IMG/VR virus record: IMGVR_UViG_3300028025_002503
Span: 1-64,000 of that record
Origin: a virus
Direction: 5' to 3' (one strand)
Length of the DNA: 64,000 nt
The notes below the pieces were generated by a model. It had not been told where the DNA came from. It saw nothing but the letters and a program-made list of their open reading frames with translations, and did no database searches. This document shows, piece after piece, positions 1 through 64,000 of this stretch. The translations under genes were made by a program, and so were the position numbers. Positions within the stretch are counted from its first letter, which is position 1, and each line of letters starts with the position of its first letter.

Positions 1-2
1 AC

Positions 3-365
3 GTACAGTCTGTTCTACAAGATAAACTTAAAGCTAAGGAATTTGATGGCATTCCCCTCAATCCAAAATTGGCTAACGAACTACAAGATTTCCTTTTGGT
101 TGACAGATATCAAACCTCTTCAGGCGAAAAGCTTACAGAGTTTGATAGGCAAATTTTGGAATTGAAGAGACCAGAAAACCATGCACTTAAAGTGAAGATG
201 GGGCTGCTTATGAAAATTCTAGAAACAGATCCAACACTATCAACCATTCAAAAGAGGGGAATCAGTAAAAAGTCAGATGACCTATTTAGTGAAGTGGCAA
301 GACAAACGTCTAAATCGTCCATTAAATCTAACAAGTCATCTACCCCCACCTCTTGGTTTCAATAA
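3..365 (+). CDS. C-terminal part of an unknown head-region protein (cut by window edge)
   Basis: The reading frame is open to the first complete codon at base 3, so this is the C-terminal 120 residues of a longer protein whose start lies upstream; an internal TTG at 69 is not a convincing start. The visible part is hydrophilic and charged, with a short helical segment (GLLMKILETDPTLS) and a serine/threonine/lysine-rich tail ending in SWFQ. It sits 26 bases before the major capsid gene on the same strand, so a scaffold, capsid-maturation or head-accessory role is plausible from position only. No family was recognised. Confidence 0.6.
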   Translation, partial: VQSVLQDKLKAKEFDGIPLNPKLANELQDFLLVDRYQTSSGEKLTEFDRQILELKRPENHALKVKMGLLMKILETDPTLSTIQKRGISKKSDDLFSEVARQTSKSSIKSNKSSTPTSWFQ

Positions 366-391
366 TTACTAAAAAATAAAAGAACACAAAA

Positions 392-1945
392 ATGGCAATT
401 CAAACAATCCCAGGTTTAACTGGATTTACGTATGCTCGTGTTGCTTCAATGGATAAGCGTGCTGTAGGTAAACTTACAGACTCTAACCACCTTGAAAGCT
501 TCCACAGCACAGAGCCTGCTGATTATGACAAAAAGATCATCAGCCTCTACACTCAAAGTTCATTGTACAGCAATGACTTCTTGGACATGATTAACAAGTC
601 CACTCCTTATTACATTGACAACAATAGTGATGCATGGAAGTGGCAGGTGCAAGTTCCTTACAAGTTTCCAAAGATCATCGATGTTCCTTTGGCTACTGAA
701 GAACTTACTAAGCCTGGTATCGATGGTCAAGAGTTTTCTCTTGTTCTTGACACCAATGAGTTCTCTAAGAATGCAATTGTTTCTGTAGGTACTCGTCAGT
801 ATGGTCCTAGGTTCTACGTTGTTAAAGATCCAGTTCCTTGGAACATGGGCTACCTTTACAGCTTCACCTTGGTAAGTGACAATCCTACAGTTGATTTCGT
901 AAGCTCTCAGTTCCTCGCTATTGGTGTTGAACTTGAGCTGGTTGACGCTGCAATTGGTGAGTTTGATCAAGACTTGCTTGGTCTTCCTCGTCTTGGTGAG
1001 CAAATCACTATGTTTGAATCTCTTGGTTCTGCATATGGTTATGAGCACAAGATCACTGAGTGGGCTGATGACAAAATGATGGTTGATGCTTCTGGCAAAC
1101 CTTTGGACATCCTGGTTTACGCTCCACAGCGTAGGAACCAACTTCCTTTGACTAGGAATGATGTTAAATGGGAACCATTCATTGAGTTCTGGATGCGTAA
1201 GTCTATGCTTGAGTTGAAAGTTAAGCGTATGATTTGGAGCAAGCCTGGAACTGTTAAGACTAATGGTTCTAAGCAAGAATTGAAGCGTACCTCTGCTGGT
1301 GTTTACCACAGGATGCGTAACAATGGTAACTTGGTACAATACAATCGTGGTGAATTCACTGCAAACCTTATCCGTTCAGTTTTTGGTGATCTGTTCTATC
1401 GCAGGGTGGATGTTAAAGACCGTAGGGTTAAAATGTATACAAACGAAGCTGGTTTTGATGTATTCCAGCAAGCTCTTAAGACAGATGCTTTGAATTCTGG
1501 CTTGACTTTCATGGCTGATTCTGGTAACAGGTATCTCCAAGGCGAAGGACAGCACATCACTTACAACTTTGCATTCGATGCAATGGTTACTCGTGAGACT
1601 GGTCGTGTTGAACTGATTCACTTGAAGGAACTTGATCTTCCACAATCTAACCTTGAATTTGGTCAGAACAAGAAATCTACTCCTGTATTCATGGTGTTTG
1701 ATGTATCTCCAATGAGCGATGGTTCAATGGTTAACAACATCCGTGAAGTAAGGATGAAGGGTGCACCTTCAATGACTTGGGGTTATATCGATGGTACTCG
1801 TCATCACTTGGGCTTTGCTAAGTCTCAGGGTATGTCAAGTGCTAACAAGTTCCCTGGTTATGAAATCTGGATGAAAGACCGTTGTGATGTATTCATTGAA
1901 GACTTGTCTCGTACAGTTTTGATTGAAGAGATCCCACAATTCTAA
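392..1945 (+). CDS. major capsid protein, crAss-like
   Basis: Predicted HK97-fold major capsid protein that builds the icosahedral shell. It is 517 residues, near the roughly 500 usual for crAss-like capsid proteins, with no signal peptide or membrane segment. Strong acidic and aromatic patches and the C-terminal MKDRCDVFIEDLSRTVL resemble crAss-like capsid proteins as I remember them. Codon choice is biased (GGT, GTT, CGT and CTT are frequent), as expected for the most highly expressed gene of a phage. The start is preceded by an A-rich stretch with no Shine-Dalgarno motif. It is followed directly by a structured noncoding segment. The assignment rests on family resemblance and gene order, not on a search. 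Confidence 0.8.
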   Translation: MAIQTIPGLTGFTYARVASMDKRAVGKLTDSNHLESFHSTEPADYDKKIISLYTQSSLYSNDFLDMINKSTPYYIDNNSDAWKWQVQVPYKFPKIIDVPLATEELTKPGIDGQEFSLVLDTNEFSKNAIVSVGTRQYGPRFYVVKDPVPWNMGYLYSFTLVSDNPTVDFVSSQFLAIGVELELVDAAIGEFDQDLLGLPRLGEQITMFESLGSAYGYEHKITEWADDKMMVDASGKPLDILVYAPQRRNQLPLTRNDVKWEPFIEFWMRKSMLELKVKRMIWSKPGTVKTNGSKQELKRTSAGVYHRMRNNGNLVQYNRGEFTANLIRSVFGDLFYRRVDVKDRRVKMYTNEAGFDVFQQALKTDALNSGLTFMADSGNRYLQGEGQHITYNFAFDAMVTRETGRVELIHLKELDLPQSNLEFGQNKKSTPVFMVFDVSPMSDGSMVNNIREVRMKGAPSMTWGYIDGTRHHLGFAKSQGMSSANKFPGYEIWMKDRCDVFIEDLSRTVLIEEIPQF

Positions 1946-1953
1946 GGATCCCC

Positions 1954-2090
1954 TCCAAGGATAGTATCCTTGGACAATTATACCGAGAAGAGATTGCCCC
2001 CCACGTTCCCTGTGGGGGTGCTCTTCTCAAACTACAGAGTGTTGGATTGGGGTGTCTCCCATTCGCTACTCCTTCAGTGGAACCACTCTG
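1954..2090 (+). other. run of three RNA hairpins downstream of the capsid gene
   Basis: The 174-base gap after the capsid gene contains no credible gene but three consecutive inverted repeats. Hairpin 1 (1954-1974) is a perfect 9-bp stem with a 3-base loop. Hairpin 2 (1985-2028) has an 8-bp outer stem, GAGAAGAG with CTCTTCTC, and a 7-bp inner stem, CCCCCAC with GTGGGGG. Hairpin 3 (2035-2090) is closed by CAGAGTG with CACTCTG and contains a competing small hairpin, AGTGG/CCACT, at 2076-2087. None is followed by a T-run, so they do not look like ordinary intrinsic terminators. They may adjust expression between the capsid gene and its neighbours, protect the capsid mRNA, or be a small structured RNA. 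Confidence 0.6.
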
Positions 2091-2119
2091 CAACTTAAAA
2101 CCAAGTTAAAAAACTACAT

Positions 2120-3085
2120 ATGGGCAAAATTGGAAAAATCTCTACATTAAAAAAAGAGTATAGCAGTTCACAACTTCAGACGATGCAAGGTGGTCTTGCA
2201 CAAAAAGGTATGACAAGGATTCCTGGTACAGGAGTTTTTAAATATCCTTACAAAGAACTTGATGGTCAATATAGGACAGGACTTAATCCTGAAGCATCTT
2301 ACATCAAGAGAATTCAAGATCCTACTGAAAAAGAATTGGAGATTGAACGTGTAACAACTCTTAAGGCTAAACTTGAGGCAGCTCTGAATCTTGATCTTAG
2401 TCCTCGTGCACAGTTTTGGAACAGTGGATTGTCACTTTCACAACACGACGCACTCCATGTTCAACCAGTTAAACTTCTTGATGGGGATAATTACTACGAT
2501 CTCGATCAACCTCTCCAAGAACTAGCGTTCTCATGGCTCAGGGTACACCCTACAATTGCAAGCTCTTATCAAGCTTGGGAGCGTGGTGAATTTCCTGCTG
2601 ACACACAGTTTTATGTTGTAGATGATGAAATAGAAAATGCAATCGTCTTTAAGAAAAAGCAAATCATTAACAGAGCAATTGCTAAATTCGATGGAATGAC
2701 TCCTGAGAAGAAGCGTAAAGTTGCTCGTTTGTTAGGCTTGCCTGTTACAGACAACACTAAAGAAGAAGTTGTATACAACCTTGTTGATAATGTCATTAAA
2801 GAGACAGAATTCAAAACAGGTAAATTCCAAGGTCTTTCTACAGTTGAAGTGTTCAACCGCTTTGCTGACATGAAAGAAAATTTGCTCCATATTAAAGATC
2901 TTGTTAGACAAGCAATTAGTCATTCTATATATAGGGTTAAACCTAATGGACGAATTTACGAAGGGGAATATGAAGTGGCAATTGATGATGAGGGATTGGT
3001 AAAGTTCCTTGCTGATGAAGATAATCAAGATGAGCTACTCACTCTTGAGCAAAAATTAAAAACTAAGAAACTAGCATCTGTATGA
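2120..3085 (+). CDS. conserved structural-block protein, function unknown
   Basis: A 321-residue soluble protein. The N-terminus is basic and glycine-rich (MGKIGKISTLKKEYSSS, then a RIPGTGVFKYPYKELDG stretch), followed by a charged helical region (about residues 70-95) and a lysine-rich helical middle (about 180-230). No membrane segment or catalytic motif is visible. It is the first gene after the hairpin region and its last bases overlap the next start in ATGA, so the two are probably translationally coupled. Position between capsid and neck genes suggests a virion or head-assembly role. I recognise the type from Bacteroidetes phages but know no function for it. Confidence 0.65.
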   Translation: MGKIGKISTLKKEYSSSQLQTMQGGLAQKGMTRIPGTGVFKYPYKELDGQYRTGLNPEASYIKRIQDPTEKELEIERVTTLKAKLEAALNLDLSPRAQFWNSGLSLSQHDALHVQPVKLLDGDNYYDLDQPLQELAFSWLRVHPTIASSYQAWERGEFPADTQFYVVDDEIENAIVFKKKQIINRAIAKFDGMTPEKKRKVARLLGLPVTDNTKEEVVYNLVDNVIKETEFKTGKFQGLSTVEVFNRFADMKENLLHIKDLVRQAISHSIYRVKPNGRIYEGEYEVAIDDEGLVKFLADEDNQDELLTLEQKLKTKKLASV

Positions 3086-3813
3086 TACCTGTAGATAGTT
3101 TATTGTATAAAATTGATCAGAAACTAAATAAACTATCGACTAACGAACATCAACAGATTCAGCTTGAAGATAAAATCTTAGCCTTGAATGAGGCTCAGAT
3201 AAAGTTGATAAAGCAAAAGGTTGATGGATTTAGTGTAGTGAGTGGTTTAGGAATGGATTCTTTTAAGAAACGTTACGAAGACCTTCAGAGTTTGGTAGTA
3301 AATTATGCTCATCAGCCTCTGAATCTAACTCTAAAGAACACACAGCTAAATCAGTGGTTCGCATACCTACATGAGCTAGATCCCAAGTATATGTTTTATA
3401 TTGATAGTTATATACTTGCTGATAAAGGAAGGTGTAAGGATAGAACAATATGGATCAATAGAGATCTTGCAAAACATGGTGACTTGTCACTTCTTTTGAA
3501 CAACGATCACTACAAACCATCTTTCGAATATCAAGAAACGTTTAATTTCATATCATCTGATGAGATATCTATATTCACAGATGGTACGTTTAAACCAAGT
3601 AAAATCTACATATCATACATGCGCTATCCTGTTTATATCAATAAAGAAGGATACGTAATGTTAGATGGACAAGATTCGTACGACCAAGATTGTGAACTAG
3701 AAACCTATCTCGAAGATGAACTTCTAGACTTGACAGTTCAAAACCTTGCAATGTACACTGAAAATGCATCTGCTGTGCAAAATGCACAGTATAGGATACA
3801 AACAAATGAATAG
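3082..3813 (+). CDS. helical structural protein, possible head-tail connector or ring protein
   Basis: A 243-residue protein. The first 75 residues form a charged helical region (around LEDKILALNEAQIKLIKQK); the middle and C-terminal parts are tyrosine-rich and mixed, ending in acidic helices (LETYLEDELLDLTVQNLAM). The start overlaps the preceding stop as ATGA. Length, helical content and position after the capsid protein resemble the adaptor or ring proteins that bridge portal and tail in tailed phages, but no diagnostic motif is visible. Not an enzyme as far as can be seen. Confidence 0.55.
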   Translation: MIPVDSLLYKIDQKLNKLSTNEHQQIQLEDKILALNEAQIKLIKQKVDGFSVVSGLGMDSFKKRYEDLQSLVVNYAHQPLNLTLKNTQLNQWFAYLHELDPKYMFYIDSYILADKGRCKDRTIWINRDLAKHGDLSLLLNNDHYKPSFEYQETFNFISSDEISIFTDGTFKPSKIYISYMRYPVYINKEGYVMLDGQDSYDQDCELETYLEDELLDLTVQNLAMYTENASAVQNAQYRIQTNE

Positions 3814-3841
3814 TTTTTTCATTAATTTAAAATAAAACAAA

Positions 3842-4942
3842 ATGGCAGATTTTTCTCTAACTACGTTATTCGTAGTGCCAGTTGGCAGTACAATTGCTAG
3901 CGCTGACTCTACGCAAGACTTGACCCCTGGAAAGGTGGGTTTTTTCAAGTCTGATTATTCTGTTGCCACTGCTGGTAACATTGCTACATCTCCTTATTTT
4001 TATGTAGCACAAGGTAGGACTAACACCTATCTCCAAGGTTCTAAACGTTCTGATAAGATTTCAGGCGGAAGTGTAGTTCTTACAGGAAGCGCACAAACAA
4101 TTAGACCTGCTAGTTCTAATGTTACTGAATGGTACAAAGTTTCAGGTAATGCTACAGCATTGACACAAATTACCCAAGTTGATAACTGGAATGTAAAATG
4201 TGGTGATGTTGTTACTATGACTCTTCGTGCTCACTCTTCTTACATTGACACTCTGTATTTCAATGGTTTCACTCGTAGCGTGACTATTCAAGCTCCTTGC
4301 TGTGACTGTGGTGCAGATCCTTGTACTGAAGTTGATTATGTAGCTCTTGTTAATCAATTCATTGCTGCTTTTGAAGCTTCTGCTCCTGGCATCAATCCTG
4401 ACAACATTTCTTTCAACACTTTCTACGAGTTCTCTCAACCTACTCCTGGTGTTCTTGAGATCGAAGGAAAGCCTTTGACTAGATATGGTCAGCCTTGTGA
4501 CGTTGCTGCATTCCCTTGGGAATATGACAGGATGTACTTCCGCACATTTGTTTACAGTGGACCTGCAACTACAGCTGACTTTATTGTTGCTGATGCTTGT
4601 AACATTGTAGCTGAAGCTACTGTAACTCAAAATTCATCTTACCCTTCAGGTACTTCTGATGAAATTATCCAACTTGAAAAGAACTACTATAGCTACCAAG
4701 CTGGCTATTTGAAGCATCTTTACAGGATGGCTGGTTACAACCAGAACTTTGAAAGCTGGGTTTCTGCAGGTACAACTTATGATACTTATTACATTAAGTT
4801 TAATCAGTATGATAAGTCTGGATACCAGTGGGGTGATTACATTCATGAAGATTCAATGGTAATCATTGCTGTTCAACAAGGATCTGCTGCTGCAACTTCA
4901 GTTGACGCAATCCTTGCAGCTGCACTTGGAACTCCTGCATAG
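3842..4942 (+). CDS. probable abundant virion protein (head decoration/fibre or similar)
   Basis: A 366-residue protein, rich in serine, threonine, alanine and aromatic residues, with a predicted beta-rich N-terminal half. A cysteine cluster, CCDCGADPC, lies near residues 151-159, followed by an acidic helical stretch and a second tyrosine-rich half. The C-terminus is small-residue rich (AAALGTPA). Its codon choice resembles that of the capsid gene more than its neighbours, which suggests high expression and hence an abundant structural protein. The start follows an A-rich leader. It is followed by a strong hairpin at 4967-5008 that may protect or end this part of the transcript. Head decoration, head fibre or tail component cannot be distinguished from sequence alone. 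Confidence 0.55.
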   Translation: MADFSLTTLFVVPVGSTIASADSTQDLTPGKVGFFKSDYSVATAGNIATSPYFYVAQGRTNTYLQGSKRSDKISGGSVVLTGSAQTIRPASSNVTEWYKVSGNATALTQITQVDNWNVKCGDVVTMTLRAHSSYIDTLYFNGFTRSVTIQAPCCDCGADPCTEVDYVALVNQFIAAFEASAPGINPDNISFNTFYEFSQPTPGVLEIEGKPLTRYGQPCDVAAFPWEYDRMYFRTFVYSGPATTADFIVADACNIVAEATVTQNSSYPSGTSDEIIQLEKNYYSYQAGYLKHLYRMAGYNQNFESWVSAGTTYDTYYIKFNQYDKSGYQWGDYIHEDSMVIIAVQQGSAAATSVDAILAAALGTPA

Positions 4943-4966
4943 TAATTAACGCAAATCATATAACCT

Positions 4967-5008
4967 GTGCCTGAGGGTGAGAGAGGATATTCTCAAATCC
5001 TCGGGCAC
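4967..5008 (+). other. long intergenic hairpin
   Basis: A 10-bp outer stem, GTGCCTGAGG with CCTCGGGCAC (one G-T pair), encloses an inner TGAGA/TCTCA stem. The downstream sequence is AT-rich (ATTTATTTTAAAT) but not a clean T-run, so partial termination or mRNA 3'-end stabilisation after the presumably abundant protein upstream is the likeliest role. Confidence 0.6.
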
Positions 5009-5024
5009 ATTTATTTTAAATAAC

Positions 5025-5579
5025 ATGGCTAACGTATTAGATATATTAGTTATTGACACTCACAATGTCCTCACGTTAGGTATAGCTGATTCATCTGTGT
5101 ATGATGGTGTACCAACATCACCAACAATTGAAATTACGGTTCCTGGGTTTCCTCCTGTATCACTTCCTTTTGTTCCAAATGATTTCAATTTGTTCAATTC
5201 TACAACATTAGGATTGTCTGCTGTTGGTGAGCCACTACAACCACTTCCTGATGGAATTTACTATTTGACATACACAGTTGCTCCTGCACTTACAAATTAT
5301 GTCAATAAGACAATCATGCGTGTTGAACAGATACAGGAAAAGTTTGATAGTGCATTTATGAAACTTGACATGATGCAATGTGATCTTGCCATCAAGCAAC
5401 AATCAAGAGTTGAGCTTGATAGCATCTACTACTTCATACAAGGATCGATTGCAGCAGCAAACAATTGTGCTGTAGAGACATCTAATAAACTGTATATGCA
5501 AGCAAATAAAATGCTTGATAATTTTATAAGGAACAACTGTGGTTGTTCTGGAACCAACTATCTTAATAATTTTAGATAA
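5025..5579 (+). CDS. conserved crAss-like structural protein, function unknown
   Basis: A 184-residue protein. The first half is beta-rich with proline/valine-rich segments (PGFPPVSLPFVPNDFN) and a YYLTYTV strand; the second half is a long amphipathic helix region (about residues 88-165), ending in a cysteine-containing tail, NNCGCSG. The ATG at 5025 was chosen because the frame upstream runs through the hairpin and because this start has the usual AT-rich leader. The next gene starts one base after its stop. The shape (beta domain plus helices) would suit a neck or ring protein, but this is inference from position. Confidence 0.6.
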   Translation: MANVLDILVIDTHNVLTLGIADSSVYDGVPTSPTIEITVPGFPPVSLPFVPNDFNLFNSTTLGLSAVGEPLQPLPDGIYYLTYTVAPALTNYVNKTIMRVEQIQEKFDSAFMKLDMMQCDLAIKQQSRVELDSIYYFIQGSIAAANNCAVETSNKLYMQANKMLDNFIRNNCGCSGTNYLNNFR

Positions 5580-5580
5580 T

Positions 5581-5724
5581 ATGGCACAATGTAGAAACTG
5601 TGGAGCAAAATTTGGATGCGGCTGTCAGCTAATTAACGGTTTATGTGGAGCTTGTGATGCTGCAATTAAAAAAGGTATTAAAAAATTCAAAGATGTTATA
5701 TCCAAGATTGGTAAACTGTATTGA
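5581..5724 (+). CDS. 47-residue zinc-ribbon-like protein
   Basis: A very small protein with six cysteines packed in the first 25 residues: CRNC, GCGC, then CGAC, followed by a basic C-terminal helix (AIKKGIKKFKDVISKIGKL). Two CxxC pairs about 15 residues apart are the layout of a zinc ribbon. The start lies one base after the preceding stop (TAATATG), supporting reality and coupling. It may be a small virion or nucleic-acid-binding protein; the role is unknown. Its 3' end overlaps the next gene in another frame. Confidence 0.6.
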   Translation: MAQCRNCGAKFGCGCQLINGLCGACDAAIKKGIKKFKDVISKIGKLY

Positions 5725-5959
5725 TTGTACAACAGAGCAAGCGCTCATTGCTGACATTGATTGTAGGTTAACAGAGTTGGCTAACAATCAATATAATAAC
5801 ATCGTATTCATTCTCAATCTTCCTTTCCCTAGAACAGTGATTGGAGATCTTCTGAATTACAAAAGAATATTGGTAAACAAACTTTGTAATCCAGAATATG
5901 CAGCTTGTTATACAGTTGCAATGATAGCTAGTAGAGTTAAACTTCTAATTCATAAATAA
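5693..5959 (+). CDS. small protein with conserved NCIDC start region, unknown function
   Basis: About 88 residues, helical, with NCIDC near the N-terminus, then LIADIDCRLTELANNQYNNI and a leucine-rich middle. The exact start is uncertain. ATG 5693 has an A-rich leader but overlaps the zinc-ribbon gene by 32 bases; a TTG at 5708 would begin right before VNCIDC and shorten the overlap. No membrane segment is obvious. It lies seven bases before the collar-domain fibre gene and probably belongs to the same transcript. Confidence 0.5.
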   Translation: MLYPRLVNCIDCTTEQALIADIDCRLTELANNQYNNIVFILNLPFPRTVIGDLLNYKRILVNKLCNPEYAACYTVAMIASRVKLLIHK

Positions 5960-5966
5960 TTATAAA

Positions 5967-7100
5967 ATGAGTTGTAATAATTGTTATAACGGTTGTGTAG
6001 AAACAACGTCTGATAAATGTGTAAGATATACAGGAAGCGCTGTCGAAGAGCTATCTATAGAAACTGGTGATAGTCTTTTTGTTGTTGAGCAAGCATTGAT
6101 TAACGCTGTAGTTTCTTTTCTTGATGGAACAGGAATAGACATTACAATCAACCCAACAGCATATTGTGATCTTGTAGTGGATTATCTACCTACATGTAAA
6201 CCTATCTGTTCTCCTCCTACAGCTGTAGAGCTTTTCGAAGCTCTTGTTAAAGCAGCATGTAGTCTTCAGACTCAGGTTACATCAATCAATTCTACTCTCA
6301 CCATACTTAATGCAGATTATACAATAGGTTGTCTTACAGGCGTAACAGCTAGTTCTGACACACATGCTATTGTTCAAGCTGTTATTAATAAGCTTTGTTC
6401 TCTTGGTGTAGACCTTGCAGCACTTGCTCTTGATGTAGATACAAACTATGTTAAGCTTTCTGATCTTGACACTCTTATACAAGCATATCTTGATGGCTCA
6501 CCTACAGCATCAGAGTATTACACTAAGATGGTTCCATACACAGTTGTAGAGTATTACGGAACACTTACAAACTTTGATTCTACAGGAGCAGGAACTGGTA
6601 ATTGGGTTAATATTTATCTGTGTAATGGTCAGAATGGTACACCAGATAAACGTGGTAGAGTTCCTGTTGGAGCAATTCAACTTGTTCCTGGAGGTGCTCT
6701 AAATGCTGCAGTTAACCCTGCAACACCAGGTAATCCTAACTATGCTGTTCTTGATACAATGTATGGAGCTAATACAATTACACTTGATGCTACACAGATT
6801 CCTTCACATACGCACACTCCCACTGTCACAGATACACACTTCCACTACCAGTATGCTAATACTGTTAACACTACAGATATTGTTGTAGATTCAGTTAGTC
6901 AGGTTGCAAGAGCTCTTAATTTAGCTTCTCCAACTGAATTGGAATATACTATGAACGCTAGCCCATTCCCTTCCACTGTTGGTAAAACTGGAGGCACTCA
7001 AGGAACAATTGCTGTTACTAATGCTAATACTGGTGGAGGATTGGCTCATAGTAATATTCAACCTACTCTTGCTTGTTACTATATTATGTACATCCCATAA
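5967..7100 (+). CDS. fibre protein with C-terminal tail-collar domain
   Basis: A 377-residue putative receptor-binding or fibre protein. The N-terminus is cysteine-rich (MSCNNCYNGC) and carries a YTG motif followed by GDSL and an ALI helix, resembling the anchor regions of two other fibre proteins in this window. A helical middle follows. The C-terminal 185 residues have the marks of phage collar domains: LCNGQNGTPDKRGRVPVGA, then TLDATQIPSHTHTP, and a final NIQPTLACYYIMYIP. Collar domains form the distal or receptor-facing part of short tail fibres. Location among neck genes would also allow a head fibre. No chaperone gene is adjacent. Confidence 0.7.
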   Translation: MSCNNCYNGCVETTSDKCVRYTGSAVEELSIETGDSLFVVEQALINAVVSFLDGTGIDITINPTAYCDLVVDYLPTCKPICSPPTAVELFEALVKAACSLQTQVTSINSTLTILNADYTIGCLTGVTASSDTHAIVQAVINKLCSLGVDLAALALDVDTNYVKLSDLDTLIQAYLDGSPTASEYYTKMVPYTVVEYYGTLTNFDSTGAGTGNWVNIYLCNGQNGTPDKRGRVPVGAIQLVPGGALNAAVNPATPGNPNYAVLDTMYGANTITLDATQIPSHTHTPTVTDTHFHYQYANTVNTTDIVVDSVSQVARALNLASPTELEYTMNASPFPSTVGKTGGTQGTIAVTNANTGGGLAHSNIQPTLACYYIMYIP

Positions 7101-7110
7101 ACTTATTCAT

Positions 7111-7395
7111 ATGTCGTGTGTTCCTGGAATGCCTTGTTATGAGAATACAGTAACTGTGTACACTACGTATCCTTCTGGATGTGGTCCTGTTACAACAATT
7201 GGTTCTGATCATATTATATACACAGGTCCAAACCTTCCTTGTTCAGGTGTTTCAAATAATGATTGTCTTACAACTGCTCTTCAAAAAATAGACACTAAGA
7301 TTTGTCCTGCACAACTTGTAGACACAATCCTCACTGTACTAGAAACTGATGCAGTTGCTCGTGCTAGATTTTGTGCAATCGTGAGTGATTGTTAA
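7111..7395 (+). CDS. short fibre-anchor-like protein
   Basis: A 94-residue cysteine-rich protein. It contains IIYTGPNLPCSG and then NNDCLTTALQKID, the same pattern (IYTG, then ND, then ALQKID) seen at the N-terminus of the 1766-residue fibre starting at 44669. The remainder is a short helix ending in FCAIVSDC. It has an anchor but no fibre, so it may be a docking or adaptor protein or the remnant of a fibre that lost its distal part. The ATG at 7111 was chosen because upstream codons overlap the collar gene. It is the last gene before a strong terminator. Confidence 0.6.
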   Translation: MSCVPGMPCYENTVTVYTTYPSGCGPVTTIGSDHIIYTGPNLPCSGVSNNDCLTTALQKIDTKICPAQLVDTILTVLETDAVARARFCAIVSDC

Positions 7396-7402
7396 AAATA
7401 TT

Positions 7403-7468
7403 AAAAAACCCTGTTTTGTTGGTTTTACAGGGTGGCTTCCCCTGCCCTTTCTAGGGTGGGGGTTTTTT
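7403..7468 (+). terminator. intrinsic terminator with compound hairpin
   Basis: The strongest element is CCCC-TG-CCCT (7439-7448), loop TTCT, AGGG-T-GGGG (7453-7461), then TTTTTT. Just upstream CCCTGT/ACAGGG forms another hairpin, and AAAAAACCC at 7403 can pair with GGGTTTTTT at the end, so a larger alternative structure spans the whole element. It ends the head-gene transcript and precedes a promoter. Confidence 0.8.
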
Positions 7469-7510
7469 AATTATACCAGTTAACCAATATAACCACCCAC
7501 GTTAAAATAA

Positions 7511-7542
7511 TTTGGTATATTTCAAATTTGTTCCTATCTTTA
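7511..7542 (+). promoter_or_regulatory. Bacteroidetes-type promoter (P1)
   Basis: TTTG at 7511-7514 (within TTTGG), a 20-base spacer, then TATCTTTA at 7535-7542, close to the Bacteroidetes consensus TTTG, 19-21 bases, TAnnTTTG. It lies after the terminator and 26 bases before the next start codon. Confidence 0.65.
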
Positions 7543-7568
7543 CCTCAATTTAACCAAAGTTTTTATAA

Positions 7569-8822
7569 ATGGCTGATAATCAATATCTTCTCAACCAGTT
7601 ACAACAATTATTGAGTTGGAAAAAGAGCAAGAAGTTTTATGCAGAAAAGCTTGGAATAGGAGAAGAAGAAGTAGAGAGTCTGCTTAGAGAAATTAAAGAG
7701 TCAAAAGAAGCTATTAGAACTGAAGCAGAAACATCTGATTATATTGGTCTTCTTGAAGATGCTGTGGTTAAATATGAAGAAGATCTTGCTAGAGGTGTAG
7801 GAGAAGTGATTTTCAATTCTGCTGAAGAAATTAAATCTCTTGATGAGCTTATTGTAAAATCAAAGATTGATACAGAGAAGTGGGAAATAACTAAATATGT
7901 TCAGAACTATTGGGGAAATAGTAAAACTCCTCATTGGCAGGTTAAAGCTTGGATGGCTAAGAAATCCACTGAGCAACTATTCCAAGACTCATTCATTGAG
8001 TTTCTCAAAGAATACCAACCCACATCTAAAGAAATACCAACTCCTAGACAAAACACTGAAAAGCCTTTAGCATCTTTAATTATTAATAAACAAGACTCTC
8101 ATCTAAATAAGTTTGACATAGATGGGAACAATAATATAAACAAAAGGTTCTCTAATATTCTACAGAAGGTGGAAGTTATTGTAGACCAAGCCAGTTTATC
8201 AAATCATGTAGACACAGTGTATTATATCATTGGGTCTGATGAATTTAATAGCGAGTTCACAGGAACTACAACTAAAGGAACTCCACAACAGAACATTCTC
8301 ACCTATCATGATTCTTTTGAGAAGATTTGTAATCATGAGATAGAAATGATCACAATGCTTCTTGAGAAAGCATTTAATGTAGATGTTATTTATGTAGCTG
8401 GAAACCATGATGAGTTTGTAGGATGGCATATGATCAATTGGTTAAATGCATACTTCAAAAGTAATCTGAGAGTTACATTTGATTGTTCTCCTAAATACAG
8501 AAAGTATATAAGTTATGGAGAAACAGCAATGATGTTCAATCATGGAGATGCTATGAAGCCTGCAAAGCTTGCTAGCATATTTCCAATAGAATATAGAGAA
8601 GAATGGTCAAACAACAAGAACTTCTACATATTCACTGGAGACAAGCATCATGAAATAAGCATTGACTTTGGTGGAATTAAGTTTTATCAAATACCTGCCT
8701 TTTCAAATGCTAAGAGCTCTTGGGATGAGAAGAATGGTTACACGGGCGTAAGAGCTGAGGTTACAGGATTCCTTATAGACTTTGAACAAGGAATGACTAA
8801 CATATTCAAACAATATTTATAA
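7569..8822 (+). CDS. metallophosphoesterase-like protein
   Basis: A 417-residue protein. The C-terminal 250 residues show the ordered metal-binding motifs of calcineurin-like phosphoesterases: KQDSHLNK (D-x-H), GSDEFNSE in place of the usual GD, AGNHDEF (GNHD), FNHGD, and TGDKHHE (GDxHH for the final GHxH). The N-terminal 150 residues are charged and helical with a possible helix-turn-helix (FYAEKLGIGEEEVESLL). Such enzymes hydrolyse phosphodiester or phosphomonoester bonds, sometimes in DNA. The substrate is unknown. It is the first gene of the neck/tail operon, right behind a promoter, and its stop overlaps the next start as TAATG. The altered second motif still supplies an aspartate, so activity is plausible. 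Confidence 0.7.
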   Translation: MADNQYLLNQLQQLLSWKKSKKFYAEKLGIGEEEVESLLREIKESKEAIRTEAETSDYIGLLEDAVVKYEEDLARGVGEVIFNSAEEIKSLDELIVKSKIDTEKWEITKYVQNYWGNSKTPHWQVKAWMAKKSTEQLFQDSFIEFLKEYQPTSKEIPTPRQNTEKPLASLIINKQDSHLNKFDIDGNNNINKRFSNILQKVEVIVDQASLSNHVDTVYYIIGSDEFNSEFTGTTTKGTPQQNILTYHDSFEKICNHEIEMITMLLEKAFNVDVIYVAGNHDEFVGWHMINWLNAYFKSNLRVTFDCSPKYRKYISYGETAMMFNHGDAMKPAKLASIFPIEYREEWSNNKNFYIFTGDKHHEISIDFGGIKFYQIPAFSNAKSSWDEKNGYTGVRAEVTGFLIDFEQGMTNIFKQYL

Positions 8823-9547
8823 TGTCAACTTTAAGAAAATTAGTTTCAGATGTACGTGGTATGCACAAGTTGCTTTCCACTGACTCTCTCATTACTGACA
8901 GGGTGATAGCATCTGAAGTTAAAAATAATTCACTTCTTCTTATCAAGAGAGAAACTAATCTCAGAAAGCTCTGGGCTACGGACACTCTTTTTACAACATT
9001 GCCATGTCTTGAAATGATACAAGTTCCTATTTCAGAATGTTGTGATTATGTAGATCCTTGTTCAGTTTCAAGAAGTAGGTATAAACTGCCTCGTATATCT
9101 GAAGGAAACTATCAATATATTATTCAGGGTGTTTATTCTATAAACGCAATGAGTGGTCAAGGAAAGAAACTCAAAGAGATTACAATCAATAGATATATAA
9201 ATCTCCTGAAGCTTCCTATCATCAAGAATGAAGAATACTATTGGATTCAGAATGGTTATCTATATGTAAACAATCAATATCTGAGAGCAATCAGAATATC
9301 TGCATTGTTTGAAACAGATGTTCCAAATGAGCTTCTTTATCCAGAATGTTGTTGCGGTGAGGACATTATTGTAGAAGACTTCTGCAAGAACCCCCTTGAC
9401 AAACCATATGGTCTTCCTGGATATTTACAATCACAAGTGCTAGAGCTCACTACCAAAAAACTATTGTCTACTTATTTCTCAATTAAAACAGATCTTGCAG
9501 ATGATGGTTTGGACGGACAAGCTCCAAACGTTAAACCAACTAGTTAA
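8822..9547 (+). CDS. conserved neck/tail protein, function unknown
   Basis: A 241-residue protein with a helical N-terminus, a cysteine-containing segment (ECCDYVDPCSVSRSRY), a tyrosine-rich beta region, and a second cysteine cluster (YPECCCGEDI) before a C-terminal helix that ends in a polar tail. Both ends overlap neighbours by the TAATG arrangement. It lies directly before the IHF-fold gene, the position of conserved neck genes in crAss-like phages, so a ring or connector role is likely. No enzymatic motif is seen. Confidence 0.6.
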   Translation: MSTLRKLVSDVRGMHKLLSTDSLITDRVIASEVKNNSLLLIKRETNLRKLWATDTLFTTLPCLEMIQVPISECCDYVDPCSVSRSRYKLPRISEGNYQYIIQGVYSINAMSGQGKKLKEITINRYINLLKLPIIKNEEYYWIQNGYLYVNNQYLRAIRISALFETDVPNELLYPECCCGEDIIVEDFCKNPLDKPYGLPGYLQSQVLELTTKKLLSTYFSIKTDLADDGLDGQAPNVKPTS

Positions 9548-10020
9548 TGAGGACAAAGATAGACTGGAGGTCAGCAAGCAAAGAAAACTACAATAACTTC
9601 TGCAAGAAGCATCCAGAGATCAAACTAAGTTTTGATGATTGGAAAGATATAATATACACATTTAACGAAGCATTTAGAAATTACATTCTTGAGACAGGAA
9701 ATAGAGAAAAGCTCCCATATGGATTTGGAGAGTTCTCTATTGTAAAGAAGAAAAGAAGAAAGAAAAAAGGACTCAATGATGAGTTTGTTAATCTTCCTGT
9801 AGACTGGCAAAAGACAAAAGCTAAAGGAAAAATCATCTACAATTTCAACTACCACACAGAAGGATACTTTTTTGGATGGATGTGGTTCAAAGAAACAGTG
9901 AGAATTAAAGGTACAGACTTTTGGTATTTTAAACCATCAAGAGTTACATCAAGAATGCTTGCGCACTACATCAAAGCTGATGAAAAATATCAGCACATCT
10001 ATAGAGAATGGCAAAAATAA
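9547..10020 (+). CDS. IHF/HU-fold structural protein
   Basis: A 157-residue basic protein. Residues about 40-77 follow the HU/IHF pattern: a helix (FNEAFRNYILETGN), REKLPYGFGEF in place of the LpGFGtF turn, then a basic arm region SIVKKKRRKKKG. The C-terminal half (FFGWMWFKE, FKPSR, and a helix to the end) is additional and not part of bacterial HU. crAss-like phages encode IHF-like proteins in their structural block. It could bind DNA at the neck or simply reuse the fold as a ring component. Coupled to the preceding gene by TAATG. Confidence 0.6.
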   Translation: MRTKIDWRSASKENYNNFCKKHPEIKLSFDDWKDIIYTFNEAFRNYILETGNREKLPYGFGEFSIVKKKRRKKKGLNDEFVNLPVDWQKTKAKGKIIYNFNYHTEGYFFGWMWFKETVRIKGTDFWYFKPSRVTSRMLAHYIKADEKYQHIYREWQK

Positions 10021-10024
10021 ACAA

Positions 10025-10957
10025 ATGAGCTACTATTACAAATATAACTTCGTAAGTCCTGAACCTGTTTTCTCTATCATTAAAGAGGAACTTAAATCCT
10101 ATTTTGATACAGGAGCAGTAGATGATTTGTTGTTTCCTACATACACAGATAAATGTCTTAGAAAACTTGGAAGATCATCATATGAAATTCAAGAAACCTA
10201 TCTTGATGTAGAAGATTTTCAAGCAAGGCTCCCAGATAACTTTTTTGCTGTAAGAGAAGCATGGATGTGTACATCTGTAGATGCACGACCATACCAATCA
10301 GCAAACTCTTTTTATTCTCAAGCTGCATCAGAGACAACAATTCAAGTGAGTCCTGTTATATCTGGAGGAACTCCATGTAATAATGCAGGATGTACAGATC
10401 CTCAATGTGATGGTCACAGTTGCCTACCCTTGTTAATTCAAGCTGTCTACAAAACAAACAATGCAATTAATCGTTCTGTACAAAGGCAATATCTACTTAA
10501 ACCAGGAAACATTTCTGTAAAAGCACATTGTTCTTTGGATTGTGCAAATCTTGGTAGTTCTTCTGCTGATAGCTTTGACATTAGGGATAACAAGTTTGTT
10601 ACAAACTTTAGGAATGGTGTTGTTCATTTGGTGTTCTATGCATACGAATATGACAATGCTGGCAATCAAATGATTCCAGATAACTATCGTATTAGAGAAT
10701 TCATCGAAGCATTTATTAAATATAAAGTGTTTGAAACTCTGACAAATCAGATTAACGATGAGACATTTAACCAGATTCAACAGAAGATGGTTAACTATAA
10801 ACAACTTGCTGATGAGGCATTCATCATGGCTGATATTGAAGTTAAGAAGCAAGATGTATATGCTAAACAAAGAAGAATAGTTCAAGATTTGAACAGGTTC
10901 AATATGTACGAGTTACCTAATAGAACTAACAGGTACGGTTGGAGAAGAAACGGATAA
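10025..10957 (+). CDS. tail tubular protein, P22 gp4-like
   Basis: A 310-residue protein likely to form the first ring below the portal. The N-terminal helices (FSIIKEELKSYFDTGAVDD) and the C-terminal helical part (IREFIEAFIKYKVFETLTNQ, then a long charged helix) flank a beta-rich middle with a cysteine cluster (CNNAGCTDPQCDGHSC) that looks like an inserted metal-binding loop. The GVVHLVFYAYEYDNAGNQM strand pair resembles crAss-like gp4-type tail tubular proteins. The ATG at 10025 is preceded by the usual A-rich leader. The next gene is the giant tail hub protein, the expected partner. Confidence 0.65.
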   Translation: MSYYYKYNFVSPEPVFSIIKEELKSYFDTGAVDDLLFPTYTDKCLRKLGRSSYEIQETYLDVEDFQARLPDNFFAVREAWMCTSVDARPYQSANSFYSQAASETTIQVSPVISGGTPCNNAGCTDPQCDGHSCLPLLIQAVYKTNNAINRSVQRQYLLKPGNISVKAHCSLDCANLGSSSADSFDIRDNKFVTNFRNGVVHLVFYAYEYDNAGNQMIPDNYRIREFIEAFIKYKVFETLTNQINDETFNQIQQKMVNYKQLADEAFIMADIEVKKQDVYAKQRRIVQDLNRFNMYELPNRTNRYGWRRNG

Positions 10958-10972
10958 CTTATATAAATTACA

Positions 10973-13900
10973 ATGGCTGATCAACAACAATCAAATATAA
11001 TTCAGGAGAACAATGTTGCTCGAACTGGACTCAATATGGACCAAACGGTCAATCAAATTGAGAAAGGTAAACTTACGTATGCCCTGAATGCTGCTGTAGA
11101 AAACTTTGATGCTAGCTCTGTTAACTATCAGAATGAGCCAGGTAATGAACTATGTCTGAACTTTCCCCAAGAGTATCATTTAATTGGTACACACCATATT
11201 GTTGAACAAGCCAAACATATATTCTTTCTCACCAATCCTAACACAGGAGCTTCTGAGATTGGGTATATGGATAATAACGATTGTGTTTACAAAACACTAA
11301 TCAGCGCATTATGTCTTAATTTTAACATCAACCATCCAATCCACAAGTCTGTACACAAGATAACTAATTGCTCTACAGAAGTGTATTGGACAGATGGATT
11401 TAATTCTAGGAGATATATCGATCTTGATAATCTACCTTACAAAATTCAACCAGGCACTGATGTTTGTGAAAATCAAACAACCACTGAAATAGATTGTAAC
11501 AAACTAAACATTCAGCCAGACTTTAATATTCCTGAGCTTGAAGTTGTAGATGTTATCAATGGAGGAAATCTAATTGCAGGAACATATCAGTTTGCTATTC
11601 AATATTGTGATGCTAGTGGTGGTGCTTATACATCCTATTATTCTGTAACCAATCCTACACCAATTGCAAATCCTCAGTTTACCACTGCTGATTTTAACTA
11701 TCCTGTAGGAAGGTCTATTGTATTGAACATTAGTAATATAGATGTAACTGGTTACTACCAATATTACAACCTTGCAGTGATAAAAACTGTAAACGCTATT
11801 ACATCTGTTGAGCTTGTCGGAACATATTTCATAGATGATTCTAGTAATCAAATAACATACACTGGTCAGAACGTAACACAAATCAGACTGACAATTAATG
11901 ATATATTTGAGAAGTTTCCATATTACGAGATTGCACAAGACTTAACAGCTGTTCAAGATGTTCTTGTTTGGGACAATCTTACATCTGTAGATAGAACAAA
12001 CTATCAACAGATTGCTAATCAAATAGATCTTAAATGGCAAACTTATAAACTCCCTGCAAATGAAGATTATGCAGATGAGTTAAATGCAACCAATCTCAGA
12101 GGCTATCTCAGAGATGAAGTGTATGCATTTGAAATTGTGTTCCTGCTTAGGAACGGTAAACAGACAGATGGTTTTCATATTCCTGGTAGAGAAATATCTT
12201 TCACTGAGCTTATTCAACCAGAGGTGCATAGTACCAATCCTGACTTTATTGGAGAAGGTACAAGTGCTCCTTATTGGAAAATATACAACACAGCTTCTGT
12301 AATTGGACCAGCTATAGGAGATAATATTGGAAATGCTACACCATACCAATATGGTGAATTTGCATATTGGGAATCTACAGAAGTTTATCCATGTAATGAG
12401 AATGTTTGGGGCACTCTTGCGAACCAACCTATTAGACATCATAAGTTTCCTGATGTTCTTGTAAGTCCTATATTTGAAAGTGGTACACCTACAATTGAAC
12501 TTAATGGCACATACAGCCAACTAAAAATTGAAGATAGGGCTATATTCCCAATAGGTGTTAGAGTGGACGCACAACAAATTGCGCAGTTTATTTCTACATC
12601 TAGTTTGACACAAGATCAGAAAGATGCAATTGTTGGATTTAAGATTGTTCGTGGTGACAGGAATACAAACAAGTCTATTGTAGCAAAAGGTATTCTTAGG
12701 AACGTAGGTAAGTATACACGAGAGGAAACAGATTACTATTTTCCCAACTATCCATATAACGACCTAAGAGAAGACCCATTTCTTCTTCAGAAGAACAATG
12801 CATACAATCAAGAATGTATTACGTGGGTGTTTACGTGTGCTACAGATGGTCTTTTTGAATATACAGATTGTTATGTAAATAATACGGTGAGTGAAACAAT
12901 GATTGCTGGAAGAGAGTATACAGTTTGTTCTCTCGTTAGACCTGTTGCTGTTTCTGGAACATTTACAGGAACGCCAAATTCAGTTCAATATGATACATGG
13001 TTTATTAAATGTGATGGTATTATTGTTAAGTTTGGTTATGTTGATCCTATTACATTAGATACAGAATACATAACTCTAATCACTGCTCAATCTAGAACAA
13101 TACAAGTTGAAGTTGGAACTGAACCAACTGTATCTTTTCGTATTGGTGGATACACTAGAACACTTGTAGCTGTAAGTGGTGATGGACCAAATGAGTTTTG
13201 TTATCCTGATAACCTTGACGCATTTAATAATGACGAATCTGCATATCGACATGTGTTCAATTCTCCAGAGACATCATTTGGACAACCGTTCCTTGGAAAC
13301 ATATTAAAGCTTGAAAATGCAATTTATGGTAAAGGAGATGCGCATTTTGTACAAGTTAGAAAGAATGCAACTTATAAATTAATAACTAAGCAGGCACAAC
13401 AAGATGCCTTGTCATCTAGTGAGGCAATTGCTGATATTACAGGTACATTTGATTCAGGAGCGATGTTCACTGCATATCAAACATATCTACAGATATACAT
13501 CAATGGCATCACTAGAAGGAATTATGCCTATTCATATAATTCCATAGCTGATTATGATTATTCAGCTAACATTAATAATAACTTAGGAGTTAAACAAAGA
13601 ACTCTTGATATATCACAATACCTTATTCCTGGAGTTCAATCTGCAGGAGATAACTACAATATAAATAACTTTGAAAGAGAATCATCTGTTTATTTGAGAA
13701 CAGATGAAGATAAGACAGCTCTCCCTTTCCCAAGTAAAACTCCAAACTTACTCACACCAACTGGAGACAGTGCTATTGAAGATAAGTCTAGGTATGTTGC
13801 TTCTAACACTCCAGAAACTGACAACTGTTCAAAACCTGAGAATGTTTTTGGAATCACAACTGTTTGTTACTACGGATCAATAAAGAATGTATTCATTAAT

Positions 13901-15889
13901 CAGTGGGGACAAATTTATTCTTACGAAACTATTGATACAGGATTCCAAAGGATGTTGAATTCAAATACAGATCCTACACAAACATTATTTGGTGGTGACA
14001 CATTTATTAACAAGTTCTCTTTTAAAACTAAACTTCCATTCTTTATTGACAATAGGGTGGGGGCTCCTGATGATTCAGATGTGTTCTATGATGAAATAGG
14101 TAATGTTGCCTATCCAGAATACTGGCATTCATCTAGATCTATTCTTTATGATTATCCTGCAAGTTCTACACCATCTCCTATAACATTCAAGAATATAATA
14201 TCAATCAAGGCTCATTACTTTGATTGTCCAAATAGTCAACTACCTGCTCCTCCAGAACCTAATCCTGGAAGGACATATTATGATGGTAAGTTCTATTTGT
14301 TTGCTTATGGTATTCCTACATTTTACTGTGAGTCGACAGTGAATGTAGACCTTAGGCAAGCATTTAATAATAGGGAGGGTGAATTCTACCCACACGTGAG
14401 CACAGGTATTCCTGATGAATGGTTGCAGGAAAGCTTTGTAACTATTGCTCAAGACAATACATATTATTACAATCCAACGTTCTCTAAACAGAACAAGGAG
14501 AACTTTTTTTCTCATCTTCCTATTAATTGGACTGAGGACGTGTGTTTGACAAACTATCCATTTAGAGCAATCTATTCAGATAGACAAGAGAATTATGTTG
14601 ACAGTGATGCAAACAATTGGCTCATCTACAGACCAGTATCATCATTTGACTTTCCACAGAACTACGGAAAACTTACTTCTCTTGATGGTATTCAGAATAG
14701 AGCTGTACTTGCTAGATTTGAAAACAAGAGCTTGTTGTACAACACAATGTTGACAATTAATACAAGCAATCCTCAAGCTGCTTATTTAGGAAATGATTCA
14801 TTGTTTAGGAGTGCTCCTCCAATTGATTTTGCAGAAACAGATCTAGGATATGTAGGAAGCCAGAACAAGATGCTTCTAAAGATACCACAAGGACAAATAA
14901 CTGTAGATGCTAAAAGAGGACAAGTGTTCTTGATAACAGGTAACCAAGCTATGGATTTAACAGCATTTGGTTCTGGAGTGAACAGGTTCTTTACAGACCA
15001 TTTGGCTTTTGAGATTCTTAGATATTTCCCCACTGTAAACACAGACAATCATTTCAATGGAGTTGGTTTACATGGCGTTTATGACAGTAAGTATGATAGG
15101 GTTATTATATCTAAACTAGATTATATTCCTCTGTCAAATAATATTAAATATGATGCTGCTCTACAGAAGTTCTATATAAATGAGCTTTTTGGTAACATCA
15201 CTGTAAAAACATTTGTTGATCTCACCGATGTTACTTATTTTTGTAACAAGTCTTGGACACTGTCCTATAACGTAAATACACAAAGCTGGGTAAGTTTCCA
15301 CAGTTACATTCCCAATTGGTACATCGCTGAGAACAACTTCTTCTATTCTGGATTAAATGACAGTTGCGACCTTGAAGCAATTGCTGCTGAAGAAGTTCCA
15401 GTTGTTTATGATTGTACTCTTGCTGGAGAAATAGATGTTCTTAATTGCAATCTTGCTGGAACTATTGTTCCTCTAGTAGAATTCACTGTAGGAGCTCCTT
15501 CAGGTGTATTTAGTGCCAATTGTCCTGATAGTTTAATTGGATGGTCAGTTGACACATGGTTTGAGGTTAATGGAACTATATATTCTTTTGGAAGTACAGA
15601 AACATTTAATCTTCCACACGGAACAGTTGTTACAATAAAATCTATAGTGAAGGATGATTACTACATCTACAACCCAGGAGCTAGTTTCCAATACTGTGCT
15701 AAACAGTATGAACCGTACATTGATGCAACGATTAATAGTGTAACAACTACATACACAGATCAAATAATAAATCAAGGACTTACAGAAGGAACAGGTACAC
15801 CTAGTCCTGCAATAGTAACTTATACATTTACATTAACATATGGCAACACATATGCTTTCATAGCTTATGTAACTGACGTAACTCCATAA
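10973..15889 (+). CDS. giant tail stabilisation/hub protein (P22 gp10-like)
   Basis: A 1638-residue beta-rich protein. The N-terminal ARTGLNMDQTVNQIEKGKLT followed by repeated short beta motifs with tryptophan and tyrosine (EVYWTDGFNSRRYID) is the beta-propeller style of P22 gp10-like tail stabilisation proteins. GTYQFAIQYCDASG (about residue 203) begins a second beta domain, as in the crAss-like tail hub protein. Cysteines and asparagines are frequent; there are no membrane segments or coiled coils. The C-terminal 200 residues contain LAGEIDVL and LAGTIVPL, a short internal repeat. Position after the tubular protein and before two related smaller proteins fits the main body of a podovirus-type tail. 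Confidence 0.7.
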   Translation: MADQQQSNIIQENNVARTGLNMDQTVNQIEKGKLTYALNAAVENFDASSVNYQNEPGNELCLNFPQEYHLIGTHHIVEQAKHIFFLTNPNTGASEIGYMDNNDCVYKTLISALCLNFNINHPIHKSVHKITNCSTEVYWTDGFNSRRYIDLDNLPYKIQPGTDVCENQTTTEIDCNKLNIQPDFNIPELEVVDVINGGNLIAGTYQFAIQYCDASGGAYTSYYSVTNPTPIANPQFTTADFNYPVGRSIVLNISNIDVTGYYQYYNLAVIKTVNAITSVELVGTYFIDDSSNQITYTGQNVTQIRLTINDIFEKFPYYEIAQDLTAVQDVLVWDNLTSVDRTNYQQIANQIDLKWQTYKLPANEDYADELNATNLRGYLRDEVYAFEIVFLLRNGKQTDGFHIPGREISFTELIQPEVHSTNPDFIGEGTSAPYWKIYNTASVIGPAIGDNIGNATPYQYGEFAYWESTEVYPCNENVWGTLANQPIRHHKFPDVLVSPIFESGTPTIELNGTYSQLKIEDRAIFPIGVRVDAQQIAQFISTSSLTQDQKDAIVGFKIVRGDRNTNKSIVAKGILRNVGKYTREETDYYFPNYPYNDLREDPFLLQKNNAYNQECITWVFTCATDGLFEYTDCYVNNTVSETMIAGREYTVCSLVRPVAVSGTFTGTPNSVQYDTWFIKCDGIIVKFGYVDPITLDTEYITLITAQSRTIQVEVGTEPTVSFRIGGYTRTLVAVSGDGPNEFCYPDNLDAFNNDESAYRHVFNSPETSFGQPFLGNILKLENAIYGKGDAHFVQVRKNATYKLITKQAQQDALSSSEAIADITGTFDSGAMFTAYQTYLQIYINGITRRNYAYSYNSIADYDYSANINNNLGVKQRTLDISQYLIPGVQSAGDNYNINNFERESSVYLRTDEDKTALPFPSKTPNLLTPTGDSAIEDKSRYVASNTPETDNCSKPENVFGITTVCYYGSIKNVFINQWGQIYSYETIDTGFQRMLNSNTDPTQTLFGGDTFINKFSFKTKLPFFIDNRVGAPDDSDVFYDEIGNVAYPEYWHSSRSILYDYPASSTPSPITFKNIISIKAHYFDCPNSQLPAPPEPNPGRTYYDGKFYLFAYGIPTFYCESTVNVDLRQAFNNREGEFYPHVSTGIPDEWLQESFVTIAQDNTYYYNPTFSKQNKENFFSHLPINWTEDVCLTNYPFRAIYSDRQENYVDSDANNWLIYRPVSSFDFPQNYGKLTSLDGIQNRAVLARFENKSLLYNTMLTINTSNPQAAYLGNDSLFRSAPPIDFAETDLGYVGSQNKMLLKIPQGQITVDAKRGQVFLITGNQAMDLTAFGSGVNRFFTDHLAFEILRYFPTVNTDNHFNGVGLHGVYDSKYDRVIISKLDYIPLSNNIKYDAALQKFYINELFGNITVKTFVDLTDVTYFCNKSWTLSYNVNTQSWVSFHSYIPNWYIAENNFFYSGLNDSCDLEAIAAEEVPVVYDCTLAGEIDVLNCNLAGTIVPLVEFTVGAPSGVFSANCPDSLIGWSVDTWFEVNGTIYSFGSTETFNLPHGTVVTIKSIVKDDYYIYNPGASFQYCAKQYEPYIDATINSVTTTYTDQIINQGLTEGTGTPSPAIVTYTFTLTYGNTYAFIAYVTDVTP

Positions 15890-15900
15890 AATAAAATCAC

Positions 15901-16128
15901 ATGGCAATTTCAGCAAACATAACATTAACAACAGCAGGAGCAGATACAGGTCCTTTTAATTTGTATACAAACATAGATGGATATGTAACTCCTTTTCAAA
16001 CAGGAATTAGTAAATCAGCTTTGCAAGCTGGTTATTTATCAACAGTTATTCCTGATACTACCACTATTGTTAGAGTTAAATCGACAAGTTTGTTTTGTAC
16101 AAATTACATTGATTTATCACTACCGTAA
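15901..16128 (+). CDS. 75-residue beta protein, duplicate of the next gene's N-terminal domain
   Basis: A small beta-rich protein. Its layout matches the first 70 residues of the following gene: a strand and TTAGADTGPF, an aspartate-glycine turn, SKSAL, hydrophobic strands, and TSLFCTNYIDLSL, against KKAGKRVTMF, DRGN, PKSTL and STGLNCCGSVWNLSV. This points to duplication of one domain. Probably a tail accessory protein; no function known. Confidence 0.6.
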   Translation: MAISANITLTTAGADTGPFNLYTNIDGYVTPFQTGISKSALQAGYLSTVIPDTTTIVRVKSTSLFCTNYIDLSLP

Positions 16129-16138
16129 ATAAACAACT

Positions 16139-17008
16139 ATGGCTAAGACAATCATCATAAAGTTAAAAAAGGCTGGCAAAAGAGTGACTATGTTTTCCAT
16201 ATCTGACGATAGAGGAAACATACTTGCTACTGATGTCCCTAAGAGCACTCTGATATCAGGGCTTGCTCTTAGTGTTGATGATTCTGTGAGAGTGGTTGTT
16301 CTTACATCAACAGGACTTAATTGTTGTGGTAGCGTATGGAACCTTTCTGTTACAACAATAACTAAACCTGAACTAGCAGCTATTAAGTTTCAAGAAGTTA
16401 ACACAGCATCCATCTGGAAACATCTTGCTAATCCTGTTATATACAACACTTATTACGGATGCATCAGACCATACATTATTGAATATCCTTTTGCATATCA
16501 ATACAATGATGAGATTCTGCAGAACGTAAAAGACTATACAAAAGCATACACCTATCTATCTTCAGATGATGGTGTATTTAATGACAACAGGAGAATATCC
16601 ATCAATGGATACTTTAATAAAGCAATTCTTTATAATGATCAACAGAGTACAGGTGTGCTTGAACTTGTTGCTAAACCCATGAACAACCTGAAAGAATACT
16701 TGAAATACCCTTTATACAACACTGATAGTAAGACAATTACGTATACAAAGAGTGATAACTTCTATCAATATAATACGTTCTGGGGACTGGTGAAAGATAA
16801 ATCCCTACCTTTGTTTACAAAAACTTGTGAGTCTATGTCCATAGACAAGATTGTAAACCAAGCTAATATGGACTATTCCAAACGTAGTTTCAAAAAAGAA
16901 CCTCTAAGAGCTAAAGATTTAAAGGTGAGACACATCCTAGATGACAAATCTAATGTCCACCTAACAAGCCAATTTATCATTACACCAAGCCAAATCTCTT
17001 ACAAATAA
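16139..17008 (+). CDS. tail accessory protein, two domains
   Basis: A 289-residue protein. Residues 1-75 are a beta domain shared with the preceding small gene. Residues 85-289 are a separate domain rich in tyrosine and asparagine (YYGCIRPYIIEYPFAYQYND) with a basic conserved-looking end (MDYSKRSFKKEPLRAKDLK, then QISYK). This second domain resembles segments I associate with large crAss-like tail proteins, so it may be a detached C-terminal part of the tail hub. That is a guess. The stop overlaps the start of the first cargo gene as TAATG. Confidence 0.55.
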   Translation: MAKTIIIKLKKAGKRVTMFSISDDRGNILATDVPKSTLISGLALSVDDSVRVVVLTSTGLNCCGSVWNLSVTTITKPELAAIKFQEVNTASIWKHLANPVIYNTYYGCIRPYIIEYPFAYQYNDEILQNVKDYTKAYTYLSSDDGVFNDNRRISINGYFNKAILYNDQQSTGVLELVAKPMNNLKEYLKYPLYNTDSKTITYTKSDNFYQYNTFWGLVKDKSLPLFTKTCESMSIDKIVNQANMDYSKRSFKKEPLRAKDLKVRHILDDKSNVHLTSQFIITPSQISYK

Positions 17009-19851
17009 TGGCAAAGAAGAAAACACAAGGGTGGTTAGATGCCTATGATGATGAGTTACAATTAGGTGGATATGTCTACCCAGTTAACTATGTGCCACAA
17101 GCAGAGAATGGTATTGAGGGAACAATGGGTGGATTGACAGATCAAGGCTTTGATTACAATGGTGCATGGGGTGGTCCTTCTATGCAATTTGGTGGTAATC
17201 TTGCAGGAGCAGTGGGTTCTATGTACGCACGTGTAGGTGCGCCTAGTAATGGTCCTTATGCAAAGAAAACATTAGCAAGTGCACAGAAAGGTGCATCTGT
17301 TTCAGATAATACAAGGGTTAAACCAGTTATCACTGAAAAACCAATGACTCGTGAAACTGTTAAATCTATAGAGAACCAGTCTTATAGAATGTCTCCTCAG
17401 GAAGCATTATTAAATAAATTAAAAGGAGTAAAGTTAAAAGAAAGTCAAGACAGACTTGATAAAACTGCAGAAAAAATTACAGCAGTTGGTTCTTTCTCTC
17501 CAAACCCTTTCATAAGCATACCCTCAGCTATTGCTAATTTTACACTAGGAACAACAGGAGCACCTACAGCAGAAGATGCAGGTCTTGATCTTATGGGAGT
17601 ACTTGGTTCTGTTGGTACTCCAGAATATGCAAAGAATCTTAGAAAGGTAGCAAGAAGAGTTCCCTTTTTTAAAGGATTAAGTTTTGTTGATGCTGCTTCT
17701 GACATATTTGAATTTACACCAAGTGAAGACTTGTCAAAGAAACAGAACGGTGGAGAAATGAAATTCTACCAAGAAGGACTAGATTGGACTCCTAAAAATA
17801 TTAGTATGAACGGAAGTAAAACACCAAAAGCCCAAGCAGGATGGCAAGAAAAACTTGCTAAAGAAACTGCTAAACTTGATAACCCATTGTCAACATTCCA
17901 ACTTCTAAAGAAGGGATATTCAAAGGATGAGATAAAAACAATACAAGACGCTACAGGCAAAGAAAGACCTAAAGTAGGAACTCCTAAAGGAAAACAATTA
18001 AGTAAAGAAGAAATTCTTGAAAGAAACAAAGCGTACGAGGAAGCTAGAAATGTAGAAAGAGGTACAGAAACTCTATCGAATGTTGCAGATTACGCAATGA
18101 GTGTTCCTGGAAAACTTTTACAAAGTGCATATAAACCAGGATATACAGCAACAGATGCTTTGCTTAATAAACCTAGCGAAGCAGGATTCTTAGAAGAAAT
18201 GATTGCTGATCCATCAAACTTAGCATCATTTGGTTTAAAGGGTTTGGCAAAAGGCGTATTAAAAGGACTAGGAAAAAAAGCAGCTACTAAAGGATTGTTG
18301 AGCTCTGCAATATTGCCTTTTTATAAATCAACTCAACGAGATCCTGGTTCAGTTTCTAGTTTTTTATCTAAACTGGATGAAGTAAAAAGTTTATTAACAG
18401 AACCAGAGGCTAAAGAGGCTTTCAGAAGAGTGGGTGATGTTGTAACTTCAAATACCAATAGATCAATAATTGATCCAAGATACGCAGAAGCAATTTCTGA
18501 TCCTAATCTTCCTTTAAATGCAATTGATAGATATGCAAAATCGATTACATCAATAGATCCTACAGACAATGCTCTGACTTCTGAACAAATTAAATATCTT
18601 AATAATATAACTGGTCTTCAGACAAATTATGGTTTGTTAGATCAATCTATTCCATTTCAAGATAGAATGGGATTTGTAATTGAGAATGCCAAGAACATAG
18701 CTCCAAGAGATCTTCTTCCTTACATGTATGATCTTGATGCTAGGATGTTACCAAATGCTGAAAGAGATAAATTATTAGAAAAACTTTACAAATCATATGG
18801 TGGACAGAGCGTAGATAATCCTATGGCTGAATTCACTGCAGCCACTGATCTTTTTTCATTAGCAGATACATATGCAAATCCATCCTCTAAGCTATCTGAT
18901 AATATTAAAACAAAGATTAAAGAGTTATCAACTCTTGGTGAACAAGCTAGGCCCACTGTTGTCATAGATGCTCCTTATTATGACGATAAGTGGTATAACT
19001 GGAATTCAAAGAATGCCATTGACATGATGGCAAGAAGATGGAATCCAGACAAACGTAGAATAGAACCATATCTATCAATTCCTGATATAACAGAATTGAA
19101 CAGAGAGTCACGTACACAAGGAAAAAACATTATAGACGCTGTAAAAAATGTATTTAGTGATCCTGCAAATAAAGGAGAGTTTTATACAGGATCACATAGT
19201 TTAAGTACAGATAGTTATCCGTTAACTCTATCACTGCTTGCTAGAAATAAAGATCTTGTAGATTTTGTTCCAGTTCATGAAGGAGCACCTTTTAAAATAG
19301 GAACTGAAACTAATTCATTAGGTGGACTTAGTAATTATGCTATAAATAGAAGACAATATTTAAATGAAATAAAACCAATATTTGATAACAGGTTTGGCAA
19401 CATTCCAATTCCACAACAATCACGTTATAGTACACCGAGGTCTACAGCTGCCACTAAACAGCTACAAAACCAATTGTTAGAATCTGCACTACTAAACCAT
19501 CATATCGATGCGTTTAATAAGAAGATAGGAACTAATATGCCTAGTGCGTATTATTCTGGTTACCACAATGATGTACAAAGACCGAATGTTGGAGCAGTTG
19601 TTAAAAAAGATGGAGGTCCTGTTAAAGATGACATGGGATATTGGAATCCAGAAAACTGGGGAAAGCCTGTAGAAATAAACTCTAATGAAATAACAATGCA
19701 AGGAGTTGATCAAGACCTCATAGGTGTTTCTGATGCAGGAGATGTAAAACACATGAAGGCTAATAGTCCTAATAATTATAAATTCAAGGGCAAGAAAGTT
19801 ACAGAATATCCTGTTAAGAAAAATGGTGGTTGGTTAGATAAATACAATTAA
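17008..19851 (+). CDS. cargo/ejection protein, glycine-motif type
   Basis: A 947-residue virion protein probably packed inside the particle and ejected. The N-terminus has GWLDAYDDELQLGG and a glycine-rich low-complexity stretch; the C-terminus ends with KKNGGWLDKYN, so a GWLD motif marks both ends. Other K-x-GG sites include KKQNGGEMKF and KKDGGPVKDD. A moderately hydrophobic stretch around residue 165-200 (FSPNPFISIPSAIANFTLG) could contact a membrane. The region before the C-terminus (ENWGKPVEINSNEITMQGVD) is a block I associate with crAss-like cargo proteins. No catalytic motif was recognised. Confidence 0.65.
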   Translation: MAKKKTQGWLDAYDDELQLGGYVYPVNYVPQAENGIEGTMGGLTDQGFDYNGAWGGPSMQFGGNLAGAVGSMYARVGAPSNGPYAKKTLASAQKGASVSDNTRVKPVITEKPMTRETVKSIENQSYRMSPQEALLNKLKGVKLKESQDRLDKTAEKITAVGSFSPNPFISIPSAIANFTLGTTGAPTAEDAGLDLMGVLGSVGTPEYAKNLRKVARRVPFFKGLSFVDAASDIFEFTPSEDLSKKQNGGEMKFYQEGLDWTPKNISMNGSKTPKAQAGWQEKLAKETAKLDNPLSTFQLLKKGYSKDEIKTIQDATGKERPKVGTPKGKQLSKEEILERNKAYEEARNVERGTETLSNVADYAMSVPGKLLQSAYKPGYTATDALLNKPSEAGFLEEMIADPSNLASFGLKGLAKGVLKGLGKKAATKGLLSSAILPFYKSTQRDPGSVSSFLSKLDEVKSLLTEPEAKEAFRRVGDVVTSNTNRSIIDPRYAEAISDPNLPLNAIDRYAKSITSIDPTDNALTSEQIKYLNNITGLQTNYGLLDQSIPFQDRMGFVIENAKNIAPRDLLPYMYDLDARMLPNAERDKLLEKLYKSYGGQSVDNPMAEFTAATDLFSLADTYANPSSKLSDNIKTKIKELSTLGEQARPTVVIDAPYYDDKWYNWNSKNAIDMMARRWNPDKRRIEPYLSIPDITELNRESRTQGKNIIDAVKNVFSDPANKGEFYTGSHSLSTDSYPLTLSLLARNKDLVDFVPVHEGAPFKIGTETNSLGGLSNYAINRRQYLNEIKPIFDNRFGNIPIPQQSRYSTPRSTAATKQLQNQLLESALLNHHIDAFNKKIGTNMPSAYYSGYHNDVQRPNVGAVVKKDGGPVKDDMGYWNPENWGKPVEINSNEITMQGVDQDLIGVSDAGDVKHMKANSPNNYKFKGKKVTEYPVKKNGGWLDKYN

Positions 19852-19872
19852 AAACCTGTACAACAAAATATT

Positions 19873-22800
19873 ATGAAGAAAGACATTTTAAAAATTGCTG
19901 GTGTTAAATCTGAGAAAGAGTTTTACTATCTCTATCCTACAGAAGAAGCATTCAAGAGAGCTTTTCCAAAAGAGTTCAAAAAAGCTAAGATGGGTGCTGC
20001 CATGGTTAAGAAACAATTAACCCAGCTTACAGATTTCTCTAATCCTCCACAGGCAGAGATGGGAAGCTATATTGGCGGTGATTCTACAGGATATCAAAAT
20101 ATTAATTTTGGTAAAGTTTATGGTGACATTGATTCATCAATTGGTGTACGCAGCCAAATGGAAGAAATGCAGGATAAGATTGATTATCTAAAAGAACAAG
20201 ATCAAGGTCCAATAGCATCAGCTCCTCAACAAGGAGGAGGTAATAATGACATGATGCAAAAAGCTGGACAAGCAATTAAGATGGCAGCAATGCTTAAAGG
20301 AGTTCCAGTTAATAAACGTGGTGGTAAGGTTCCTAAATATCAAAATGGTCCAACTGGACAACCATTGATATCTATGCCTTCTGCAGGTCAATTTGCACAA
20401 TCAGATTATGATATTACAAATCAGTTTAATCAAAGTAATCCTGGAGCAAATATTGATGCTGGTGTAAATCCTAACTATGGTCAACAACCTGCTCAACAAC
20501 CACAACAAAAACAACCTACTTCTTTAGCCACTACATCAGGAGGAAGACTTATTGATAAAGCTGTAAAACTAACAGGTCCTTTTGCTAAACCTATTGGTAA
20601 GGTTATAAATGCTGGTAGGCAGATTAAACAATCAATTGATCAAGCTGCCCAAGCTAGACAATCTGGTGCTCTTAGTAAGCTTGCACTACAAGCTTCTTCT
20701 ATGAGACCAGAAGAAACTAAACGTAGGTACACTCGTCCTGAAGATGCAATGATTGATCCTAATCAAGTTTCTTCTTCTTATGGAACAGGATATAGCCCAA
20801 TGCAAGCAACTGCTCAATATGGTGCAAGTATTGGTGGTAATCCAACAGAGATACAAAATATGTACAATCCTGGAGACATGTATATGGATCTTGGATATGC
20901 ACCATTGAACGATAATGATAAAGTGAAACAATATAGGAAAGGTGGTAATATTCTAAAAGCATTACCAGGAGCAGCTGTTGTGGCTTTTGCAAATAAAGTG
21001 GGAGATGCAGCACAAGTGGCTGGTGATGTTGGTAGTGGACTTATAGATATGGGCACTGAGAGGCGTATGAAACAGAATCAACAGATGCTTGGACAAACTG
21101 CTTTCCAGTCAGCTACACAAGGAATGCAAAATCAAAATGCTGCATTCATGGAAGATGGTGGATGGGTTAGTCACGATTGGCAACCACAAGTGATTACACA
21201 ATTTGGCGGCTACAATCTCAAAGATCTTCTTAAACCTGACCCAACTATGGACACTCTTAGAGCTGGTGGACATTTAAAGAATTACGCTCCTCCTAGCGCA
21301 CAAGCTATGTCTACAGAAAGAATGGCTATGGGTGGTCAACTTAAAACTACATGGGGTGGATATGCTGAACCTATTTCTTATAATCCACATCTCCCAGGAT
21401 CTGGAGAAACTGTAATGTTCAGGGGTAAGTCACATGAAGAAAGTGATGGAAATGGACATACAGGAATTGGTGTTAAGTATGGTAGTGGTGGTCACGATAG
21501 CTACACTGATTATGCTGAATATGGAACAGAACAAGCTGATGCTGATGTTGAAGTGGAAAGAGGTGAACCAGCTACAGAACTTATGGATAGAGCCACTGGG
21601 GAAACTAGTATGATTGTTTATGGTGATATGAAGATTCCTTCTTATGGTGTAAGTGAACTTAAAGATCCAAAAGCAAAAGGTAAGAAGTTTAAGAACTATG
21701 CAAACGATCTTAGTAAGATAGAAAAAAGACAAGTGTCTATTCTAGAGAAAGCTATTGATAAATTATCAAAACTTGATCCAACAACACCATTTGAGAAACT
21801 AGAATTTGACAGCTTGTCTAAAGTTGCAGATGGTGCAAATATGAAACTCAAAGGACTTGCTGCTCAAAAAGAACTTCTTGCAGGAATCCAAAATGCAATT
21901 CTAGATACATCAAAAGAATTTGGATTGAAGAGTGCTGAACTTGCCAAGGGTAAGATTAAACAAGAAGAAGATCCAGAAATGGCTAAGTTTGGTGGTAAGT
22001 TTACACAAGCTCAAAAGGGTAAGAAAGTTGAAAAGAAGCTTACTAAAGCTGAACTTGCAGCATTGGCTAAGCTTGCTAAAACTATGAAATATACACCACC
22101 TACAGCAGCAGAATTAGCAGCTGAACAAGAACAGCTTTACAAAGACCGTCCTGAGTTTAGACCTCAAGAATATAAAAATCTTACAGAAAAAGAACAAAAT
22201 GCACTTCATCGCAAACGATCTATAGAACTTGGACCTAGATTAGACCCTATGGATTTACAAAAGCTCACTGGTATACCCAATGCTGTTGAGTTAGCTGCAA
22301 TGGATGCTAAATGGAGAACCAACTCAGGTGGACAAGATGGTGACTTGATGAATCTATGGAGAGAAGTTCAACCCTACTTAACTCCTAGTAATCAAGAACC
22401 ATTTGATGCTAGTCAAATTTCACCAGAAATAATGGCTCTTGCTACTAATCAACTAGAACCTGTACAAGCACAAACATTCAAACCTCAGCTAGAAACACCA
22501 TATAGTGTATCTATGCAAGATCAACTGAATGCTAACCAAGCTGACTTCAATGCTCTACAGAGGCAAATGGGATATAACCCAGCAGCTGCAGCAGCTCTTG
22601 CTGCACAGAAATATGCAGCCAATTCTGCTATTCTTGCACAACAACTTAGAGCTAACCAAGAAATGCAAATGGGAATGTTCAATAGAAACATAGGAGTGCT
22701 TAATGATGCCACTCTTAAGAACCTTTCTATTCTAGATCAACAGCAACAAAAACAATCTCAAGCTAGATCAGCTACAAAAGCACAAGGTCAAGCAGCTCTT

Positions 22801-23067
22801 AGTTCTATAGCAGACAAAATAGCTAAACATAAACTAGAGAACAGAACATTGGGAGTTTATGAGAATATGTACAATTATAGGTTTGGTCCTAATGGAAAGG
22901 CTATTAATGTAAATGCTCCTTATGAGTTCAATCTTGATGTAGCCAGCTTAACTCCTGAAGAATTAGAAACTGCTAGAAAATATAGAGATATTCAAGAAAA
23001 GAAAGGAAACAAAAGACAATTAACTGGTAAAAATGGTTCTCTTGTAAAAGCTATCAAAAATCTCTAA
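19873..23067 (+). CDS. cargo/ejection protein, crAss001 gp45-type
   Basis: A 1064-residue virion protein. Order: charged N-terminus; long glutamine/glycine/asparagine-rich region (about 110-290); several GG motifs (KRGGKVPKYQNG, YRKGGNIL, EDGGWVSHDW, RAGGHLKNY, MGGQLKTTWGG); a beta domain (ETVMFRGKSHEESDGNG, then VEVERGEPATELMD and GDMKIPSYGVSEL); GKKFKNYANDLSKIEKRQ; then helical alanine/glutamine-rich segments to the end. The beta block with VERGEP is one I associate with crAss-like capsid cargo proteins. The mixture of disordered and small folded parts suits a protein threaded through a narrow tail. No enzymatic motif was recognised; the gp45-type label is from memory. Confidence 0.65.
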   Translation: MKKDILKIAGVKSEKEFYYLYPTEEAFKRAFPKEFKKAKMGAAMVKKQLTQLTDFSNPPQAEMGSYIGGDSTGYQNINFGKVYGDIDSSIGVRSQMEEMQDKIDYLKEQDQGPIASAPQQGGGNNDMMQKAGQAIKMAAMLKGVPVNKRGGKVPKYQNGPTGQPLISMPSAGQFAQSDYDITNQFNQSNPGANIDAGVNPNYGQQPAQQPQQKQPTSLATTSGGRLIDKAVKLTGPFAKPIGKVINAGRQIKQSIDQAAQARQSGALSKLALQASSMRPEETKRRYTRPEDAMIDPNQVSSSYGTGYSPMQATAQYGASIGGNPTEIQNMYNPGDMYMDLGYAPLNDNDKVKQYRKGGNILKALPGAAVVAFANKVGDAAQVAGDVGSGLIDMGTERRMKQNQQMLGQTAFQSATQGMQNQNAAFMEDGGWVSHDWQPQVITQFGGYNLKDLLKPDPTMDTLRAGGHLKNYAPPSAQAMSTERMAMGGQLKTTWGGYAEPISYNPHLPGSGETVMFRGKSHEESDGNGHTGIGVKYGSGGHDSYTDYAEYGTEQADADVEVERGEPATELMDRATGETSMIVYGDMKIPSYGVSELKDPKAKGKKFKNYANDLSKIEKRQVSILEKAIDKLSKLDPTTPFEKLEFDSLSKVADGANMKLKGLAAQKELLAGIQNAILDTSKEFGLKSAELAKGKIKQEEDPEMAKFGGKFTQAQKGKKVEKKLTKAELAALAKLAKTMKYTPPTAAELAAEQEQLYKDRPEFRPQEYKNLTEKEQNALHRKRSIELGPRLDPMDLQKLTGIPNAVELAAMDAKWRTNSGGQDGDLMNLWREVQPYLTPSNQEPFDASQISPEIMALATNQLEPVQAQTFKPQLETPYSVSMQDQLNANQADFNALQRQMGYNPAAAAALAAQKYAANSAILAQQLRANQEMQMGMFNRNIGVLNDATLKNLSILDQQQQKQSQARSATKAQGQAALSSIADKIAKHKLENRTLGVYENMYNYRFGPNGKAINVNAPYEFNLDVASLTPEELETARKYRDIQEKKGNKRQLTGKNGSLVKAIKNL

Positions 23068-23108
23068 CTCATTCAGTTATACCAAGTTACCAAGTTTCGT
23101 TAGGATGT

Positions 23109-23140
23109 CTTGGTTTATATAATATATTAAATTACATTTG
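23109..23140 (+). promoter_or_regulatory. Bacteroidetes-type promoter (P4)
   Basis: CTTG at 23109-23112 (within CTTGG), a 20-base spacer, and TACATTTG at 23133-23140, a perfect TAnnTTTG. It lies in the 88-base gap before the third cargo gene, 15 bases from its start codon, and would drive the cargo/polymerase genes. Confidence 0.65.
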
Positions 23141-23155
23141 CTAACTTAATCAGAC

Positions 23156-25984
23156 ATGGCTTCATATACAGACGCAATATCACAATTTAACCCCTACGTT
23201 CAACAGCTTCCAGTAGAAGCCATGTTGAAAGTTGGTACGTACAAGCAAGAGAAGTATGAAGAAGGGGTACAAAGAATCCAAGGTCAAATAGACAAAGTTG
23301 CTGGTTTGGACATTATTAAAGATGCAGATAAACAATATCTTCAATCTAAACTTAATGAACTAGGAAGCAAGTTAAAAACTGTAGCTGCTGGTGACTTCTC
23401 AAACTTCCAATTAGTCAACTCTGTAGGAGGAATGGCTAGTCAAATTGGTAAAGATAATAAGGTGGTGAATGCTGTAAGTTCTACAGCATGGTATAGAAAA
23501 CAGAGAGAAAAAATACAAAAAGATACAGATGAAGGAAAATCAGATCCTTCAAATATTTATGCTTTTGATAAAAGAGCAGCAGATTGGTTAAATAATGATG
23601 AGGCAGGTCAAAAATTTTCAGCTGATTATGTTCCTCATTTTGACATATTCAAGTTTGCAAAAGAAACCTTTGATGCTGTAGAACCAGACGGATATTCCTT
23701 TGATCAGATTTATCAACTTGGAGAAGATGGTAAACCCATGACCATTGAATCTAAAGATCCAAGAACTGGAAAAGTTACTAAAAGCCTTGTGTACTCTCCA
23801 ACAATGACAAGACTTGAGAAAGAAGGAAGACTTCCTAAAAAGGTTCAAGAAACCATATCTCAAATATTTTCTGATCCTAGAGTGAGTCGTCAATTAGGTA
23901 TTACAGGTGAATATAACTATAGAGGATATGACGAAACTGGACTTGCAGATAAAGTGATTGCTCAGAGAGATGATTTGATAGATGACTATAATGACACTCT
24001 TGCTGATTTAAATATTAAAAAGACTTCAGGAGAAGATGTACAAGACCAGATAGATGCTGTTGAACAAAGACTTGCCACTGTAAAATCTAACTACGATAAA
24101 TACTTAGAAACTGTAAAAGATAATCCTGATGCAATTAGAGGAAAGTTGTATGAGGATGATGTGTATTCCAGATATTCCACAATGTTTGGAAAGATTAAGA
24201 CAAAGACACAGATAATGGAGAATCCTGCATGGAGAGCTCAATTTGATGTGCAGAAAGAAGCAAACGCACAATCTAGGTGGGCTCAAACAGAAGCTAGACA
24301 AAGATTGGAGTTTAAAGAAACAAAAGAACTTGAAAGAGAAAAATTATCCCAAGCATGGAATATTGCTGTATTAAACGCTTCTACAAAAGGTAAAAAGAAT
24401 GCTGCCAAAGGATTCGGTACTCCTGAAGATACTAGTGGATTTACACAAGGTCAGCAGTTTAGTGATACAGATGTTATCTTTTTAGCTGATAAAGATTATA
24501 GAACTGCCGCTGACACTTTCTCAAAAAGTTCAACAAACTTAGTTTGGGATCAAGCATGTGCTGGTATTGTATCAAATGAAAAAAGACTTTCTGATTTAGT
24601 AAAAAGTGGCAAGTCACCAGAAGAAGCTAAGTATACAATATTAAAAGAAATAGCTGATAGGCGTGGTGTTCCATTGGAAGAGTTTATGACAGGTTACACT
24701 CAAAAGATAATAACCAATTATAACAATCTCACTCCTGAACAAAAAGAAAAGAACCCTCTTCTTGTAGATCAATATAATGTATATAAAAAATCATTAAGGG
24801 GATTCCAAACTCAGAAAGATATTAGAAATGATATAGATGCTCAAACAGAAGCTCTATATGGAAAAACCATATCTAGAGAAATTGCGCTAAAAGATATTAA
24901 AGATCAAAAGATCAAATTGCGTGGTGTAGAATATGATATGACTAAAGATGATATATACGATTTGTCTGTATATCTAAAAGGTAGATTGTCTGTACTAGGT
25001 ACAGCTGGTGGTGTAGATGAGGGTGTAAGAAAAGCTTCTACAGCAGCATTAGGTAGGCTTAGAGCAAGAGGTAAAGAAGAATTAGCAGATGCACTTATTG
25101 AAGATAATCTTGGAAGAAGAGCATATAGGGGTGGTCCTATTTCGTTCATGACAGATTTTACAAAAGGTTTATTTGGATTGAAAGATGCTTACAGACTAAT
25201 TAGGTATAGTGACGATACAACTGATCCATTCTCTCAAATTGAAAAAGTATTTAAGGTTATTGATAATGATCAATTTGCAGGTGGTTTAAAAGCAAAAGCT
25301 GATGTAATTAGAAAAAATTACAACATACAACCTAATATGCGTTCAGAATTATTCACTGGTGATAGTGAAACTGACAAGAATCTTTTGTACATGGTGAAAG
25401 GGTTTACAGGTGGTTATGGTACAAAAAGTGGCGGAAGAATAAATGCTTCTGGTGATTTTGCTGATTTTGCTAAAACAATTGCAGGTGCTGATGCTCCTGA
25501 TAAAATTTCATTAGATGTACAACCTACAATAGGAGCTGATGGAAACGTAAGTGTAGAGATAGTTGCTTACAATAAAGATGATATGAGTAGGGCAGGTGGG
25601 ATGACACTGCAGCCTGATGAAGCTGCTAAACTTGGTACAGATGTAAACACTTTGTATGAAACAAGAGAAGTGGCTGCTTTAAGAAACAAACTAAACTTCA
25701 ATCAAGGAAGTAGCTCTGCAGCTAGTCCAGCAGAAAAATCTACATATATTCAAGGAGACGCATATTTTGATGCTGAAGACTTTGGACAATTAAAGAATTC
25801 AGGATTTAGTGCAAAAGGCAACATTATAAAAAATGGTGGAATATATTATCCATACATATATGTTACAGATGGTCAAAATGAAAAAGTTAGACAGTTAGTA
25901 GGTAGCCCAAGTCTTGGCGCTGCTGTAGGTGCTTTGTTAAGCACAAATTCAACATATGCTAAAATGATTTTAACTGAAAAATAA
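23156..25984 (+). CDS. cargo/ejection protein upstream of the virion RNA polymerase
   Basis: A 942-residue, highly charged, mostly helical protein. The N-terminus (SQFNPYVQQLPVEAML, then VAAGDFSNFQLVNSVGG) is of a type I associate with large crAss-like virion proteins next to the RNA polymerase. Coiled-coil-like stretches occur around residues 265-330 and 375-405. The C-terminal third is glycine and aspartate rich. It has its own promoter and shares a TAATG overlap with the giant polymerase gene, so the two are likely made in matched amounts. It may help load or eject the polymerase; no catalytic motif was recognised. Confidence 0.65.
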   Translation: MASYTDAISQFNPYVQQLPVEAMLKVGTYKQEKYEEGVQRIQGQIDKVAGLDIIKDADKQYLQSKLNELGSKLKTVAAGDFSNFQLVNSVGGMASQIGKDNKVVNAVSSTAWYRKQREKIQKDTDEGKSDPSNIYAFDKRAADWLNNDEAGQKFSADYVPHFDIFKFAKETFDAVEPDGYSFDQIYQLGEDGKPMTIESKDPRTGKVTKSLVYSPTMTRLEKEGRLPKKVQETISQIFSDPRVSRQLGITGEYNYRGYDETGLADKVIAQRDDLIDDYNDTLADLNIKKTSGEDVQDQIDAVEQRLATVKSNYDKYLETVKDNPDAIRGKLYEDDVYSRYSTMFGKIKTKTQIMENPAWRAQFDVQKEANAQSRWAQTEARQRLEFKETKELEREKLSQAWNIAVLNASTKGKKNAAKGFGTPEDTSGFTQGQQFSDTDVIFLADKDYRTAADTFSKSSTNLVWDQACAGIVSNEKRLSDLVKSGKSPEEAKYTILKEIADRRGVPLEEFMTGYTQKIITNYNNLTPEQKEKNPLLVDQYNVYKKSLRGFQTQKDIRNDIDAQTEALYGKTISREIALKDIKDQKIKLRGVEYDMTKDDIYDLSVYLKGRLSVLGTAGGVDEGVRKASTAALGRLRARGKEELADALIEDNLGRRAYRGGPISFMTDFTKGLFGLKDAYRLIRYSDDTTDPFSQIEKVFKVIDNDQFAGGLKAKADVIRKNYNIQPNMRSELFTGDSETDKNLLYMVKGFTGGYGTKSGGRINASGDFADFAKTIAGADAPDKISLDVQPTIGADGNVSVEIVAYNKDDMSRAGGMTLQPDEAAKLGTDVNTLYETREVAALRNKLNFNQGSSSAASPAEKSTYIQGDAYFDAEDFGQLKNSGFSAKGNIIKNGGIYYPYIYVTDGQNEKVRQLVGSPSLGAAVGALLSTNSTYAKMILTEK

Positions 25985-28900
25985 TGCCAGATCAAGAAAA
26001 TCTCATAAACAGAAAAGGTGTAGCGTTAAATCTTCCAAAGACACCAATCGTTCCTTTTTTTCCATCTGCTCCAGCAGCAGAAGATGGATTACCAGGAATG
26101 TCAGTGAATGATTATTTTTCAGCAAAACTGAATGCTCAAAAGCCAGCAATTGAAGATATTCCTGTGTCTTCATTTTATATTGGAGACAGGTATCCAGAAA
26201 CTAGACCTGGTACTGATTATGAGGAAATGGCTGGTCAACAGCAATCATCATTAGATAAGTTGGCAAATGGTACAGTTAAGATGTTAGGTAGTGCAACCAC
26301 CTCTTTTGCATCTGGTACTGTTGGTTTATTGTATGGAACTCTAGCTTCTGTATTTGAACAAAGGTTGGCATCATTAATTGATAATGATGTTACTAGGCAG
26401 ATGGATAACATGTCCAAGAAATTGGAAGATGTTCTTCCAAACTATTATACGAAAGCGGAAACAAATGCTGAATGGTATTCTCCAAACAACGTTCTCACTG
26501 CAAACTTTTGGTCAGATAAGATTATTAAAAACCTTGGATTTTCTTTAGGTGCAATTGCAGGTGGTGCAGCTTGGTCTTCTGTATTTAAAAGTATAGGACT
26601 TACAAATGCATTGGTAAAAGCAGGTGCAGGAATGGAAGCTGCTACAGCTGTAGAGGCTGCAATGACACAGTCTCCTAATCTTCAGAAATATAATGCAATT
26701 GAATCTGCACTAGGTTCTCTTTCACAAAAATATATAAGAACTCCTGCCTCCTCATTATTAAAAAATTCAGACAGAATCCTTACGTCTGCAATGGGAACCT
26801 TTGGAGAAGCATCTATAGAAGGTTTGCAAAATTTAAATGAGTTTAGAAACAAAGCAATTAATGAGTATAGGGATTTGTATGGTAAAACTCCAGAAGGCAA
26901 AGATCTCGAAGATATAAATAAATTTGCTGATAAAATAGGTATGTACACATGGGGCTTTAACACAATGTTGCTTACAGGTACAAACTACATTCAACTTCCT
27001 AAAATCTTAGGATCTTCAAGAAGAGCTGATAAGGCAATGATCAATGAAATTGGTCAGGAAGCTATTGGTGGTGATTTTACAAAAACTGTTGCAAGAACAA
27101 GATTTGGAAAACTAGTTGATGGTGCACGAGGTGTAGGATCTTTGATATTTGCTCCATCAGAAGCATTTGAAGAAGGTGCTCAGTTTGCTGTTCAAACAGG
27201 TGTAGATAATTATTTTGAAAGAGCATATAAAAATAAAGAAGGCGTAAAATCATTCTTTCAGTCAATGAATGAGGTGGGAAAGAATGTATTTGGTGAGGGA
27301 GTAGAAGAAACTCTTGGTACAAAAGAGGGCTTGGAGAACATCCTTATTGGTGGACTATCGGGTGGACTTCAGCAATCTGGAATTGTAGGAACATATACAG
27401 ATGAAGAAACTGGTAAGACAGGTATAGGGTTTGGTAAATCTGGAACACTTGGAGAACAAGGACTGTTTGGTCTTGGTGGTGAAAAAGGAAAGAACACAGA
27501 TCTTGCTGTAGTTGCGCTTAATAAAACTAAGCTTCCTCAACTATTTAAAGATGGTGCAAAGTATTTTGGAATAGGTATGGGTTCTCAACAAATGAGACAA
27601 GATGCTATTGCCAATAATGATAAACTTTCTGAAAAAGATTATGAGGCAGATTACATGTTCTCATATCTTATGCCAAGAGTTAAGTATGGTAAGCTAGCGT
27701 CTGTTGATGGTGAGCTTGCTGCTTATGAAAGTCAGGCAATGACAGTTGATGGTTTCAATGAGTTAAAAACTAGTGGCATTGTAAACAAAGAAGAATCAAG
27801 AGAACAGTTTCTTGAAAGAATCAACCATGTTAGAGAGACAGCTAAAGACATGGACAGGTTATATTCAACTATCAGAGACAAGTATGAGACTGTATACGAT
27901 GATGACAATAAGAGAAAGTACTCAGATGCAGTTTTGGATAAGCTTGTATACGCTGCGTCAAAGATTAAAAATTACGACAGTAGGATTCCTAGCTTAAATG
28001 AAAAATTAGTTATATCAGGAGTGGATGCTCAATCTATAATTGATGATGTTGTTAAGACAGGAAACCTATCTGAAGAAAGTGTAAAAGATGTAGCTGACCA
28101 AATTAATAAGCTTAATGGTACTGATGATCAAATAGAAGATAGTGTTCAGAATGTAAAAGACCTTGCAGAACTTGCATTAAGGAGAAAAAAGTTTATTGAT
28201 GACTACAATGCAATAAAAGCCAATCCTAAAAACTTTGAAGATGTTCCAGATGTTCCCAAAGCTCCTGAAGGTGCTGAGGTTTCCGAAAAACGTACAATTA
28301 AACTAAAGACAAAGATTGGAGAAAAGGATTTTGAAATAGGTACAGAGTATTTTCTTGGAAAAAGAATTTATAAGACCAAAGAAGGATATGAAGTTTATAG
28401 GTTTCCAAAACTCACTATTCTTGGAGAGAATGAGGATGGTACAATTAAAATCAAAGATAGTGATGGGGGAGTGAGGGATGTTTCTAAAGCTGTATTGGCT
28501 GAATACAGACTTCATAAAGTGAGTGATGTTGCTACAAATGAAAATGCAAATTTTTATTTAAGGAACATGAATAATATAGTGTACTGGAATAGAGGAAAGG
28601 ATAAAGGGGGTGAGGTTCCTGGTAGACTTGTATATGATGATAATGGTAAACTCTATTTTGTATATAAGAACAAAAAAGGAGAGATTAAAGAAACAGAAGT
28701 TGGACTTGATTCATTTAAACCTAAGAAGGGATATTTGAATGGAGTGTTTAGGTTTGGGCAAACTCTTACTAAAGAAGATATTGCTGATATTGAAAAAAGA
28801 GAAGCATCTGGAAAAACAAAAGAAGACGTAGAATCAAGAAGGGCTAATAGATTAAAAATACTTAGTGATCTATTTGATGAGGTTTCAGATAAACTAACAT

Positions 28901-31900
28901 CTACTAACAATCTCATTCAGCAGAAGTATGCTCAGTTTGAAAAGATTGTAAACGATCTTACAAAACTGCAGGAGAAGATTAAAGTTGGTGAACTTACTAA
29001 GACTAATACATTTAAGAAGACAACCAATAATACAATCAAGGCTGCAAACAAACTTTCAAGAATGCAAGAAGACTTGCGTCTTGAAATTGAAAAGCTTGAA
29101 GCAGAAAAAGAACAGCTTGAAATAAACCAAGCTTATATATTTGATCTTTCTGAGGGGTTGGACGAACTTCCTTCAGACAGCAGGGAGTTCTTAAAAGAAC
29201 TTCAGAATGAGAAAGATGCTATCACTGATCTAGTTGTTGAATCTGGACTTGCTATTAATTCTCTTTCTAAATTACTTGATAATGTAGAAGGTGCATTAAA
29301 GACAGCTGTTGATTTTGCACTTGATCTCATTAGAAAGTTTGAAGCTAAATACCCCAATCTTCCATACACACCACTTGGACTTCGTGAGTTCTTGAATAAA
29401 GACCTTGAGTTTAAAGGTGTCTATCCAGATTATCAATCCTATCTACAGGCTAATCCAAATCTATTAGCTGATCTTACAGAGTTCGAAAGAGACATTGCTG
29501 AAATAGATGACCTTGATGTTGTTCCTAACGAACGTTCTGTTGCTGAACTTAAATCAGAAATAGAAAAGCTCTATGAACAAATCAGTGAAGCAGAAAAACA
29601 ATTAAGAGCAAAGAGTCTTGTATTAGATAGGTTTAGTGATATTGCTGCTGCTTATAAAAAACAACAAGAAGAAGAAAAAGCTTTTGCTAAAGATAATAAG
29701 TTAAGAGAAGAATTCATTGGTACTAACACAGATGATGTAGAAACTCTTATAGCTGAGGATCTTCAGAATTATGAAGCGGCTGCTAAGAAAGGGGACTATG
29801 GTGTTGTAGGTGGCACAATGCCTATTGATGATGGTAAAGCTCATCAAAAAAGAGCAAACAATTTTGGTTTCAGATTACCAAAGATTGATCCAAATGGAGA
29901 TGAGATATTTGGTATTGTTGTAACACAAAAGACAGAAGATAAACTTGGACTTAAGGGATTGATGAATCATCTCTATCCAACAGATCCTGGTACAGTGATT
30001 GCTCTTGTAATGGTTAGAAAAGATGAGTATGGTACATATTCTCTTGTAGATGAATTTGGTGAAGTGATCCCTGCAGGATCTGACATGATTAACAACGCCA
30101 TCTATCAGGTGTTCCCTGAGAAGAAACTTACAGCCACATACAACGGTAAGGTGGAAAGTATGTTTAGGGATGCAACCTCTGAAACAAGGCAACCTATTAT
30201 AAAAGCTCTCACAGAACAATATTCTGCCTGGAGAGATGCACGACTTGCTGAAACAACACTTGGTAAACCTAGAAGTGTAGGTGCTTCGTTTGGTGTACCA
30301 GAATACGTTAAACAACTTAAACCTGACGGTACAGAAGGTCCTATAGATTATGCTGCAAGAACTTCTGCTACAGAATCTGGTCTTATATCTGAAGCAGATT
30401 TATCAAATGGTAGAGTGTTATTGTTCTCTACAACAAACGATGCTGTTGCTAATGGATCTGTAGTGTTTAACACTCCTCTTGGTAGAGTGTTCTTAAAAGT
30501 TCCTGGTGGATTGGTTAAATTGTTCAACAGAAGGTTTAATAAAAAAGAAGCCACTACATTGTTTGATGTAATATATCAAGCTACTAAAAATGCTGTTGAA
30601 GATAAAACATTAAAAACAGAAAGAACACAATTGTTGTTCAACTGGTTAAAGTCTGTAACTTATTGGGGTATTGCAAAGAATACACAAACAAAGGTAAGGA
30701 AAGATAAAGCTGGATATAATAATATATGGTTTGAAGATGTAGCAGATGATAAAGGTGCAACAACAACCAGGTTGTTTATATCTGGAAAAGGTAAGTCATA
30801 CGCATTCACACCAAGTTCTCTTGAAGCTAACAGAGATGAGATAATCAGTTTGTTACAGAATTTGTATTTTAATGCTAATGCTACAATGTCCAATAAGGAT
30901 GCATACAATAAAAAATACAAAGAGATAACTGGTATTGATAAAGATGGTAATCCTCAATTTACCACTTGGGATAACTACCAAACATTCCTTCTGTCTTCTA
31001 AAGGTAGGAAGAAGGATGAAGTTCCTTTTACAACAGTGTTGAAACCACAAACTGATCCAGATGCTGTAAATAGGAAAGATATTTATTTTAAAATTAGAGA
31101 TATAGCTGATGACTATGTTATTCCTGAACCTGTTCCTGTTGTAACACAGTCACCTGTAGCACCAGCCTCTACAGTAACACCAGGTGCACCATCTGCTGAC
31201 AACTTAGCTAAGATAGCCAAGCTTAAAGAAGTTAAAGAACTTATTGCTAATACAGATGACATCAATTTTAAAATGGATGAAATCTTTGCAGTGGTTGATG
31301 AGGCAGCTTATGAAGCATGGATGCCAGGTGCTGTAGAAGCTAACATAGCTGAAATAAGACCATTGATTGCAGATGCAAATGATGAATTAGATGCTGCAAA
31401 CATTTCTGGAAAATATCTAATTCCTAAATTCATTGATGCAGAAATAGCTAAATTAGAAAAAGCACCAGCTGCACCAGCAGCTTCAACCACCACCACCACT
31501 GCAACAACTCCAGGAGTTTATATTTTAGATGGTGTGCAAAAGAATACTTATTATTTAAAAGATGGTAAAGGTGCAATCTATTTTACAGCTGATATAAAGA
31601 AGTACAATCCAGCAGATGGAACAATGCCATTAAGTTTTGAAGCAGCTGATGAAGCAACTGCTCAATGGTTAACAGATACATTTAAGACAGAAGCTGTTAT
31701 AAAACAAAAAGTTGCTGGTTCAATAATGCTTGCATTAAAACCACAAATTGATGCATACGTTGCTCCTGTAGCTCCTGCTGAAGTTCCTTTTGTTCCTATG
31801 CAAACAGCTCCTGTTGTTACAGATACTAAAGATGATGTAAAAAGAAGAAGGCAAGAAGATAATAACTCTCCTGCTAGACAGTCTGTAAAATATAAACTTC

Positions 31901-34900
31901 AAAATAAAATAGCAGGTATAGACAATCCTAGTCTAGGAAATGAAGTAGTTAATTTATCAGAAGCTATAAAAATTGCAGGTTTCAAAATATCTACTCCTAT
32001 AAAAATTACCGAAGGAGAGATTACCCATGTAGTTTTCGACCAAGAGGAATCTATGTTTAGATTTACTTATAAGGGAAAACAATTTGCTGCTTTTTATACA
32101 GCTAATGCAAGAGGAAATGTTAGATGGGAAGTAACAAAGATTAATGACCAAACAGGTACTTATCAAGTTGTTAATATAGATGAACTAAAAAATATTATTG
32201 AAAAATATGGTTCTCAAAGAGACTTGCTACTGAGTTTAGGAGCTAAAAATTTAGTTGAGGATATTGAAAATTTTGAAAAGGTAGAATATTCTACTGAAGA
32301 TAAATCTTCTGGAAATGGTATTATTCCTTTAGAGAATACAGTTTCTGCAGAACAAGTAAGGCTTGCAAAGAAATATGGAGTAACATATACTCTTGAAGAT
32401 TTCTTAAAACAATATGATGCAGAACTAGCTGCTTTAGAAGGAGCTAAACCTACTGTTGATACATCTGCACCATTTGATTCAGATGGTTGGGATGATGAAC
32501 CAATTGTAAGACCTGATGACAGAGCTCATCGTATAATGCTAGCAAATCAAATTAATAACTACATAAGTGAAGATTGGAATAAGTTGGAAGCATGGTTAAA
32601 AGCCAATTTCTTCAATATTCCTTTCTACAGATTGAAGAATGTTATTCAAGCTACAAATGGTAGGCAAGCTTGGGGTATGTTTCATAAAGGAGCAGTTTAC
32701 GTTTATGAGAATGCTGAAGTGGGCACTGCCTATCATGAAGTGTTTGAAGCTGTATGGAAAATGTTCACTGATCCAAAAGAACAAAAAGCAATCCTTGATG
32801 AGTTCAAGAAGAGGAGAGGAACATTTGTAGATAGGGAAACTCAAAAAACAGTTAACTATAAAGATGCCACTCCTTATCAAATCAAGGAACAATTAGCTGA
32901 AGAGTTTAGAGACTTTGTTCTTACAAACAAAAATGTTGGTAAACCTACGTATGGTAAATCACTTATCAGTAGAATGTTTACTGAGCTTGTTAACTTTATC
33001 AGAGAATTGTTTTATGGTCCAAAGGCTCAGACTAATACAGCAAACTTGTTTGCAAAAATAGGTAATGGGTATTATAAAAACTATGTACCTTATGAGTCTT
33101 CTCTAGGATTTGCACAAAATGGTATAATTGATATTGATCAAGCTGAAGGTGATGAAAGTTCTGAATTTAGATTAGACAACATCCCTGCTGTACAACAACA
33201 TGAGATTATACAAAACATGACGTACAGCACATTGTCTACACTATCTAGGACTAATAAAGATTTATTTAGTACAGGTTCTTTGAATAAAGCAGAACTTTAC
33301 GACAGACTTAAGAAAGAAACAAAACAGCTTATTCGTTGGCAAGGATCACAGATTGAACAAAATATTAAAGATGGTTTGATTAATGCATCAGCTTTACCAA
33401 AAGCTCAAGCTGACATTAATGCTTTGAGATTCTTGTATACAAATGTTGAAGCAGATTGGGCTGCTATTATTGAGAAACACCAAGAGCATTTAAAAACTTT
33501 CTCTGTTGAGTTTGATGAGAACGATCAGATAGAAATTAAAGATGAAGATAAAGGTAAGGACACTCCTTATGGAGATTCTAGGAAAATAGATGGATTTAGA
33601 AAAGCAAACTCTGCAATTAAACTTATTATAGGAACACTTCCAGTTATGGAAATGACTGCTGAAGGTCCTAGAATTAAGCGTACAAGCATAGGTGGTGCTA
33701 TGTTGTTGCCTTCTGACAAAGTGTTTATTACAGTGATGAGTAAGCTTCATGATGCTGTCAACATTGATGACATGTTGAACAAGTTGAGGATTCTTGCTGA
33801 AGGTAATCCAGACTATAGGTCTTTGTATGAACGTATCGCAAGACGACCTTTTGATCAACCTGGTATTGATTATTCACAGATGCAAAATGACTATGACTTA
33901 CAATTAATCACATCATTCTGGAGAACATTTAAAAAACAGAATGCTGATGTAAGAATAGTGTTCGTTCTTCCTTCAGGAGATGTAGTTATTGGTGATTCTA
34001 CATTAGCAAGTGCTGCTAAGCAAGCTAGAGTTGAGATGACCAACTCAATGGTTAAATCAATAAAAGCCAATCCTATTTATTTGAAATATGATGAGAAGGC
34101 AAAGCTCTATCAACCTCAGGATGCTATCAATCAAGTTAAGTTAAACCCTGCAGTTTTAAGCACTTACACAAAGTTTCTAGCAAATATAGGTATAGAATTT
34201 GATCCAGCCAGAGTGGCAAAAATGACTGACAAGCAACAGCTTGCATTCAGAGATGCTGTTCAAGGAATTCGTACCAGTTTAATTGAAGCAACTAATGTTG
34301 GATCACTTAATTCTAAAAGTCTTAGTATAGATGGTCAGCTTTTAAATCTTGGTGCAATCAAAGCTGTTTTAGAAAATCCTGAATTCGAAAGTACGTATTT
34401 CAATCTTAATGGCGAGCGTGCTCAAACATTTATTGGTACAAACGCTGTTAGTGATTTGTATGATGTTCTGTTTAAAATACGTAGTATTAATGAACTAAAG
34501 ACAAACACTAGTTATTTACAATATAAATATCTCACTACAGACAGTTTTGCAAAGGGAAGCAACTTGTTAAACAGAATGTTTAATTTAAATGATCCAAGAG
34601 GTTCTCGTAGAGATGAAACTCAAGATCTTCTCAAAACTGCTTATGTTGATGGTACAGTTAATGAAGAAAATGGTAAGAAGAAAGAATCATCAAAGCTTAC
34701 TCTAAAAGAACGTATCATTCAAGAGATGAATTTGAACTTGGATGGATATTACATGCACCTTGTTCCTGGTGATGCGTCTATTGAGTGGATGTCTAAATTA
34801 GGAAATGCCATCAGTGAAGACATGTTGGCTGGAGATAACTACGAGGATGTATATGAAATATTCAAAGAATACTTCATGTCAGAAGTTGAGCTATCTAGAG

Positions 34901-37900
34901 AAAATAGACCAATTGTGCAGGATGAGGGTAAGACTAGAAACTCTAGAGATCTTCGTTTCTTTAAGAGTATTCTTGATAATGACAAACTTCACAAGTCCAT
35001 CATAGCTAAAACAAATGACAGTCTCACTCCTGCTGAAGTTTATAAAAAATATAAGCCTGATATTGAGAGAGCTGTTAAAGCGTTTATTGAAGCAGAAACT
35101 AAAAAAACAGAAACCAATCTTAGACAATACGGTATTATTTTTGAAACAGAAGAAGGAACAAGTGTAGAAAACCTAGCGTTCTCTAAAGAAGAAACAATCT
35201 CTCAAGAAGACTTGATGAGAAATCTCAAAGCTCTGACAATCAATTACATGATTTCCAACATAGAGCTTCATAAACTTGTATACTCAGATCCATATCAATA
35301 CAAGGATGAATTGAAACGTATTAAGAACTTCCTTTCTCCACGTACACCACTGATAGCTGATTCTCAAGCAATCAATGAAGCTCTTGATAATACATACAAT
35401 AAAGATTTTCAAGATAAAGATGATATTGGTCGTACAGATTTTGTAAGAGATTATTTTAGATCAATCACTCTTGCTGATGTAGTGGCTGTTAGTGATCTTC
35501 CTGGATATGTTCCATATAAAGACACAGATGGTGGTGGTTTAATTACATTTAAAGCTAATCGTAACTTTAGACTTCGTGCTGGACAATGGAATTCTGATGA
35601 AGAGAAGCAATATAAGTTTGATGTTAAGTTTGAAAAGCTTGTAAAATCTGGAGCAAGCAAAGAAGAAATTAAAAAGTTTCTTAAAGGTAATCCAGGAATC
35701 ATGAGTGCTTATACTCCACTTAAACCTATTGTTTCTGGTAATAAAAGAAATGGTAGAACATATAATGATATTCTTCTAGATAAGTTTGCACTTGTTCCAC
35801 AATCATTCAGGATATTGTACGAAATCAATCCAGAATCTAATGCTCTTAAGTTGTACAACAAGATGCAAGAAGAGGATATTGACTATGCTGTATTTGCTTC
35901 AGGTAGAAAGGTTGGTGCTGAAAAGATACATAGTGTATACAATGGAGACAAATTTAATGATGCTCCTTTTGAAACACCAAATGAGAAACTTACACCAGAT
36001 CAACCCCAGGGAGTTACATTTGTTCCATACAGTATTGTAAGTGTACAGGCTGAAGTTCCATCTAAAGAAGCAGCTTATGTAACACAGGGATCTCAGATAA
36101 CTAAGCTTGCTACAATGGACTTCATGGAAGCAGGTGTACCAATTGATTTTGAACCTACACTTGATTTTGATGATCGTTTTATAAAATGGATGGGACTTAG
36201 TGAAGATGAGAAAATGAAGTCTGAGCTTTATAAAGAGATTAAAAACAATCAGTCACTTCTACAAGCTAAGATTGAGGAAGGATTTAACACTCTCATTAAA
36301 GATCTTGGAATCAAACAAACTGAAACAACTGTTGTAGATCCTGAAACAAATGAGAAAAAAGTTGTTAAGTCCTTTGTTATAGAAGATAAAGATAAATTAT
36401 CAAACACTCTTAAAGAAGAAGTTCTTAAAAGGGAAGTTAATGATAACATCATTGAAGCATTCAATGGATTTAAGAAAGGAGATATTGTACTTGAAGCAAC
36501 ACCTGCTTACCAACAAATCAAAAACGTTCTTTATTCAATAGCTGATAAAAGAGTTATTTCTCCAAAGATTTCTGGTGGACAGAAGGTACAGATACCATCA
36601 TCTTTCCTAGAGAGCAACAGAATATTTAAGACTGAGAAAGGTGGATATCAATCTGACTTTCTTAAGTTTTATGAAAAAGATGGTGAGCGTGTGTGTGAAA
36701 TTATGGTGGGCAGATGGTTTAAGAGTAATTTATCAGATGAAGCTCTTCTTAAATATCTAAACACAGATGAAGGTAAGAAGATTTTGTCTGGTATAGGATT
36801 TCGTATTCCTACACAGAAACAAAACTCAATTGATTCATTTGTAATCAAAGGATTTCTTCCTGCAGAATTTGGTGACTCAGTTGTAATCCCTTCTGAATTG
36901 GTTCAGAAGTCTGGATCTGACTTTGATATAGATAAGCTCAGCTTGTATTTTAAGAATATATTCAAGGATTCAAAAGGTAATATCAATCTTGTTGAAAGAA
37001 AAGGATCTAGAGAAGAAACTATAGCTTACTACAGTAAGGTGTTTGATGAAATTCTTGAGGGTTCAAAAATTAAGAAAGCTGAACTTTTTGAAGCCATAGA
37101 TATTATCAATTATGGTTTAGAAGATCCTAAAAAGCTTGAAGAAAAATATGGTGACATATTAAATTCAATGTTGGAAGATTATGCAGAATACGAAGATCTT
37201 TCAGGTGCGTTGATGAGAGAACTAGAAAAGCTAGGAGATGCAAATCTTCAAGCAGAGCTTAGAGAAAAGTATGCAACTCAGATGTACAAGAAAGCTTTAG
37301 AGAATGAATACATTCAGTCTCTTCAGAACCTCGTATCACATCCTGCAAACTTTGACAACCTAATCAAACCAAACTCTGCAGAACAATTACAAGACCTGGC
37401 TAAAGATGTTAATGAAAAACTTGGTAGACCAGAGACTGACTATTCTTCTCCAGGAAACATGTTGAGCAGAACATTTATGACAGATCTTAGACAAGCGTTC
37501 GTAAGTGGTAAGTATGCAATTGGTATTGCTGCAACAGCTCAAACACTACAAGCTCAGTTCCAACGCTTCTCTGGATATGTAGACTATGATAAGTTAGAAG
37601 GAGTTACTGAGGCTGATAAAAAATGGCTTGGTGATGGTAAAGTGAAGTTTGCTGAATTCAACACTGTTAATGTTCCTGGAAAAGGAGTGATGCCGTCTTT
37701 GTCAATGATCAATAATGCTGAAAGAAGTGAAAAGTATCCTAAAGGACAAACTATTACTGACATCATTGCTCAGTTCATTGATGGATATGTGGATATTGCA
37801 AAAGGTCCTTGGATTATGCAACTTGGTGCTACACCAAACGTAGCTTCTACATGGTTGTTCCTTGCAAAGATTGGTGTACCTATTAAGACTGTGGCTTATT

Positions 37901-39729
37901 TCATGAACCAACCAATTGTTCGTGATTACCTAAGAGCAATAGAAAGTAATGGTTATTCATACATGTTCATTGATCGATTCTTTAATGAACAACAGGAGAT
38001 GTATAAACCAAGTGAAGAAATAACTATTACAGAACTGCCAAATGAGACAGCTCTTGGAAAGATGGTTGGTAAATCATGGGAAAACATGACACCAGTTGAG
38101 AAAGCACAACAACAATTTATTCTTCAAGAGTTTGTTAAATATGGTAAGCTTGCTGAACATTTGTTCCACGTAACACAGGGATCAAACTTTGACACAGCTG
38201 TAATGAATGATCCTTTCTTGGTGTTCAAGAAGATGATGCAATTGGTAAAAGCAAGGAAAACAATGATCTCTTCTGTAGATGATGTTTTAGATAACTCATT
38301 TGTAGGGGTTCTTAAAGATGCAATATTTGATGTAAGGGATGCATTCTCTACTATATTGATGTCAGATAAGAAGTCTGTAAGAAATGTTCTTGAAGCTTCT
38401 CTCCTTCCATTTATAGAATTGAATGATAAAGATTTTATCAAGGTGTCACAGAAAATGGTTAACGATCTGTTTGACTGGGCTGTACAAACTGATAGATCAT
38501 TTAATTCACAAGTTGAAGAAATTCTATTAGGTAAGGGTGATGTAAAAAGTGCATCAGCTCAAGTGATAGAATTTCAAAAGAAAGTACTTGCTGATAAGGA
38601 ACATCCTTTGTTTAACAACATGATTATCAACTCAATAAGAGAGAAACCAGGAGAGAAAAAAGGTGCTCCAAACAATCTGTTCATTGCAGGAAAGGGTAAC
38701 AAAGTGTATGATCAAAACTTAATGATATACAGCTTTAGAGAACTAAAGAAACATCTTGGAGCTGAGGGTAACGATCTGTATAAAAAACTTGTTAGACTTG
38801 CTGTAATACAGTCTGGATTAACGAATTCTCCAATAGCATTTACATCTCTTCTTCCATACGAAGATTTTAAAGAAGAATATAACGAAACTATATCTAAGTT
38901 AGATAATATGCCTAACTTAGCAGAGTTTTACAACCTTGATGTGTTCCAAAGAAACAACTGGAACAATAATTCAATAGTTGCTTCTGGAAAAGCTAAATGG
39001 AAAAAGAGTAAAAAGGGCAAGTGGTACTCTACACCAACTAGACCTTCAGAGATAACATTTGTTGATAAGAAGCTTAAGAATGCAATTGCTAAAGGTGTTA
39101 TTCCTCAATTGCTCAACTTCTCAACAATGTCTGCAGAAGGTAGATCTGAATTTATTACGTTCTCTTGGGAAAAAGGTAACTACACCAAGGAACAGAAAAA
39201 ACAAATGAGAAAGAAAGGTGACTACTCATACATAGAGAAAGGATTGTTTAAAAAGGTTTATAACTCAGACGGTACACCATTCATACAAACTTCTGAAAAC
39301 AAAGATGGTAGCATTTATGAAAGTTTTGTTTATAAAGCAATCAACGCCTGGGGGGATTCTTTCAGAGCTAACGAATTCTATCTAGATAGAGTGCCTTCCA
39401 AATTAGAAAATGGATTTATGAAAGTTGAGGCTAAGAATGAAACAATTACAATTCCTGGAACCAGTTCAACTTACCAAAAGCTAAGTAGTGCTGAAGTTAG
39501 TGATGATTTAATTGTTGATATATACAATGGTGGAGTGATAATTGAACAAGAAATTGCTCCTACAGTTGCAGAGTCTGAAAAGGCTATAAGCAACATAGAT
39601 ATGAACAGAAGAGTTATAAAACTGAAAGATGGTATAACTTATAGTTTTAATATGGTGAAAGCTCCTATGTTAAATACAATGGGATATAACGCTGAAGAAA
39701 TTAATGAAATTTTAAAATCAATCTGTTAA
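25984..39729 (+). CDS. giant virion RNA polymerase polyprotein (4581 residues)
   Basis: Predicted virion-packaged RNA polymerase of the crAss-like type, ejected with the DNA to transcribe early genes. The metal-binding motif is SGSDFDIDKLS, with aspartates 3646, 3648 and 3650, preceded by GFRIPTQKQNS (about 3605) and FGDSVVIPSELVQK, the same order as the region before the NADFDGD loop of cellular beta-prime subunits. Other parts, in order: alanine/glycine-rich hydrophobic segments (about 95-230), a coiled coil (about 940-1050), three proline/alanine/threonine-rich linkers (about 1713-1736, 1826-1843 and 1925-1949), and an AYHEVFEAVW segment at 2249-2258 like a degenerate zincin helix. It is about twice the size of the characterised Cellulophaga phage phi14:2 enzyme, so much of it is not polymerase core. 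No frameshift is visible. Confidence 0.8.
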   Translation: MPDQENLINRKGVALNLPKTPIVPFFPSAPAAEDGLPGMSVNDYFSAKLNAQKPAIEDIPVSSFYIGDRYPETRPGTDYEEMAGQQQSSLDKLANGTVKMLGSATTSFASGTVGLLYGTLASVFEQRLASLIDNDVTRQMDNMSKKLEDVLPNYYTKAETNAEWYSPNNVLTANFWSDKIIKNLGFSLGAIAGGAAWSSVFKSIGLTNALVKAGAGMEAATAVEAAMTQSPNLQKYNAIESALGSLSQKYIRTPASSLLKNSDRILTSAMGTFGEASIEGLQNLNEFRNKAINEYRDLYGKTPEGKDLEDINKFADKIGMYTWGFNTMLLTGTNYIQLPKILGSSRRADKAMINEIGQEAIGGDFTKTVARTRFGKLVDGARGVGSLIFAPSEAFEEGAQFAVQTGVDNYFERAYKNKEGVKSFFQSMNEVGKNVFGEGVEETLGTKEGLENILIGGLSGGLQQSGIVGTYTDEETGKTGIGFGKSGTLGEQGLFGLGGEKGKNTDLAVVALNKTKLPQLFKDGAKYFGIGMGSQQMRQDAIANNDKLSEKDYEADYMFSYLMPRVKYGKLASVDGELAAYESQAMTVDGFNELKTSGIVNKEESREQFLERINHVRETAKDMDRLYSTIRDKYETVYDDDNKRKYSDAVLDKLVYAASKIKNYDSRIPSLNEKLVISGVDAQSIIDDVVKTGNLSEESVKDVADQINKLNGTDDQIEDSVQNVKDLAELALRRKKFIDDYNAIKANPKNFEDVPDVPKAPEGAEVSEKRTIKLKTKIGEKDFEIGTEYFLGKRIYKTKEGYEVYRFPKLTILGENEDGTIKIKDSDGGVRDVSKAVLAEYRLHKVSDVATNENANFYLRNMNNIVYWNRGKDKGGEVPGRLVYDDNGKLYFVYKNKKGEIKETEVGLDSFKPKKGYLNGVFRFGQTLTKEDIADIEKREASGKTKEDVESRRANRLKILSDLFDEVSDKLTSTNNLIQQKYAQFEKIVNDLTKLQEKIKVGELTKTNTFKKTTNNTIKAANKLSRMQEDLRLEIEKLEAEKEQLEINQAYIFDLSEGLDELPSDSREFLKELQNEKDAITDLVVESGLAINSLSKLLDNVEGALKTAVDFALDLIRKFEAKYPNLPYTPLGLREFLNKDLEFKGVYPDYQSYLQANPNLLADLTEFERDIAEIDDLDVVPNERSVAELKSEIEKLYEQISEAEKQLRAKSLVLDRFSDIAAAYKKQQEEEKAFAKDNKLREEFIGTNTDDVETLIAEDLQNYEAAAKKGDYGVVGGTMPIDDGKAHQKRANNFGFRLPKIDPNGDEIFGIVVTQKTEDKLGLKGLMNHLYPTDPGTVIALVMVRKDEYGTYSLVDEFGEVIPAGSDMINNAIYQVFPEKKLTATYNGKVESMFRDATSETRQPIIKALTEQYSAWRDARLAETTLGKPRSVGASFGVPEYVKQLKPDGTEGPIDYAARTSATESGLISEADLSNGRVLLFSTTNDAVANGSVVFNTPLGRVFLKVPGGLVKLFNRRFNKKEATTLFDVIYQATKNAVEDKTLKTERTQLLFNWLKSVTYWGIAKNTQTKVRKDKAGYNNIWFEDVADDKGATTTRLFISGKGKSYAFTPSSLEANRDEIISLLQNLYFNANATMSNKDAYNKKYKEITGIDKDGNPQFTTWDNYQTFLLSSKGRKKDEVPFTTVLKPQTDPDAVNRKDIYFKIRDIADDYVIPEPVPVVTQSPVAPASTVTPGAPSADNLAKIAKLKEVKELIANTDDINFKMDEIFAVVDEAAYEAWMPGAVEANIAEIRPLIADANDELDAANISGKYLIPKFIDAEIAKLEKAPAAPAASTTTTTATTPGVYILDGVQKNTYYLKDGKGAIYFTADIKKYNPADGTMPLSFEAADEATAQWLTDTFKTEAVIKQKVAGSIMLALKPQIDAYVAPVAPAEVPFVPMQTAPVVTDTKDDVKRRRQEDNNSPARQSVKYKLQNKIAGIDNPSLGNEVVNLSEAIKIAGFKISTPIKITEGEITHVVFDQEESMFRFTYKGKQFAAFYTANARGNVRWEVTKINDQTGTYQVVNIDELKNIIEKYGSQRDLLLSLGAKNLVEDIENFEKVEYSTEDKSSGNGIIPLENTVSAEQVRLAKKYGVTYTLEDFLKQYDAELAALEGAKPTVDTSAPFDSDGWDDEPIVRPDDRAHRIMLANQINNYISEDWNKLEAWLKANFFNIPFYRLKNVIQATNGRQAWGMFHKGAVYVYENAEVGTAYHEVFEAVWKMFTDPKEQKAILDEFKKRRGTFVDRETQKTVNYKDATPYQIKEQLAEEFRDFVLTNKNVGKPTYGKSLISRMFTELVNFIRELFYGPKAQTNTANLFAKIGNGYYKNYVPYESSLGFAQNGIIDIDQAEGDESSEFRLDNIPAVQQHEIIQNMTYSTLSTLSRTNKDLFSTGSLNKAELYDRLKKETKQLIRWQGSQIEQNIKDGLINASALPKAQADINALRFLYTNVEADWAAIIEKHQEHLKTFSVEFDENDQIEIKDEDKGKDTPYGDSRKIDGFRKANSAIKLIIGTLPVMEMTAEGPRIKRTSIGGAMLLPSDKVFITVMSKLHDAVNIDDMLNKLRILAEGNPDYRSLYERIARRPFDQPGIDYSQMQNDYDLQLITSFWRTFKKQNADVRIVFVLPSGDVVIGDSTLASAAKQARVEMTNSMVKSIKANPIYLKYDEKAKLYQPQDAINQVKLNPAVLSTYTKFLANIGIEFDPARVAKMTDKQQLAFRDAVQGIRTSLIEATNVGSLNSKSLSIDGQLLNLGAIKAVLENPEFESTYFNLNGERAQTFIGTNAVSDLYDVLFKIRSINELKTNTSYLQYKYLTTDSFAKGSNLLNRMFNLNDPRGSRRDETQDLLKTAYVDGTVNEENGKKKESSKLTLKERIIQEMNLNLDGYYMHLVPGDASIEWMSKLGNAISEDMLAGDNYEDVYEIFKEYFMSEVELSRENRPIVQDEGKTRNSRDLRFFKSILDNDKLHKSIIAKTNDSLTPAEVYKKYKPDIERAVKAFIEAETKKTETNLRQYGIIFETEEGTSVENLAFSKEETISQEDLMRNLKALTINYMISNIELHKLVYSDPYQYKDELKRIKNFLSPRTPLIADSQAINEALDNTYNKDFQDKDDIGRTDFVRDYFRSITLADVVAVSDLPGYVPYKDTDGGGLITFKANRNFRLRAGQWNSDEEKQYKFDVKFEKLVKSGASKEEIKKFLKGNPGIMSAYTPLKPIVSGNKRNGRTYNDILLDKFALVPQSFRILYEINPESNALKLYNKMQEEDIDYAVFASGRKVGAEKIHSVYNGDKFNDAPFETPNEKLTPDQPQGVTFVPYSIVSVQAEVPSKEAAYVTQGSQITKLATMDFMEAGVPIDFEPTLDFDDRFIKWMGLSEDEKMKSELYKEIKNNQSLLQAKIEEGFNTLIKDLGIKQTETTVVDPETNEKKVVKSFVIEDKDKLSNTLKEEVLKREVNDNIIEAFNGFKKGDIVLEATPAYQQIKNVLYSIADKRVISPKISGGQKVQIPSSFLESNRIFKTEKGGYQSDFLKFYEKDGERVCEIMVGRWFKSNLSDEALLKYLNTDEGKKILSGIGFRIPTQKQNSIDSFVIKGFLPAEFGDSVVIPSELVQKSGSDFDIDKLSLYFKNIFKDSKGNINLVERKGSREETIAYYSKVFDEILEGSKIKKAELFEAIDIINYGLEDPKKLEEKYGDILNSMLEDYAEYEDLSGALMRELEKLGDANLQAELREKYATQMYKKALENEYIQSLQNLVSHPANFDNLIKPNSAEQLQDLAKDVNEKLGRPETDYSSPGNMLSRTFMTDLRQAFVSGKYAIGIAATAQTLQAQFQRFSGYVDYDKLEGVTEADKKWLGDGKVKFAEFNTVNVPGKGVMPSLSMINNAERSEKYPKGQTITDIIAQFIDGYVDIAKGPWIMQLGATPNVASTWLFLAKIGVPIKTVAYFMNQPIVRDYLRAIESNGYSYMFIDRFFNEQQEMYKPSEEITITELPNETALGKMVGKSWENMTPVEKAQQQFILQEFVKYGKLAEHLFHVTQGSNFDTAVMNDPFLVFKKMMQLVKARKTMISSVDDVLDNSFVGVLKDAIFDVRDAFSTILMSDKKSVRNVLEASLLPFIELNDKDFIKVSQKMVNDLFDWAVQTDRSFNSQVEEILLGKGDVKSASAQVIEFQKKVLADKEHPLFNNMIINSIREKPGEKKGAPNNLFIAGKGNKVYDQNLMIYSFRELKKHLGAEGNDLYKKLVRLAVIQSGLTNSPIAFTSLLPYEDFKEEYNETISKLDNMPNLAEFYNLDVFQRNNWNNNSIVASGKAKWKKSKKGKWYSTPTRPSEITFVDKKLKNAIAKGVIPQLLNFSTMSAEGRSEFITFSWEKGNYTKEQKKQMRKKGDYSYIEKGLFKKVYNSDGTPFIQTSENKDGSIYESFVYKAINAWGDSFRANEFYLDRVPSKLENGFMKVEAKNETITIPGTSSTYQKLSSAEVSDDLIVDIYNGGVIIEQEIAPTVAESEKAISNIDMNRRVIKLKDGITYSFNMVKAPMLNTMGYNAEEINEILKSIC

Positions 39730-39730
39730 T

Positions 39731-42700
39731 ATGGCAACTTGTCCTAATAAAAATCTAGATTCTTGGAAACGTCTTGTAGCTGCTAGAGAAAACGTTGCAT
39801 ACTACCTGTGGGACTTGTATGAAGGAAATGTTCCTGAGAACGAGATGCAAGCTGTTCTTCTTCAAACAGATGACATGCCTGCATCCAAAGCGTCTAAAGA
39901 AACACTTGAGAAAGTTGAGAAGGTGGCTAAAGACATGGGTGTTAGCATTATGGAACTGTCTGCCTATCTTAAAGGTAATCCTAATGTAGATGCCAAGGGT
40001 GTTTCTGGTCTTGCTGATCTTGTTAAAGGTGTAATAGCCATTGCTCAAGGAAGAGAAAATGTGGCAACTACAGAGGAGCTTGTTCACATAGCAACAGCTA
40101 TTCTTGAACAAACCAACCCTGAATTGATTACAGCTCTCATATCTAGAATAGGAGAATATAAGATTTACAAACAAACATTAGAAACTTATGGTAAGAAAAA
40201 AGCTTACCAACTACCTAATGGTAAACCAGACATTCGTAAAATAAAGAAAGAAGCTGTAGATAAACTCATAGCTGAATATATTGTTCTCAACAGTGAGGGA
40301 TCTACAGAATTTCCTGAGCTTAGAGATAAAGAGAAAAGGAATGTCGTACAGAGAATGTGGGACACCATTCTAGAAGCAATCAGAAACCTATATGGAAAAA
40401 CTAAGGTGGATCTTTTCCAAGAAACTGCTGCTAAAATATTAGAAGGTGGTGTGGCTGGTACAGTTGCTGATATTGTAAACGATGGTATATTCTTTCAAAT
40501 AGAAAAGAATGAGCTTGTTGATAAAGTGTTTAGCACTATTAATATGGAAGCTAGTAAGATAGTGGGACCTGTTCCTGCTACATACGATGCTTCTGGTAAG
40601 TTGATAAAGAAAAGACATTATCTATACGATGGTAAAGAAGTTGATACCACTGTAACTGAAATGCTTGATAGAGATGAGAACATGCCTGAGCGTTCTGAGT
40701 TCAATAAAGTTGAAGATGAACAGAAGAGACTTTGGGGAACTGAAGGACATGACTTTATAGATAGGTTTATTTCTGTTAACTTGATAGATAAAGATGGTTA
40801 CAAAAGAGCCAACTTTGATAAAGTTGATATTGAAACAAAACTTGATGGTGCAATTAAAGAAAGATTACAAAACTTTGCCATAGAACTTATAAACTCTTAC
40901 CCAGAAGGAACACGTTTCTTATTGGAGAAAAGAGCTGTTAATATGAAGGGTAAAGAAACAATAGCTTCTACAATTGACTTTATTGCAATTCAACCTATTG
41001 TTAAGAAAAATGGTGAGAAGGATGTTAAGGTGGATGTTCTTGACTGGAAGTTTGTAAACTTAGATAAAAGAAAAACAGGAGATATTCCTTGGTATAAAAT
41101 AGGAAAGTGGAGAGGTCAAATGAGTGAGTATGTCAAAATGATGTACAACTATGGAGTTAAGGCTAATCAGCTTGGTAAAACAAGGATGATTCCATTTGTT
41201 TCAAATTATAGCTACTCTGTAGCAGGAGATAAGAAGAGCCCATTAAAGCTAACATCTTTAGAAATAGGTAAGGTGGATAATGCTAAAGAAACCACTCTCT
41301 ATTTATTACAGGTTCCTCTTGCATCAGAAACAACCGACAATTCACAAATTGATGAACTTCTTAAATCATTAGATCAACAATACGATAAGCTCTATCGTAA
41401 ATCAGCTTCTCCAGAAGAAAAGTTTGCAAAGAATATACAACTAGAGGAACTATCAAAAGCAATTCGTCATCTGCATATAAAACTTGACTTTGAACCACTT
41501 GTAGGTGTTGGTACAACATTCTTAAACAATGCTGCGAAAGCATTTAAAGGTTTTGATAATATTGATTATACAAAACTTACAAAAGAAGATATTAGAATCA
41601 AGTTACAAGATTTGATGGAGTATAAAAAGAGTGCTCTTAAATTCTCTCAACTAGACGATGTATTCTTAACCAAGTTCCCAACTAAAAATCTCAGTGCAGA
41701 AGATAAGAAAACTCTTGCTTCTCTTGAGCACATTGCTTCTTCTACAGGAAGGATGTTGGACAAGATAAAAGAGATTGAGAATCAATTTGCTGTACAGACA
41801 GCTCTCAAAGAAGAATTTACAACAGTAGAAGCTGAAAAAGAAGAGAATAAAGAACTTGGACAAAGTGTTCTTACACCAGAGAAAGCAATAGACACTCTAT
41901 CAAAAACTTTCCTAGAAGCATCCAAACTTGGTTCAAAGATTATCAATCTTGCAGCAAACTTAATAATGAACGCAGCAAGTCTTGTTAATCTAAAAGCAAA
42001 TGAGAAAATTGATGAATATAGTAAACTACTTTTACCATTAGAAAGAGAAGCAAAGGCTATGGGTAAGAGTGCTTTTGACATGATTGGTAAAGTGGAAGGT
42101 GGTAAACTTGAACTTATTAATAAGGTTGATAAAAAGTTTGAAGATGCTTTTGAAGAAGCAAAGAGAGAGGGTGATAAACAGTTTATTCTAGACAATCTAT
42201 ATGTTGATGAATATATGAAACTTGCTGAAGCCGCTATTCAAAGAGGTGAGGAAGAGATCAACAACACAGTGTTTTCAACAGATGAAGATGAGAACTTCTT
42301 AAGAAGAGAGAATAGGGTAAGGAAACTAAAAGATGAATTAGATATAACTAGAGATACATTCAATGGTTATTCTGGATATCAGTTTAATTATTTGTTCGGT
42401 AAGACAATGAACGAAGAAAAAAACCTTTCTCCAGAGTACAAGAACATGGTTCATAGTGATGCTGCTTTTAAAATGTGGCAATTCATGACTTCATTGAACC
42501 AGAAAGCAATTGATATGGGCTACATTGGAAATAGGGGAATATCATTTTTCCCTCTTATGGAAGCTTCGTTGTTGCAAAAAGTTTCTAATTCAGGAGATGT
42601 TTTAAAAGAAAGTAAAGACTTCTTTGGAGATATGTTCACTACAAAAGTGGATGAAGAACAGAAGTTCTCAAAGCTTGATCCTGAAACAAACCAGATAAGA

Positions 42701-44527
42701 AAGAAGATACCTACGTATTTTACAAGAACAAATAAAGAAGTTAATCAGCTATCTAAAGACATGGCTAAGATTGGTCCTCTTTGGATTAAAGCTCTTATGC
42801 AATACGAGAGTGCTAAAGATCTTGAGTTTACACTTCTTACATTACACTCTGTAGAAAAGAATAAAGGTACAGTTATAGTAGATGAGAATGGAAGAATTGT
42901 ATGGGAAAATGGTGCGCCTAAAGTTGATAAGTCTGGAAGTAAAAATGCTGATCAACTTCAAATCATTATTGATGATGCCATTTACCAACTTGGTGAAAAT
43001 CTAGATAGCTTTGGTAATGTAAACATAGGTAAAATATCAGAAAAGTTTGGTAAAGATGATGAGGCAAAAGAGAATAAGAAAATGTCCATCAAGAAAGGAT
43101 TGGAAAGTTCTAATAAACTTGTACAATCACTAGCTGTAGGTTTAAGTCCTTTAGTTTCTATTGCCAACTATTTTGGATATAACTTTCAAGCATTCATCAC
43201 TGCTGGAAGAATGATAACTTATGGAGAGTTTGTAAAGAACAATGCAAGTGTCACAACTGGTATAGGAATGACAACTTTGGATCTTGGACTACTTGATCTT
43301 ATTGTTCCACTGAATGAAGATATCTCCAAAGAAAAAATGAGAGAAATTGCTCTTAAACAGGGATATATGAACTTCCTAAGCACTTGGACATTTACTGATG
43401 TTATGATGGTGACTAACTCATTCCCTGAGAAAAGATTACAACTTGCTACAGCTAAAACATTGAATGAAAACTCAATGGTTGTAGATGGTAAGATTGTAAA
43501 CATTAGACAATACGTTACAGCTCAAGATAGAGCTAGGTATAAAACAATGGCTGAGGGAGAAAGAAGAGCATTTGAAAAAACATATGAAGAACGAGTTGCT
43601 AAACTCAAAGAAGAAAAAGCCCTTGACAAGATAGCAAAGATTGAGAATGACAGAGTGGTCATCCCTGGTGTATCTATAGAAGAACTTGCAAAATATAGAA
43701 CATCAGTTGTTGAATATGTCAGGACTCTGAATGGTCAAATGAGTGCTGATAACAAAGCTGACTATAGAAGAGATACAATATTTAGGTCATTCATGATGTT
43801 TAAGAACTGGATACCTAAACTAGTAAGTCAGCGTACATCTGATATTAAGAAGAACAAAGAACTTAACCAATGGGAATATGGTAGAGGTAGATTGTTCTTA
43901 AAAACATGGTCTCATCTTGGAGCTACCAATATATTTAAAATGAGACAGATTATTCAGGGAACTGATGAAGGTCTTGCTATTTTAGATGAAATGCTAGAAA
44001 GAAAGAAAGAAGACTACTATAGAAAGACTGGAAAAGTTTTAGAGATTACCCAAGAGGAATTCTATGATCTTGTTAGATCAGAACTATCAAATCAATTTAA
44101 AGAACTAGCTGTTTTACTTGGTACATTAGCTGTAATGATTGGTGCAAAACTTGCAATACCACCAGAAGAAGAAGAGGATCCAGCAACCAGAAACAGATAT
44201 AAGTATATTCTAAAAGGAATTAACAAAGTGACAGATGAGATTGGGTTCTACTATAATCCCCTATCTACAGAAGCAATGACTAGAGGTAGTATCATTCCTG
44301 CTCTTGGATTGTTGAGTAAATCTGAAAAGATTATAGAGCATGTATTCAGAGAAGGAATTGGAATGGCAACTGATAATCAAAAGACTATAGATAAAGCTCA
44401 TCCAACAAAATACTTCCTTAACATTATTCCTGGAGCATATCAATTCCAAAGAGATGTACTTCCACTAATTAACCCTGAACTTGCCAGAGAAATGGGAATA
44501 GTAGTGAGTGTTGAGTCTAGAAGATAG
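39731..44527 (+). CDS. large ejected protein with PD-(D/E)XK (RecB-like) nuclease domain
   Basis: A 1598-residue protein starting one base after the polymerase stop. Residues about 330-470 show a RecB/Cas4-like nuclease core: GTEGHDFIDRF, then E399 in LLEKRAV, D416 in STIDFIAI, D438-x-K440 in VLDWKF, and Q463/Y467 in KWRGQMSEY. All expected catalytic positions are filled. Near residue 115 TTEELVHIATAIL resembles the active-site helix of zincin proteases but lacks a full HExxH. A helical middle with coiled coils follows, and a hydrophobic segment (LAVLLGTLAVMIGAKLAI, about 1462-1480) precedes the C-terminus. It is probably a virion protein acting on host or phage DNA after ejection; that role is inferred from context. 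Confidence 0.7.
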   Translation: MATCPNKNLDSWKRLVAARENVAYYLWDLYEGNVPENEMQAVLLQTDDMPASKASKETLEKVEKVAKDMGVSIMELSAYLKGNPNVDAKGVSGLADLVKGVIAIAQGRENVATTEELVHIATAILEQTNPELITALISRIGEYKIYKQTLETYGKKKAYQLPNGKPDIRKIKKEAVDKLIAEYIVLNSEGSTEFPELRDKEKRNVVQRMWDTILEAIRNLYGKTKVDLFQETAAKILEGGVAGTVADIVNDGIFFQIEKNELVDKVFSTINMEASKIVGPVPATYDASGKLIKKRHYLYDGKEVDTTVTEMLDRDENMPERSEFNKVEDEQKRLWGTEGHDFIDRFISVNLIDKDGYKRANFDKVDIETKLDGAIKERLQNFAIELINSYPEGTRFLLEKRAVNMKGKETIASTIDFIAIQPIVKKNGEKDVKVDVLDWKFVNLDKRKTGDIPWYKIGKWRGQMSEYVKMMYNYGVKANQLGKTRMIPFVSNYSYSVAGDKKSPLKLTSLEIGKVDNAKETTLYLLQVPLASETTDNSQIDELLKSLDQQYDKLYRKSASPEEKFAKNIQLEELSKAIRHLHIKLDFEPLVGVGTTFLNNAAKAFKGFDNIDYTKLTKEDIRIKLQDLMEYKKSALKFSQLDDVFLTKFPTKNLSAEDKKTLASLEHIASSTGRMLDKIKEIENQFAVQTALKEEFTTVEAEKEENKELGQSVLTPEKAIDTLSKTFLEASKLGSKIINLAANLIMNAASLVNLKANEKIDEYSKLLLPLEREAKAMGKSAFDMIGKVEGGKLELINKVDKKFEDAFEEAKREGDKQFILDNLYVDEYMKLAEAAIQRGEEEINNTVFSTDEDENFLRRENRVRKLKDELDITRDTFNGYSGYQFNYLFGKTMNEEKNLSPEYKNMVHSDAAFKMWQFMTSLNQKAIDMGYIGNRGISFFPLMEASLLQKVSNSGDVLKESKDFFGDMFTTKVDEEQKFSKLDPETNQIRKKIPTYFTRTNKEVNQLSKDMAKIGPLWIKALMQYESAKDLEFTLLTLHSVEKNKGTVIVDENGRIVWENGAPKVDKSGSKNADQLQIIIDDAIYQLGENLDSFGNVNIGKISEKFGKDDEAKENKKMSIKKGLESSNKLVQSLAVGLSPLVSIANYFGYNFQAFITAGRMITYGEFVKNNASVTTGIGMTTLDLGLLDLIVPLNEDISKEKMREIALKQGYMNFLSTWTFTDVMMVTNSFPEKRLQLATAKTLNENSMVVDGKIVNIRQYVTAQDRARYKTMAEGERRAFEKTYEERVAKLKEEKALDKIAKIENDRVVIPGVSIEELAKYRTSVVEYVRTLNGQMSADNKADYRRDTIFRSFMMFKNWIPKLVSQRTSDIKKNKELNQWEYGRGRLFLKTWSHLGATNIFKMRQIIQGTDEGLAILDEMLERKKEDYYRKTGKVLEITQEEFYDLVRSELSNQFKELAVLLGTLAVMIGAKLAIPPEEEEDPATRNRYKYILKGINKVTDEIGFYYNPLSTEAMTRGSIIPALGLLSKSEKIIEHVFREGIGMATDNQKTIDKAHPTKYFLNIIPGAYQFQRDVLPLINPELAREMGIVVSVESRR

Positions 44528-44564
44528 CAATATATGATAGCTATATTATGCCAATTAAATTTAT

Positions 44565-44630
44565 ACAGGACATTGTAGATGCTGGAGATTGACTAAATTT
44601 GCCCAATCTCTCTCGTGTAGAATGTCCTGT
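44565..44630 (+). other. long two-tier intergenic hairpin
   Basis: In the 141-base gap after the polymerase/nuclease operon, ACAGGACATT (44565-44574) pairs perfectly with AATGTCCTGT (44621-44630). Inside, GAGATTG (44585-44591) pairs with CAATCTC (44604-44610). No T-run follows. It probably shapes the mRNA boundary between the ejected-protein genes and the tail fibre gene. Confidence 0.65.
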
Positions 44631-44668
44631 TCTACGTAACTAATTCTAATCATTTATATACATATAAT

Positions 44669-47600
44669 ATGAACGTTCTTTGTTCTGCCACAGCATGCCC
44701 TGTCCTATTGAGCACCACCTGCGTATTTTACGAAGGGGAAAATTTAATATATACAGGCATCAATACAAACGATAGTGTTCAAGAGGCTCTACAGAAGATA
44801 GATGAAGCATTTTCAAATAACATTCTCAGTATAAATGCCATTCTCCCAATAAGCATTACATCAGGTCCAAACCCTACAATAAGCATTTCACAGGCATCAG
44901 CAACATCAAATGGTTACATTAGCTCTGTAGATTGGAATATATTTAATAACAAGGTTCCTTCAACACGCACATTAACCATCAATGGCACTACATACGACCT
45001 CAGTGCTAATAGGTCATGGACTATTCCTTCTGATAATATATACAATAGTGATGGAACTCTTACAGGGAACAGAACCGTAAGTAGTGGTGGTTTTAGCCTT
45101 ACATTGAATCCAAATACTAATCTAGCAGGTAATTTATTTGGTAATACGCTAAGAACTAGGAATTCATTTTCAGGTTCTTATACACAACCTGCTACTGTAT
45201 TTTCAAATGCATCAGAAACATTTGATGGCCTAACCTTTACAGGTAACACCCTTTATATGGGGCAGTCAAATGTAGAAGTTACGGGAGGTTCTTCTGTGGT
45301 TCAATCTCAGGGAATTGATATTGAGCAAAACATTAAACTATCTGGTGCAAGTTCAAGGATATCTGCACAAAATTATTTAATACAATACAGAGGTTATGCA
45401 GGAGATATAAGCACCAATGCCAATAATTTTATGGCAGGTTTATATGTTATTACTGGTCATGCAAAGTTTGACACAACAACTAATATTGTTACAGGAAATG
45501 CATATGGATATAGAAGTCTTATTAATAATTATGGAGGAACTATAACCAACGCATATGGATATGATTCAAATTTTCAATCTAGTACGTTTACAACGGCAAA
45601 GAACTCGACTATTACTAATTATTATGCATTTAGGTCTACATCTGCTATAGGAACTTCTTCAGGACCAACTGCTACAATTACAAATTATTACGGACTATTT
45701 TTAAATACACCTACAGTTAATACAACAGGAACAATCACCAACAGATGGGGATTGTACGCTCCTGATGTAGCAATGAACCATTATATAAATGGTACATTTC
45801 TAATAGGAACAACAACTCCTTCAACATTTAAACTAGATGTGAATGGAACAGCTAGAGTGAGTGGTGCATTAAAATTATTTAGTGGAGGTACAGCACCAGC
45901 AAATAATTACCCATTAAATGCTTATGTATCAAGTGGAGGTATTGCTTCATTTGAATATGGTACAGATGGATTTATTCAATTTGTAAGAGCAGGAGCTTCA
46001 GCAGCTATAATTAGAAGTAGTTATGCTGAAACTTATGATTTGGTAATCAATGCAGGTAATTCAGGAACATTTTTAGGAATGTGTTTAAGACCTGATGGTA
46101 TAGGTGTTAAAATAGGAGGAGACCCGACAACAATCACTCATGTAAACTCAGCACAATTAAATGTAGAATCTACCACAAAAGGCTTCCTACAACCACGACT
46201 CACCACAGTTCAGCGTGATGCTATAGCTTCACCTGCAACAGGACTACAAGTCTATAACTCAACCACTAACACTAATGACTATTATAATGGAACATCTTGG
46301 TTAAGTGAGGGTAATGTAAGTGGAAGTGGTGTTGCAGGACAAGTTGCATACTGGAATGGAACGAGTTCGCAGACGGGTTCAAATAATTTATTTTGGGATG
46401 CTGCTAATGCGAGGTTGGGGATTGGGACTAATGCACCAACGGCAAATTTAAGTGTAGTAAAAAATATTAATGGGGATAATGCATTTTATGTATTAAATAA
46501 TTCAAATGGCACTTCGGCAAGAAATTTATTTTTGTTTGGCGAGGCTTCAAGTGGTGGTACTTATGGAACATTGCAATACATTAATTCAGGATATAGTTCA
46601 TCGGGATTAGTAACCGCAAACACAACCATATTATCAGGTCATGCAACGGGAGGTGTAACAATAGCAGCATTTGATGCTACGGGTACAATAAAATTTGGAG
46701 CAGGAAATTCATCAAGTGCATTGATGACATTAACCGCTACGGGTGCTTTGAGATTCAATAGTCCTTCGGGTAGCAATAATACATATTTAGAAGGTGTTAA
46801 TTCTTCAGGAACTTTAGTTTCAAGAATATCAGAAGCAAGTACAGTCGGGTCGGGTGGGTTATATTTTCAAGGGGCAAGAGTAGATGCAACAAGTGGCGGT
46901 GCTATGCTATTTGCAGGATATGTTGGTTCATCGGGAAATACTTCAGCATTTGAGTTTAGGGGAGTTGGTGGAACTATTTCTACTATTGCTGATTTGCCTT
47001 CAGCAATACCGATTGCAATATTCTCAAAGAGGTCAGGTGGTGCTACTGTTAATCAAATGATGCTTTTCCAAACGGGTAATCTATTAATCCAAAACGGAGG
47101 CACATTCACCGATGGCGGTCAGCGTTTGCAGGTGCAGGGCGATGCGTTTATAAAGGGGAGTGGAGCAACTGATGCAACAATTGCATTGCAAGTTCAGAAT
47201 AGTTCAAGTACTAATTTGTTGAGAGTTAGAAACGATTCAGTTTTATTGACACCTCACATTATTTATGTAGGACAAAACACTACAAATACTTTAATTTATG
47301 CTTTTGATGGAAATGCGAATACATCCCCATCAGCAAGTGGTAGAAACTTTGGTATTTTCAATAGCAATACAACACAAACGGGCGACCAATCACATTTTGC
47401 ATTAGTAGGAAATAGTTTAAGTCCTACAAGCGGAGATACAAATGGTGTGTTATTTCAAAGGACATTTGCACCTACAAGTGGAACTGCTACCTTTAAGGCA
47501 TTCAACATAAATCCCACCATCAACCAAACAGGCGGTGCAAACGGCATCACTCGTGGACTATACGTTAACCCAACCTTAACCGCAGCCGCTGATTGGCGTA

Positions 47601-49969
47601 GTATAGAATGGTCAAACAATAGCGGTTGGGGATTGTATGGAGCAGGGACTGCGAATAATTATTTGAATGGGAGGTTAGGAATTGGCAATACGAATCCAAC
47701 ATATATTTTAGATATTCTTGTAAATGCAAATAATGCTCAACTTGCATCATTTAAAAATAGTTCAGCAGGAATAGATGCTTTTGGTGGTTTTGTTGCAACT
47801 AATAATAACAATCAAACGGGTGGATTTGCAGTTTATTCTTCAGCATTCAGTAACACAATATTTGCAAATAATTTAGCACTTGTACATAACAGAAGTATAG
47901 TTATTGGAACTGACTCAAATGTAGCAAGTGGAGGTACTTCTAAAATTTCATTCCAAACGGGCGGGTATAGCGTAACCCCACAAATGACCCTCACCTCCGC
48001 AGGGCGATTGCTTTTGGGAACAACATCAGAGGATATATTCTTGCTCGATGTTAATGGAGCTGCAAGGCTTGGTAATACTAACTATTATGCTACATTAACA
48101 AATGGAGGTTCTGAAGGAGGTATTTTAAGAGTAGGTGGGCCAAGTTATGGTCAAATAGAATTAAAGTCATATGCTATAACTTTAAATGGTGGACATTTTA
48201 TCTATGGAACAGGCGGAACAGCTGAATTTGGCATAACAAGTCAAGTTTCGCCAGCTGGTGCTAATTCAGGTGGTAGATCAGCAATGATGTTTACGGCAGA
48301 TAATCCTGGTTCTGGAGGTGGAATATGGCCAGCATATCCAAATGCAGCAGCATTTCATTTTAGAAAAAAAGAATTAGATGGTACTTATACATCACTTTTA
48401 GTGATGAATGGTTCCTCAAATAATATTGGTATTGGAACTACAACACCTGCCTCATCATATAAACTTGATGTTGTTGGTGCAATAAGAGCATCAACTTATT
48501 TATTTTCGCCTGCTTTATATGCTCCTACAGATTTATTTTTTGGAATTAGTGGAGGCACTTCTGCAATGCGTATTACCACAAATAGGAATGTACAAATATT
48601 TGATGGAGCAACTCCTGCTGACAACGGAAATCGTTTGCAAGTTACAGGAACTTCTTTTTTAAATGGTAATTCAACAGTACAGGGTAGTTTTGTTGTACAA
48701 TCATCTAGTACAAATTTTACTATAATTAGCAATCCTACTAATGCAGCTAAATTATTTCAATTATATTGGGGTGGTTCTGTTACTTACGGATTAGATATTC
48801 AAACAAATCTTACAACTCAACTATCTGTCGGCAATGGTTTTGGTGTTAGAATAAATAATTTATTTGCTGCACAATATACTACAGGAGCATATAGTGAATT
48901 ATCTGTAGGCACTGTTTTTAATCCTTCCAGCGGAACTGGTACATATACTAATTTAAGGTTAGGATCTGCTGTTAGTCAAAGTGGTGGAGCTAATGGTATA
49001 ACAAGAGGTATATTGATTGATCCCACTTTATCATCAGCAGCTGACTGGAGAAGCATAGAGTGGAGCAATAATACAGGATGGGGGTTATACGGTGCAGGAA
49101 CTGCTTTGAATTATCTTGGTGGTACATTAGGCATCAAAACCACTTCTCCTTACGCACCTTCAACTTTCTCACTTGATGTTAATGGTGGTTTATTGGTTAA
49201 AAATACCGCTGGAACAACTGCCCAAATTACACTGATCAATGCTGATCCTTCAATAGGTGGAAACAATGGTTTTTTAGTTGCTTCAGTTGGTGGTACTTCA
49301 GGTGGTTCTTATGTTGATCTTCAAGGGTATTATGGTACTTCAATAGTAGGTTCAACTGCATTAAGGCTTAATCCAGCTGGTGGTGCAGTGATTGTCAATA
49401 GCACTACAAATAGTGGTGAACAGTTTCAGGTGACAGGTGATGCTAGAATTACAGGAACCATCTATCAAGATGGTGCAGCTGATGCATTATTTAATTTCCA
49501 GAACGCTGGAGCAAATAAATGGAGAATTGGTAATGCGTTTGTTTCTGGTTCCAACTACTTCCAATTGTATGACAGTGTAAGTAATCTTGAAAGGATCAGA
49601 TGGAACAACAATAGCACAGCTACATTCACTAGTGATATTACGTTTATTGGTGGTTCAAATGCTGTAGCTACATTCCAGAGCACACAACCTGATGTAAAAA
49701 TACAAGCATCAGGAGCATCAAACGCTGTTTCTTTGTCACTTGTTCCATCTAATGGATTTGAAGGTGTTATTCAAAACAACGTAACAAATGGTTTCATTCA
49801 AGTGAAAACAGCATCCACTACGAGAGTCACCTTTAAGAATGGAGGACAGGTGAACTTCCAACCTCTTGCTGCTGATCCAGCTGGTGCAGGTGCAGGAGAT
49901 GTATATTATAATTCAGGAACAAATAAGCTTCGTTTATACGATGGAACAAGCTGGGTAGATTTAAACTAG
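44669..49969 (+). CDS. 1766-residue mosaic tail fibre
   Basis: A long, serine/threonine/asparagine/glycine-rich beta protein, the main host-recognition fibre candidate. The N-terminal anchor (LIYTGINTNDSVQEALQKID) matches the short protein at 7111. Next come RTLTINGTTYDLSANRSW, an LQPRLTTVQRDAIASPATGL segment common in Bacteroidetes phage fibres, GTSSQTGSNNLFWDAANARL, and repeats such as NPTINQTGGANGITRGLYV followed by ADWRSIEWSNNSGWGLYGAG (twice within the protein). It ends with NSGTNKLRLYDGTSWVDLN. The central part (about 46.3-48.0 kb) has different codon choice (more CGG, GGG and GCG) from both flanks, evidence of recombination. No intramolecular chaperone domain is evident. Confidence 0.75.
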   Translation: MNVLCSATACPVLLSTTCVFYEGENLIYTGINTNDSVQEALQKIDEAFSNNILSINAILPISITSGPNPTISISQASATSNGYISSVDWNIFNNKVPSTRTLTINGTTYDLSANRSWTIPSDNIYNSDGTLTGNRTVSSGGFSLTLNPNTNLAGNLFGNTLRTRNSFSGSYTQPATVFSNASETFDGLTFTGNTLYMGQSNVEVTGGSSVVQSQGIDIEQNIKLSGASSRISAQNYLIQYRGYAGDISTNANNFMAGLYVITGHAKFDTTTNIVTGNAYGYRSLINNYGGTITNAYGYDSNFQSSTFTTAKNSTITNYYAFRSTSAIGTSSGPTATITNYYGLFLNTPTVNTTGTITNRWGLYAPDVAMNHYINGTFLIGTTTPSTFKLDVNGTARVSGALKLFSGGTAPANNYPLNAYVSSGGIASFEYGTDGFIQFVRAGASAAIIRSSYAETYDLVINAGNSGTFLGMCLRPDGIGVKIGGDPTTITHVNSAQLNVESTTKGFLQPRLTTVQRDAIASPATGLQVYNSTTNTNDYYNGTSWLSEGNVSGSGVAGQVAYWNGTSSQTGSNNLFWDAANARLGIGTNAPTANLSVVKNINGDNAFYVLNNSNGTSARNLFLFGEASSGGTYGTLQYINSGYSSSGLVTANTTILSGHATGGVTIAAFDATGTIKFGAGNSSSALMTLTATGALRFNSPSGSNNTYLEGVNSSGTLVSRISEASTVGSGGLYFQGARVDATSGGAMLFAGYVGSSGNTSAFEFRGVGGTISTIADLPSAIPIAIFSKRSGGATVNQMMLFQTGNLLIQNGGTFTDGGQRLQVQGDAFIKGSGATDATIALQVQNSSSTNLLRVRNDSVLLTPHIIYVGQNTTNTLIYAFDGNANTSPSASGRNFGIFNSNTTQTGDQSHFALVGNSLSPTSGDTNGVLFQRTFAPTSGTATFKAFNINPTINQTGGANGITRGLYVNPTLTAAADWRSIEWSNNSGWGLYGAGTANNYLNGRLGIGNTNPTYILDILVNANNAQLASFKNSSAGIDAFGGFVATNNNNQTGGFAVYSSAFSNTIFANNLALVHNRSIVIGTDSNVASGGTSKISFQTGGYSVTPQMTLTSAGRLLLGTTSEDIFLLDVNGAARLGNTNYYATLTNGGSEGGILRVGGPSYGQIELKSYAITLNGGHFIYGTGGTAEFGITSQVSPAGANSGGRSAMMFTADNPGSGGGIWPAYPNAAAFHFRKKELDGTYTSLLVMNGSSNNIGIGTTTPASSYKLDVVGAIRASTYLFSPALYAPTDLFFGISGGTSAMRITTNRNVQIFDGATPADNGNRLQVTGTSFLNGNSTVQGSFVVQSSSTNFTIISNPTNAAKLFQLYWGGSVTYGLDIQTNLTTQLSVGNGFGVRINNLFAAQYTTGAYSELSVGTVFNPSSGTGTYTNLRLGSAVSQSGGANGITRGILIDPTLSSAADWRSIEWSNNTGWGLYGAGTALNYLGGTLGIKTTSPYAPSTFSLDVNGGLLVKNTAGTTAQITLINADPSIGGNNGFLVASVGGTSGGSYVDLQGYYGTSIVGSTALRLNPAGGAVIVNSTTNSGEQFQVTGDARITGTIYQDGAADALFNFQNAGANKWRIGNAFVSGSNYFQLYDSVSNLERIRWNNNSTATFTSDITFIGGSNAVATFQSTQPDVKIQASGASNAVSLSLVPSNGFEGVIQNNVTNGFIQVKTASTTRVTFKNGGQVNFQPLAADPAGAGAGDVYYNSGTNKLRLYDGTSWVDLN
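47516..47664 (+). repeat. fibre repeat segment, copy A
   Basis: A 149-base segment encoding the TINQTGGANGITRG to GAGTANNYL block. Its last 74 bases (47591-47664) differ at only two positions from 55134-55207 in another fibre gene. A more diverged copy of the same protein block lies at about 48963-49110. Confidence 0.7.
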
Positions 49970-49983
49970 GTCTGTAAAATAAA

Positions 49984-50015
49984 TTTGGATAATTAAATTA
50001 ATTACCCTATTTTTG
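49984..50015 (+). promoter_or_regulatory. Bacteroidetes-type promoter (P2)
   Basis: TTTG at 49984-49987 (in AAATTTGG), a 20-base spacer, and TATTTTTG at 50008-50015, a perfect TAnnTTTG. It sits just after the fibre stop codon and 15 bases before the next ATG, so the transcript leader would be very short. Confidence 0.75.
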
Positions 50016-50030
50016 CGAAAATCAATTTTT

Positions 50031-50411
50031 ATGACATATAAAGAACTAAATTTTTTAGTAAGGAACATTCAGGCTAGCGTAGGTGATCAAGAAACCAAGA
50101 TCCAGAAGAAGCTCTTCAAGATTTTTGAAAAGATTAAACCTATTCTTGAGGAATACAATGAGAAGGTTAATGAACTTAGGCTTGATAACGCTTCTGCAGA
50201 TAGCGAAGGAATGCTTTTGGTAGATGAAAAAGGTGGTTACAAGTTCTCTAAAGAAGGAGTGAAGGTTCTTACAAAACAAATTTCTGACCTTGACAACAGT
50301 GAATTTCATTTTGAAAAGATCAATGTTGTAAATCCTCAAGGTCTTGAAGAGTTCATTTTCTTGAAAGATTGGGTTACTGGTGTGCCTTTTGAGGCTGACG
50401 AAGAGCTCTAG
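50031..50411 (+). CDS. small acidic helical protein, function unknown
   Basis: A 126-residue acidic protein. Charged helices fill the first 50 residues (NFLVRNIQASVGDQETKIQK, then FEKIKPILEEYNEKVNEL), then a short beta region and an acidic end (PFEADEEL). The ATG at 50031 was chosen because any earlier codon would overlap the promoter -7 element. It is the first gene behind P2 and separated from the lysis genes by a hairpin. No family recognised; position suggests an early member of the lysis or late accessory operon. Confidence 0.6.
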   Translation: MTYKELNFLVRNIQASVGDQETKIQKKLFKIFEKIKPILEEYNEKVNELRLDNASADSEGMLLVDEKGGYKFSKEGVKVLTKQISDLDNSEFHFEKINVVNPQGLEEFIFLKDWVTGVPFEADEEL

Positions 50412-50433
50412 TCTTTAACAAAAATACAAAACT

Positions 50434-50476
50434 AAATAGCATACACTTTCCTGTAAATGGGAGGGGTATGCTATTT
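50434..50476 (+). other. long near-perfect intergenic hairpin
   Basis: AAATAGCATAC (50434-50444) pairs perfectly with GTATGCTATTT (50466-50476). After one mismatch, CTTTCC pairs with GGGAGG (two G-T pairs) around a 7-base loop, giving 17 paired positions. The 3' side is AT-rich but without a real T-run, so an attenuator or RNA-stability element is as likely as a terminator. Confidence 0.65.
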
Positions 50477-50492
50477 CTATTAACAACCAATA

Positions 50493-51098
50493 ATGAAACT
50501 TAACTATCTAATCAATATTGCATTAGCCTTATTTGCATTAATTGTTCTATATAAAGCAGAATGTGGTAAGCCTGTAGTTCCAGGAGAAACAGTTAGTGTT
50601 GGTGGAAAAAAGTATGAAGTGATCAAGCAAGTGATTGACACTCAATACATTAAGGTGAAAGAAATTAAATACAAGAAAGGAGAGGACATCTATCATGATA
50701 CTACTATTTATATTTCTGTGCCTGTGCTTGACACTACACAGATGCAAGAGGTCCTATTGAAATATTACGCAAAAAACATCTTCCAAGACACCTTGAAGGT
50801 GAGTAAGTTTGGAAACATATATATTAATGATACGGTTCAGTATAACAAACTAGCAGGCAGATCAATGTCTGCAGATTTAATGTTTCCATCAATAACCAAC
50901 ACAACTATTGTAAAGGAGAAACCAAAAGCACAATTGTTCTTAGGTGCTACAGTGGATTACCTACAAGGAAGCAATTTCCAAAACTTAAGTGTTGGACTTA
51001 TGCTGAAAACTAAACGTGATAGGTTATATGGAATTTCTGCAGGTGTATCACCTAATGGAAAACCTGTATATGGAGCTAGTTTTTATATTAAACCCTAA
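50493..51098 (+). CDS. membrane-anchored protein with beta-strand-rich C-terminus
   Basis: A 201-residue protein. Residues 6-22 (LINIALALFALIVLYK) form a transmembrane segment or uncleaved signal anchor. The middle is beta-rich and lysine/valine-rich. The last 55 residues (AQLFLGATVDYLQGSNFQNL, then RLYGISAGVSPNGKPVYGAS) alternate polar and nonpolar residues as in outer-membrane beta-hairpins. It lies directly before the spanin-like pair, so it may take part in lysis or envelope interaction. No family name can be given with confidence. Confidence 0.55.
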   Translation: MKLNYLINIALALFALIVLYKAECGKPVVPGETVSVGGKKYEVIKQVIDTQYIKVKEIKYKKGEDIYHDTTIYISVPVLDTTQMQEVLLKYYAKNIFQDTLKVSKFGNIYINDTVQYNKLAGRSMSADLMFPSITNTTIVKEKPKAQLFLGATVDYLQGSNFQNLSVGLMLKTKRDRLYGISAGVSPNGKPVYGASFYIKP

Positions 51099-51103
51099 AT
51101 AAA

Positions 51104-51382
51104 ATGCAAAAAAAGAACTCACTCGTCCCTTCATTTAGCTTTGACCAGTTCACAAAAGAACCAGTGAAAGCGTTCCTTCTCATCACCCTTGCTGCAATTG
51201 GCTATCTCTATGTGGATTCCAAAGTGCAATATGGTGAACTCATTGAAAAGCAAAGTGCTAAAATTGAAAAGTTAGAATTGAAAATTGACGAGCTCACCTC
51301 TCAGTTGAAAAAATCAGATAGCATTGCTGCTGCCACCACTTCTAAACTTATTCTTTTACAAGAACTTGGGAAAATCAAATGA
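51104..51382 (+). CDS. i-spanin-like protein (N-terminal anchor plus coiled coil)
   Basis: A 92-residue protein with one transmembrane segment (residues 22-37, KAFLLITLAAIGYLYV) followed by a predicted periplasmic coiled coil (about 45-78, KQSAKIEKLELKIDELTSQL). This is the architecture of inner-membrane spanins. It overlaps the next gene, a lipoprotein, by ATGA, the arrangement expected of a spanin pair. Sequence identity to known spanins cannot be judged, so the call rests on architecture and neighbourhood. Confidence 0.55.
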   Translation: MQKKNSLVPSFSFDQFTKEPVKAFLLITLAAIGYLYVDSKVQYGELIEKQSAKIEKLELKIDELTSQLKKSDSIAAATTSKLILLQELGKIK

Positions 51383-51756
51383 AACATAATTACATTATAA
51401 TAATTGCTTTTCTCTTCACCTCTTGCATGGCAAAGGTTATTGAGAAAAAAGAAGAGGCTCAACCATCTTACGATAGCGTTTTAGCTGCCTCTCACAAATT
51501 GCATGATTCTATTCTTGTGTACATTCCAAAGGTGGATAAGAAAATAGAGAAGCTTGAGAAAGGAATAATAAATAATGTAGAAGAACTTAAGAAAGAGAAT
51601 CAGTCTCTAAAGAAAGACGCAATGGTTGTAAAAACCATTACAGTTAGAGACACTGTGTATATTAAAGAAAAGACAAACTTCTGGGGTAAGAAGAAAGTTA
51701 CCACAGACAGTGCTCAATCTGTAGATTCAACAGTAGTAGAACATGAAAATGATTAA
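51379..51756 (+). CDS. phage lipoprotein, o-spanin-like
   Basis: A 125-residue protein with a short signal peptide (KHNYIIIIAFLFTSC) whose FTSC lipobox predicts lipid attachment at Cys16. The mature part is charged and helical, with a coiled-coil stretch (VDKKIEKLEKGIINNVEELK) and a lysine/threonine-rich end. Lipoprotein plus upstream membrane-anchored coiled coil plus downstream holin candidate and endolysin is the composition of a lysis cassette with an outer-membrane spanin. It is larger than many o-spanins, and a superinfection-exclusion lipoprotein is an alternative. Its 3' end overlaps the next gene. Confidence 0.55.
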   Translation: MKHNYIIIIAFLFTSCMAKVIEKKEEAQPSYDSVLAASHKLHDSILVYIPKVDKKIEKLEKGIINNVEELKKENQSLKKDAMVVKTITVRDTVYIKEKTNFWGKKKVTTDSAQSVDSTVVEHEND

Positions 51757-51979
51757 GAACTTTTTTTGGAGCCTCTTTTCAGAGGATGGAAAGATTAGTA
51801 GCAAGAGATTCTTTGGTGGTATGGCTGCTACATCTCTTTGTGTTACATTAATAGCTAATAGTTTTTCTCATGGAGAGATTAAACCGTCTGACATATTGGT
51901 TGAGGCAACAGCTGCATTTGCTGCGCTGTCTCTTGGAATTTCCGCTTGGCAAACCGTTAAAAAAGGAAACAATGATTAG
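51743..51979 (+). CDS. holin candidate
   Basis: A 78-residue protein with two hydrophobic segments (about residues 23-41, FFGGMAATSLCVTLIANSF, and 52-69, LVEATAAFAALSLGISAW), separated by a short polar loop, and charged ends (SKR before the first, KKGNND after the second). Two-segment small membrane proteins immediately before an endolysin are typical class II holins. An ATG at 51749 is an alternative start. The gene overlaps both neighbours: the lipoprotein by 14 bases and the endolysin by 8. Confidence 0.65.
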   Translation: MKMIKNFFWSLFSEDGKISSKRFFGGMAATSLCVTLIANSFSHGEIKPSDILVEATAAFAALSLGISAWQTVKKGNND

Positions 51980-52574
51980 TACATCAAAACTTTCTACAAA
52001 AGTTCCAGCTCCTGTAATGCTGGAGATCACCTCTATAATTGATAGATTTAATATGACAAATCCTCTAAGGCTTTCCCACTTTCTTGCACAAGCTGCACAT
52101 GAATCTGGGAACTTTAAGTTTCTAAAGGAGAATCTAAACTATTCAGCTGATAGCTTATTGAAGGTGTTCCCTAAGTATTTTAAAGACAAGGCTACAGCAG
52201 ACAAGTATGCACGTAATCCAGAGATGATTGCAAACAGGGTGTATGCTTCAAGGATGGGCAATGGTGATGAGGCTTCTGGAGATGGATTCAAGTTCAGAGG
52301 AAGAGGTTATATTCAGCTTACTGGCAAGGATAATTACAAGGCATTCTCTAACTTTATTGGAGAGGATTGCGTAGCTAATCCAGACCTTGTATCAGATAAG
52401 TATCCACTTGTAAGTGCATCATGGTTCTTCGACAAGAACAACCTTTGGACTATTTGTGACAAGGGAGCAACAGATGATGTTGTAACAGCTGTTACTAAAA
52501 GAGTTAATGGCGGTACACATGGACTTGCTGACCGCATATCTAAGTTCAAACTGTTCAATTCTGAACTAGCATAA
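51972..52574 (+). CDS. endolysin, glycoside hydrolase family 19
   Basis: A 200-residue cell-wall hydrolase cutting the glycan strand of peptidoglycan. LSHFLAQAAHESGNFKFL carries the presumed catalytic Glu44, and GFKFRGRGYIQLTGKDNY is the signature region of phage GH19 lysozymes/chitinases; KYPLVSASWFF and VTAVTKRVNGG continue the fold. There is no signal peptide, consistent with holin-dependent release. ATG 51972 was preferred over upstream codons because it overlaps the holin stop (AATGATTAG), the same coupled arrangement as between the preceding two genes. The length is typical of a single-domain enzyme without a binding domain. Confidence 0.85.
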   Translation: MISTSKLSTKVPAPVMLEITSIIDRFNMTNPLRLSHFLAQAAHESGNFKFLKENLNYSADSLLKVFPKYFKDKATADKYARNPEMIANRVYASRMGNGDEASGDGFKFRGRGYIQLTGKDNYKAFSNFIGEDCVANPDLVSDKYPLVSASWFFDKNNLWTICDKGATDDVVTAVTKRVNGGTHGLADRISKFKLFNSELA

Positions 52575-52592
52575 AATAAAAACCTGATCATA

Positions 52593-52721
52593 ATGGCAAA
52601 AGGAAAAGGTTCCTCAGACGCAAGGAAGGTTAACTTTGGAAAGAAGAAGAAAGGAAAGGCTAAAAGAGCTTTCAATAAACACGATCGTTCTGAAAAGAAC
52701 TACCGTGGACAAGGTAAATAA
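52593..52721 (+). CDS. 42-residue lysine-rich protein
   Basis: MAKGKGSSDARKVNFGKKKK begins this very basic, glycine-rich peptide, which ends in EKNYRGQGK. It has a proper ATG, an A-rich leader and a stop before a strong hairpin. It is like the small basic proteins at 60.3-62.5 kb in composition, so it may be a nucleic-acid-binding or virion-packaged peptide. Nothing more specific can be said. Confidence 0.55.
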   Translation: MAKGKGSSDARKVNFGKKKKGKAKRAFNKHDRSEKNYRGQGK

Positions 52722-52722
52722 T

Positions 52723-52753
52723 TTAACTAGTTAGAATTAATCTAATTAGTTAA
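52723..52753 (+). terminator. putative terminator hairpin (AT-rich)
   Basis: TTAACTA-G-TTAGA (52723-52735) pairs with TCTAA-T-TAGTTAA (52741-52753) around the loop ATTAA: 12 Watson-Crick pairs and one G-T. It ends the lysis operon. The stem is weak in GC and followed by no long T-run, so efficiency is uncertain. Confidence 0.5.
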
Positions 52754-52769
52754 CTTAAATTATTCGTAG

Positions 52770-52803
52770 CTCATTGATTATCAATGAGAGTTACATAAAT
52801 TTG
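52770..52803 (+). promoter_or_regulatory. putative promoter (P5) overlapping a small hairpin
   Basis: ATTG (52773-52776), a 19-base spacer and TAAATTTG (52796-52803, perfect TAnnTTTG) form a Bacteroidetes-type promoter seven bases before the next ATG. The -33 element lies inside an 8-bp inverted repeat, CTCATTGA-TTA-TCAATGAG (52770-52788), which could be an operator. It would give a nearly leaderless mRNA. Confidence 0.45.
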
Positions 52804-52809
52804 TATATT

Positions 52810-54159
52810 ATGGCTATTTTATCTAAACAGATAGGATATAGTCAAGAGTCAACCCTCTTGTACGAACTTCTTAGGGAGCTCACTAGGCTTTCTGCAATTA
52901 CGTCTAAACTAGATAATATTAACGTAATTGTTGACGATGGTATCACTTATGCTGATAGTACAGGACTAGATGCTTTTGCTAGACTTAGAACATCTACACC
53001 ATTCACTCTTGGAGACTACAAACATATCTATGGACTAAATATAAACTTTATAGACAAGTTGACAAATGGTGGAACTGTTACATTTCAACCAGATCAGGCA
53101 AGTGCTTTGTTAGCTACAACATCAAATCCTGCAAGCAGTGCTGTTCATCAGACAAAAATCTATCACAACTATATTCCTGGAAAGAGTCAATTGATATTTT
53201 CAACTATTTGTTTTAAAGCTCCTGTTGTTAATGTTACAAAGAGAACAGGGTATTTTGATGAGAATGATGGTATCTATTTTGAGCAAAATGGTGCTGGTGT
53301 CTTAAGTTTTTGTGTAAGAACAAGTACTAGCGGAACACCAAGTGATGCTTCTAAAGTGGCACAATCCTCTTGGAACACAGATAAGTGTGATGGTACAGGA
53401 CCTTCAGGATACAATTTAGATATAACCAAAACACAGTTCTTTTATACAGACTTCACATGGTTAGGTCTTGGTAGAGTGAGATGTGGGTTCTTAGTTAATG
53501 GACAATTTATAATAGCTCATGAGTTTAGAACATCTAACACAATCGATGTTCCTTACATGGCTAATCCAAATCTACCTGTAAGATGCGAGATATTTAATAC
53601 AGGAGCTACAACAGGTGGATCATTCAATCAGATATGTTCAACAGTTATGAGTGAAGGTGGGGATGCTGATGCTGGTCAAGACTGGTCAACATTAAACACA
53701 ACATTAAGATCTGTTGCTGCAGGAGCTACGCTTCCTTTGTTAGCAATTAGACTAACTAACACATTCCAAACCTATCCAAATAGAGTGTTTGCTCGTCTCC
53801 AAGAGTTCAGTCTTTATTCAGTGAAAGAACCTCTTACGTATATAGTGATAAAACTTCCAGATTCTTCTTTCTTAACTGGGGAAACATGGAATCCTGTAGA
53901 CGCAAGATCTGCTGTAGAATTTAGTGTAAATGCTACAGCTTACACAGATGGACTTGTATTTGCTTCAGGATATGTTTCTGCAGCTGTTGGGAACAGAGGG
54001 TCTGTAAATTCTGATCCAAGTGCATCAAATGCAAGACAAAATTACATTTCACAAAATTACGATTCTACAGATTCAGAAATCTACATAATTGCTGTTACCA
54101 ATCTTGGAACAACAACAACAACAGCAGGAGCATCTATTCAGTGGAGAGAAGTATATTAA
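52810..54159 (+). CDS. tail fibre/adhesin with QIG docking peptide
   Basis: A 449-residue beta-rich protein. The N-terminal SKQIGYSQESTLLYELLREL is the docking motif shared with the two fibres at 54171 and 56832. The body carries blocks I associate with a fibre-like protein common in aquatic phages: FARLRTSTPFTL, VHQTKIYHNYIPGKSQLIF, KRTGYFDENDGIYFEQNGAG, and TWLGLGRVRCGFLVNGQFI. No enzyme motif is visible. ATG 52810 was chosen because the upstream codons lie in the promoter and hairpin and because this start gives the shared N-terminus. Confidence 0.7.
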   Translation: MAILSKQIGYSQESTLLYELLRELTRLSAITSKLDNINVIVDDGITYADSTGLDAFARLRTSTPFTLGDYKHIYGLNINFIDKLTNGGTVTFQPDQASALLATTSNPASSAVHQTKIYHNYIPGKSQLIFSTICFKAPVVNVTKRTGYFDENDGIYFEQNGAGVLSFCVRTSTSGTPSDASKVAQSSWNTDKCDGTGPSGYNLDITKTQFFYTDFTWLGLGRVRCGFLVNGQFIIAHEFRTSNTIDVPYMANPNLPVRCEIFNTGATTGGSFNQICSTVMSEGGDADAGQDWSTLNTTLRSVAAGATLPLLAIRLTNTFQTYPNRVFARLQEFSLYSVKEPLTYIVIKLPDSSFLTGETWNPVDARSAVEFSVNATAYTDGLVFASGYVSAAVGNRGSVNSDPSASNARQNYISQNYDSTDSEIYIIAVTNLGTTTTTAGASIQWREVY

Positions 54160-54170
54160 AATAAAAAGAA

Positions 54171-56483
54171 ATGGCTAACAGACAAATAGGTTGGAGTACA
54201 GAGTCTAATTTGCTTTGGCAAATAGGCAACCAGATTGATAGAATGACAGGTGTCATTGGGTCAACTCTGTCTACATTTGTTCCTCAATCAAGAACATTAA
54301 CAATAAATGGTGTAACATACGATTTGTCTGCTAATAGGTCTTGGACTGTAGCAACAGGATTATCAGGAACTATTGCCACTGGTCAAGTTGCTTTTGGATC
54401 TGCAACGAATACCATTTCAGGAACTAATAATTTGTTTTGGGATGCTGCGAATAGTGGTTTAGTAGTTGGCAACAATGTATTGAGTTCATTTTTTAGATTA
54501 GGAGTAAATGGTAATATAGTTGTATCGGGAACATCTCCTTATATTACTTTTAACACCGCAACAAATAGTGGAAGCACTCCTGCATACATTCAATTCACAA
54601 ATGCTACAAGTAAATTTGACATAGTTTCAACGGGTGCAATTGAGTTCTTCTCAAATGCAAATGCACGAATGAGGTTGTTTGGTACGGGTAACTTGGGAAT
54701 CAATACGGGTTCAACCGACAGCGGTCAGCGTTTGCAGGTTAATGGTGATGCGTTTATAAAGGGAAGTGGAGCAACGAGTGCGACAAATGCTTTGTTGGTG
54801 CAGAATACAAATGGAACTCTTATATTTAGTAATGACAATAGTGGAACAACAACTGTACAGGGTATTACAAATAATGATAGTTCAGTTTTATTCAGGGTTC
54901 GTCAACAAAACACTAACACAAGATTTTCAGTAAACGCATTAGGACAAACATTTATTGGTGGTGATGCAAATGCTGCAACCGATACACTTTTGAGAATTGA
55001 AAGGAATTTTAACCCAACAAGTGGAACGGCAACACATATAACAACATTAATAATCCCGACCATCAACCAAACAGGTGGTGCAAACGGCATCACAAGAGGT
55101 TTATATATTAATCCTACATTAATTGCTGCTGCCGATTGGCGTAGTATTGAATGGTCAAACAATAGCGGTTGGGGATTGTATGGGGCAGGGACTGCGAATA
55201 ATTATTTGGGGGGTGCATTAGCAATCGGAACATCAACATTGACGGGGTATAATTTAAGAATAAGCAAAAATATCACTGGAGCAACAACTGGTGTTGGTGT
55301 GGCAGTTGATGGAATTATTTTATCAGATGTAACCTCTGTGGTAGCATCATATTTAAGCAGACCTTCAACAAATGATTCATCATTTAATTTAGGTACATTA
55401 ATACACTTTTCAGTAGGACAAGGTACATTTCGTTCACCCTCATCCGTATCAGACCAATATGGATTTCTTGTTAATAATGAATTAATAGGTGCAACAAATA
55501 ATTACGCATTCTTTGGGAACATTCCAAGCGGCACAAATCGTTGGAATCTATACATGAACGGAACTGCTGATAATTACCTTCGTGGAAAATTATTGATAAA
55601 TACCACAACAGTTGGAACTTTTCTACTTGATGTCAACGGAACGGCAAGGGTGAGTGGTTCGTTAATAGGAGCAGGAGCATTATCAGCAGGTAGTGGAAGT
55701 ATTGCTTTTTTAACCGCAGCAACAACGAGTGGGAATGTTCATTCTGCTGCTATTGGTTATAATGCAATTTCATCAAATGCTCATGCATTCGCTTTTGGTT
55801 ATAATTCATCGGCATCAGCAAACCCATCATTTGCTTTTGGTTATGATGCACAAGCGAGTGGTTCCCAATCAACTGCTTTTTCTAATGGTAGAGCAGTTGG
55901 CATATATAGTATTGCTGGGGGTTATAGAGGTAGTGCAGTTGCTTCACATTCAGTTGCTTTTGGATATCAAAGTAGAGCCTATTTAAATGGTCAGTTTGCA
56001 ATTTCTGGTGGTAATATGGACTACAATGGAGATTCGCAATATTCAGTTTATACGGGGAGTTTAAATACAGGAGCAGTTGGTAGCGGTGGAACATATAGTT
56101 TCACGGGTGTTAGACCTTCAAATGGAACATTTGGTAGTGGTGTATCTCAAATATGGTTTGTTGAAGCAAAAATTGTTTTTGCAGTTAAGGGGAAAAATAC
56201 AAGTGTAACTGAATTTAATTTGGATGATACATACACTTGCGTTTATAGGCTTGCAGTAAAAAGTAATTTCGGTACCGGAACATCAATAATTGGAACACCA
56301 ACATTAAGCATTGCGTTTAATGATACAAACATGGCAACAACATCGGTTTCATTTACTATTGTAAGCAATAACCTTGTTGCAAATGTAACACCACCAACGT
56401 GGGCAAGTGCTGGTCAAGTTATATTTAGAGGTACATTATCTTATGAATTAACTGAATTAGGTAACTACGCACAAATATTTTAA
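54171..56483 (+). CDS. tail fibre with YadA-like head repeats
   Basis: A 770-residue fibre. The docking peptide NRQIGWSTESNLLWQIGNQI is followed by RTLTINGVTYDLSANRSW, then blocks nearly identical to parts of the 1766-residue fibre (QRLQVNGDAFIKGSGAT; TINQTGGANGITRGLYI). Residues about 520-617 contain short repeats of the form AFGYNSSASANPS / AFGYDAQASGSQS / AFGYQSRAYLNG, like the left-handed beta-roll head repeats of trimeric YadA-type adhesins. A beta domain closes the protein. From about 54.36 kb to the end the codon choice differs from neighbouring genes, suggesting an imported distal half. Confidence 0.7.
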   Translation: MANRQIGWSTESNLLWQIGNQIDRMTGVIGSTLSTFVPQSRTLTINGVTYDLSANRSWTVATGLSGTIATGQVAFGSATNTISGTNNLFWDAANSGLVVGNNVLSSFFRLGVNGNIVVSGTSPYITFNTATNSGSTPAYIQFTNATSKFDIVSTGAIEFFSNANARMRLFGTGNLGINTGSTDSGQRLQVNGDAFIKGSGATSATNALLVQNTNGTLIFSNDNSGTTTVQGITNNDSSVLFRVRQQNTNTRFSVNALGQTFIGGDANAATDTLLRIERNFNPTSGTATHITTLIIPTINQTGGANGITRGLYINPTLIAAADWRSIEWSNNSGWGLYGAGTANNYLGGALAIGTSTLTGYNLRISKNITGATTGVGVAVDGIILSDVTSVVASYLSRPSTNDSSFNLGTLIHFSVGQGTFRSPSSVSDQYGFLVNNELIGATNNYAFFGNIPSGTNRWNLYMNGTADNYLRGKLLINTTTVGTFLLDVNGTARVSGSLIGAGALSAGSGSIAFLTAATTSGNVHSAAIGYNAISSNAHAFAFGYNSSASANPSFAFGYDAQASGSQSTAFSNGRAVGIYSIAGGYRGSAVASHSVAFGYQSRAYLNGQFAISGGNMDYNGDSQYSVYTGSLNTGAVGSGGTYSFTGVRPSNGTFGSGVSQIWFVEAKIVFAVKGKNTSVTEFNLDDTYTCVYRLAVKSNFGTGTSIIGTPTLSIAFNDTNMATTSVSFTIVSNNLVANVTPPTWASAGQVIFRGTLSYELTELGNYAQIF
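55059..55207 (+). repeat. fibre repeat segment, copy C
   Basis: A 149-base counterpart of 47516-47664. The 3' 74 bases match copy A at 72 positions, far above the similarity of surrounding fibre sequence, which points to recent exchange between the two fibre genes or from a common donor. Confidence 0.7.
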
Positions 56484-56500
56484 TATCTAAACAAATAAAA

Positions 56501-56815
56501 ATGGCAAAACAAATTGAACCTATCAATGTATGGGTAAATGGCGAAAGCAAACAAGCGGAGTATTTTCAAGTTACTTGCATCAATGACAACTATGAAAATT
56601 CAGCAACGAATTATTGGCAGTTGTTCACCAAGGTTATACAAATGAATGGTATTGATGAAGATTTACCCGTTGAAGTACCAGGCGAACAAGTTGCTCAAGG
56701 CAATCTAACGATTAGCGGACAGGACTACATCAATTGGGGAGACCAACCTGCAATGGCAATCAATGCTTGGATCTATGATTGGAGCGCTGAGCAACTTAAC
56801 TTGACAATTATTTAG
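56501..56815 (+). CDS. small fibre-associated protein
   Basis: A 104-residue acidic protein: MAKQIEPINVWVNGESKQ, a NSATNYWQLF block, and a C-terminal WIYDWSAEQLNLTII. No membrane segment or catalytic motif. It directly follows the imported-looking end of the fibre gene and shares its deviating codon use, so the two may have been acquired together; a fibre-assembly or accessory role is possible. Function not known. Confidence 0.6.
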   Translation: MAKQIEPINVWVNGESKQAEYFQVTCINDNYENSATNYWQLFTKVIQMNGIDEDLPVEVPGEQVAQGNLTISGQDYINWGDQPAMAINAWIYDWSAEQLNLTII

Positions 56816-56831
56816 TCTAAAACATTTAGAC

Positions 56832-57473
56832 ATGATGAACAAACAAATTGGTTGGAGTAATGAGTCTAATCTCTTATGGGAGATTGGTAAGAAGCTAGAA
56901 AGGCTCATACAAGTGGTTGGACCAGCTCCTGGTCCACCACCTCCACCACCACCAGCATTAAAATTAACATTTGGATTAGGTTTTCCTGTTGGTGATGCTA
57001 CTGATGTTTCACTATGGAATACACTACTTGGTTCATCATTTACAACATCTACAGTAGATGGACTTACTGCTAGTCTTACTGGTGGTTCTGGTTTTACTTT
57101 ATTAACTTATTGTTTATATGACGCAGGACTTGTTAGTATTATAGATGAAGCAAGTTTTGTACTTGGTGGAGAAGATTCTTGTCTTGCATACAATGCTACT
57201 TTAACAACAGTGAATCTTCCAGCGGCAGTAAATTTCTCAGGAACTCGTAATTTTGAAAATGCAGGATTTATTATTAGTAATATTACATTCAATCTTTCAG
57301 CTTGTACTCAATTGGGAAATACAGTAGGAAATAATAATGTATTTAATGGAGTAGCAGGAAAAAATATAACTCTTACTATTCCTGCTAGTCTAATGACTTG
57401 TAATAGTGGAAATCCAGATGGAGACATTCAAAACCTACAGGCTAACAATACAGTGACAATAGTTACAACTTAA
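56832..57473 (+). CDS. adhesin with docking peptide, polyproline linker and BspA-like repeats
   Basis: A 213-residue protein in three parts: the docking motif NKQIGWSNESNLLWEIGKKL; a linker APGPPPPPPPA (about residues 32-42); and a C-terminal domain with leucine-rich repeats of the BspA surface-antigen type (TLTTVNLPAAVNF, then ITFNLSACTQLG and ITLTIPASLM). The spacing of phenylalanine/leucine and asparagine residues gives two to three degenerate repeats. Likely a receptor-binding tip joined to the tail by the shared anchor. Start ATG 56832 or the adjacent ATG 56835; the latter matches the relatives better. Confidence 0.7.
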   Translation: MMNKQIGWSNESNLLWEIGKKLERLIQVVGPAPGPPPPPPPALKLTFGLGFPVGDATDVSLWNTLLGSSFTTSTVDGLTASLTGGSGFTLLTYCLYDAGLVSIIDEASFVLGGEDSCLAYNATLTTVNLPAAVNFSGTRNFENAGFIISNITFNLSACTQLGNTVGNNNVFNGVAGKNITLTIPASLMTCNSGNPDGDIQNLQANNTVTIVTT

Positions 57474-57484
57474 AAACAAAAATA

Positions 57485-57895
57485 ATGAGCAACAAACGCT
57501 TTTTAAAAGCATACGCAAGATTTGATGGTTCAGGAAGGATCGTTCCTTCTTCCACCATCCTTAGAAAGAATAAGCCCAAGGTGGGTGATTGGAAAGAAGT
57601 GCAAACATATTTGTGTTGCAATGGAACAGAATTGTTTTACACTCCATCTCTTCCAATTATCAATCTTCAGCTTGCTATTGAATGTAATGGTTCAGTTGTT
57701 CACTCTGAATTCATCTTTGGTGAATGGTTCACTCTAAATGAATTAGTGGATGCTATGAATGCTGATCCTCTTACAAGTGCAATTGGGTATTTTGTTGCTC
57801 AGTCTGACGGATCTATAAAACTTACAGTTCCAGATGCTGTAAAACAAGAATATTGTCCAACAGGAATAATGTCATTTCAGGCTGTAGCTTCTTAA
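57485..57895 (+). CDS. LKAY-domain protein 1
   Basis: A 136-residue protein, first of three consecutive relatives. Residues 1-45 form the shared domain: KRFLKAYARFDGSGRIVPSS, ILRKNKPKVGDWKEV, CC. The C-terminal 85 residues (LPIINLQLAIECNGSVVHSE, then LNELVDAMNADPLTSAIGYF) differ from the other two in part but share a V-x-S/G-x-x-F, then domain layout with the second member. Probably a small adhesin or tail decoration. No known family. Confidence 0.6.
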   Translation: MSNKRFLKAYARFDGSGRIVPSSTILRKNKPKVGDWKEVQTYLCCNGTELFYTPSLPIINLQLAIECNGSVVHSEFIFGEWFTLNELVDAMNADPLTSAIGYFVAQSDGSIKLTVPDAVKQEYCPTGIMSFQAVAS

Positions 57896-57905
57896 ATTCT
57901 AAACA

Positions 57906-58331
57906 ATGGCTAGTAATCAAAGATTACTGAAAGCATATCTTCGTTATGATGACACTGGTAGGATAAGTCCTGGCAGTCTTGTCCTTAGAGGAAATATGCC
58001 CAAAGGAAGAGGATGGGTAGAAGTTCCAGCATATGAATGCTGTAATCCTTTTGTTTCAATCTCTAATACAATAATTCCAGGAGGAACACCAGGAACAATT
58101 TGTGTGTATGCATTTGAAATATATTGTGATGAAGTTGGTGTCCTTGGTGTAGCTATGGATTTTGGTAACACACTTACAAGTGTATTAGCTGGATTAAATT
58201 CTACATATGGATTTCTTGGACAATGGATAGCTCCTAATAGTGAAACTATTCAACTTAATTTAAAACAAGATGTTGCAAATAATTTGTGTCCTAATGGAAC
58301 ATTAACAATTGCATTTTTCTGTGGAGGATAA
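57906..58331 (+). CDS. LKAY-domain protein 2
   Basis: A 141-residue relative: QRLLKAYLRYDDTGRISPGS, LVLRGNMPKGRGWVEV, ECC, then a C-terminal beta domain (ICVYAFEIYCDEVGVLGVAM, LAGLNSTYGFLGQWIAPNSE) comparable in length and layout to the first member, including a closing LCPNGTLTIAFF against YCPTGIMSFQA. The pair therefore look like a tandem duplication that has diverged. Confidence 0.6.
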   Translation: MASNQRLLKAYLRYDDTGRISPGSLVLRGNMPKGRGWVEVPAYECCNPFVSISNTIIPGGTPGTICVYAFEIYCDEVGVLGVAMDFGNTLTSVLAGLNSTYGFLGQWIAPNSETIQLNLKQDVANNLCPNGTLTIAFFCGG

Positions 58332-58347
58332 TATAAAACAATAAACA

Positions 58348-59202
58348 ATGGGTAATAAAAGAATTTTAAAGGCTTACGAACGTTACGATTATAATGGAAA
58401 AGTGGTTCCTGGTAGCCTAGTTCTCAGGGATAGGATTCCTAAGAATGGTAAATGGAAAGAACTTACAGGATACCAATGTTGTAATGATATAATACCAGTA
58501 TCACTTCTAGGATTTAAAATGTTTGTCACTACAGTTGATAGTAGTAGTCTTTTTGAATTTACTTTGACAGCTTCGGAATCTGGATCTATTAATTTTATTT
58601 TAGACTGGGGAGATGGTAGTTCTTTCCAACCAGTAACTATTGCATCAGGAGCTAGTCAAGTTTTAAATCATGAATATGCTGACGCAAACGAGTATACAGT
58701 GACATTAGGTTTTACTAATACTTCTTATGAGAATATATCTGGTTTAGAAGCCTCGCAATTTGTTCTTAAAGGAATAGACAATGTTTCTTATATATCAAGT
58801 GTTGTAAATTTAAATCTTACAAATAGTGGAATTACAACACTTAATTTAGGAACTATGCCTAATCTGTTTGAGATATATTTAACAGATTGTAGTTCATTAA
58901 CAGGATCATTGTTTACAGGCTCAACTCTTCCAGCTCTTTCTCTTGTGTATGCTAATAACACATCAATAAGTAATGTTGACATAACAGCTACACCAGATTT
59001 GTATGTTCTCTATTCATCAGGCACTGCAATAACAAACAGTACAAATATAGATAACATCTTCATTAACATTCTTGCTAACGATAGAACAGGTGGTGTAATT
59101 GTTCTAACTGGAGGAACTAACGCTGCTCCAACAGCTGCTAGTGCTGCTGCTAGAGCCACTCTTGCAAGTCTTACGTATGATTATTATTTAGCTTATAATT
59201 AA
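58348..59202 (+). CDS. LKAY-domain protein 3 with PKD and leucine-rich repeats
   Basis: A 284-residue protein. The shared N-terminal domain (KRILKAYERYDYNGKVVPGS, LVLRDRIPKNGKWKEL, QCC) is joined to a PKD-like domain (LDWGDGSSFQPV, then LNHEYADANEYTVTLGF, about residues 88-130) and then a leucine-rich-repeat-like region (VVNLNLTNSGITTLNLGTMP, then LFEIYLTDCSSLTGS, to about residue 225). PKD and leucine-rich repeats are both surface-binding modules. It shows that the LKAY domain is a carrier for exchangeable C-terminal binding modules. Confidence 0.7.
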   Translation: MGNKRILKAYERYDYNGKVVPGSLVLRDRIPKNGKWKELTGYQCCNDIIPVSLLGFKMFVTTVDSSSLFEFTLTASESGSINFILDWGDGSSFQPVTIASGASQVLNHEYADANEYTVTLGFTNTSYENISGLEASQFVLKGIDNVSYISSVVNLNLTNSGITTLNLGTMPNLFEIYLTDCSSLTGSLFTGSTLPALSLVYANNTSISNVDITATPDLYVLYSSGTAITNSTNIDNIFINILANDRTGGVIVLTGGTNAAPTAASAAARATLASLTYDYYLAYN

Positions 59203-59215
59203 AAACTAACATAAA

Positions 59216-59626
59216 ATGGCAAAATCCCTATTTCCAGAAGACATGATGTCAAAGTCTGGAGGAGCTATGACTCTTGAAACCATCGCAGCAAAGCTCACGT
59301 ATTTCCATGAACAGTTGCATTTATTGCATTGGCAGACAAGCTCTTATGCTGAACATCAAGCTCTTGGAGGATTGTACGATTATTTACATGATTTCAAAGA
59401 TGGATTGATTGAAAAGATTATGGGATATACAGGGAAACGTCCTGGTGTTTATAAAATTGATGCTCTTACATCAACACCTGCTGCTTCTGTAGTTAGTGAA
59501 CTGATGTCATTTGCTTCTAGCCTGAAAGATTATGGTGAAGCAAATTCATATCACGATGTATGTAATCTTGCTGATTCTCTTTCTGGAGAAGCAGCTAAAA
59601 CAAAATATCTGCTAACTCTGAGTTAA
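59216..59626 (+). CDS. ferritin/Dps-like helical protein
   Basis: A 136-residue helical protein. LAAKLTYFHEQLHLLHWQTS-type residues (here TIAAKLTYFHEQLHLLHWQT) followed by SYAEHQALGGLYDYLHDF and GLIEKIMGYTG resemble the small Dps/ferritin-like phage family I know as DUF5856. The histidines and acidic residues could bind metal, but an active ferroxidase site was not established. Its stop overlaps the next start as TAATG. Possible roles are protection of DNA or a purely structural use of the fold. Confidence 0.6.
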   Translation: MAKSLFPEDMMSKSGGAMTLETIAAKLTYFHEQLHLLHWQTSSYAEHQALGGLYDYLHDFKDGLIEKIMGYTGKRPGVYKIDALTSTPAASVVSELMSFASSLKDYGEANSYHDVCNLADSLSGEAAKTKYLLTLS

Positions 59627-59907
59627 TGCAAATACAAACAAAATTCTTCCCACAGGTGATGCCAGATAATGAATTAGCTTATCTGGCACATCTTCAGGGA
59701 ATCATTGATTCTGTAGATGAGCTTTCTACATTAGAGATAACAAAGAATCCTAATTCTTACCACTTTAGACTAGCTCCTTCTCTCCCCATGTACAATGACA
59801 TGTTATTGGAAGAGCTATTAAAGTTCCACAATATGCTCCAAATACAACTGGATCTCTCCAAGAGTATAAAAAGCAGTGCAACAATAGTCTTTAACATATC
59901 GATATAA
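59626..59907 (+). CDS. small helical protein, function unknown
   Basis: A 93-residue protein: an N-terminal helix (NELAYLAHLQGIIDSVDELS), a short beta/turn part (NPNSYHFRLAPSLPMYND), and a C-terminal helix (MLLEELLKFHNMLQIQLDLS). Coupled to the ferritin-like gene by TAATG and followed by promoter P3. Position suggests an accessory partner of the ferritin-like protein, with no direct evidence. Confidence 0.55.
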   Translation: MQIQTKFFPQVMPDNELAYLAHLQGIIDSVDELSTLEITKNPNSYHFRLAPSLPMYNDMLLEELLKFHNMLQIQLDLSKSIKSSATIVFNISI

Positions 59908-59915
59908 AAAATAAA

Positions 59916-59947
59916 TTTGGCAATTCCAAATTTATTATCTATATTCG
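59916..59947 (+). promoter_or_regulatory. Bacteroidetes-type promoter (P3)
   Basis: TTTG at 59916-59919 (in AAATTTGG, as in P2), a 20-base spacer and TATATTCG at 59940-59947 (one mismatch to TAnnTTTG). It lies in the gap before the small-protein operon, 24 bases before the next ATG. Confidence 0.6.
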
Positions 59948-59971
59948 CCCCTAAAACCAAAAATTAAATAT

Positions 59972-60211
59972 ATGTCACAAACTTACGACAGGAATAAAGC
60001 CTATAAATGGACACCAAATGATGAATTCCTTCTTTCTGGAGCAGAATTTGGTACAATATTAAACGCTTTCCGTGCTGTTCTTTCTACACCAGAAGCTCAA
60101 AAAATCATAATGGTTGAAAGAGCTAATGAAGCAATTGAAAGTGTTTTAGCTAGAGCAGTGGAATCAGGTCAAGTTGTGGAATCTATAGAAGATAATCCAT
60201 CATCACTATAA
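59972..60211 (+). CDS. 79-residue helical protein, function unknown
   Basis: A small soluble protein beginning MSQTYDRNKAYKWTPNDEF, with a helix (FGTILNAFRAVLSTPEAQKI) and a second acidic helix (ERANEAIESVLARAVESGQV). It is the first gene behind promoter P3 and has an A-rich leader. Related short proteins occur in other phages I have seen, but no function is known to me. Confidence 0.6.
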   Translation: MSQTYDRNKAYKWTPNDEFLLSGAEFGTILNAFRAVLSTPEAQKIIMVERANEAIESVLARAVESGQVVESIEDNPSSL

Positions 60212-60213
60212 AC

Positions 60214-60294
60214 ATGAACCTCTGCGGTATACATATAAAAGAATTAGATAAAGACGGACTATGTTCAATTTGCTTGATAGAATCTCAAAAATAA
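60214..60294 (+). CDS. 26-residue micro-protein with Cys/His pairs
   Basis: MNLCGIHIKELDKDGLCSIC, then LIESQK. The C-x-x-H and C-x-x-C pairs, ten residues apart, look like a miniature zinc-binding knuckle. It starts two bases after the previous stop, and its own stop forms TAATG with the next gene, the same coupled arrangement as its real neighbours; this supports translation. It could be a metal-binding peptide or mainly a leader that delivers ribosomes to the next gene. Confidence 0.5.
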   Translation: MNLCGIHIKELDKDGLCSICLIESQK

Positions 60295-60650
60295 TGGCTA
60301 CAATTAAAAAACTATTGCAATCTTCTCCAAAGATGCGTAATGTAACACCTGTTCCGAATGGTCCCTTGGTTAAGAAAAAAGGACCATACAAAGGATCTAC
60401 TCTCAAAGATGGTGGAAAGGTTAACGTTGAAGCTGGTGGAGAGAAGCATGTAGTTTATAAAGCTGCTAAAAAGAGTAATAAAGCTACCAAAGGAGACATA
60501 ATTGTAAACCATCCTACAAAAGACAAGGGTCAATGGGACACAATCAATCTCACCAAAAAGGGCAAAGCTAAAACTGTTAAAGAAGGTGTGGCTGCTACAA
60601 AGAAATGGCACAAAGACAATCCTGATTACAAATATAAAAAGTCTAAATAA
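60294..60650 (+). CDS. lysine-rich small virion-type protein
   Basis: A 118-residue basic protein: MATIKKLLQSSPKMRNVTPV, GSTLKDGGKVNVEAGGEKHV, KGDIIVNHPTKDKGQWDTIN, and a C-terminal DNPDYKYKKSK. It contains the GG motifs seen in the cargo proteins. ATG 60294 was chosen because it overlaps the micro-protein stop and its ATGGCTAC start resembles neighbours. Likely nucleic-acid-binding or packaged; function unknown. Confidence 0.65.
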   Translation: MATIKKLLQSSPKMRNVTPVPNGPLVKKKGPYKGSTLKDGGKVNVEAGGEKHVVYKAAKKSNKATKGDIIVNHPTKDKGQWDTINLTKKGKAKTVKEGVAATKKWHKDNPDYKYKKSK

Positions 60651-60802
60651 TGGCAAAAGCAATGTCAAAAGCTAAAAACATCTCTGCAGGTGTTGGTGGC
60701 AAAGGAAAGAAAGCTCCTATGGTAGATCCTAAAGGTGCTTGGACAAAGATTCAAGAACGCACACTTGGTGCTAAGGGTAAGAAATCATCTAAAAAGAAAT
60801 AA
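60650..60802 (+). CDS. 50-residue lysine-rich protein
   Basis: MAKAMSKAKNISAGVGGKGK, then MVDPKGAWTKIQERTLGAKG and a run of lysines. It starts on the preceding stop (TAATG) and ends one base before the next ATG. Very basic; presumably a nucleic-acid-associated virion peptide like its neighbours. Confidence 0.6.
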   Translation: MAKAMSKAKNISAGVGGKGKKAPMVDPKGAWTKIQERTLGAKGKKSSKKK

Positions 60803-60803
60803 A

Positions 60804-61067
60804 ATGGCAGCTGCTAAGAAAATTAAGAAGGCACAAGTTGGTGGCAAGTATCAGTCTATGGGAGATGCTACTAAAGTTAGTGCTAAAAAATCCAAATATG
60901 TTTCTGAAGACGGAAACTATAAAATGAAATTTAAAGGTGGGGATGATAATTCTGCACCTACCAGTGCTGTTCAAAGAAGAACAGTAAAAGGATTTTTAAA
61001 AGGAGCACCAAAAGCTGCTGGTAAAATGACTTTGAAATCTGGTGGTAAAGTTTCTAAAAAGAAATAA
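60804..61067 (+). CDS. lysine-rich protein with GG motifs
   Basis: An 87-residue protein: MAAAKKIKKAQVGGKYQSMG, a lysine-rich middle, and GKMTLKSGGKVSKKK at the end. The KKIKKAQVGG start recurs in the protein at 61737 (KIRRAQDGE, KIKKAQVGK). ATG 60804 was chosen over earlier in-frame codons because those overlap the preceding gene. Function unknown. Confidence 0.6.
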   Translation: MAAAKKIKKAQVGGKYQSMGDATKVSAKKSKYVSEDGNYKMKFKGGDDNSAPTSAVQRRTVKGFLKGAPKAAGKMTLKSGGKVSKKK

Positions 61068-61069
61068 CC

Positions 61070-61231
61070 ATGGCTACAGATAAAAAGTGGATGCAAAAAG
61101 CTTCTGCTTCTATTAAACGTAGAGGTACAGAAGGTAAATGCACTCCCATCACCAAACCTGGATGTACAGGTAAAGCTAAAGCCCTAGCTAAGACATTCAA
61201 AAAGATTGCTAAAGCTCGTAAAGGTAAATAA
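61070..61231 (+). CDS. 53-residue basic phage protein
   Basis: MATDKKWMQKASASIKRRGT, GKCTPITKPGCTGK, then ALAKTFKKIAKARKGK. The pattern (W-x-Q-K-A start, two cysteines or equivalents, and an A-L-A-K-T-F-K-K end) resembles a small protein found in many phages of different hosts. Basic and helical; likely virion-associated. Two bases separate it from each neighbour. Confidence 0.6.
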   Translation: MATDKKWMQKASASIKRRGTEGKCTPITKPGCTGKAKALAKTFKKIAKARKGK

Positions 61232-61232
61232 G

Positions 61233-61583
61233 ATGGCTAGAATACCTAAGAACAAAGTGTATAATCCACAGAAAGCAGAAGCTTATGTAGGAAAAGATGT
61301 TCTTAAGAATGGTGGTAAAACACCTGCTTGGACACGTTCTGAAGGAAAAGATCCAAAAGGTGGACTCAACCGTAAAGGTGTTGCTAGCTATAGAGCTGCT
61401 AATCCTGGATCTAAACTTAAGATGGCAGTAACCACTCCTCCTTCAAAATTAAAGAAGGGTAGTAAGGCTGCTAATAGAAGAAAGAGTTTCTGTGCAAGGA
61501 TGTCAGGGGTTAAAGGACCTATGACAAAACCTAACGGTAAACCTACAAGAAAATCACTGGCACTTAAAAAATGGAATTGTTGA
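61233..61583 (+). CDS. conserved basic phage protein (DUF6321-like)
   Basis: A 116-residue protein. TPAWTRSEGKDPKGGLNRKG, then SFCARMSGVKGPMTKPNGKP and TRKSLALKKWNC, resemble a widely distributed phage family I know as DUF6321; the number is from memory. Function unknown. The N-terminal KNGGK matches the GG motif of neighbours. Start ATG 61233 lies one base after the preceding stop. Confidence 0.65.
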   Translation: MARIPKNKVYNPQKAEAYVGKDVLKNGGKTPAWTRSEGKDPKGGLNRKGVASYRAANPGSKLKMAVTTPPSKLKKGSKAANRRKSFCARMSGVKGPMTKPNGKPTRKSLALKKWNC

Positions 61584-61584
61584 T

Positions 61585-61734
61585 ATGAAAAAGATGATTA
61601 AACGTAAAGATGGATCTGTATCACAACATGGTTTGTGGGATTCTATTCGTGAGAACAAAGGATCTGGAAAGAAACCTACAGCACAAATGTTAAAGCAAGA
61701 AAAGAAGATTAAGTCACAAACTAAAAAGAAATAA
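61585..61734 (+). CDS. 49-residue basic protein, LWDSIR type
   Basis: MKKMIKRKDGSVSQHGLWDS, then IRENKGSGKKPTAQMLKQEK. The GLW-x-x-I, N/K-x-GSG and PT motifs recall a short phage protein family with an LW-x-NI-x-x-KR-x(n)-GSG pattern. Very basic. One base after the preceding stop and two before the next start. Confidence 0.6.
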   Translation: MKKMIKRKDGSVSQHGLWDSIRENKGSGKKPTAQMLKQEKKIKSQTKKK

Positions 61735-61736
61735 TT

Positions 61737-62390
61737 ATGGCAACTGTTAAGAAAATTAGAAGAGCTCAAGATGGTGAAGATGTACCATGTCCTCCAGGTG
61801 GGGGTGGAAAATGTAGACCATCTGGTTCTCCCAGATTTTCTATAGGTGCTAGTACTTCAGGAGGAAAAGGAAGAAGTTATAAAATAACTAAAGAAGATGA
61901 GGAAGAGGGTAGAATAAAAAGGATTGGTGAAAGAATAAAGACTAGTGCTAAGAACTCTGTTCCACAATCAACTGCTCCTGGTGTAAGAGGTGAAAAGAAA
62001 GGAAAAGAAAGTTTTTTTGGTGGTGATAAAGATATTAACGAAGCTAAATACGGAAAGAAAATGACAAAGATTAAAAAAGCTCAAGTAGGTAAACTTGTAA
62101 CTAAGAAGAAAGCTGCTGTAGATTCAGTTGAAAGTGAAATGTATCCTGGTAAGATGATTCCTAAATCTTCTGTAACCAAAGGACCATACATCACTCCTAA
62201 GAAATCTACTCCTAAGAAGAAAATGAAATCTGGTGGATCGTTCCCTGACCTTAATAAGGATGGTAAGATCACTAAGGCTGACATTCTTAAAGGACGTGGA
62301 GTTATTAAGAATGGTGGTAAGATGGCAAAGAAAGCCAAGTCTGGAATGAAAATGATGAGTGGTGGTAAATGTAAATATGGTTGTAAATAA
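61737..62390 (+). CDS. lysine-rich protein with EF-hand-like loop
   Basis: A 217-residue basic protein: MATVKKIRRAQDGEDVPCPP, a glycine/cysteine-containing segment, repeated KKIKKAQVGK-type motifs, and at residues 171-182 the sequence DLNKDGKITKAD. That is a complete 12-residue calcium-binding EF-hand/dockerin-type loop, with acidic or polar ligands at positions 1, 3, 5 and 12 and the glycine at 6. The C-terminus holds KNGGKMAKKAKSGMKMMSGG and KCKYGCK. It might be a metal-stabilised, packaged protein; function unknown. Confidence 0.65.
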   Translation: MATVKKIRRAQDGEDVPCPPGGGGKCRPSGSPRFSIGASTSGGKGRSYKITKEDEEEGRIKRIGERIKTSAKNSVPQSTAPGVRGEKKGKESFFGGDKDINEAKYGKKMTKIKKAQVGKLVTKKKAAVDSVESEMYPGKMIPKSSVTKGPYITPKKSTPKKKMKSGGSFPDLNKDGKITKADILKGRGVIKNGGKMAKKAKSGMKMMSGGKCKYGCK

Positions 62391-62545
62391 TGACATCAGG
62401 TAAAGCTAAGAAATCAGGCAAACCTAAAAAGGCTCCTAAAGTTCCTAACTCTAGACCTAAGGATAATTATATGAAGGAAGCTGACACAAAGCTTCGTCTT
62501 AAGAGTCCTCAGTGGCCTATGAAACAAAAGCGTTTATCAAAATAA
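62390..62545 (+). CDS. 51-residue basic protein, last gene of the rightward block
   Basis: MTSGKAKKSGKPKKAPKVPN, then SRPKDNYMKEADTKLRLKSP and a lysine-rich end. Starts on the preceding stop (TAATG) and ends two bases before the bidirectional terminator. Proline/lysine-rich, DNA-binding style composition; function unknown. Confidence 0.6.
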   Translation: MTSGKAKKSGKPKKAPKVPNSRPKDNYMKEADTKLRLKSPQWPMKQKRLSK

Positions 62546-62546
62546 T

Positions 62547-62572
62547 AAAAGCCCCTTTTTACAGGGGCTTTT
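62547..62572. terminator. bidirectional intrinsic terminator
   Basis: AAAAGCCCCT pairs perfectly with AGGGGCTTTT around the loop TTTTAC. The stem is followed by T-runs on both strands, so it can end the rightward structural block and the leftward phoH block that converge here. Confidence 0.85.
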
Positions 62573-62575
62573 TTA

Positions 62576-62875
62576 TTACAGCGATGTCAGCTCATAGAAC
62601 CTTATTGCATCTTCTGGTTCTAAATAGATTTCTGTCTGATAGGTGTTGCGCTCACGCTTGTATCCCTTCATTTTATTTGTCTTAGGATCTACATCAGGAA
62701 CCTGTTGAGCTCTTTCATGTATATCATCCAACAATACAAGCATCCTACCATCTTCCATAGACACTGCTCTAATCACTTTCTCAATGTTAAAGCTGTCTTT
62801 GAATAACTTAAACTCAGGTGCTTCAGGAGTTCCACCTGCCACTTCTTTGCGTGTAAACACGAATTGATTTTTCAT
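62576..62875 (-). CDS. small protein downstream of phoH, function unknown
   Basis: A 99-residue protein beginning MKNQFVFTRKEVAGGTPEAP, with an acidic helix/strand pair (VSMEDGRMLVLLDDIHERAQ) and a polar lysine-rich segment, ending DAIRFYELTSL. ATG 62875 has the A-rich leader AAAACAAACAAA; an upstream ATG at 62902 would overlap phoH. It lies 10 bases after phoH in the same direction, last gene of this leftward operon. No family recognised. Confidence 0.6.
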   Translation of the reverse strand: MKNQFVFTRKEVAGGTPEAPEFKLFKDSFNIEKVIRAVSMEDGRMLVLLDDIHERAQQVPDVDPKTNKMKGYKRERNTYQTEIYLEPEDAIRFYELTSL

Positions 62876-62885
62876 TTTGTTTGTT

Positions 62886-63539
62886 TTATTTACCGTATTC
62901 ATAATCTAAAATCTTACCAACAATGTCACTCCTGTGATTCTCTTTGAGCTTGATGTATTGTATCTCTTCTATTCTCTTAGAGAGCTCAATAGCATATGCT
63001 AATCCATTCATTCCATTGTCTCTGATGTCTGTTTGTTCCAGATCACCATTAATGATAATCTTTCCTGTCTTACCTATTCTTGTGAGAATAGCAAGCATTT
63101 GAGCCTTTGTCAAGTTCTGAGCTTCTTCTACAATCAATAGGTCATCAATGGTCTTACCCCTGATGAATTGTACAGGATAGGTGAGAATCTTCTTTTGCTC
63201 AAGTAGTTCTGTTATCTTTAGATGATCGTAGCACTTAAGCAGATTCTCTTGGAATGCTTCTAGATAGGGATTAAATTTATCTTCTATCGCTCCAGGAAGA
63301 AATCCTAGACTGTTCCCCACTTCAATTGTAGCTCTTGTAACAAACACCTTTTCACATTGCTTCTTAAAGAGGAAATCTAAAGCACACTGTGCTCCAACTA
63401 ATGACTTACCAGATCCAGCTCTACCAGTGATGATAACAATTTGATTATTAATAATCAATCGTTTAGCTTCGATCTGTTCTTCATTTAAAGAAATCTTGTA
63501 TGATATTTCTCCTTTCCTTACTCTATTCGGTTCCTTCAT
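62886..63539 (-). CDS. phoH: PhoH-like ATPase
   Basis: A 217-residue protein of the PhoH family, a P-loop NTPase common in phages, with an RNA- or phosphate-related role that is not settled. The Walker A motif is GRAGSGKS (residues 39-46), preceded by SLNEEQIEAKRLI; FVTRATIEVGNSLGFLPG follows; Walker B is LLIVEEAQNLTKAQ; then GKIIINGDLEQTDI and the C-terminal LKENHRSDIVGKIL (arginine). All expected motifs are present, so it is probably functional. Its start codon lies inside the end of an overlapping homing endonuclease gene. Opposite in strand to the structural block, so likely early or middle expressed. Confidence 0.9.
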   Translation of the reverse strand: MKEPNRVRKGEISYKISLNEEQIEAKRLIINNQIVIITGRAGSGKSLVGAQCALDFLFKKQCEKVFVTRATIEVGNSLGFLPGAIEDKFNPYLEAFQENLLKCYDHLKITELLEQKKILTYPVQFIRGKTIDDLLIVEEAQNLTKAQMLAILTRIGKTGKIIINGDLEQTDIRDNGMNGLAYAIELSKRIEEIQYIKLKENHRSDIVGKILDYEYGK

Positions 63540-63999
63540 AAAATCTTAAATTTGTTTGATTGTATTTAGCTAAAGTTAATTTATAACGTAACGTGTTAAC
63601 GTTCATGTTAATAGATTCTGCTGCATCTTTAATAGAGTTAAACACTTCTTCTGTAACAATGTTTTTTATCTTTTTAGATCTAGCATGATTTAACGATTTT
63701 AAATGTTTAGTAACTTCACTTTGAGATTTGTTAAACATAGGATTTTTTTCTCCTAATTTACTTTCTCTATATTTTATTTTAGAAAGATCAGATCTAATCG
63801 TACCTGTTAAAGAGTTGCTAATTTTTTGCTTAGTTTCACAAGTATGTCTAAAAAGTCCTTTTTTATTTTTATTATAAGGAACATTTCCTTTTCCTACACC
63901 TTCTCCACCAAATGAACAATTTAAACCTCGTTTAAATGAGTTATATTTATTTATATAAAATATCTCTAAATTTGATAACTCTTGTTTTGAATTTGCAGA
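63523..63999 (-). CDS. GIY-YIG homing endonuclease, C-terminal part (cut by window edge)
   Basis: The reading frame is open from the right edge to its stop; about 158 residues are visible. From the edge: LEIFYINKYNSFKRGLN and GGEGVGKG, the end of a GIY-YIG catalytic domain including its conserved glutamate; then a NUMOD3-type region (HTCETKQKISNSLTG, GEKNPMFNKSQSEVTKH); then a NUMOD1-like DNA-binding helix-turn-helix (VFNSIKDAAESINMNVNTL). The GIY and YIG motifs lie beyond the window. Its last 17 bases overlap the start of phoH in another frame. Probably a free-standing mobile gene; an intron-borne origin cannot be excluded. Confidence 0.75.
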   Translation of the reverse strand, partial: SANSKQELSNLEIFYINKYNSFKRGLNCSFGGEGVGKGNVPYNKNKKGLFRHTCETKQKISNSLTGTIRSDLSKIKYRESKLGEKNPMFNKSQSEVTKHLKSLNHARSKKIKNIVTEEVFNSIKDAAESINMNVNTLRYKLTLAKYNQTNLRFYEGTE

Positions 64000-64000
64000 A

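Follow-up and report, generated by a model that had tools for sequence, protein, structure and literature searches.

A giant gene of a crAss-like phage that very probably encodes a fused virion cargo protein and RNA polymerase

Introduction

crAss-like phages are known for their genes for giant virion RNA polymerases (vRNAPs), which reach up to about 6000 aa in this group (review PMC10136315); giant size alone is not new. In phage phi14:2 the catalytic RNA polymerase subunit is annotated as gp66 (PDB 6vr4; review PMC10136315). For phage crAss001, gp47, gp49 and gp50 were detected as virion proteins by mass spectrometry and placed in the cargo zone of the capsid (PMC10172136). crAss-like polymerases and those of RNA interference (RNAi) have been linked in the literature (PMC7886860). 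For the Epsilon group, which includes phi17:2, the transcription block was described as absent (Yutin et al., 2021; PMC7886860), whereas a later paper proposed a very diverged vRNAP for these phages (PMC11054128). A further giant polymerase is the vRNAP of phage N4, which is composed of a membrane-binding N-terminal domain, a low-complexity linker of about 100 residues and the polymerase (PMC12633501).

The DNA analyzed here, referred to as the window, comprises 64,000 nucleotides (positions 1 to 64,000 of the IMG/VR virus record IMGVR_UViG_3300028025_002503). A giant gene in it in all likelihood encodes a fused virion cargo protein and vRNAP of a crAss-like (Crassvirales-related) Bacteroidota phage, which would be ejected and would transcribe early genes. 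Homology, fold, fusion and clade-wide conservation of this protein are established in the present analysis.

Results

Genomic context

The following ORFs were assigned in the window:

392-1945, + strand: crassvirus major capsid protein (Pfam Crass_capsid, E=7e-28)
8822-9547, + strand: tail ring protein 2 (Pfam CrAss_Ring_2, E=2e-17)
9959-10957, + strand: tail ring protein 1 (Pfam CrAss_Ring_1, E=3e-14)
10973-15889, + strand: crassvirus muzzle protein, main part (Pfam crAss_MUZ, E=3.5e-34)
23156-25984, + strand: 942-aa ORF in the position of the crAss001 cargo gene gp46, homologous to phi17:2 gp40 and Lbo-JY46 XAI97383
25984-39729, + strand: probable giant fused cargo protein and virion RNA polymerase (open frame and domain homologies)
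39731-44527, + strand: gp49-type partner, 1598 aa (profile matches to crAss001 gp49, E=2e-30, and cr108_1 gp52, E=6e-110)

The capsid, ring and muzzle matches all lie above the Pfam cut-off and constitute a structural block of the Crassvirales type. The unbroken frame of 4581 codons that had been predicted for the giant gene was confirmed: it starts with ATG and contains no internal stop, while the reverse complement has 201. It overlaps the upstream ORF by one base, and the ORF of the gp49-type partner begins 1 bp downstream. The partner matches phi14:2 g065 in position, and the gene order before the gp65/gp49-type partner is common to phi14:2 and the window. Scans of the giant protein against PHROGs and Pfam gave nothing significant; weak Pfam matches to GspL_C and eRF1_1 were discarded.

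Gene fusion and fission seem common in the cargo block. Two window ORFs in the cargo position (17008-19851, 947 aa, and 19873-23067, 1064 aa) correspond to a single 2057-aa ORF in the relative G005 (L195, 11635-17805). The muzzle protein is split over two genes of about 1640 and 290 aa (10973-15889 and 16139-17008), with the C-terminal part separate, and this split recurs in two relatives, L195 (4835-10273 and 10817-11686) and L196. An Rfam scan of the window found nothing, so that the break in the muzzle gene is not attributable to a known intron family. Downstream of the partner, two long repetitive fibre-like proteins (44669-49969, 1766 aa, and 54171-56483, 770 aa) share repeats such as WRSIEWSNNSGWGLYGAGTANNYL. 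In Lbo-JY46, deposited as a phage of the cyanobacterium Leptolyngbya and yet equipped with crAss-like structural proteins, XAI97381 (L012, 6355-14601) comprises 2748 aa, contains the HExxH motif twice and has a gp49-like C-terminus.

The 4.83-Mb contig of Chitinophaga sp. YR573 (L198; NZ_FOJF01000001.1, about 3.70-3.74 Mb), a strain previously named as a crAss-like source (PMC10136315), encodes a protein with the same modules in the same order as the window protein; here the chain also takes in the gp49-type module and so reaches 5491 aa, encoded on a bacterial contig. L198 is identical to G013 (L129/L192) over 16,132 bp, and the capsid protein encoded on the YR573 chromosome is 61% identical to that of the window. 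Based on this copy and the capsid identity, the host of the window's phage is most likely a member of the Bacteroidota. A crAss-like genome within the YR573 contig stands in contrast to the description of these phages as strictly lytic.

The RNA polymerase core

Comparison of profiles, models and conservation enabled a division of the giant protein into the following parts:

26167-28863, + strand: N module, residues 62-960 (profile A6 matches; model pLDDT 70)
28864-29703, + strand: coiled-coil-like, weakly conserved stretch, residues ~961-1240 (sequence and conservation profile)
29809-31149, + strand: M block, residues 1276-1722, conserved in the clade and kept in the polymerase-less L137 protein too
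31150-32529, + strand: variable tether, residues 1723-2182, 460 aa, with three P/A-rich stretches (conservation, length survey)
32530-33012, + strand: zincin-like domain, residues 2183-2343 (HEVFE at 2251-2255 and conserved downstream Glu2302)
34861-38373, + strand: RNA polymerase core, residues 2960-4130, with beta-like and beta'-like halves in a single chain (profile, AlphaFold2, Foldseek)
35908-35910, + strand: candidate beta-side active-site Lys3309 in GRKVGAE (invariant column K350 of profile A5)
36919-36933, + strand: catalytic DFDID, residues 3646-3650 (aligned with D1361/D1363/D1365 of phi14:2 gp66)

A fragment search centred on the motif yielded 75 phage records, nearly all of them crAss-like and phi14:2 gp66 among them. 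The core profile (A5, residues 2960-4130) was established from 75 sequences, namely the window's own and 74 environmental relatives. In hmmsearch it matched PDB 6vr4 (phi14:2 gp66) with E=9.4e-54 over about 1030 positions (profile positions 55-1085), a positive result for the comparison with crAss-like RNA polymerases. Structure prediction was positive for the core as well: the AlphaFold2 model from the 75-sequence alignment reached a pLDDT of 88.4 and a pTM of 0.88, and Foldseek returned 6vr4 on top (E=8.1e-30, TM 0.65 by query), followed by QDE-1 (2j7n, E=1.3e-4). This ranking, with an RNAi polymerase next after 6vr4, agrees with the published link between the two groups (PMC7886860). The identity as a crAss-like vRNAP, claimed in the original prediction from the sequence alone, is thereby borne out by profile search, model and Foldseek.

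The DFDID motif was likewise found where it had been predicted. Its Asp triad is invariant in 75/75 sequences, as is the Lys right after it. In the core model a helix precedes the DxDxD loop and a strand follows, which is the setting of a beta'-type double-psi barrel; judged by the fold match, D3646, D3648 and D3650 would be clustered there. Lys3309, invariant in the 75 sequences, aligns with DGVKVGA of 6vr4 and may act on the beta side of the active site. By Foldseek match and alignment, phi14:2 gp66 shares the polymerase fold and the DFDID site with the window's core, but it is a protein of 2180 aa encoded by its own gene, with 24% identity, and the counterpart g067 is a separate gene ahead of gp66.

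The beta subunit family PF00562 had no match in the window genome, because the core is too diverged for a single-family search. The T7-type polymerase family PF00940 had no match in the window genome, nor in the control genomes; the search for it in the polymerase-less genomes is likewise uninformative, as the controls gave no signal.

The N-terminal half

The original prediction had regarded the protein as about twice the phi14:2 enzyme, with more than 2000 extra residues holding further activities. This surplus is instead the counterpart of gp47 and g067, fused in front of the polymerase. The profile of the N module (A6, residues 62-960) detected crAss001 gp47 (E=5e-65), phi17:2 gp39 (E=3e-59) and Lbo-JY46 XAI97382 (E=2e-56), and the module is homologous to the N-terminal half of crAss001 gp47. 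The zincin-like domain matched the C-terminal part of the same protein (E=1.6e-20) and cr50_1 gp059 (E=7e-24). Residues 62-1722 and 2183-2343 together correspond to crAss001 gp47; for the M block alone, none of the named phages tested gave a detectable match, and it was assigned to the gp47-type part because of order and conservation. The separate genes add up to 4753 aa in crAss001 (2341+2412) and 3977 aa in phi14:2 (1797+2180). The 4581-aa total is close to these sums and, together with the homology to gp47, this accounts for the surplus. An additional enzyme of a new type with about 2000 residues was rejected, since the residues concerned are tied to gp47. By homology, the gene is a gp47-type and a gp50/gp66-type gene fused head to tail. 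crAss001 distributes the same parts over three genes, with the N module and the zincin-like domain in gp47, the polymerase in gp50 and gp49 in the role of the ORF after the giant gene; unlike in the window, gp49 and gp50 lie on the strand opposite gp47.

The N module consists mostly of long helices, followed by a small beta domain, with low model confidence across much of the first ~460 residues. Among solved structures no fold reached E<=0.001, and what came up were low-TM fragments of the ribosomal, Tudor and SH3-like kind; the fold search among viral structures pointed to crAss-like structural proteins. In the window's N module, hydropathy analysis at the threshold used revealed no segment that is clearly transmembrane, which leaves membrane anchoring without direct support. 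The N half may plausibly serve in delivery, a role that gains indirect support from relatives that keep this half without a detectable polymerase.

The features described upstream of the motif in the original prediction, i.e., P/A linkers, a coiled coil (about residues 960-1240) and a zincin-type helix, are present, and linkers and helix are, as far as homology tells, parts of the homologue of gp47, a separate crassvirus cargo protein. The helix (YHEVFEAVW, 2250-2258, with H2251 and E2252) departs from the zincin pattern in one respect: it lacks the HExxH with two zinc-binding His, as Glu takes the place of the second His (HEVFE).

Could the domain be an active metalloprotease that is delivered with the polymerase and cuts, e.g., host proteins or the cell envelope? 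Neither the first His nor the Glu of the motif varies among 110 distinct sequences, the downstream Glu is 98% conserved, and named relatives possess the full HExxH (HEAFH in both crAss001 and cr50_1). The fifth position is occupied by Glu in 83/110 sequences, the window's included, and by His in the remaining 27/110, with no other residue; Glu is off the consensus zinc ligand set, and the TEELVH motif of the partner protein is also one His short. That only two residues, both metal-capable, occur there suggests that metal binding may persist, but classical protease chemistry of the HExxH type cannot be taken for granted. With a structural, non-proteolytic domain at least equally likely, we regard an active protease as rather unlikely. 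The TEELVH of the gp49-type partner resembles a second zincin motif; there it is the first His that is replaced, which makes the motif complementary to HEVFE of the giant protein.

Distribution of the fusion

N module, zincin-like domain and core were found in one frame at 133 environmental loci, several of which overlap on one contig. After removal of duplicates, 62 distinct closed fused ORFs of 3189-5114 aa (median 4218) remained; judged from these ORFs, members of a large environmental clade as a rule carry the fusion. Few members of the clade are split. In L044 the two genes encode 2026 and 2151 aa and overlap by 4 bp; this case was counted as a natural boundary, while the split in L102/L170 was left out, as its frames overlap and it may be a sequencing frameshift. 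In the core tree a branch with support 0.997 divides the environmental clade that contains the window from cr108_1, cr50_1, phi14:2 and crAss001, so that by this tree the window falls outside the named Crassvirales families.

Public sequences contain fused giants as well: cr50_1 gp059 (4774 aa), Flavobacterium phage Fpv3 gp32 (4287 aa, with DYDID) and the 5491-aa protein of the Chitinophaga genome. In cr50_1 gp059, which exceeds the window protein in size, a single gene covers the zincin-like domain and the polymerase core, while the N module of cr50_1 and cr108_1 is too diverged for detection by the present profile. As named relatives exist without the fusion, it is not required for function. 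In cr108_1 the counterpart gene (gp54/gp53) is interrupted: the annotated break between two "hypothetical proteins" (L002, 20132-20423) falls within the DxDxD motif, and the flanking pieces form one continuous alignment, as though the active site were split by an intron of about 290 bp.

The variable tether

Conservation drops sharply at residues 1726-2175, where the alignment is 46-79% gapped. This tether carries P/A/T-rich stretches at residues ~1711-1745, 1827-1842 and 1922-1945, and its fraction of P/A/E/T/V is 0.41 in comparison to 0.30 for whole proteins (Pro 6.1% vs 3.4%). In 104 distinct sequences its length ranges from 101 to 729 aa with a median of 234, a spread of about sevenfold, and the 460 aa of the window account for much of the protein's extra length.

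The original prediction had also considered cleavage at the linkers. The protein would then be a polyprotein, translated whole and cut in the P/A-rich tether into separate gp47-like and gp66-like virion proteins as in phi14:2 and crAss001. Such a scheme would fit the separate genes of relatives, within the clade also in L044, and a tether that is variable and flexible in composition. No conserved site is evident in the tether alignment, as its gaps and length range illustrate; the 5491-aa version has a third module fused as well, and the scan of window proteins brought up no maturation protease. We found nothing in support of cleavage and consider a polyprotein improbable.

Exchange and loss of the polymerase

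The N module and the core of the relative L121 have different affinities. Its N module is 50% identical to that of the window and 25% to that of L099, whereas its core is 36% identical to the window's and 60% to that of L099. The different closest relatives of the two parts, in L121 as well as in the trees, indicate exchange between lineages across the tether.

In L137 (contig 3300012924_000007, 82.6 kb) an ORF of 3031 aa contains the N and M blocks, corresponding to window residues 27-833 and 1155-1727, and runs in frame into a gp49-type protein (residues 54-1596 of the window's 1598-aa partner). The zincin-like domain and the polymerase are missing from this ORF, and no core was found elsewhere in the 82.6-kb contig. 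The trees of the N module (0.954) and of gp49 (1.000) both place it as sister to the 5491-aa fusion of all modules. Read most simply, this single metagenome contig, which may be incomplete, would have lost the polymerase block in frame. The complete genomes of phi17:2 and Lbo-JY46 contain no detectable core, while the N module is present (E ~1e-56 to 1e-59). A total absence of polymerase from phi17:2 is not claimed here, as the literature is divided (PMC7886860 vs PMC11054128).

According to the crAss001 annotation, the N module and the gp49-type partner could be true RNA polymerase subunits, with functions in promoter binding or processivity. Both adjoin the catalytic protein and are co-packaged with it (PMC10172136), and fusions with it recur. 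Against such a role, both persist without a detectable core, fused together in L137 and also in the complete genomes of phi17:2 and Lbo-JY46, and phi14:2 gp66 by itself is the catalytic RNA polymerase (PDB 6vr4; PMC10136315). We therefore hold a subunit function to be doubtful.

These comparisons of sequences suggest that the polymerase behaves as a cassette, open to replacement or loss while the neighboring parts remain. We tentatively propose, with nearly even confidence for and against, that the gp47-type N part and the gp49-type protein form a delivery chassis and that the polymerase between them is a cargo cassette, exchangeable at the tether and deletable in frame, with the chassis still working.

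Discussion

By comparison with phi14:2 and crAss001, the giant chain would be packed in the head. It would thread through portal, ring barrel and muzzle before the DNA and then refold in the cell. The polymerase half, as in the same two phages, would transcribe early genes via its DFDID metal site. The N module may remain as delivery or anchoring machinery, as its persistence without a detectable polymerase suggests, and the 460-residue tether might allow the attached polymerase to work, as proposed for the N4 vRNAP. Phage N4 gp50 (3500 aa) is likewise a giant ejected chain with an N-terminal domain, a long linker and a polymerase. Its polymerase is, however, of the single-subunit T7 type, whereas the window's core belongs to the 6vr4/QDE-1 type with a different fold; the resemblance is a working analogy and not kinship.

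The protein is of a kind already known, and its main interest lies in the cassette behavior. What the comparison adds is a testable division of labor: the flanking parts persist in the absence of the polymerase and recombine separately from it, and so they are candidates for the machinery that moves megadalton protein cargo through the tail and the envelope of Bacteroidota. With its one-chain version of 5491 aa, the sequenced Chitinophaga isolate would be a place to test this division of labor.
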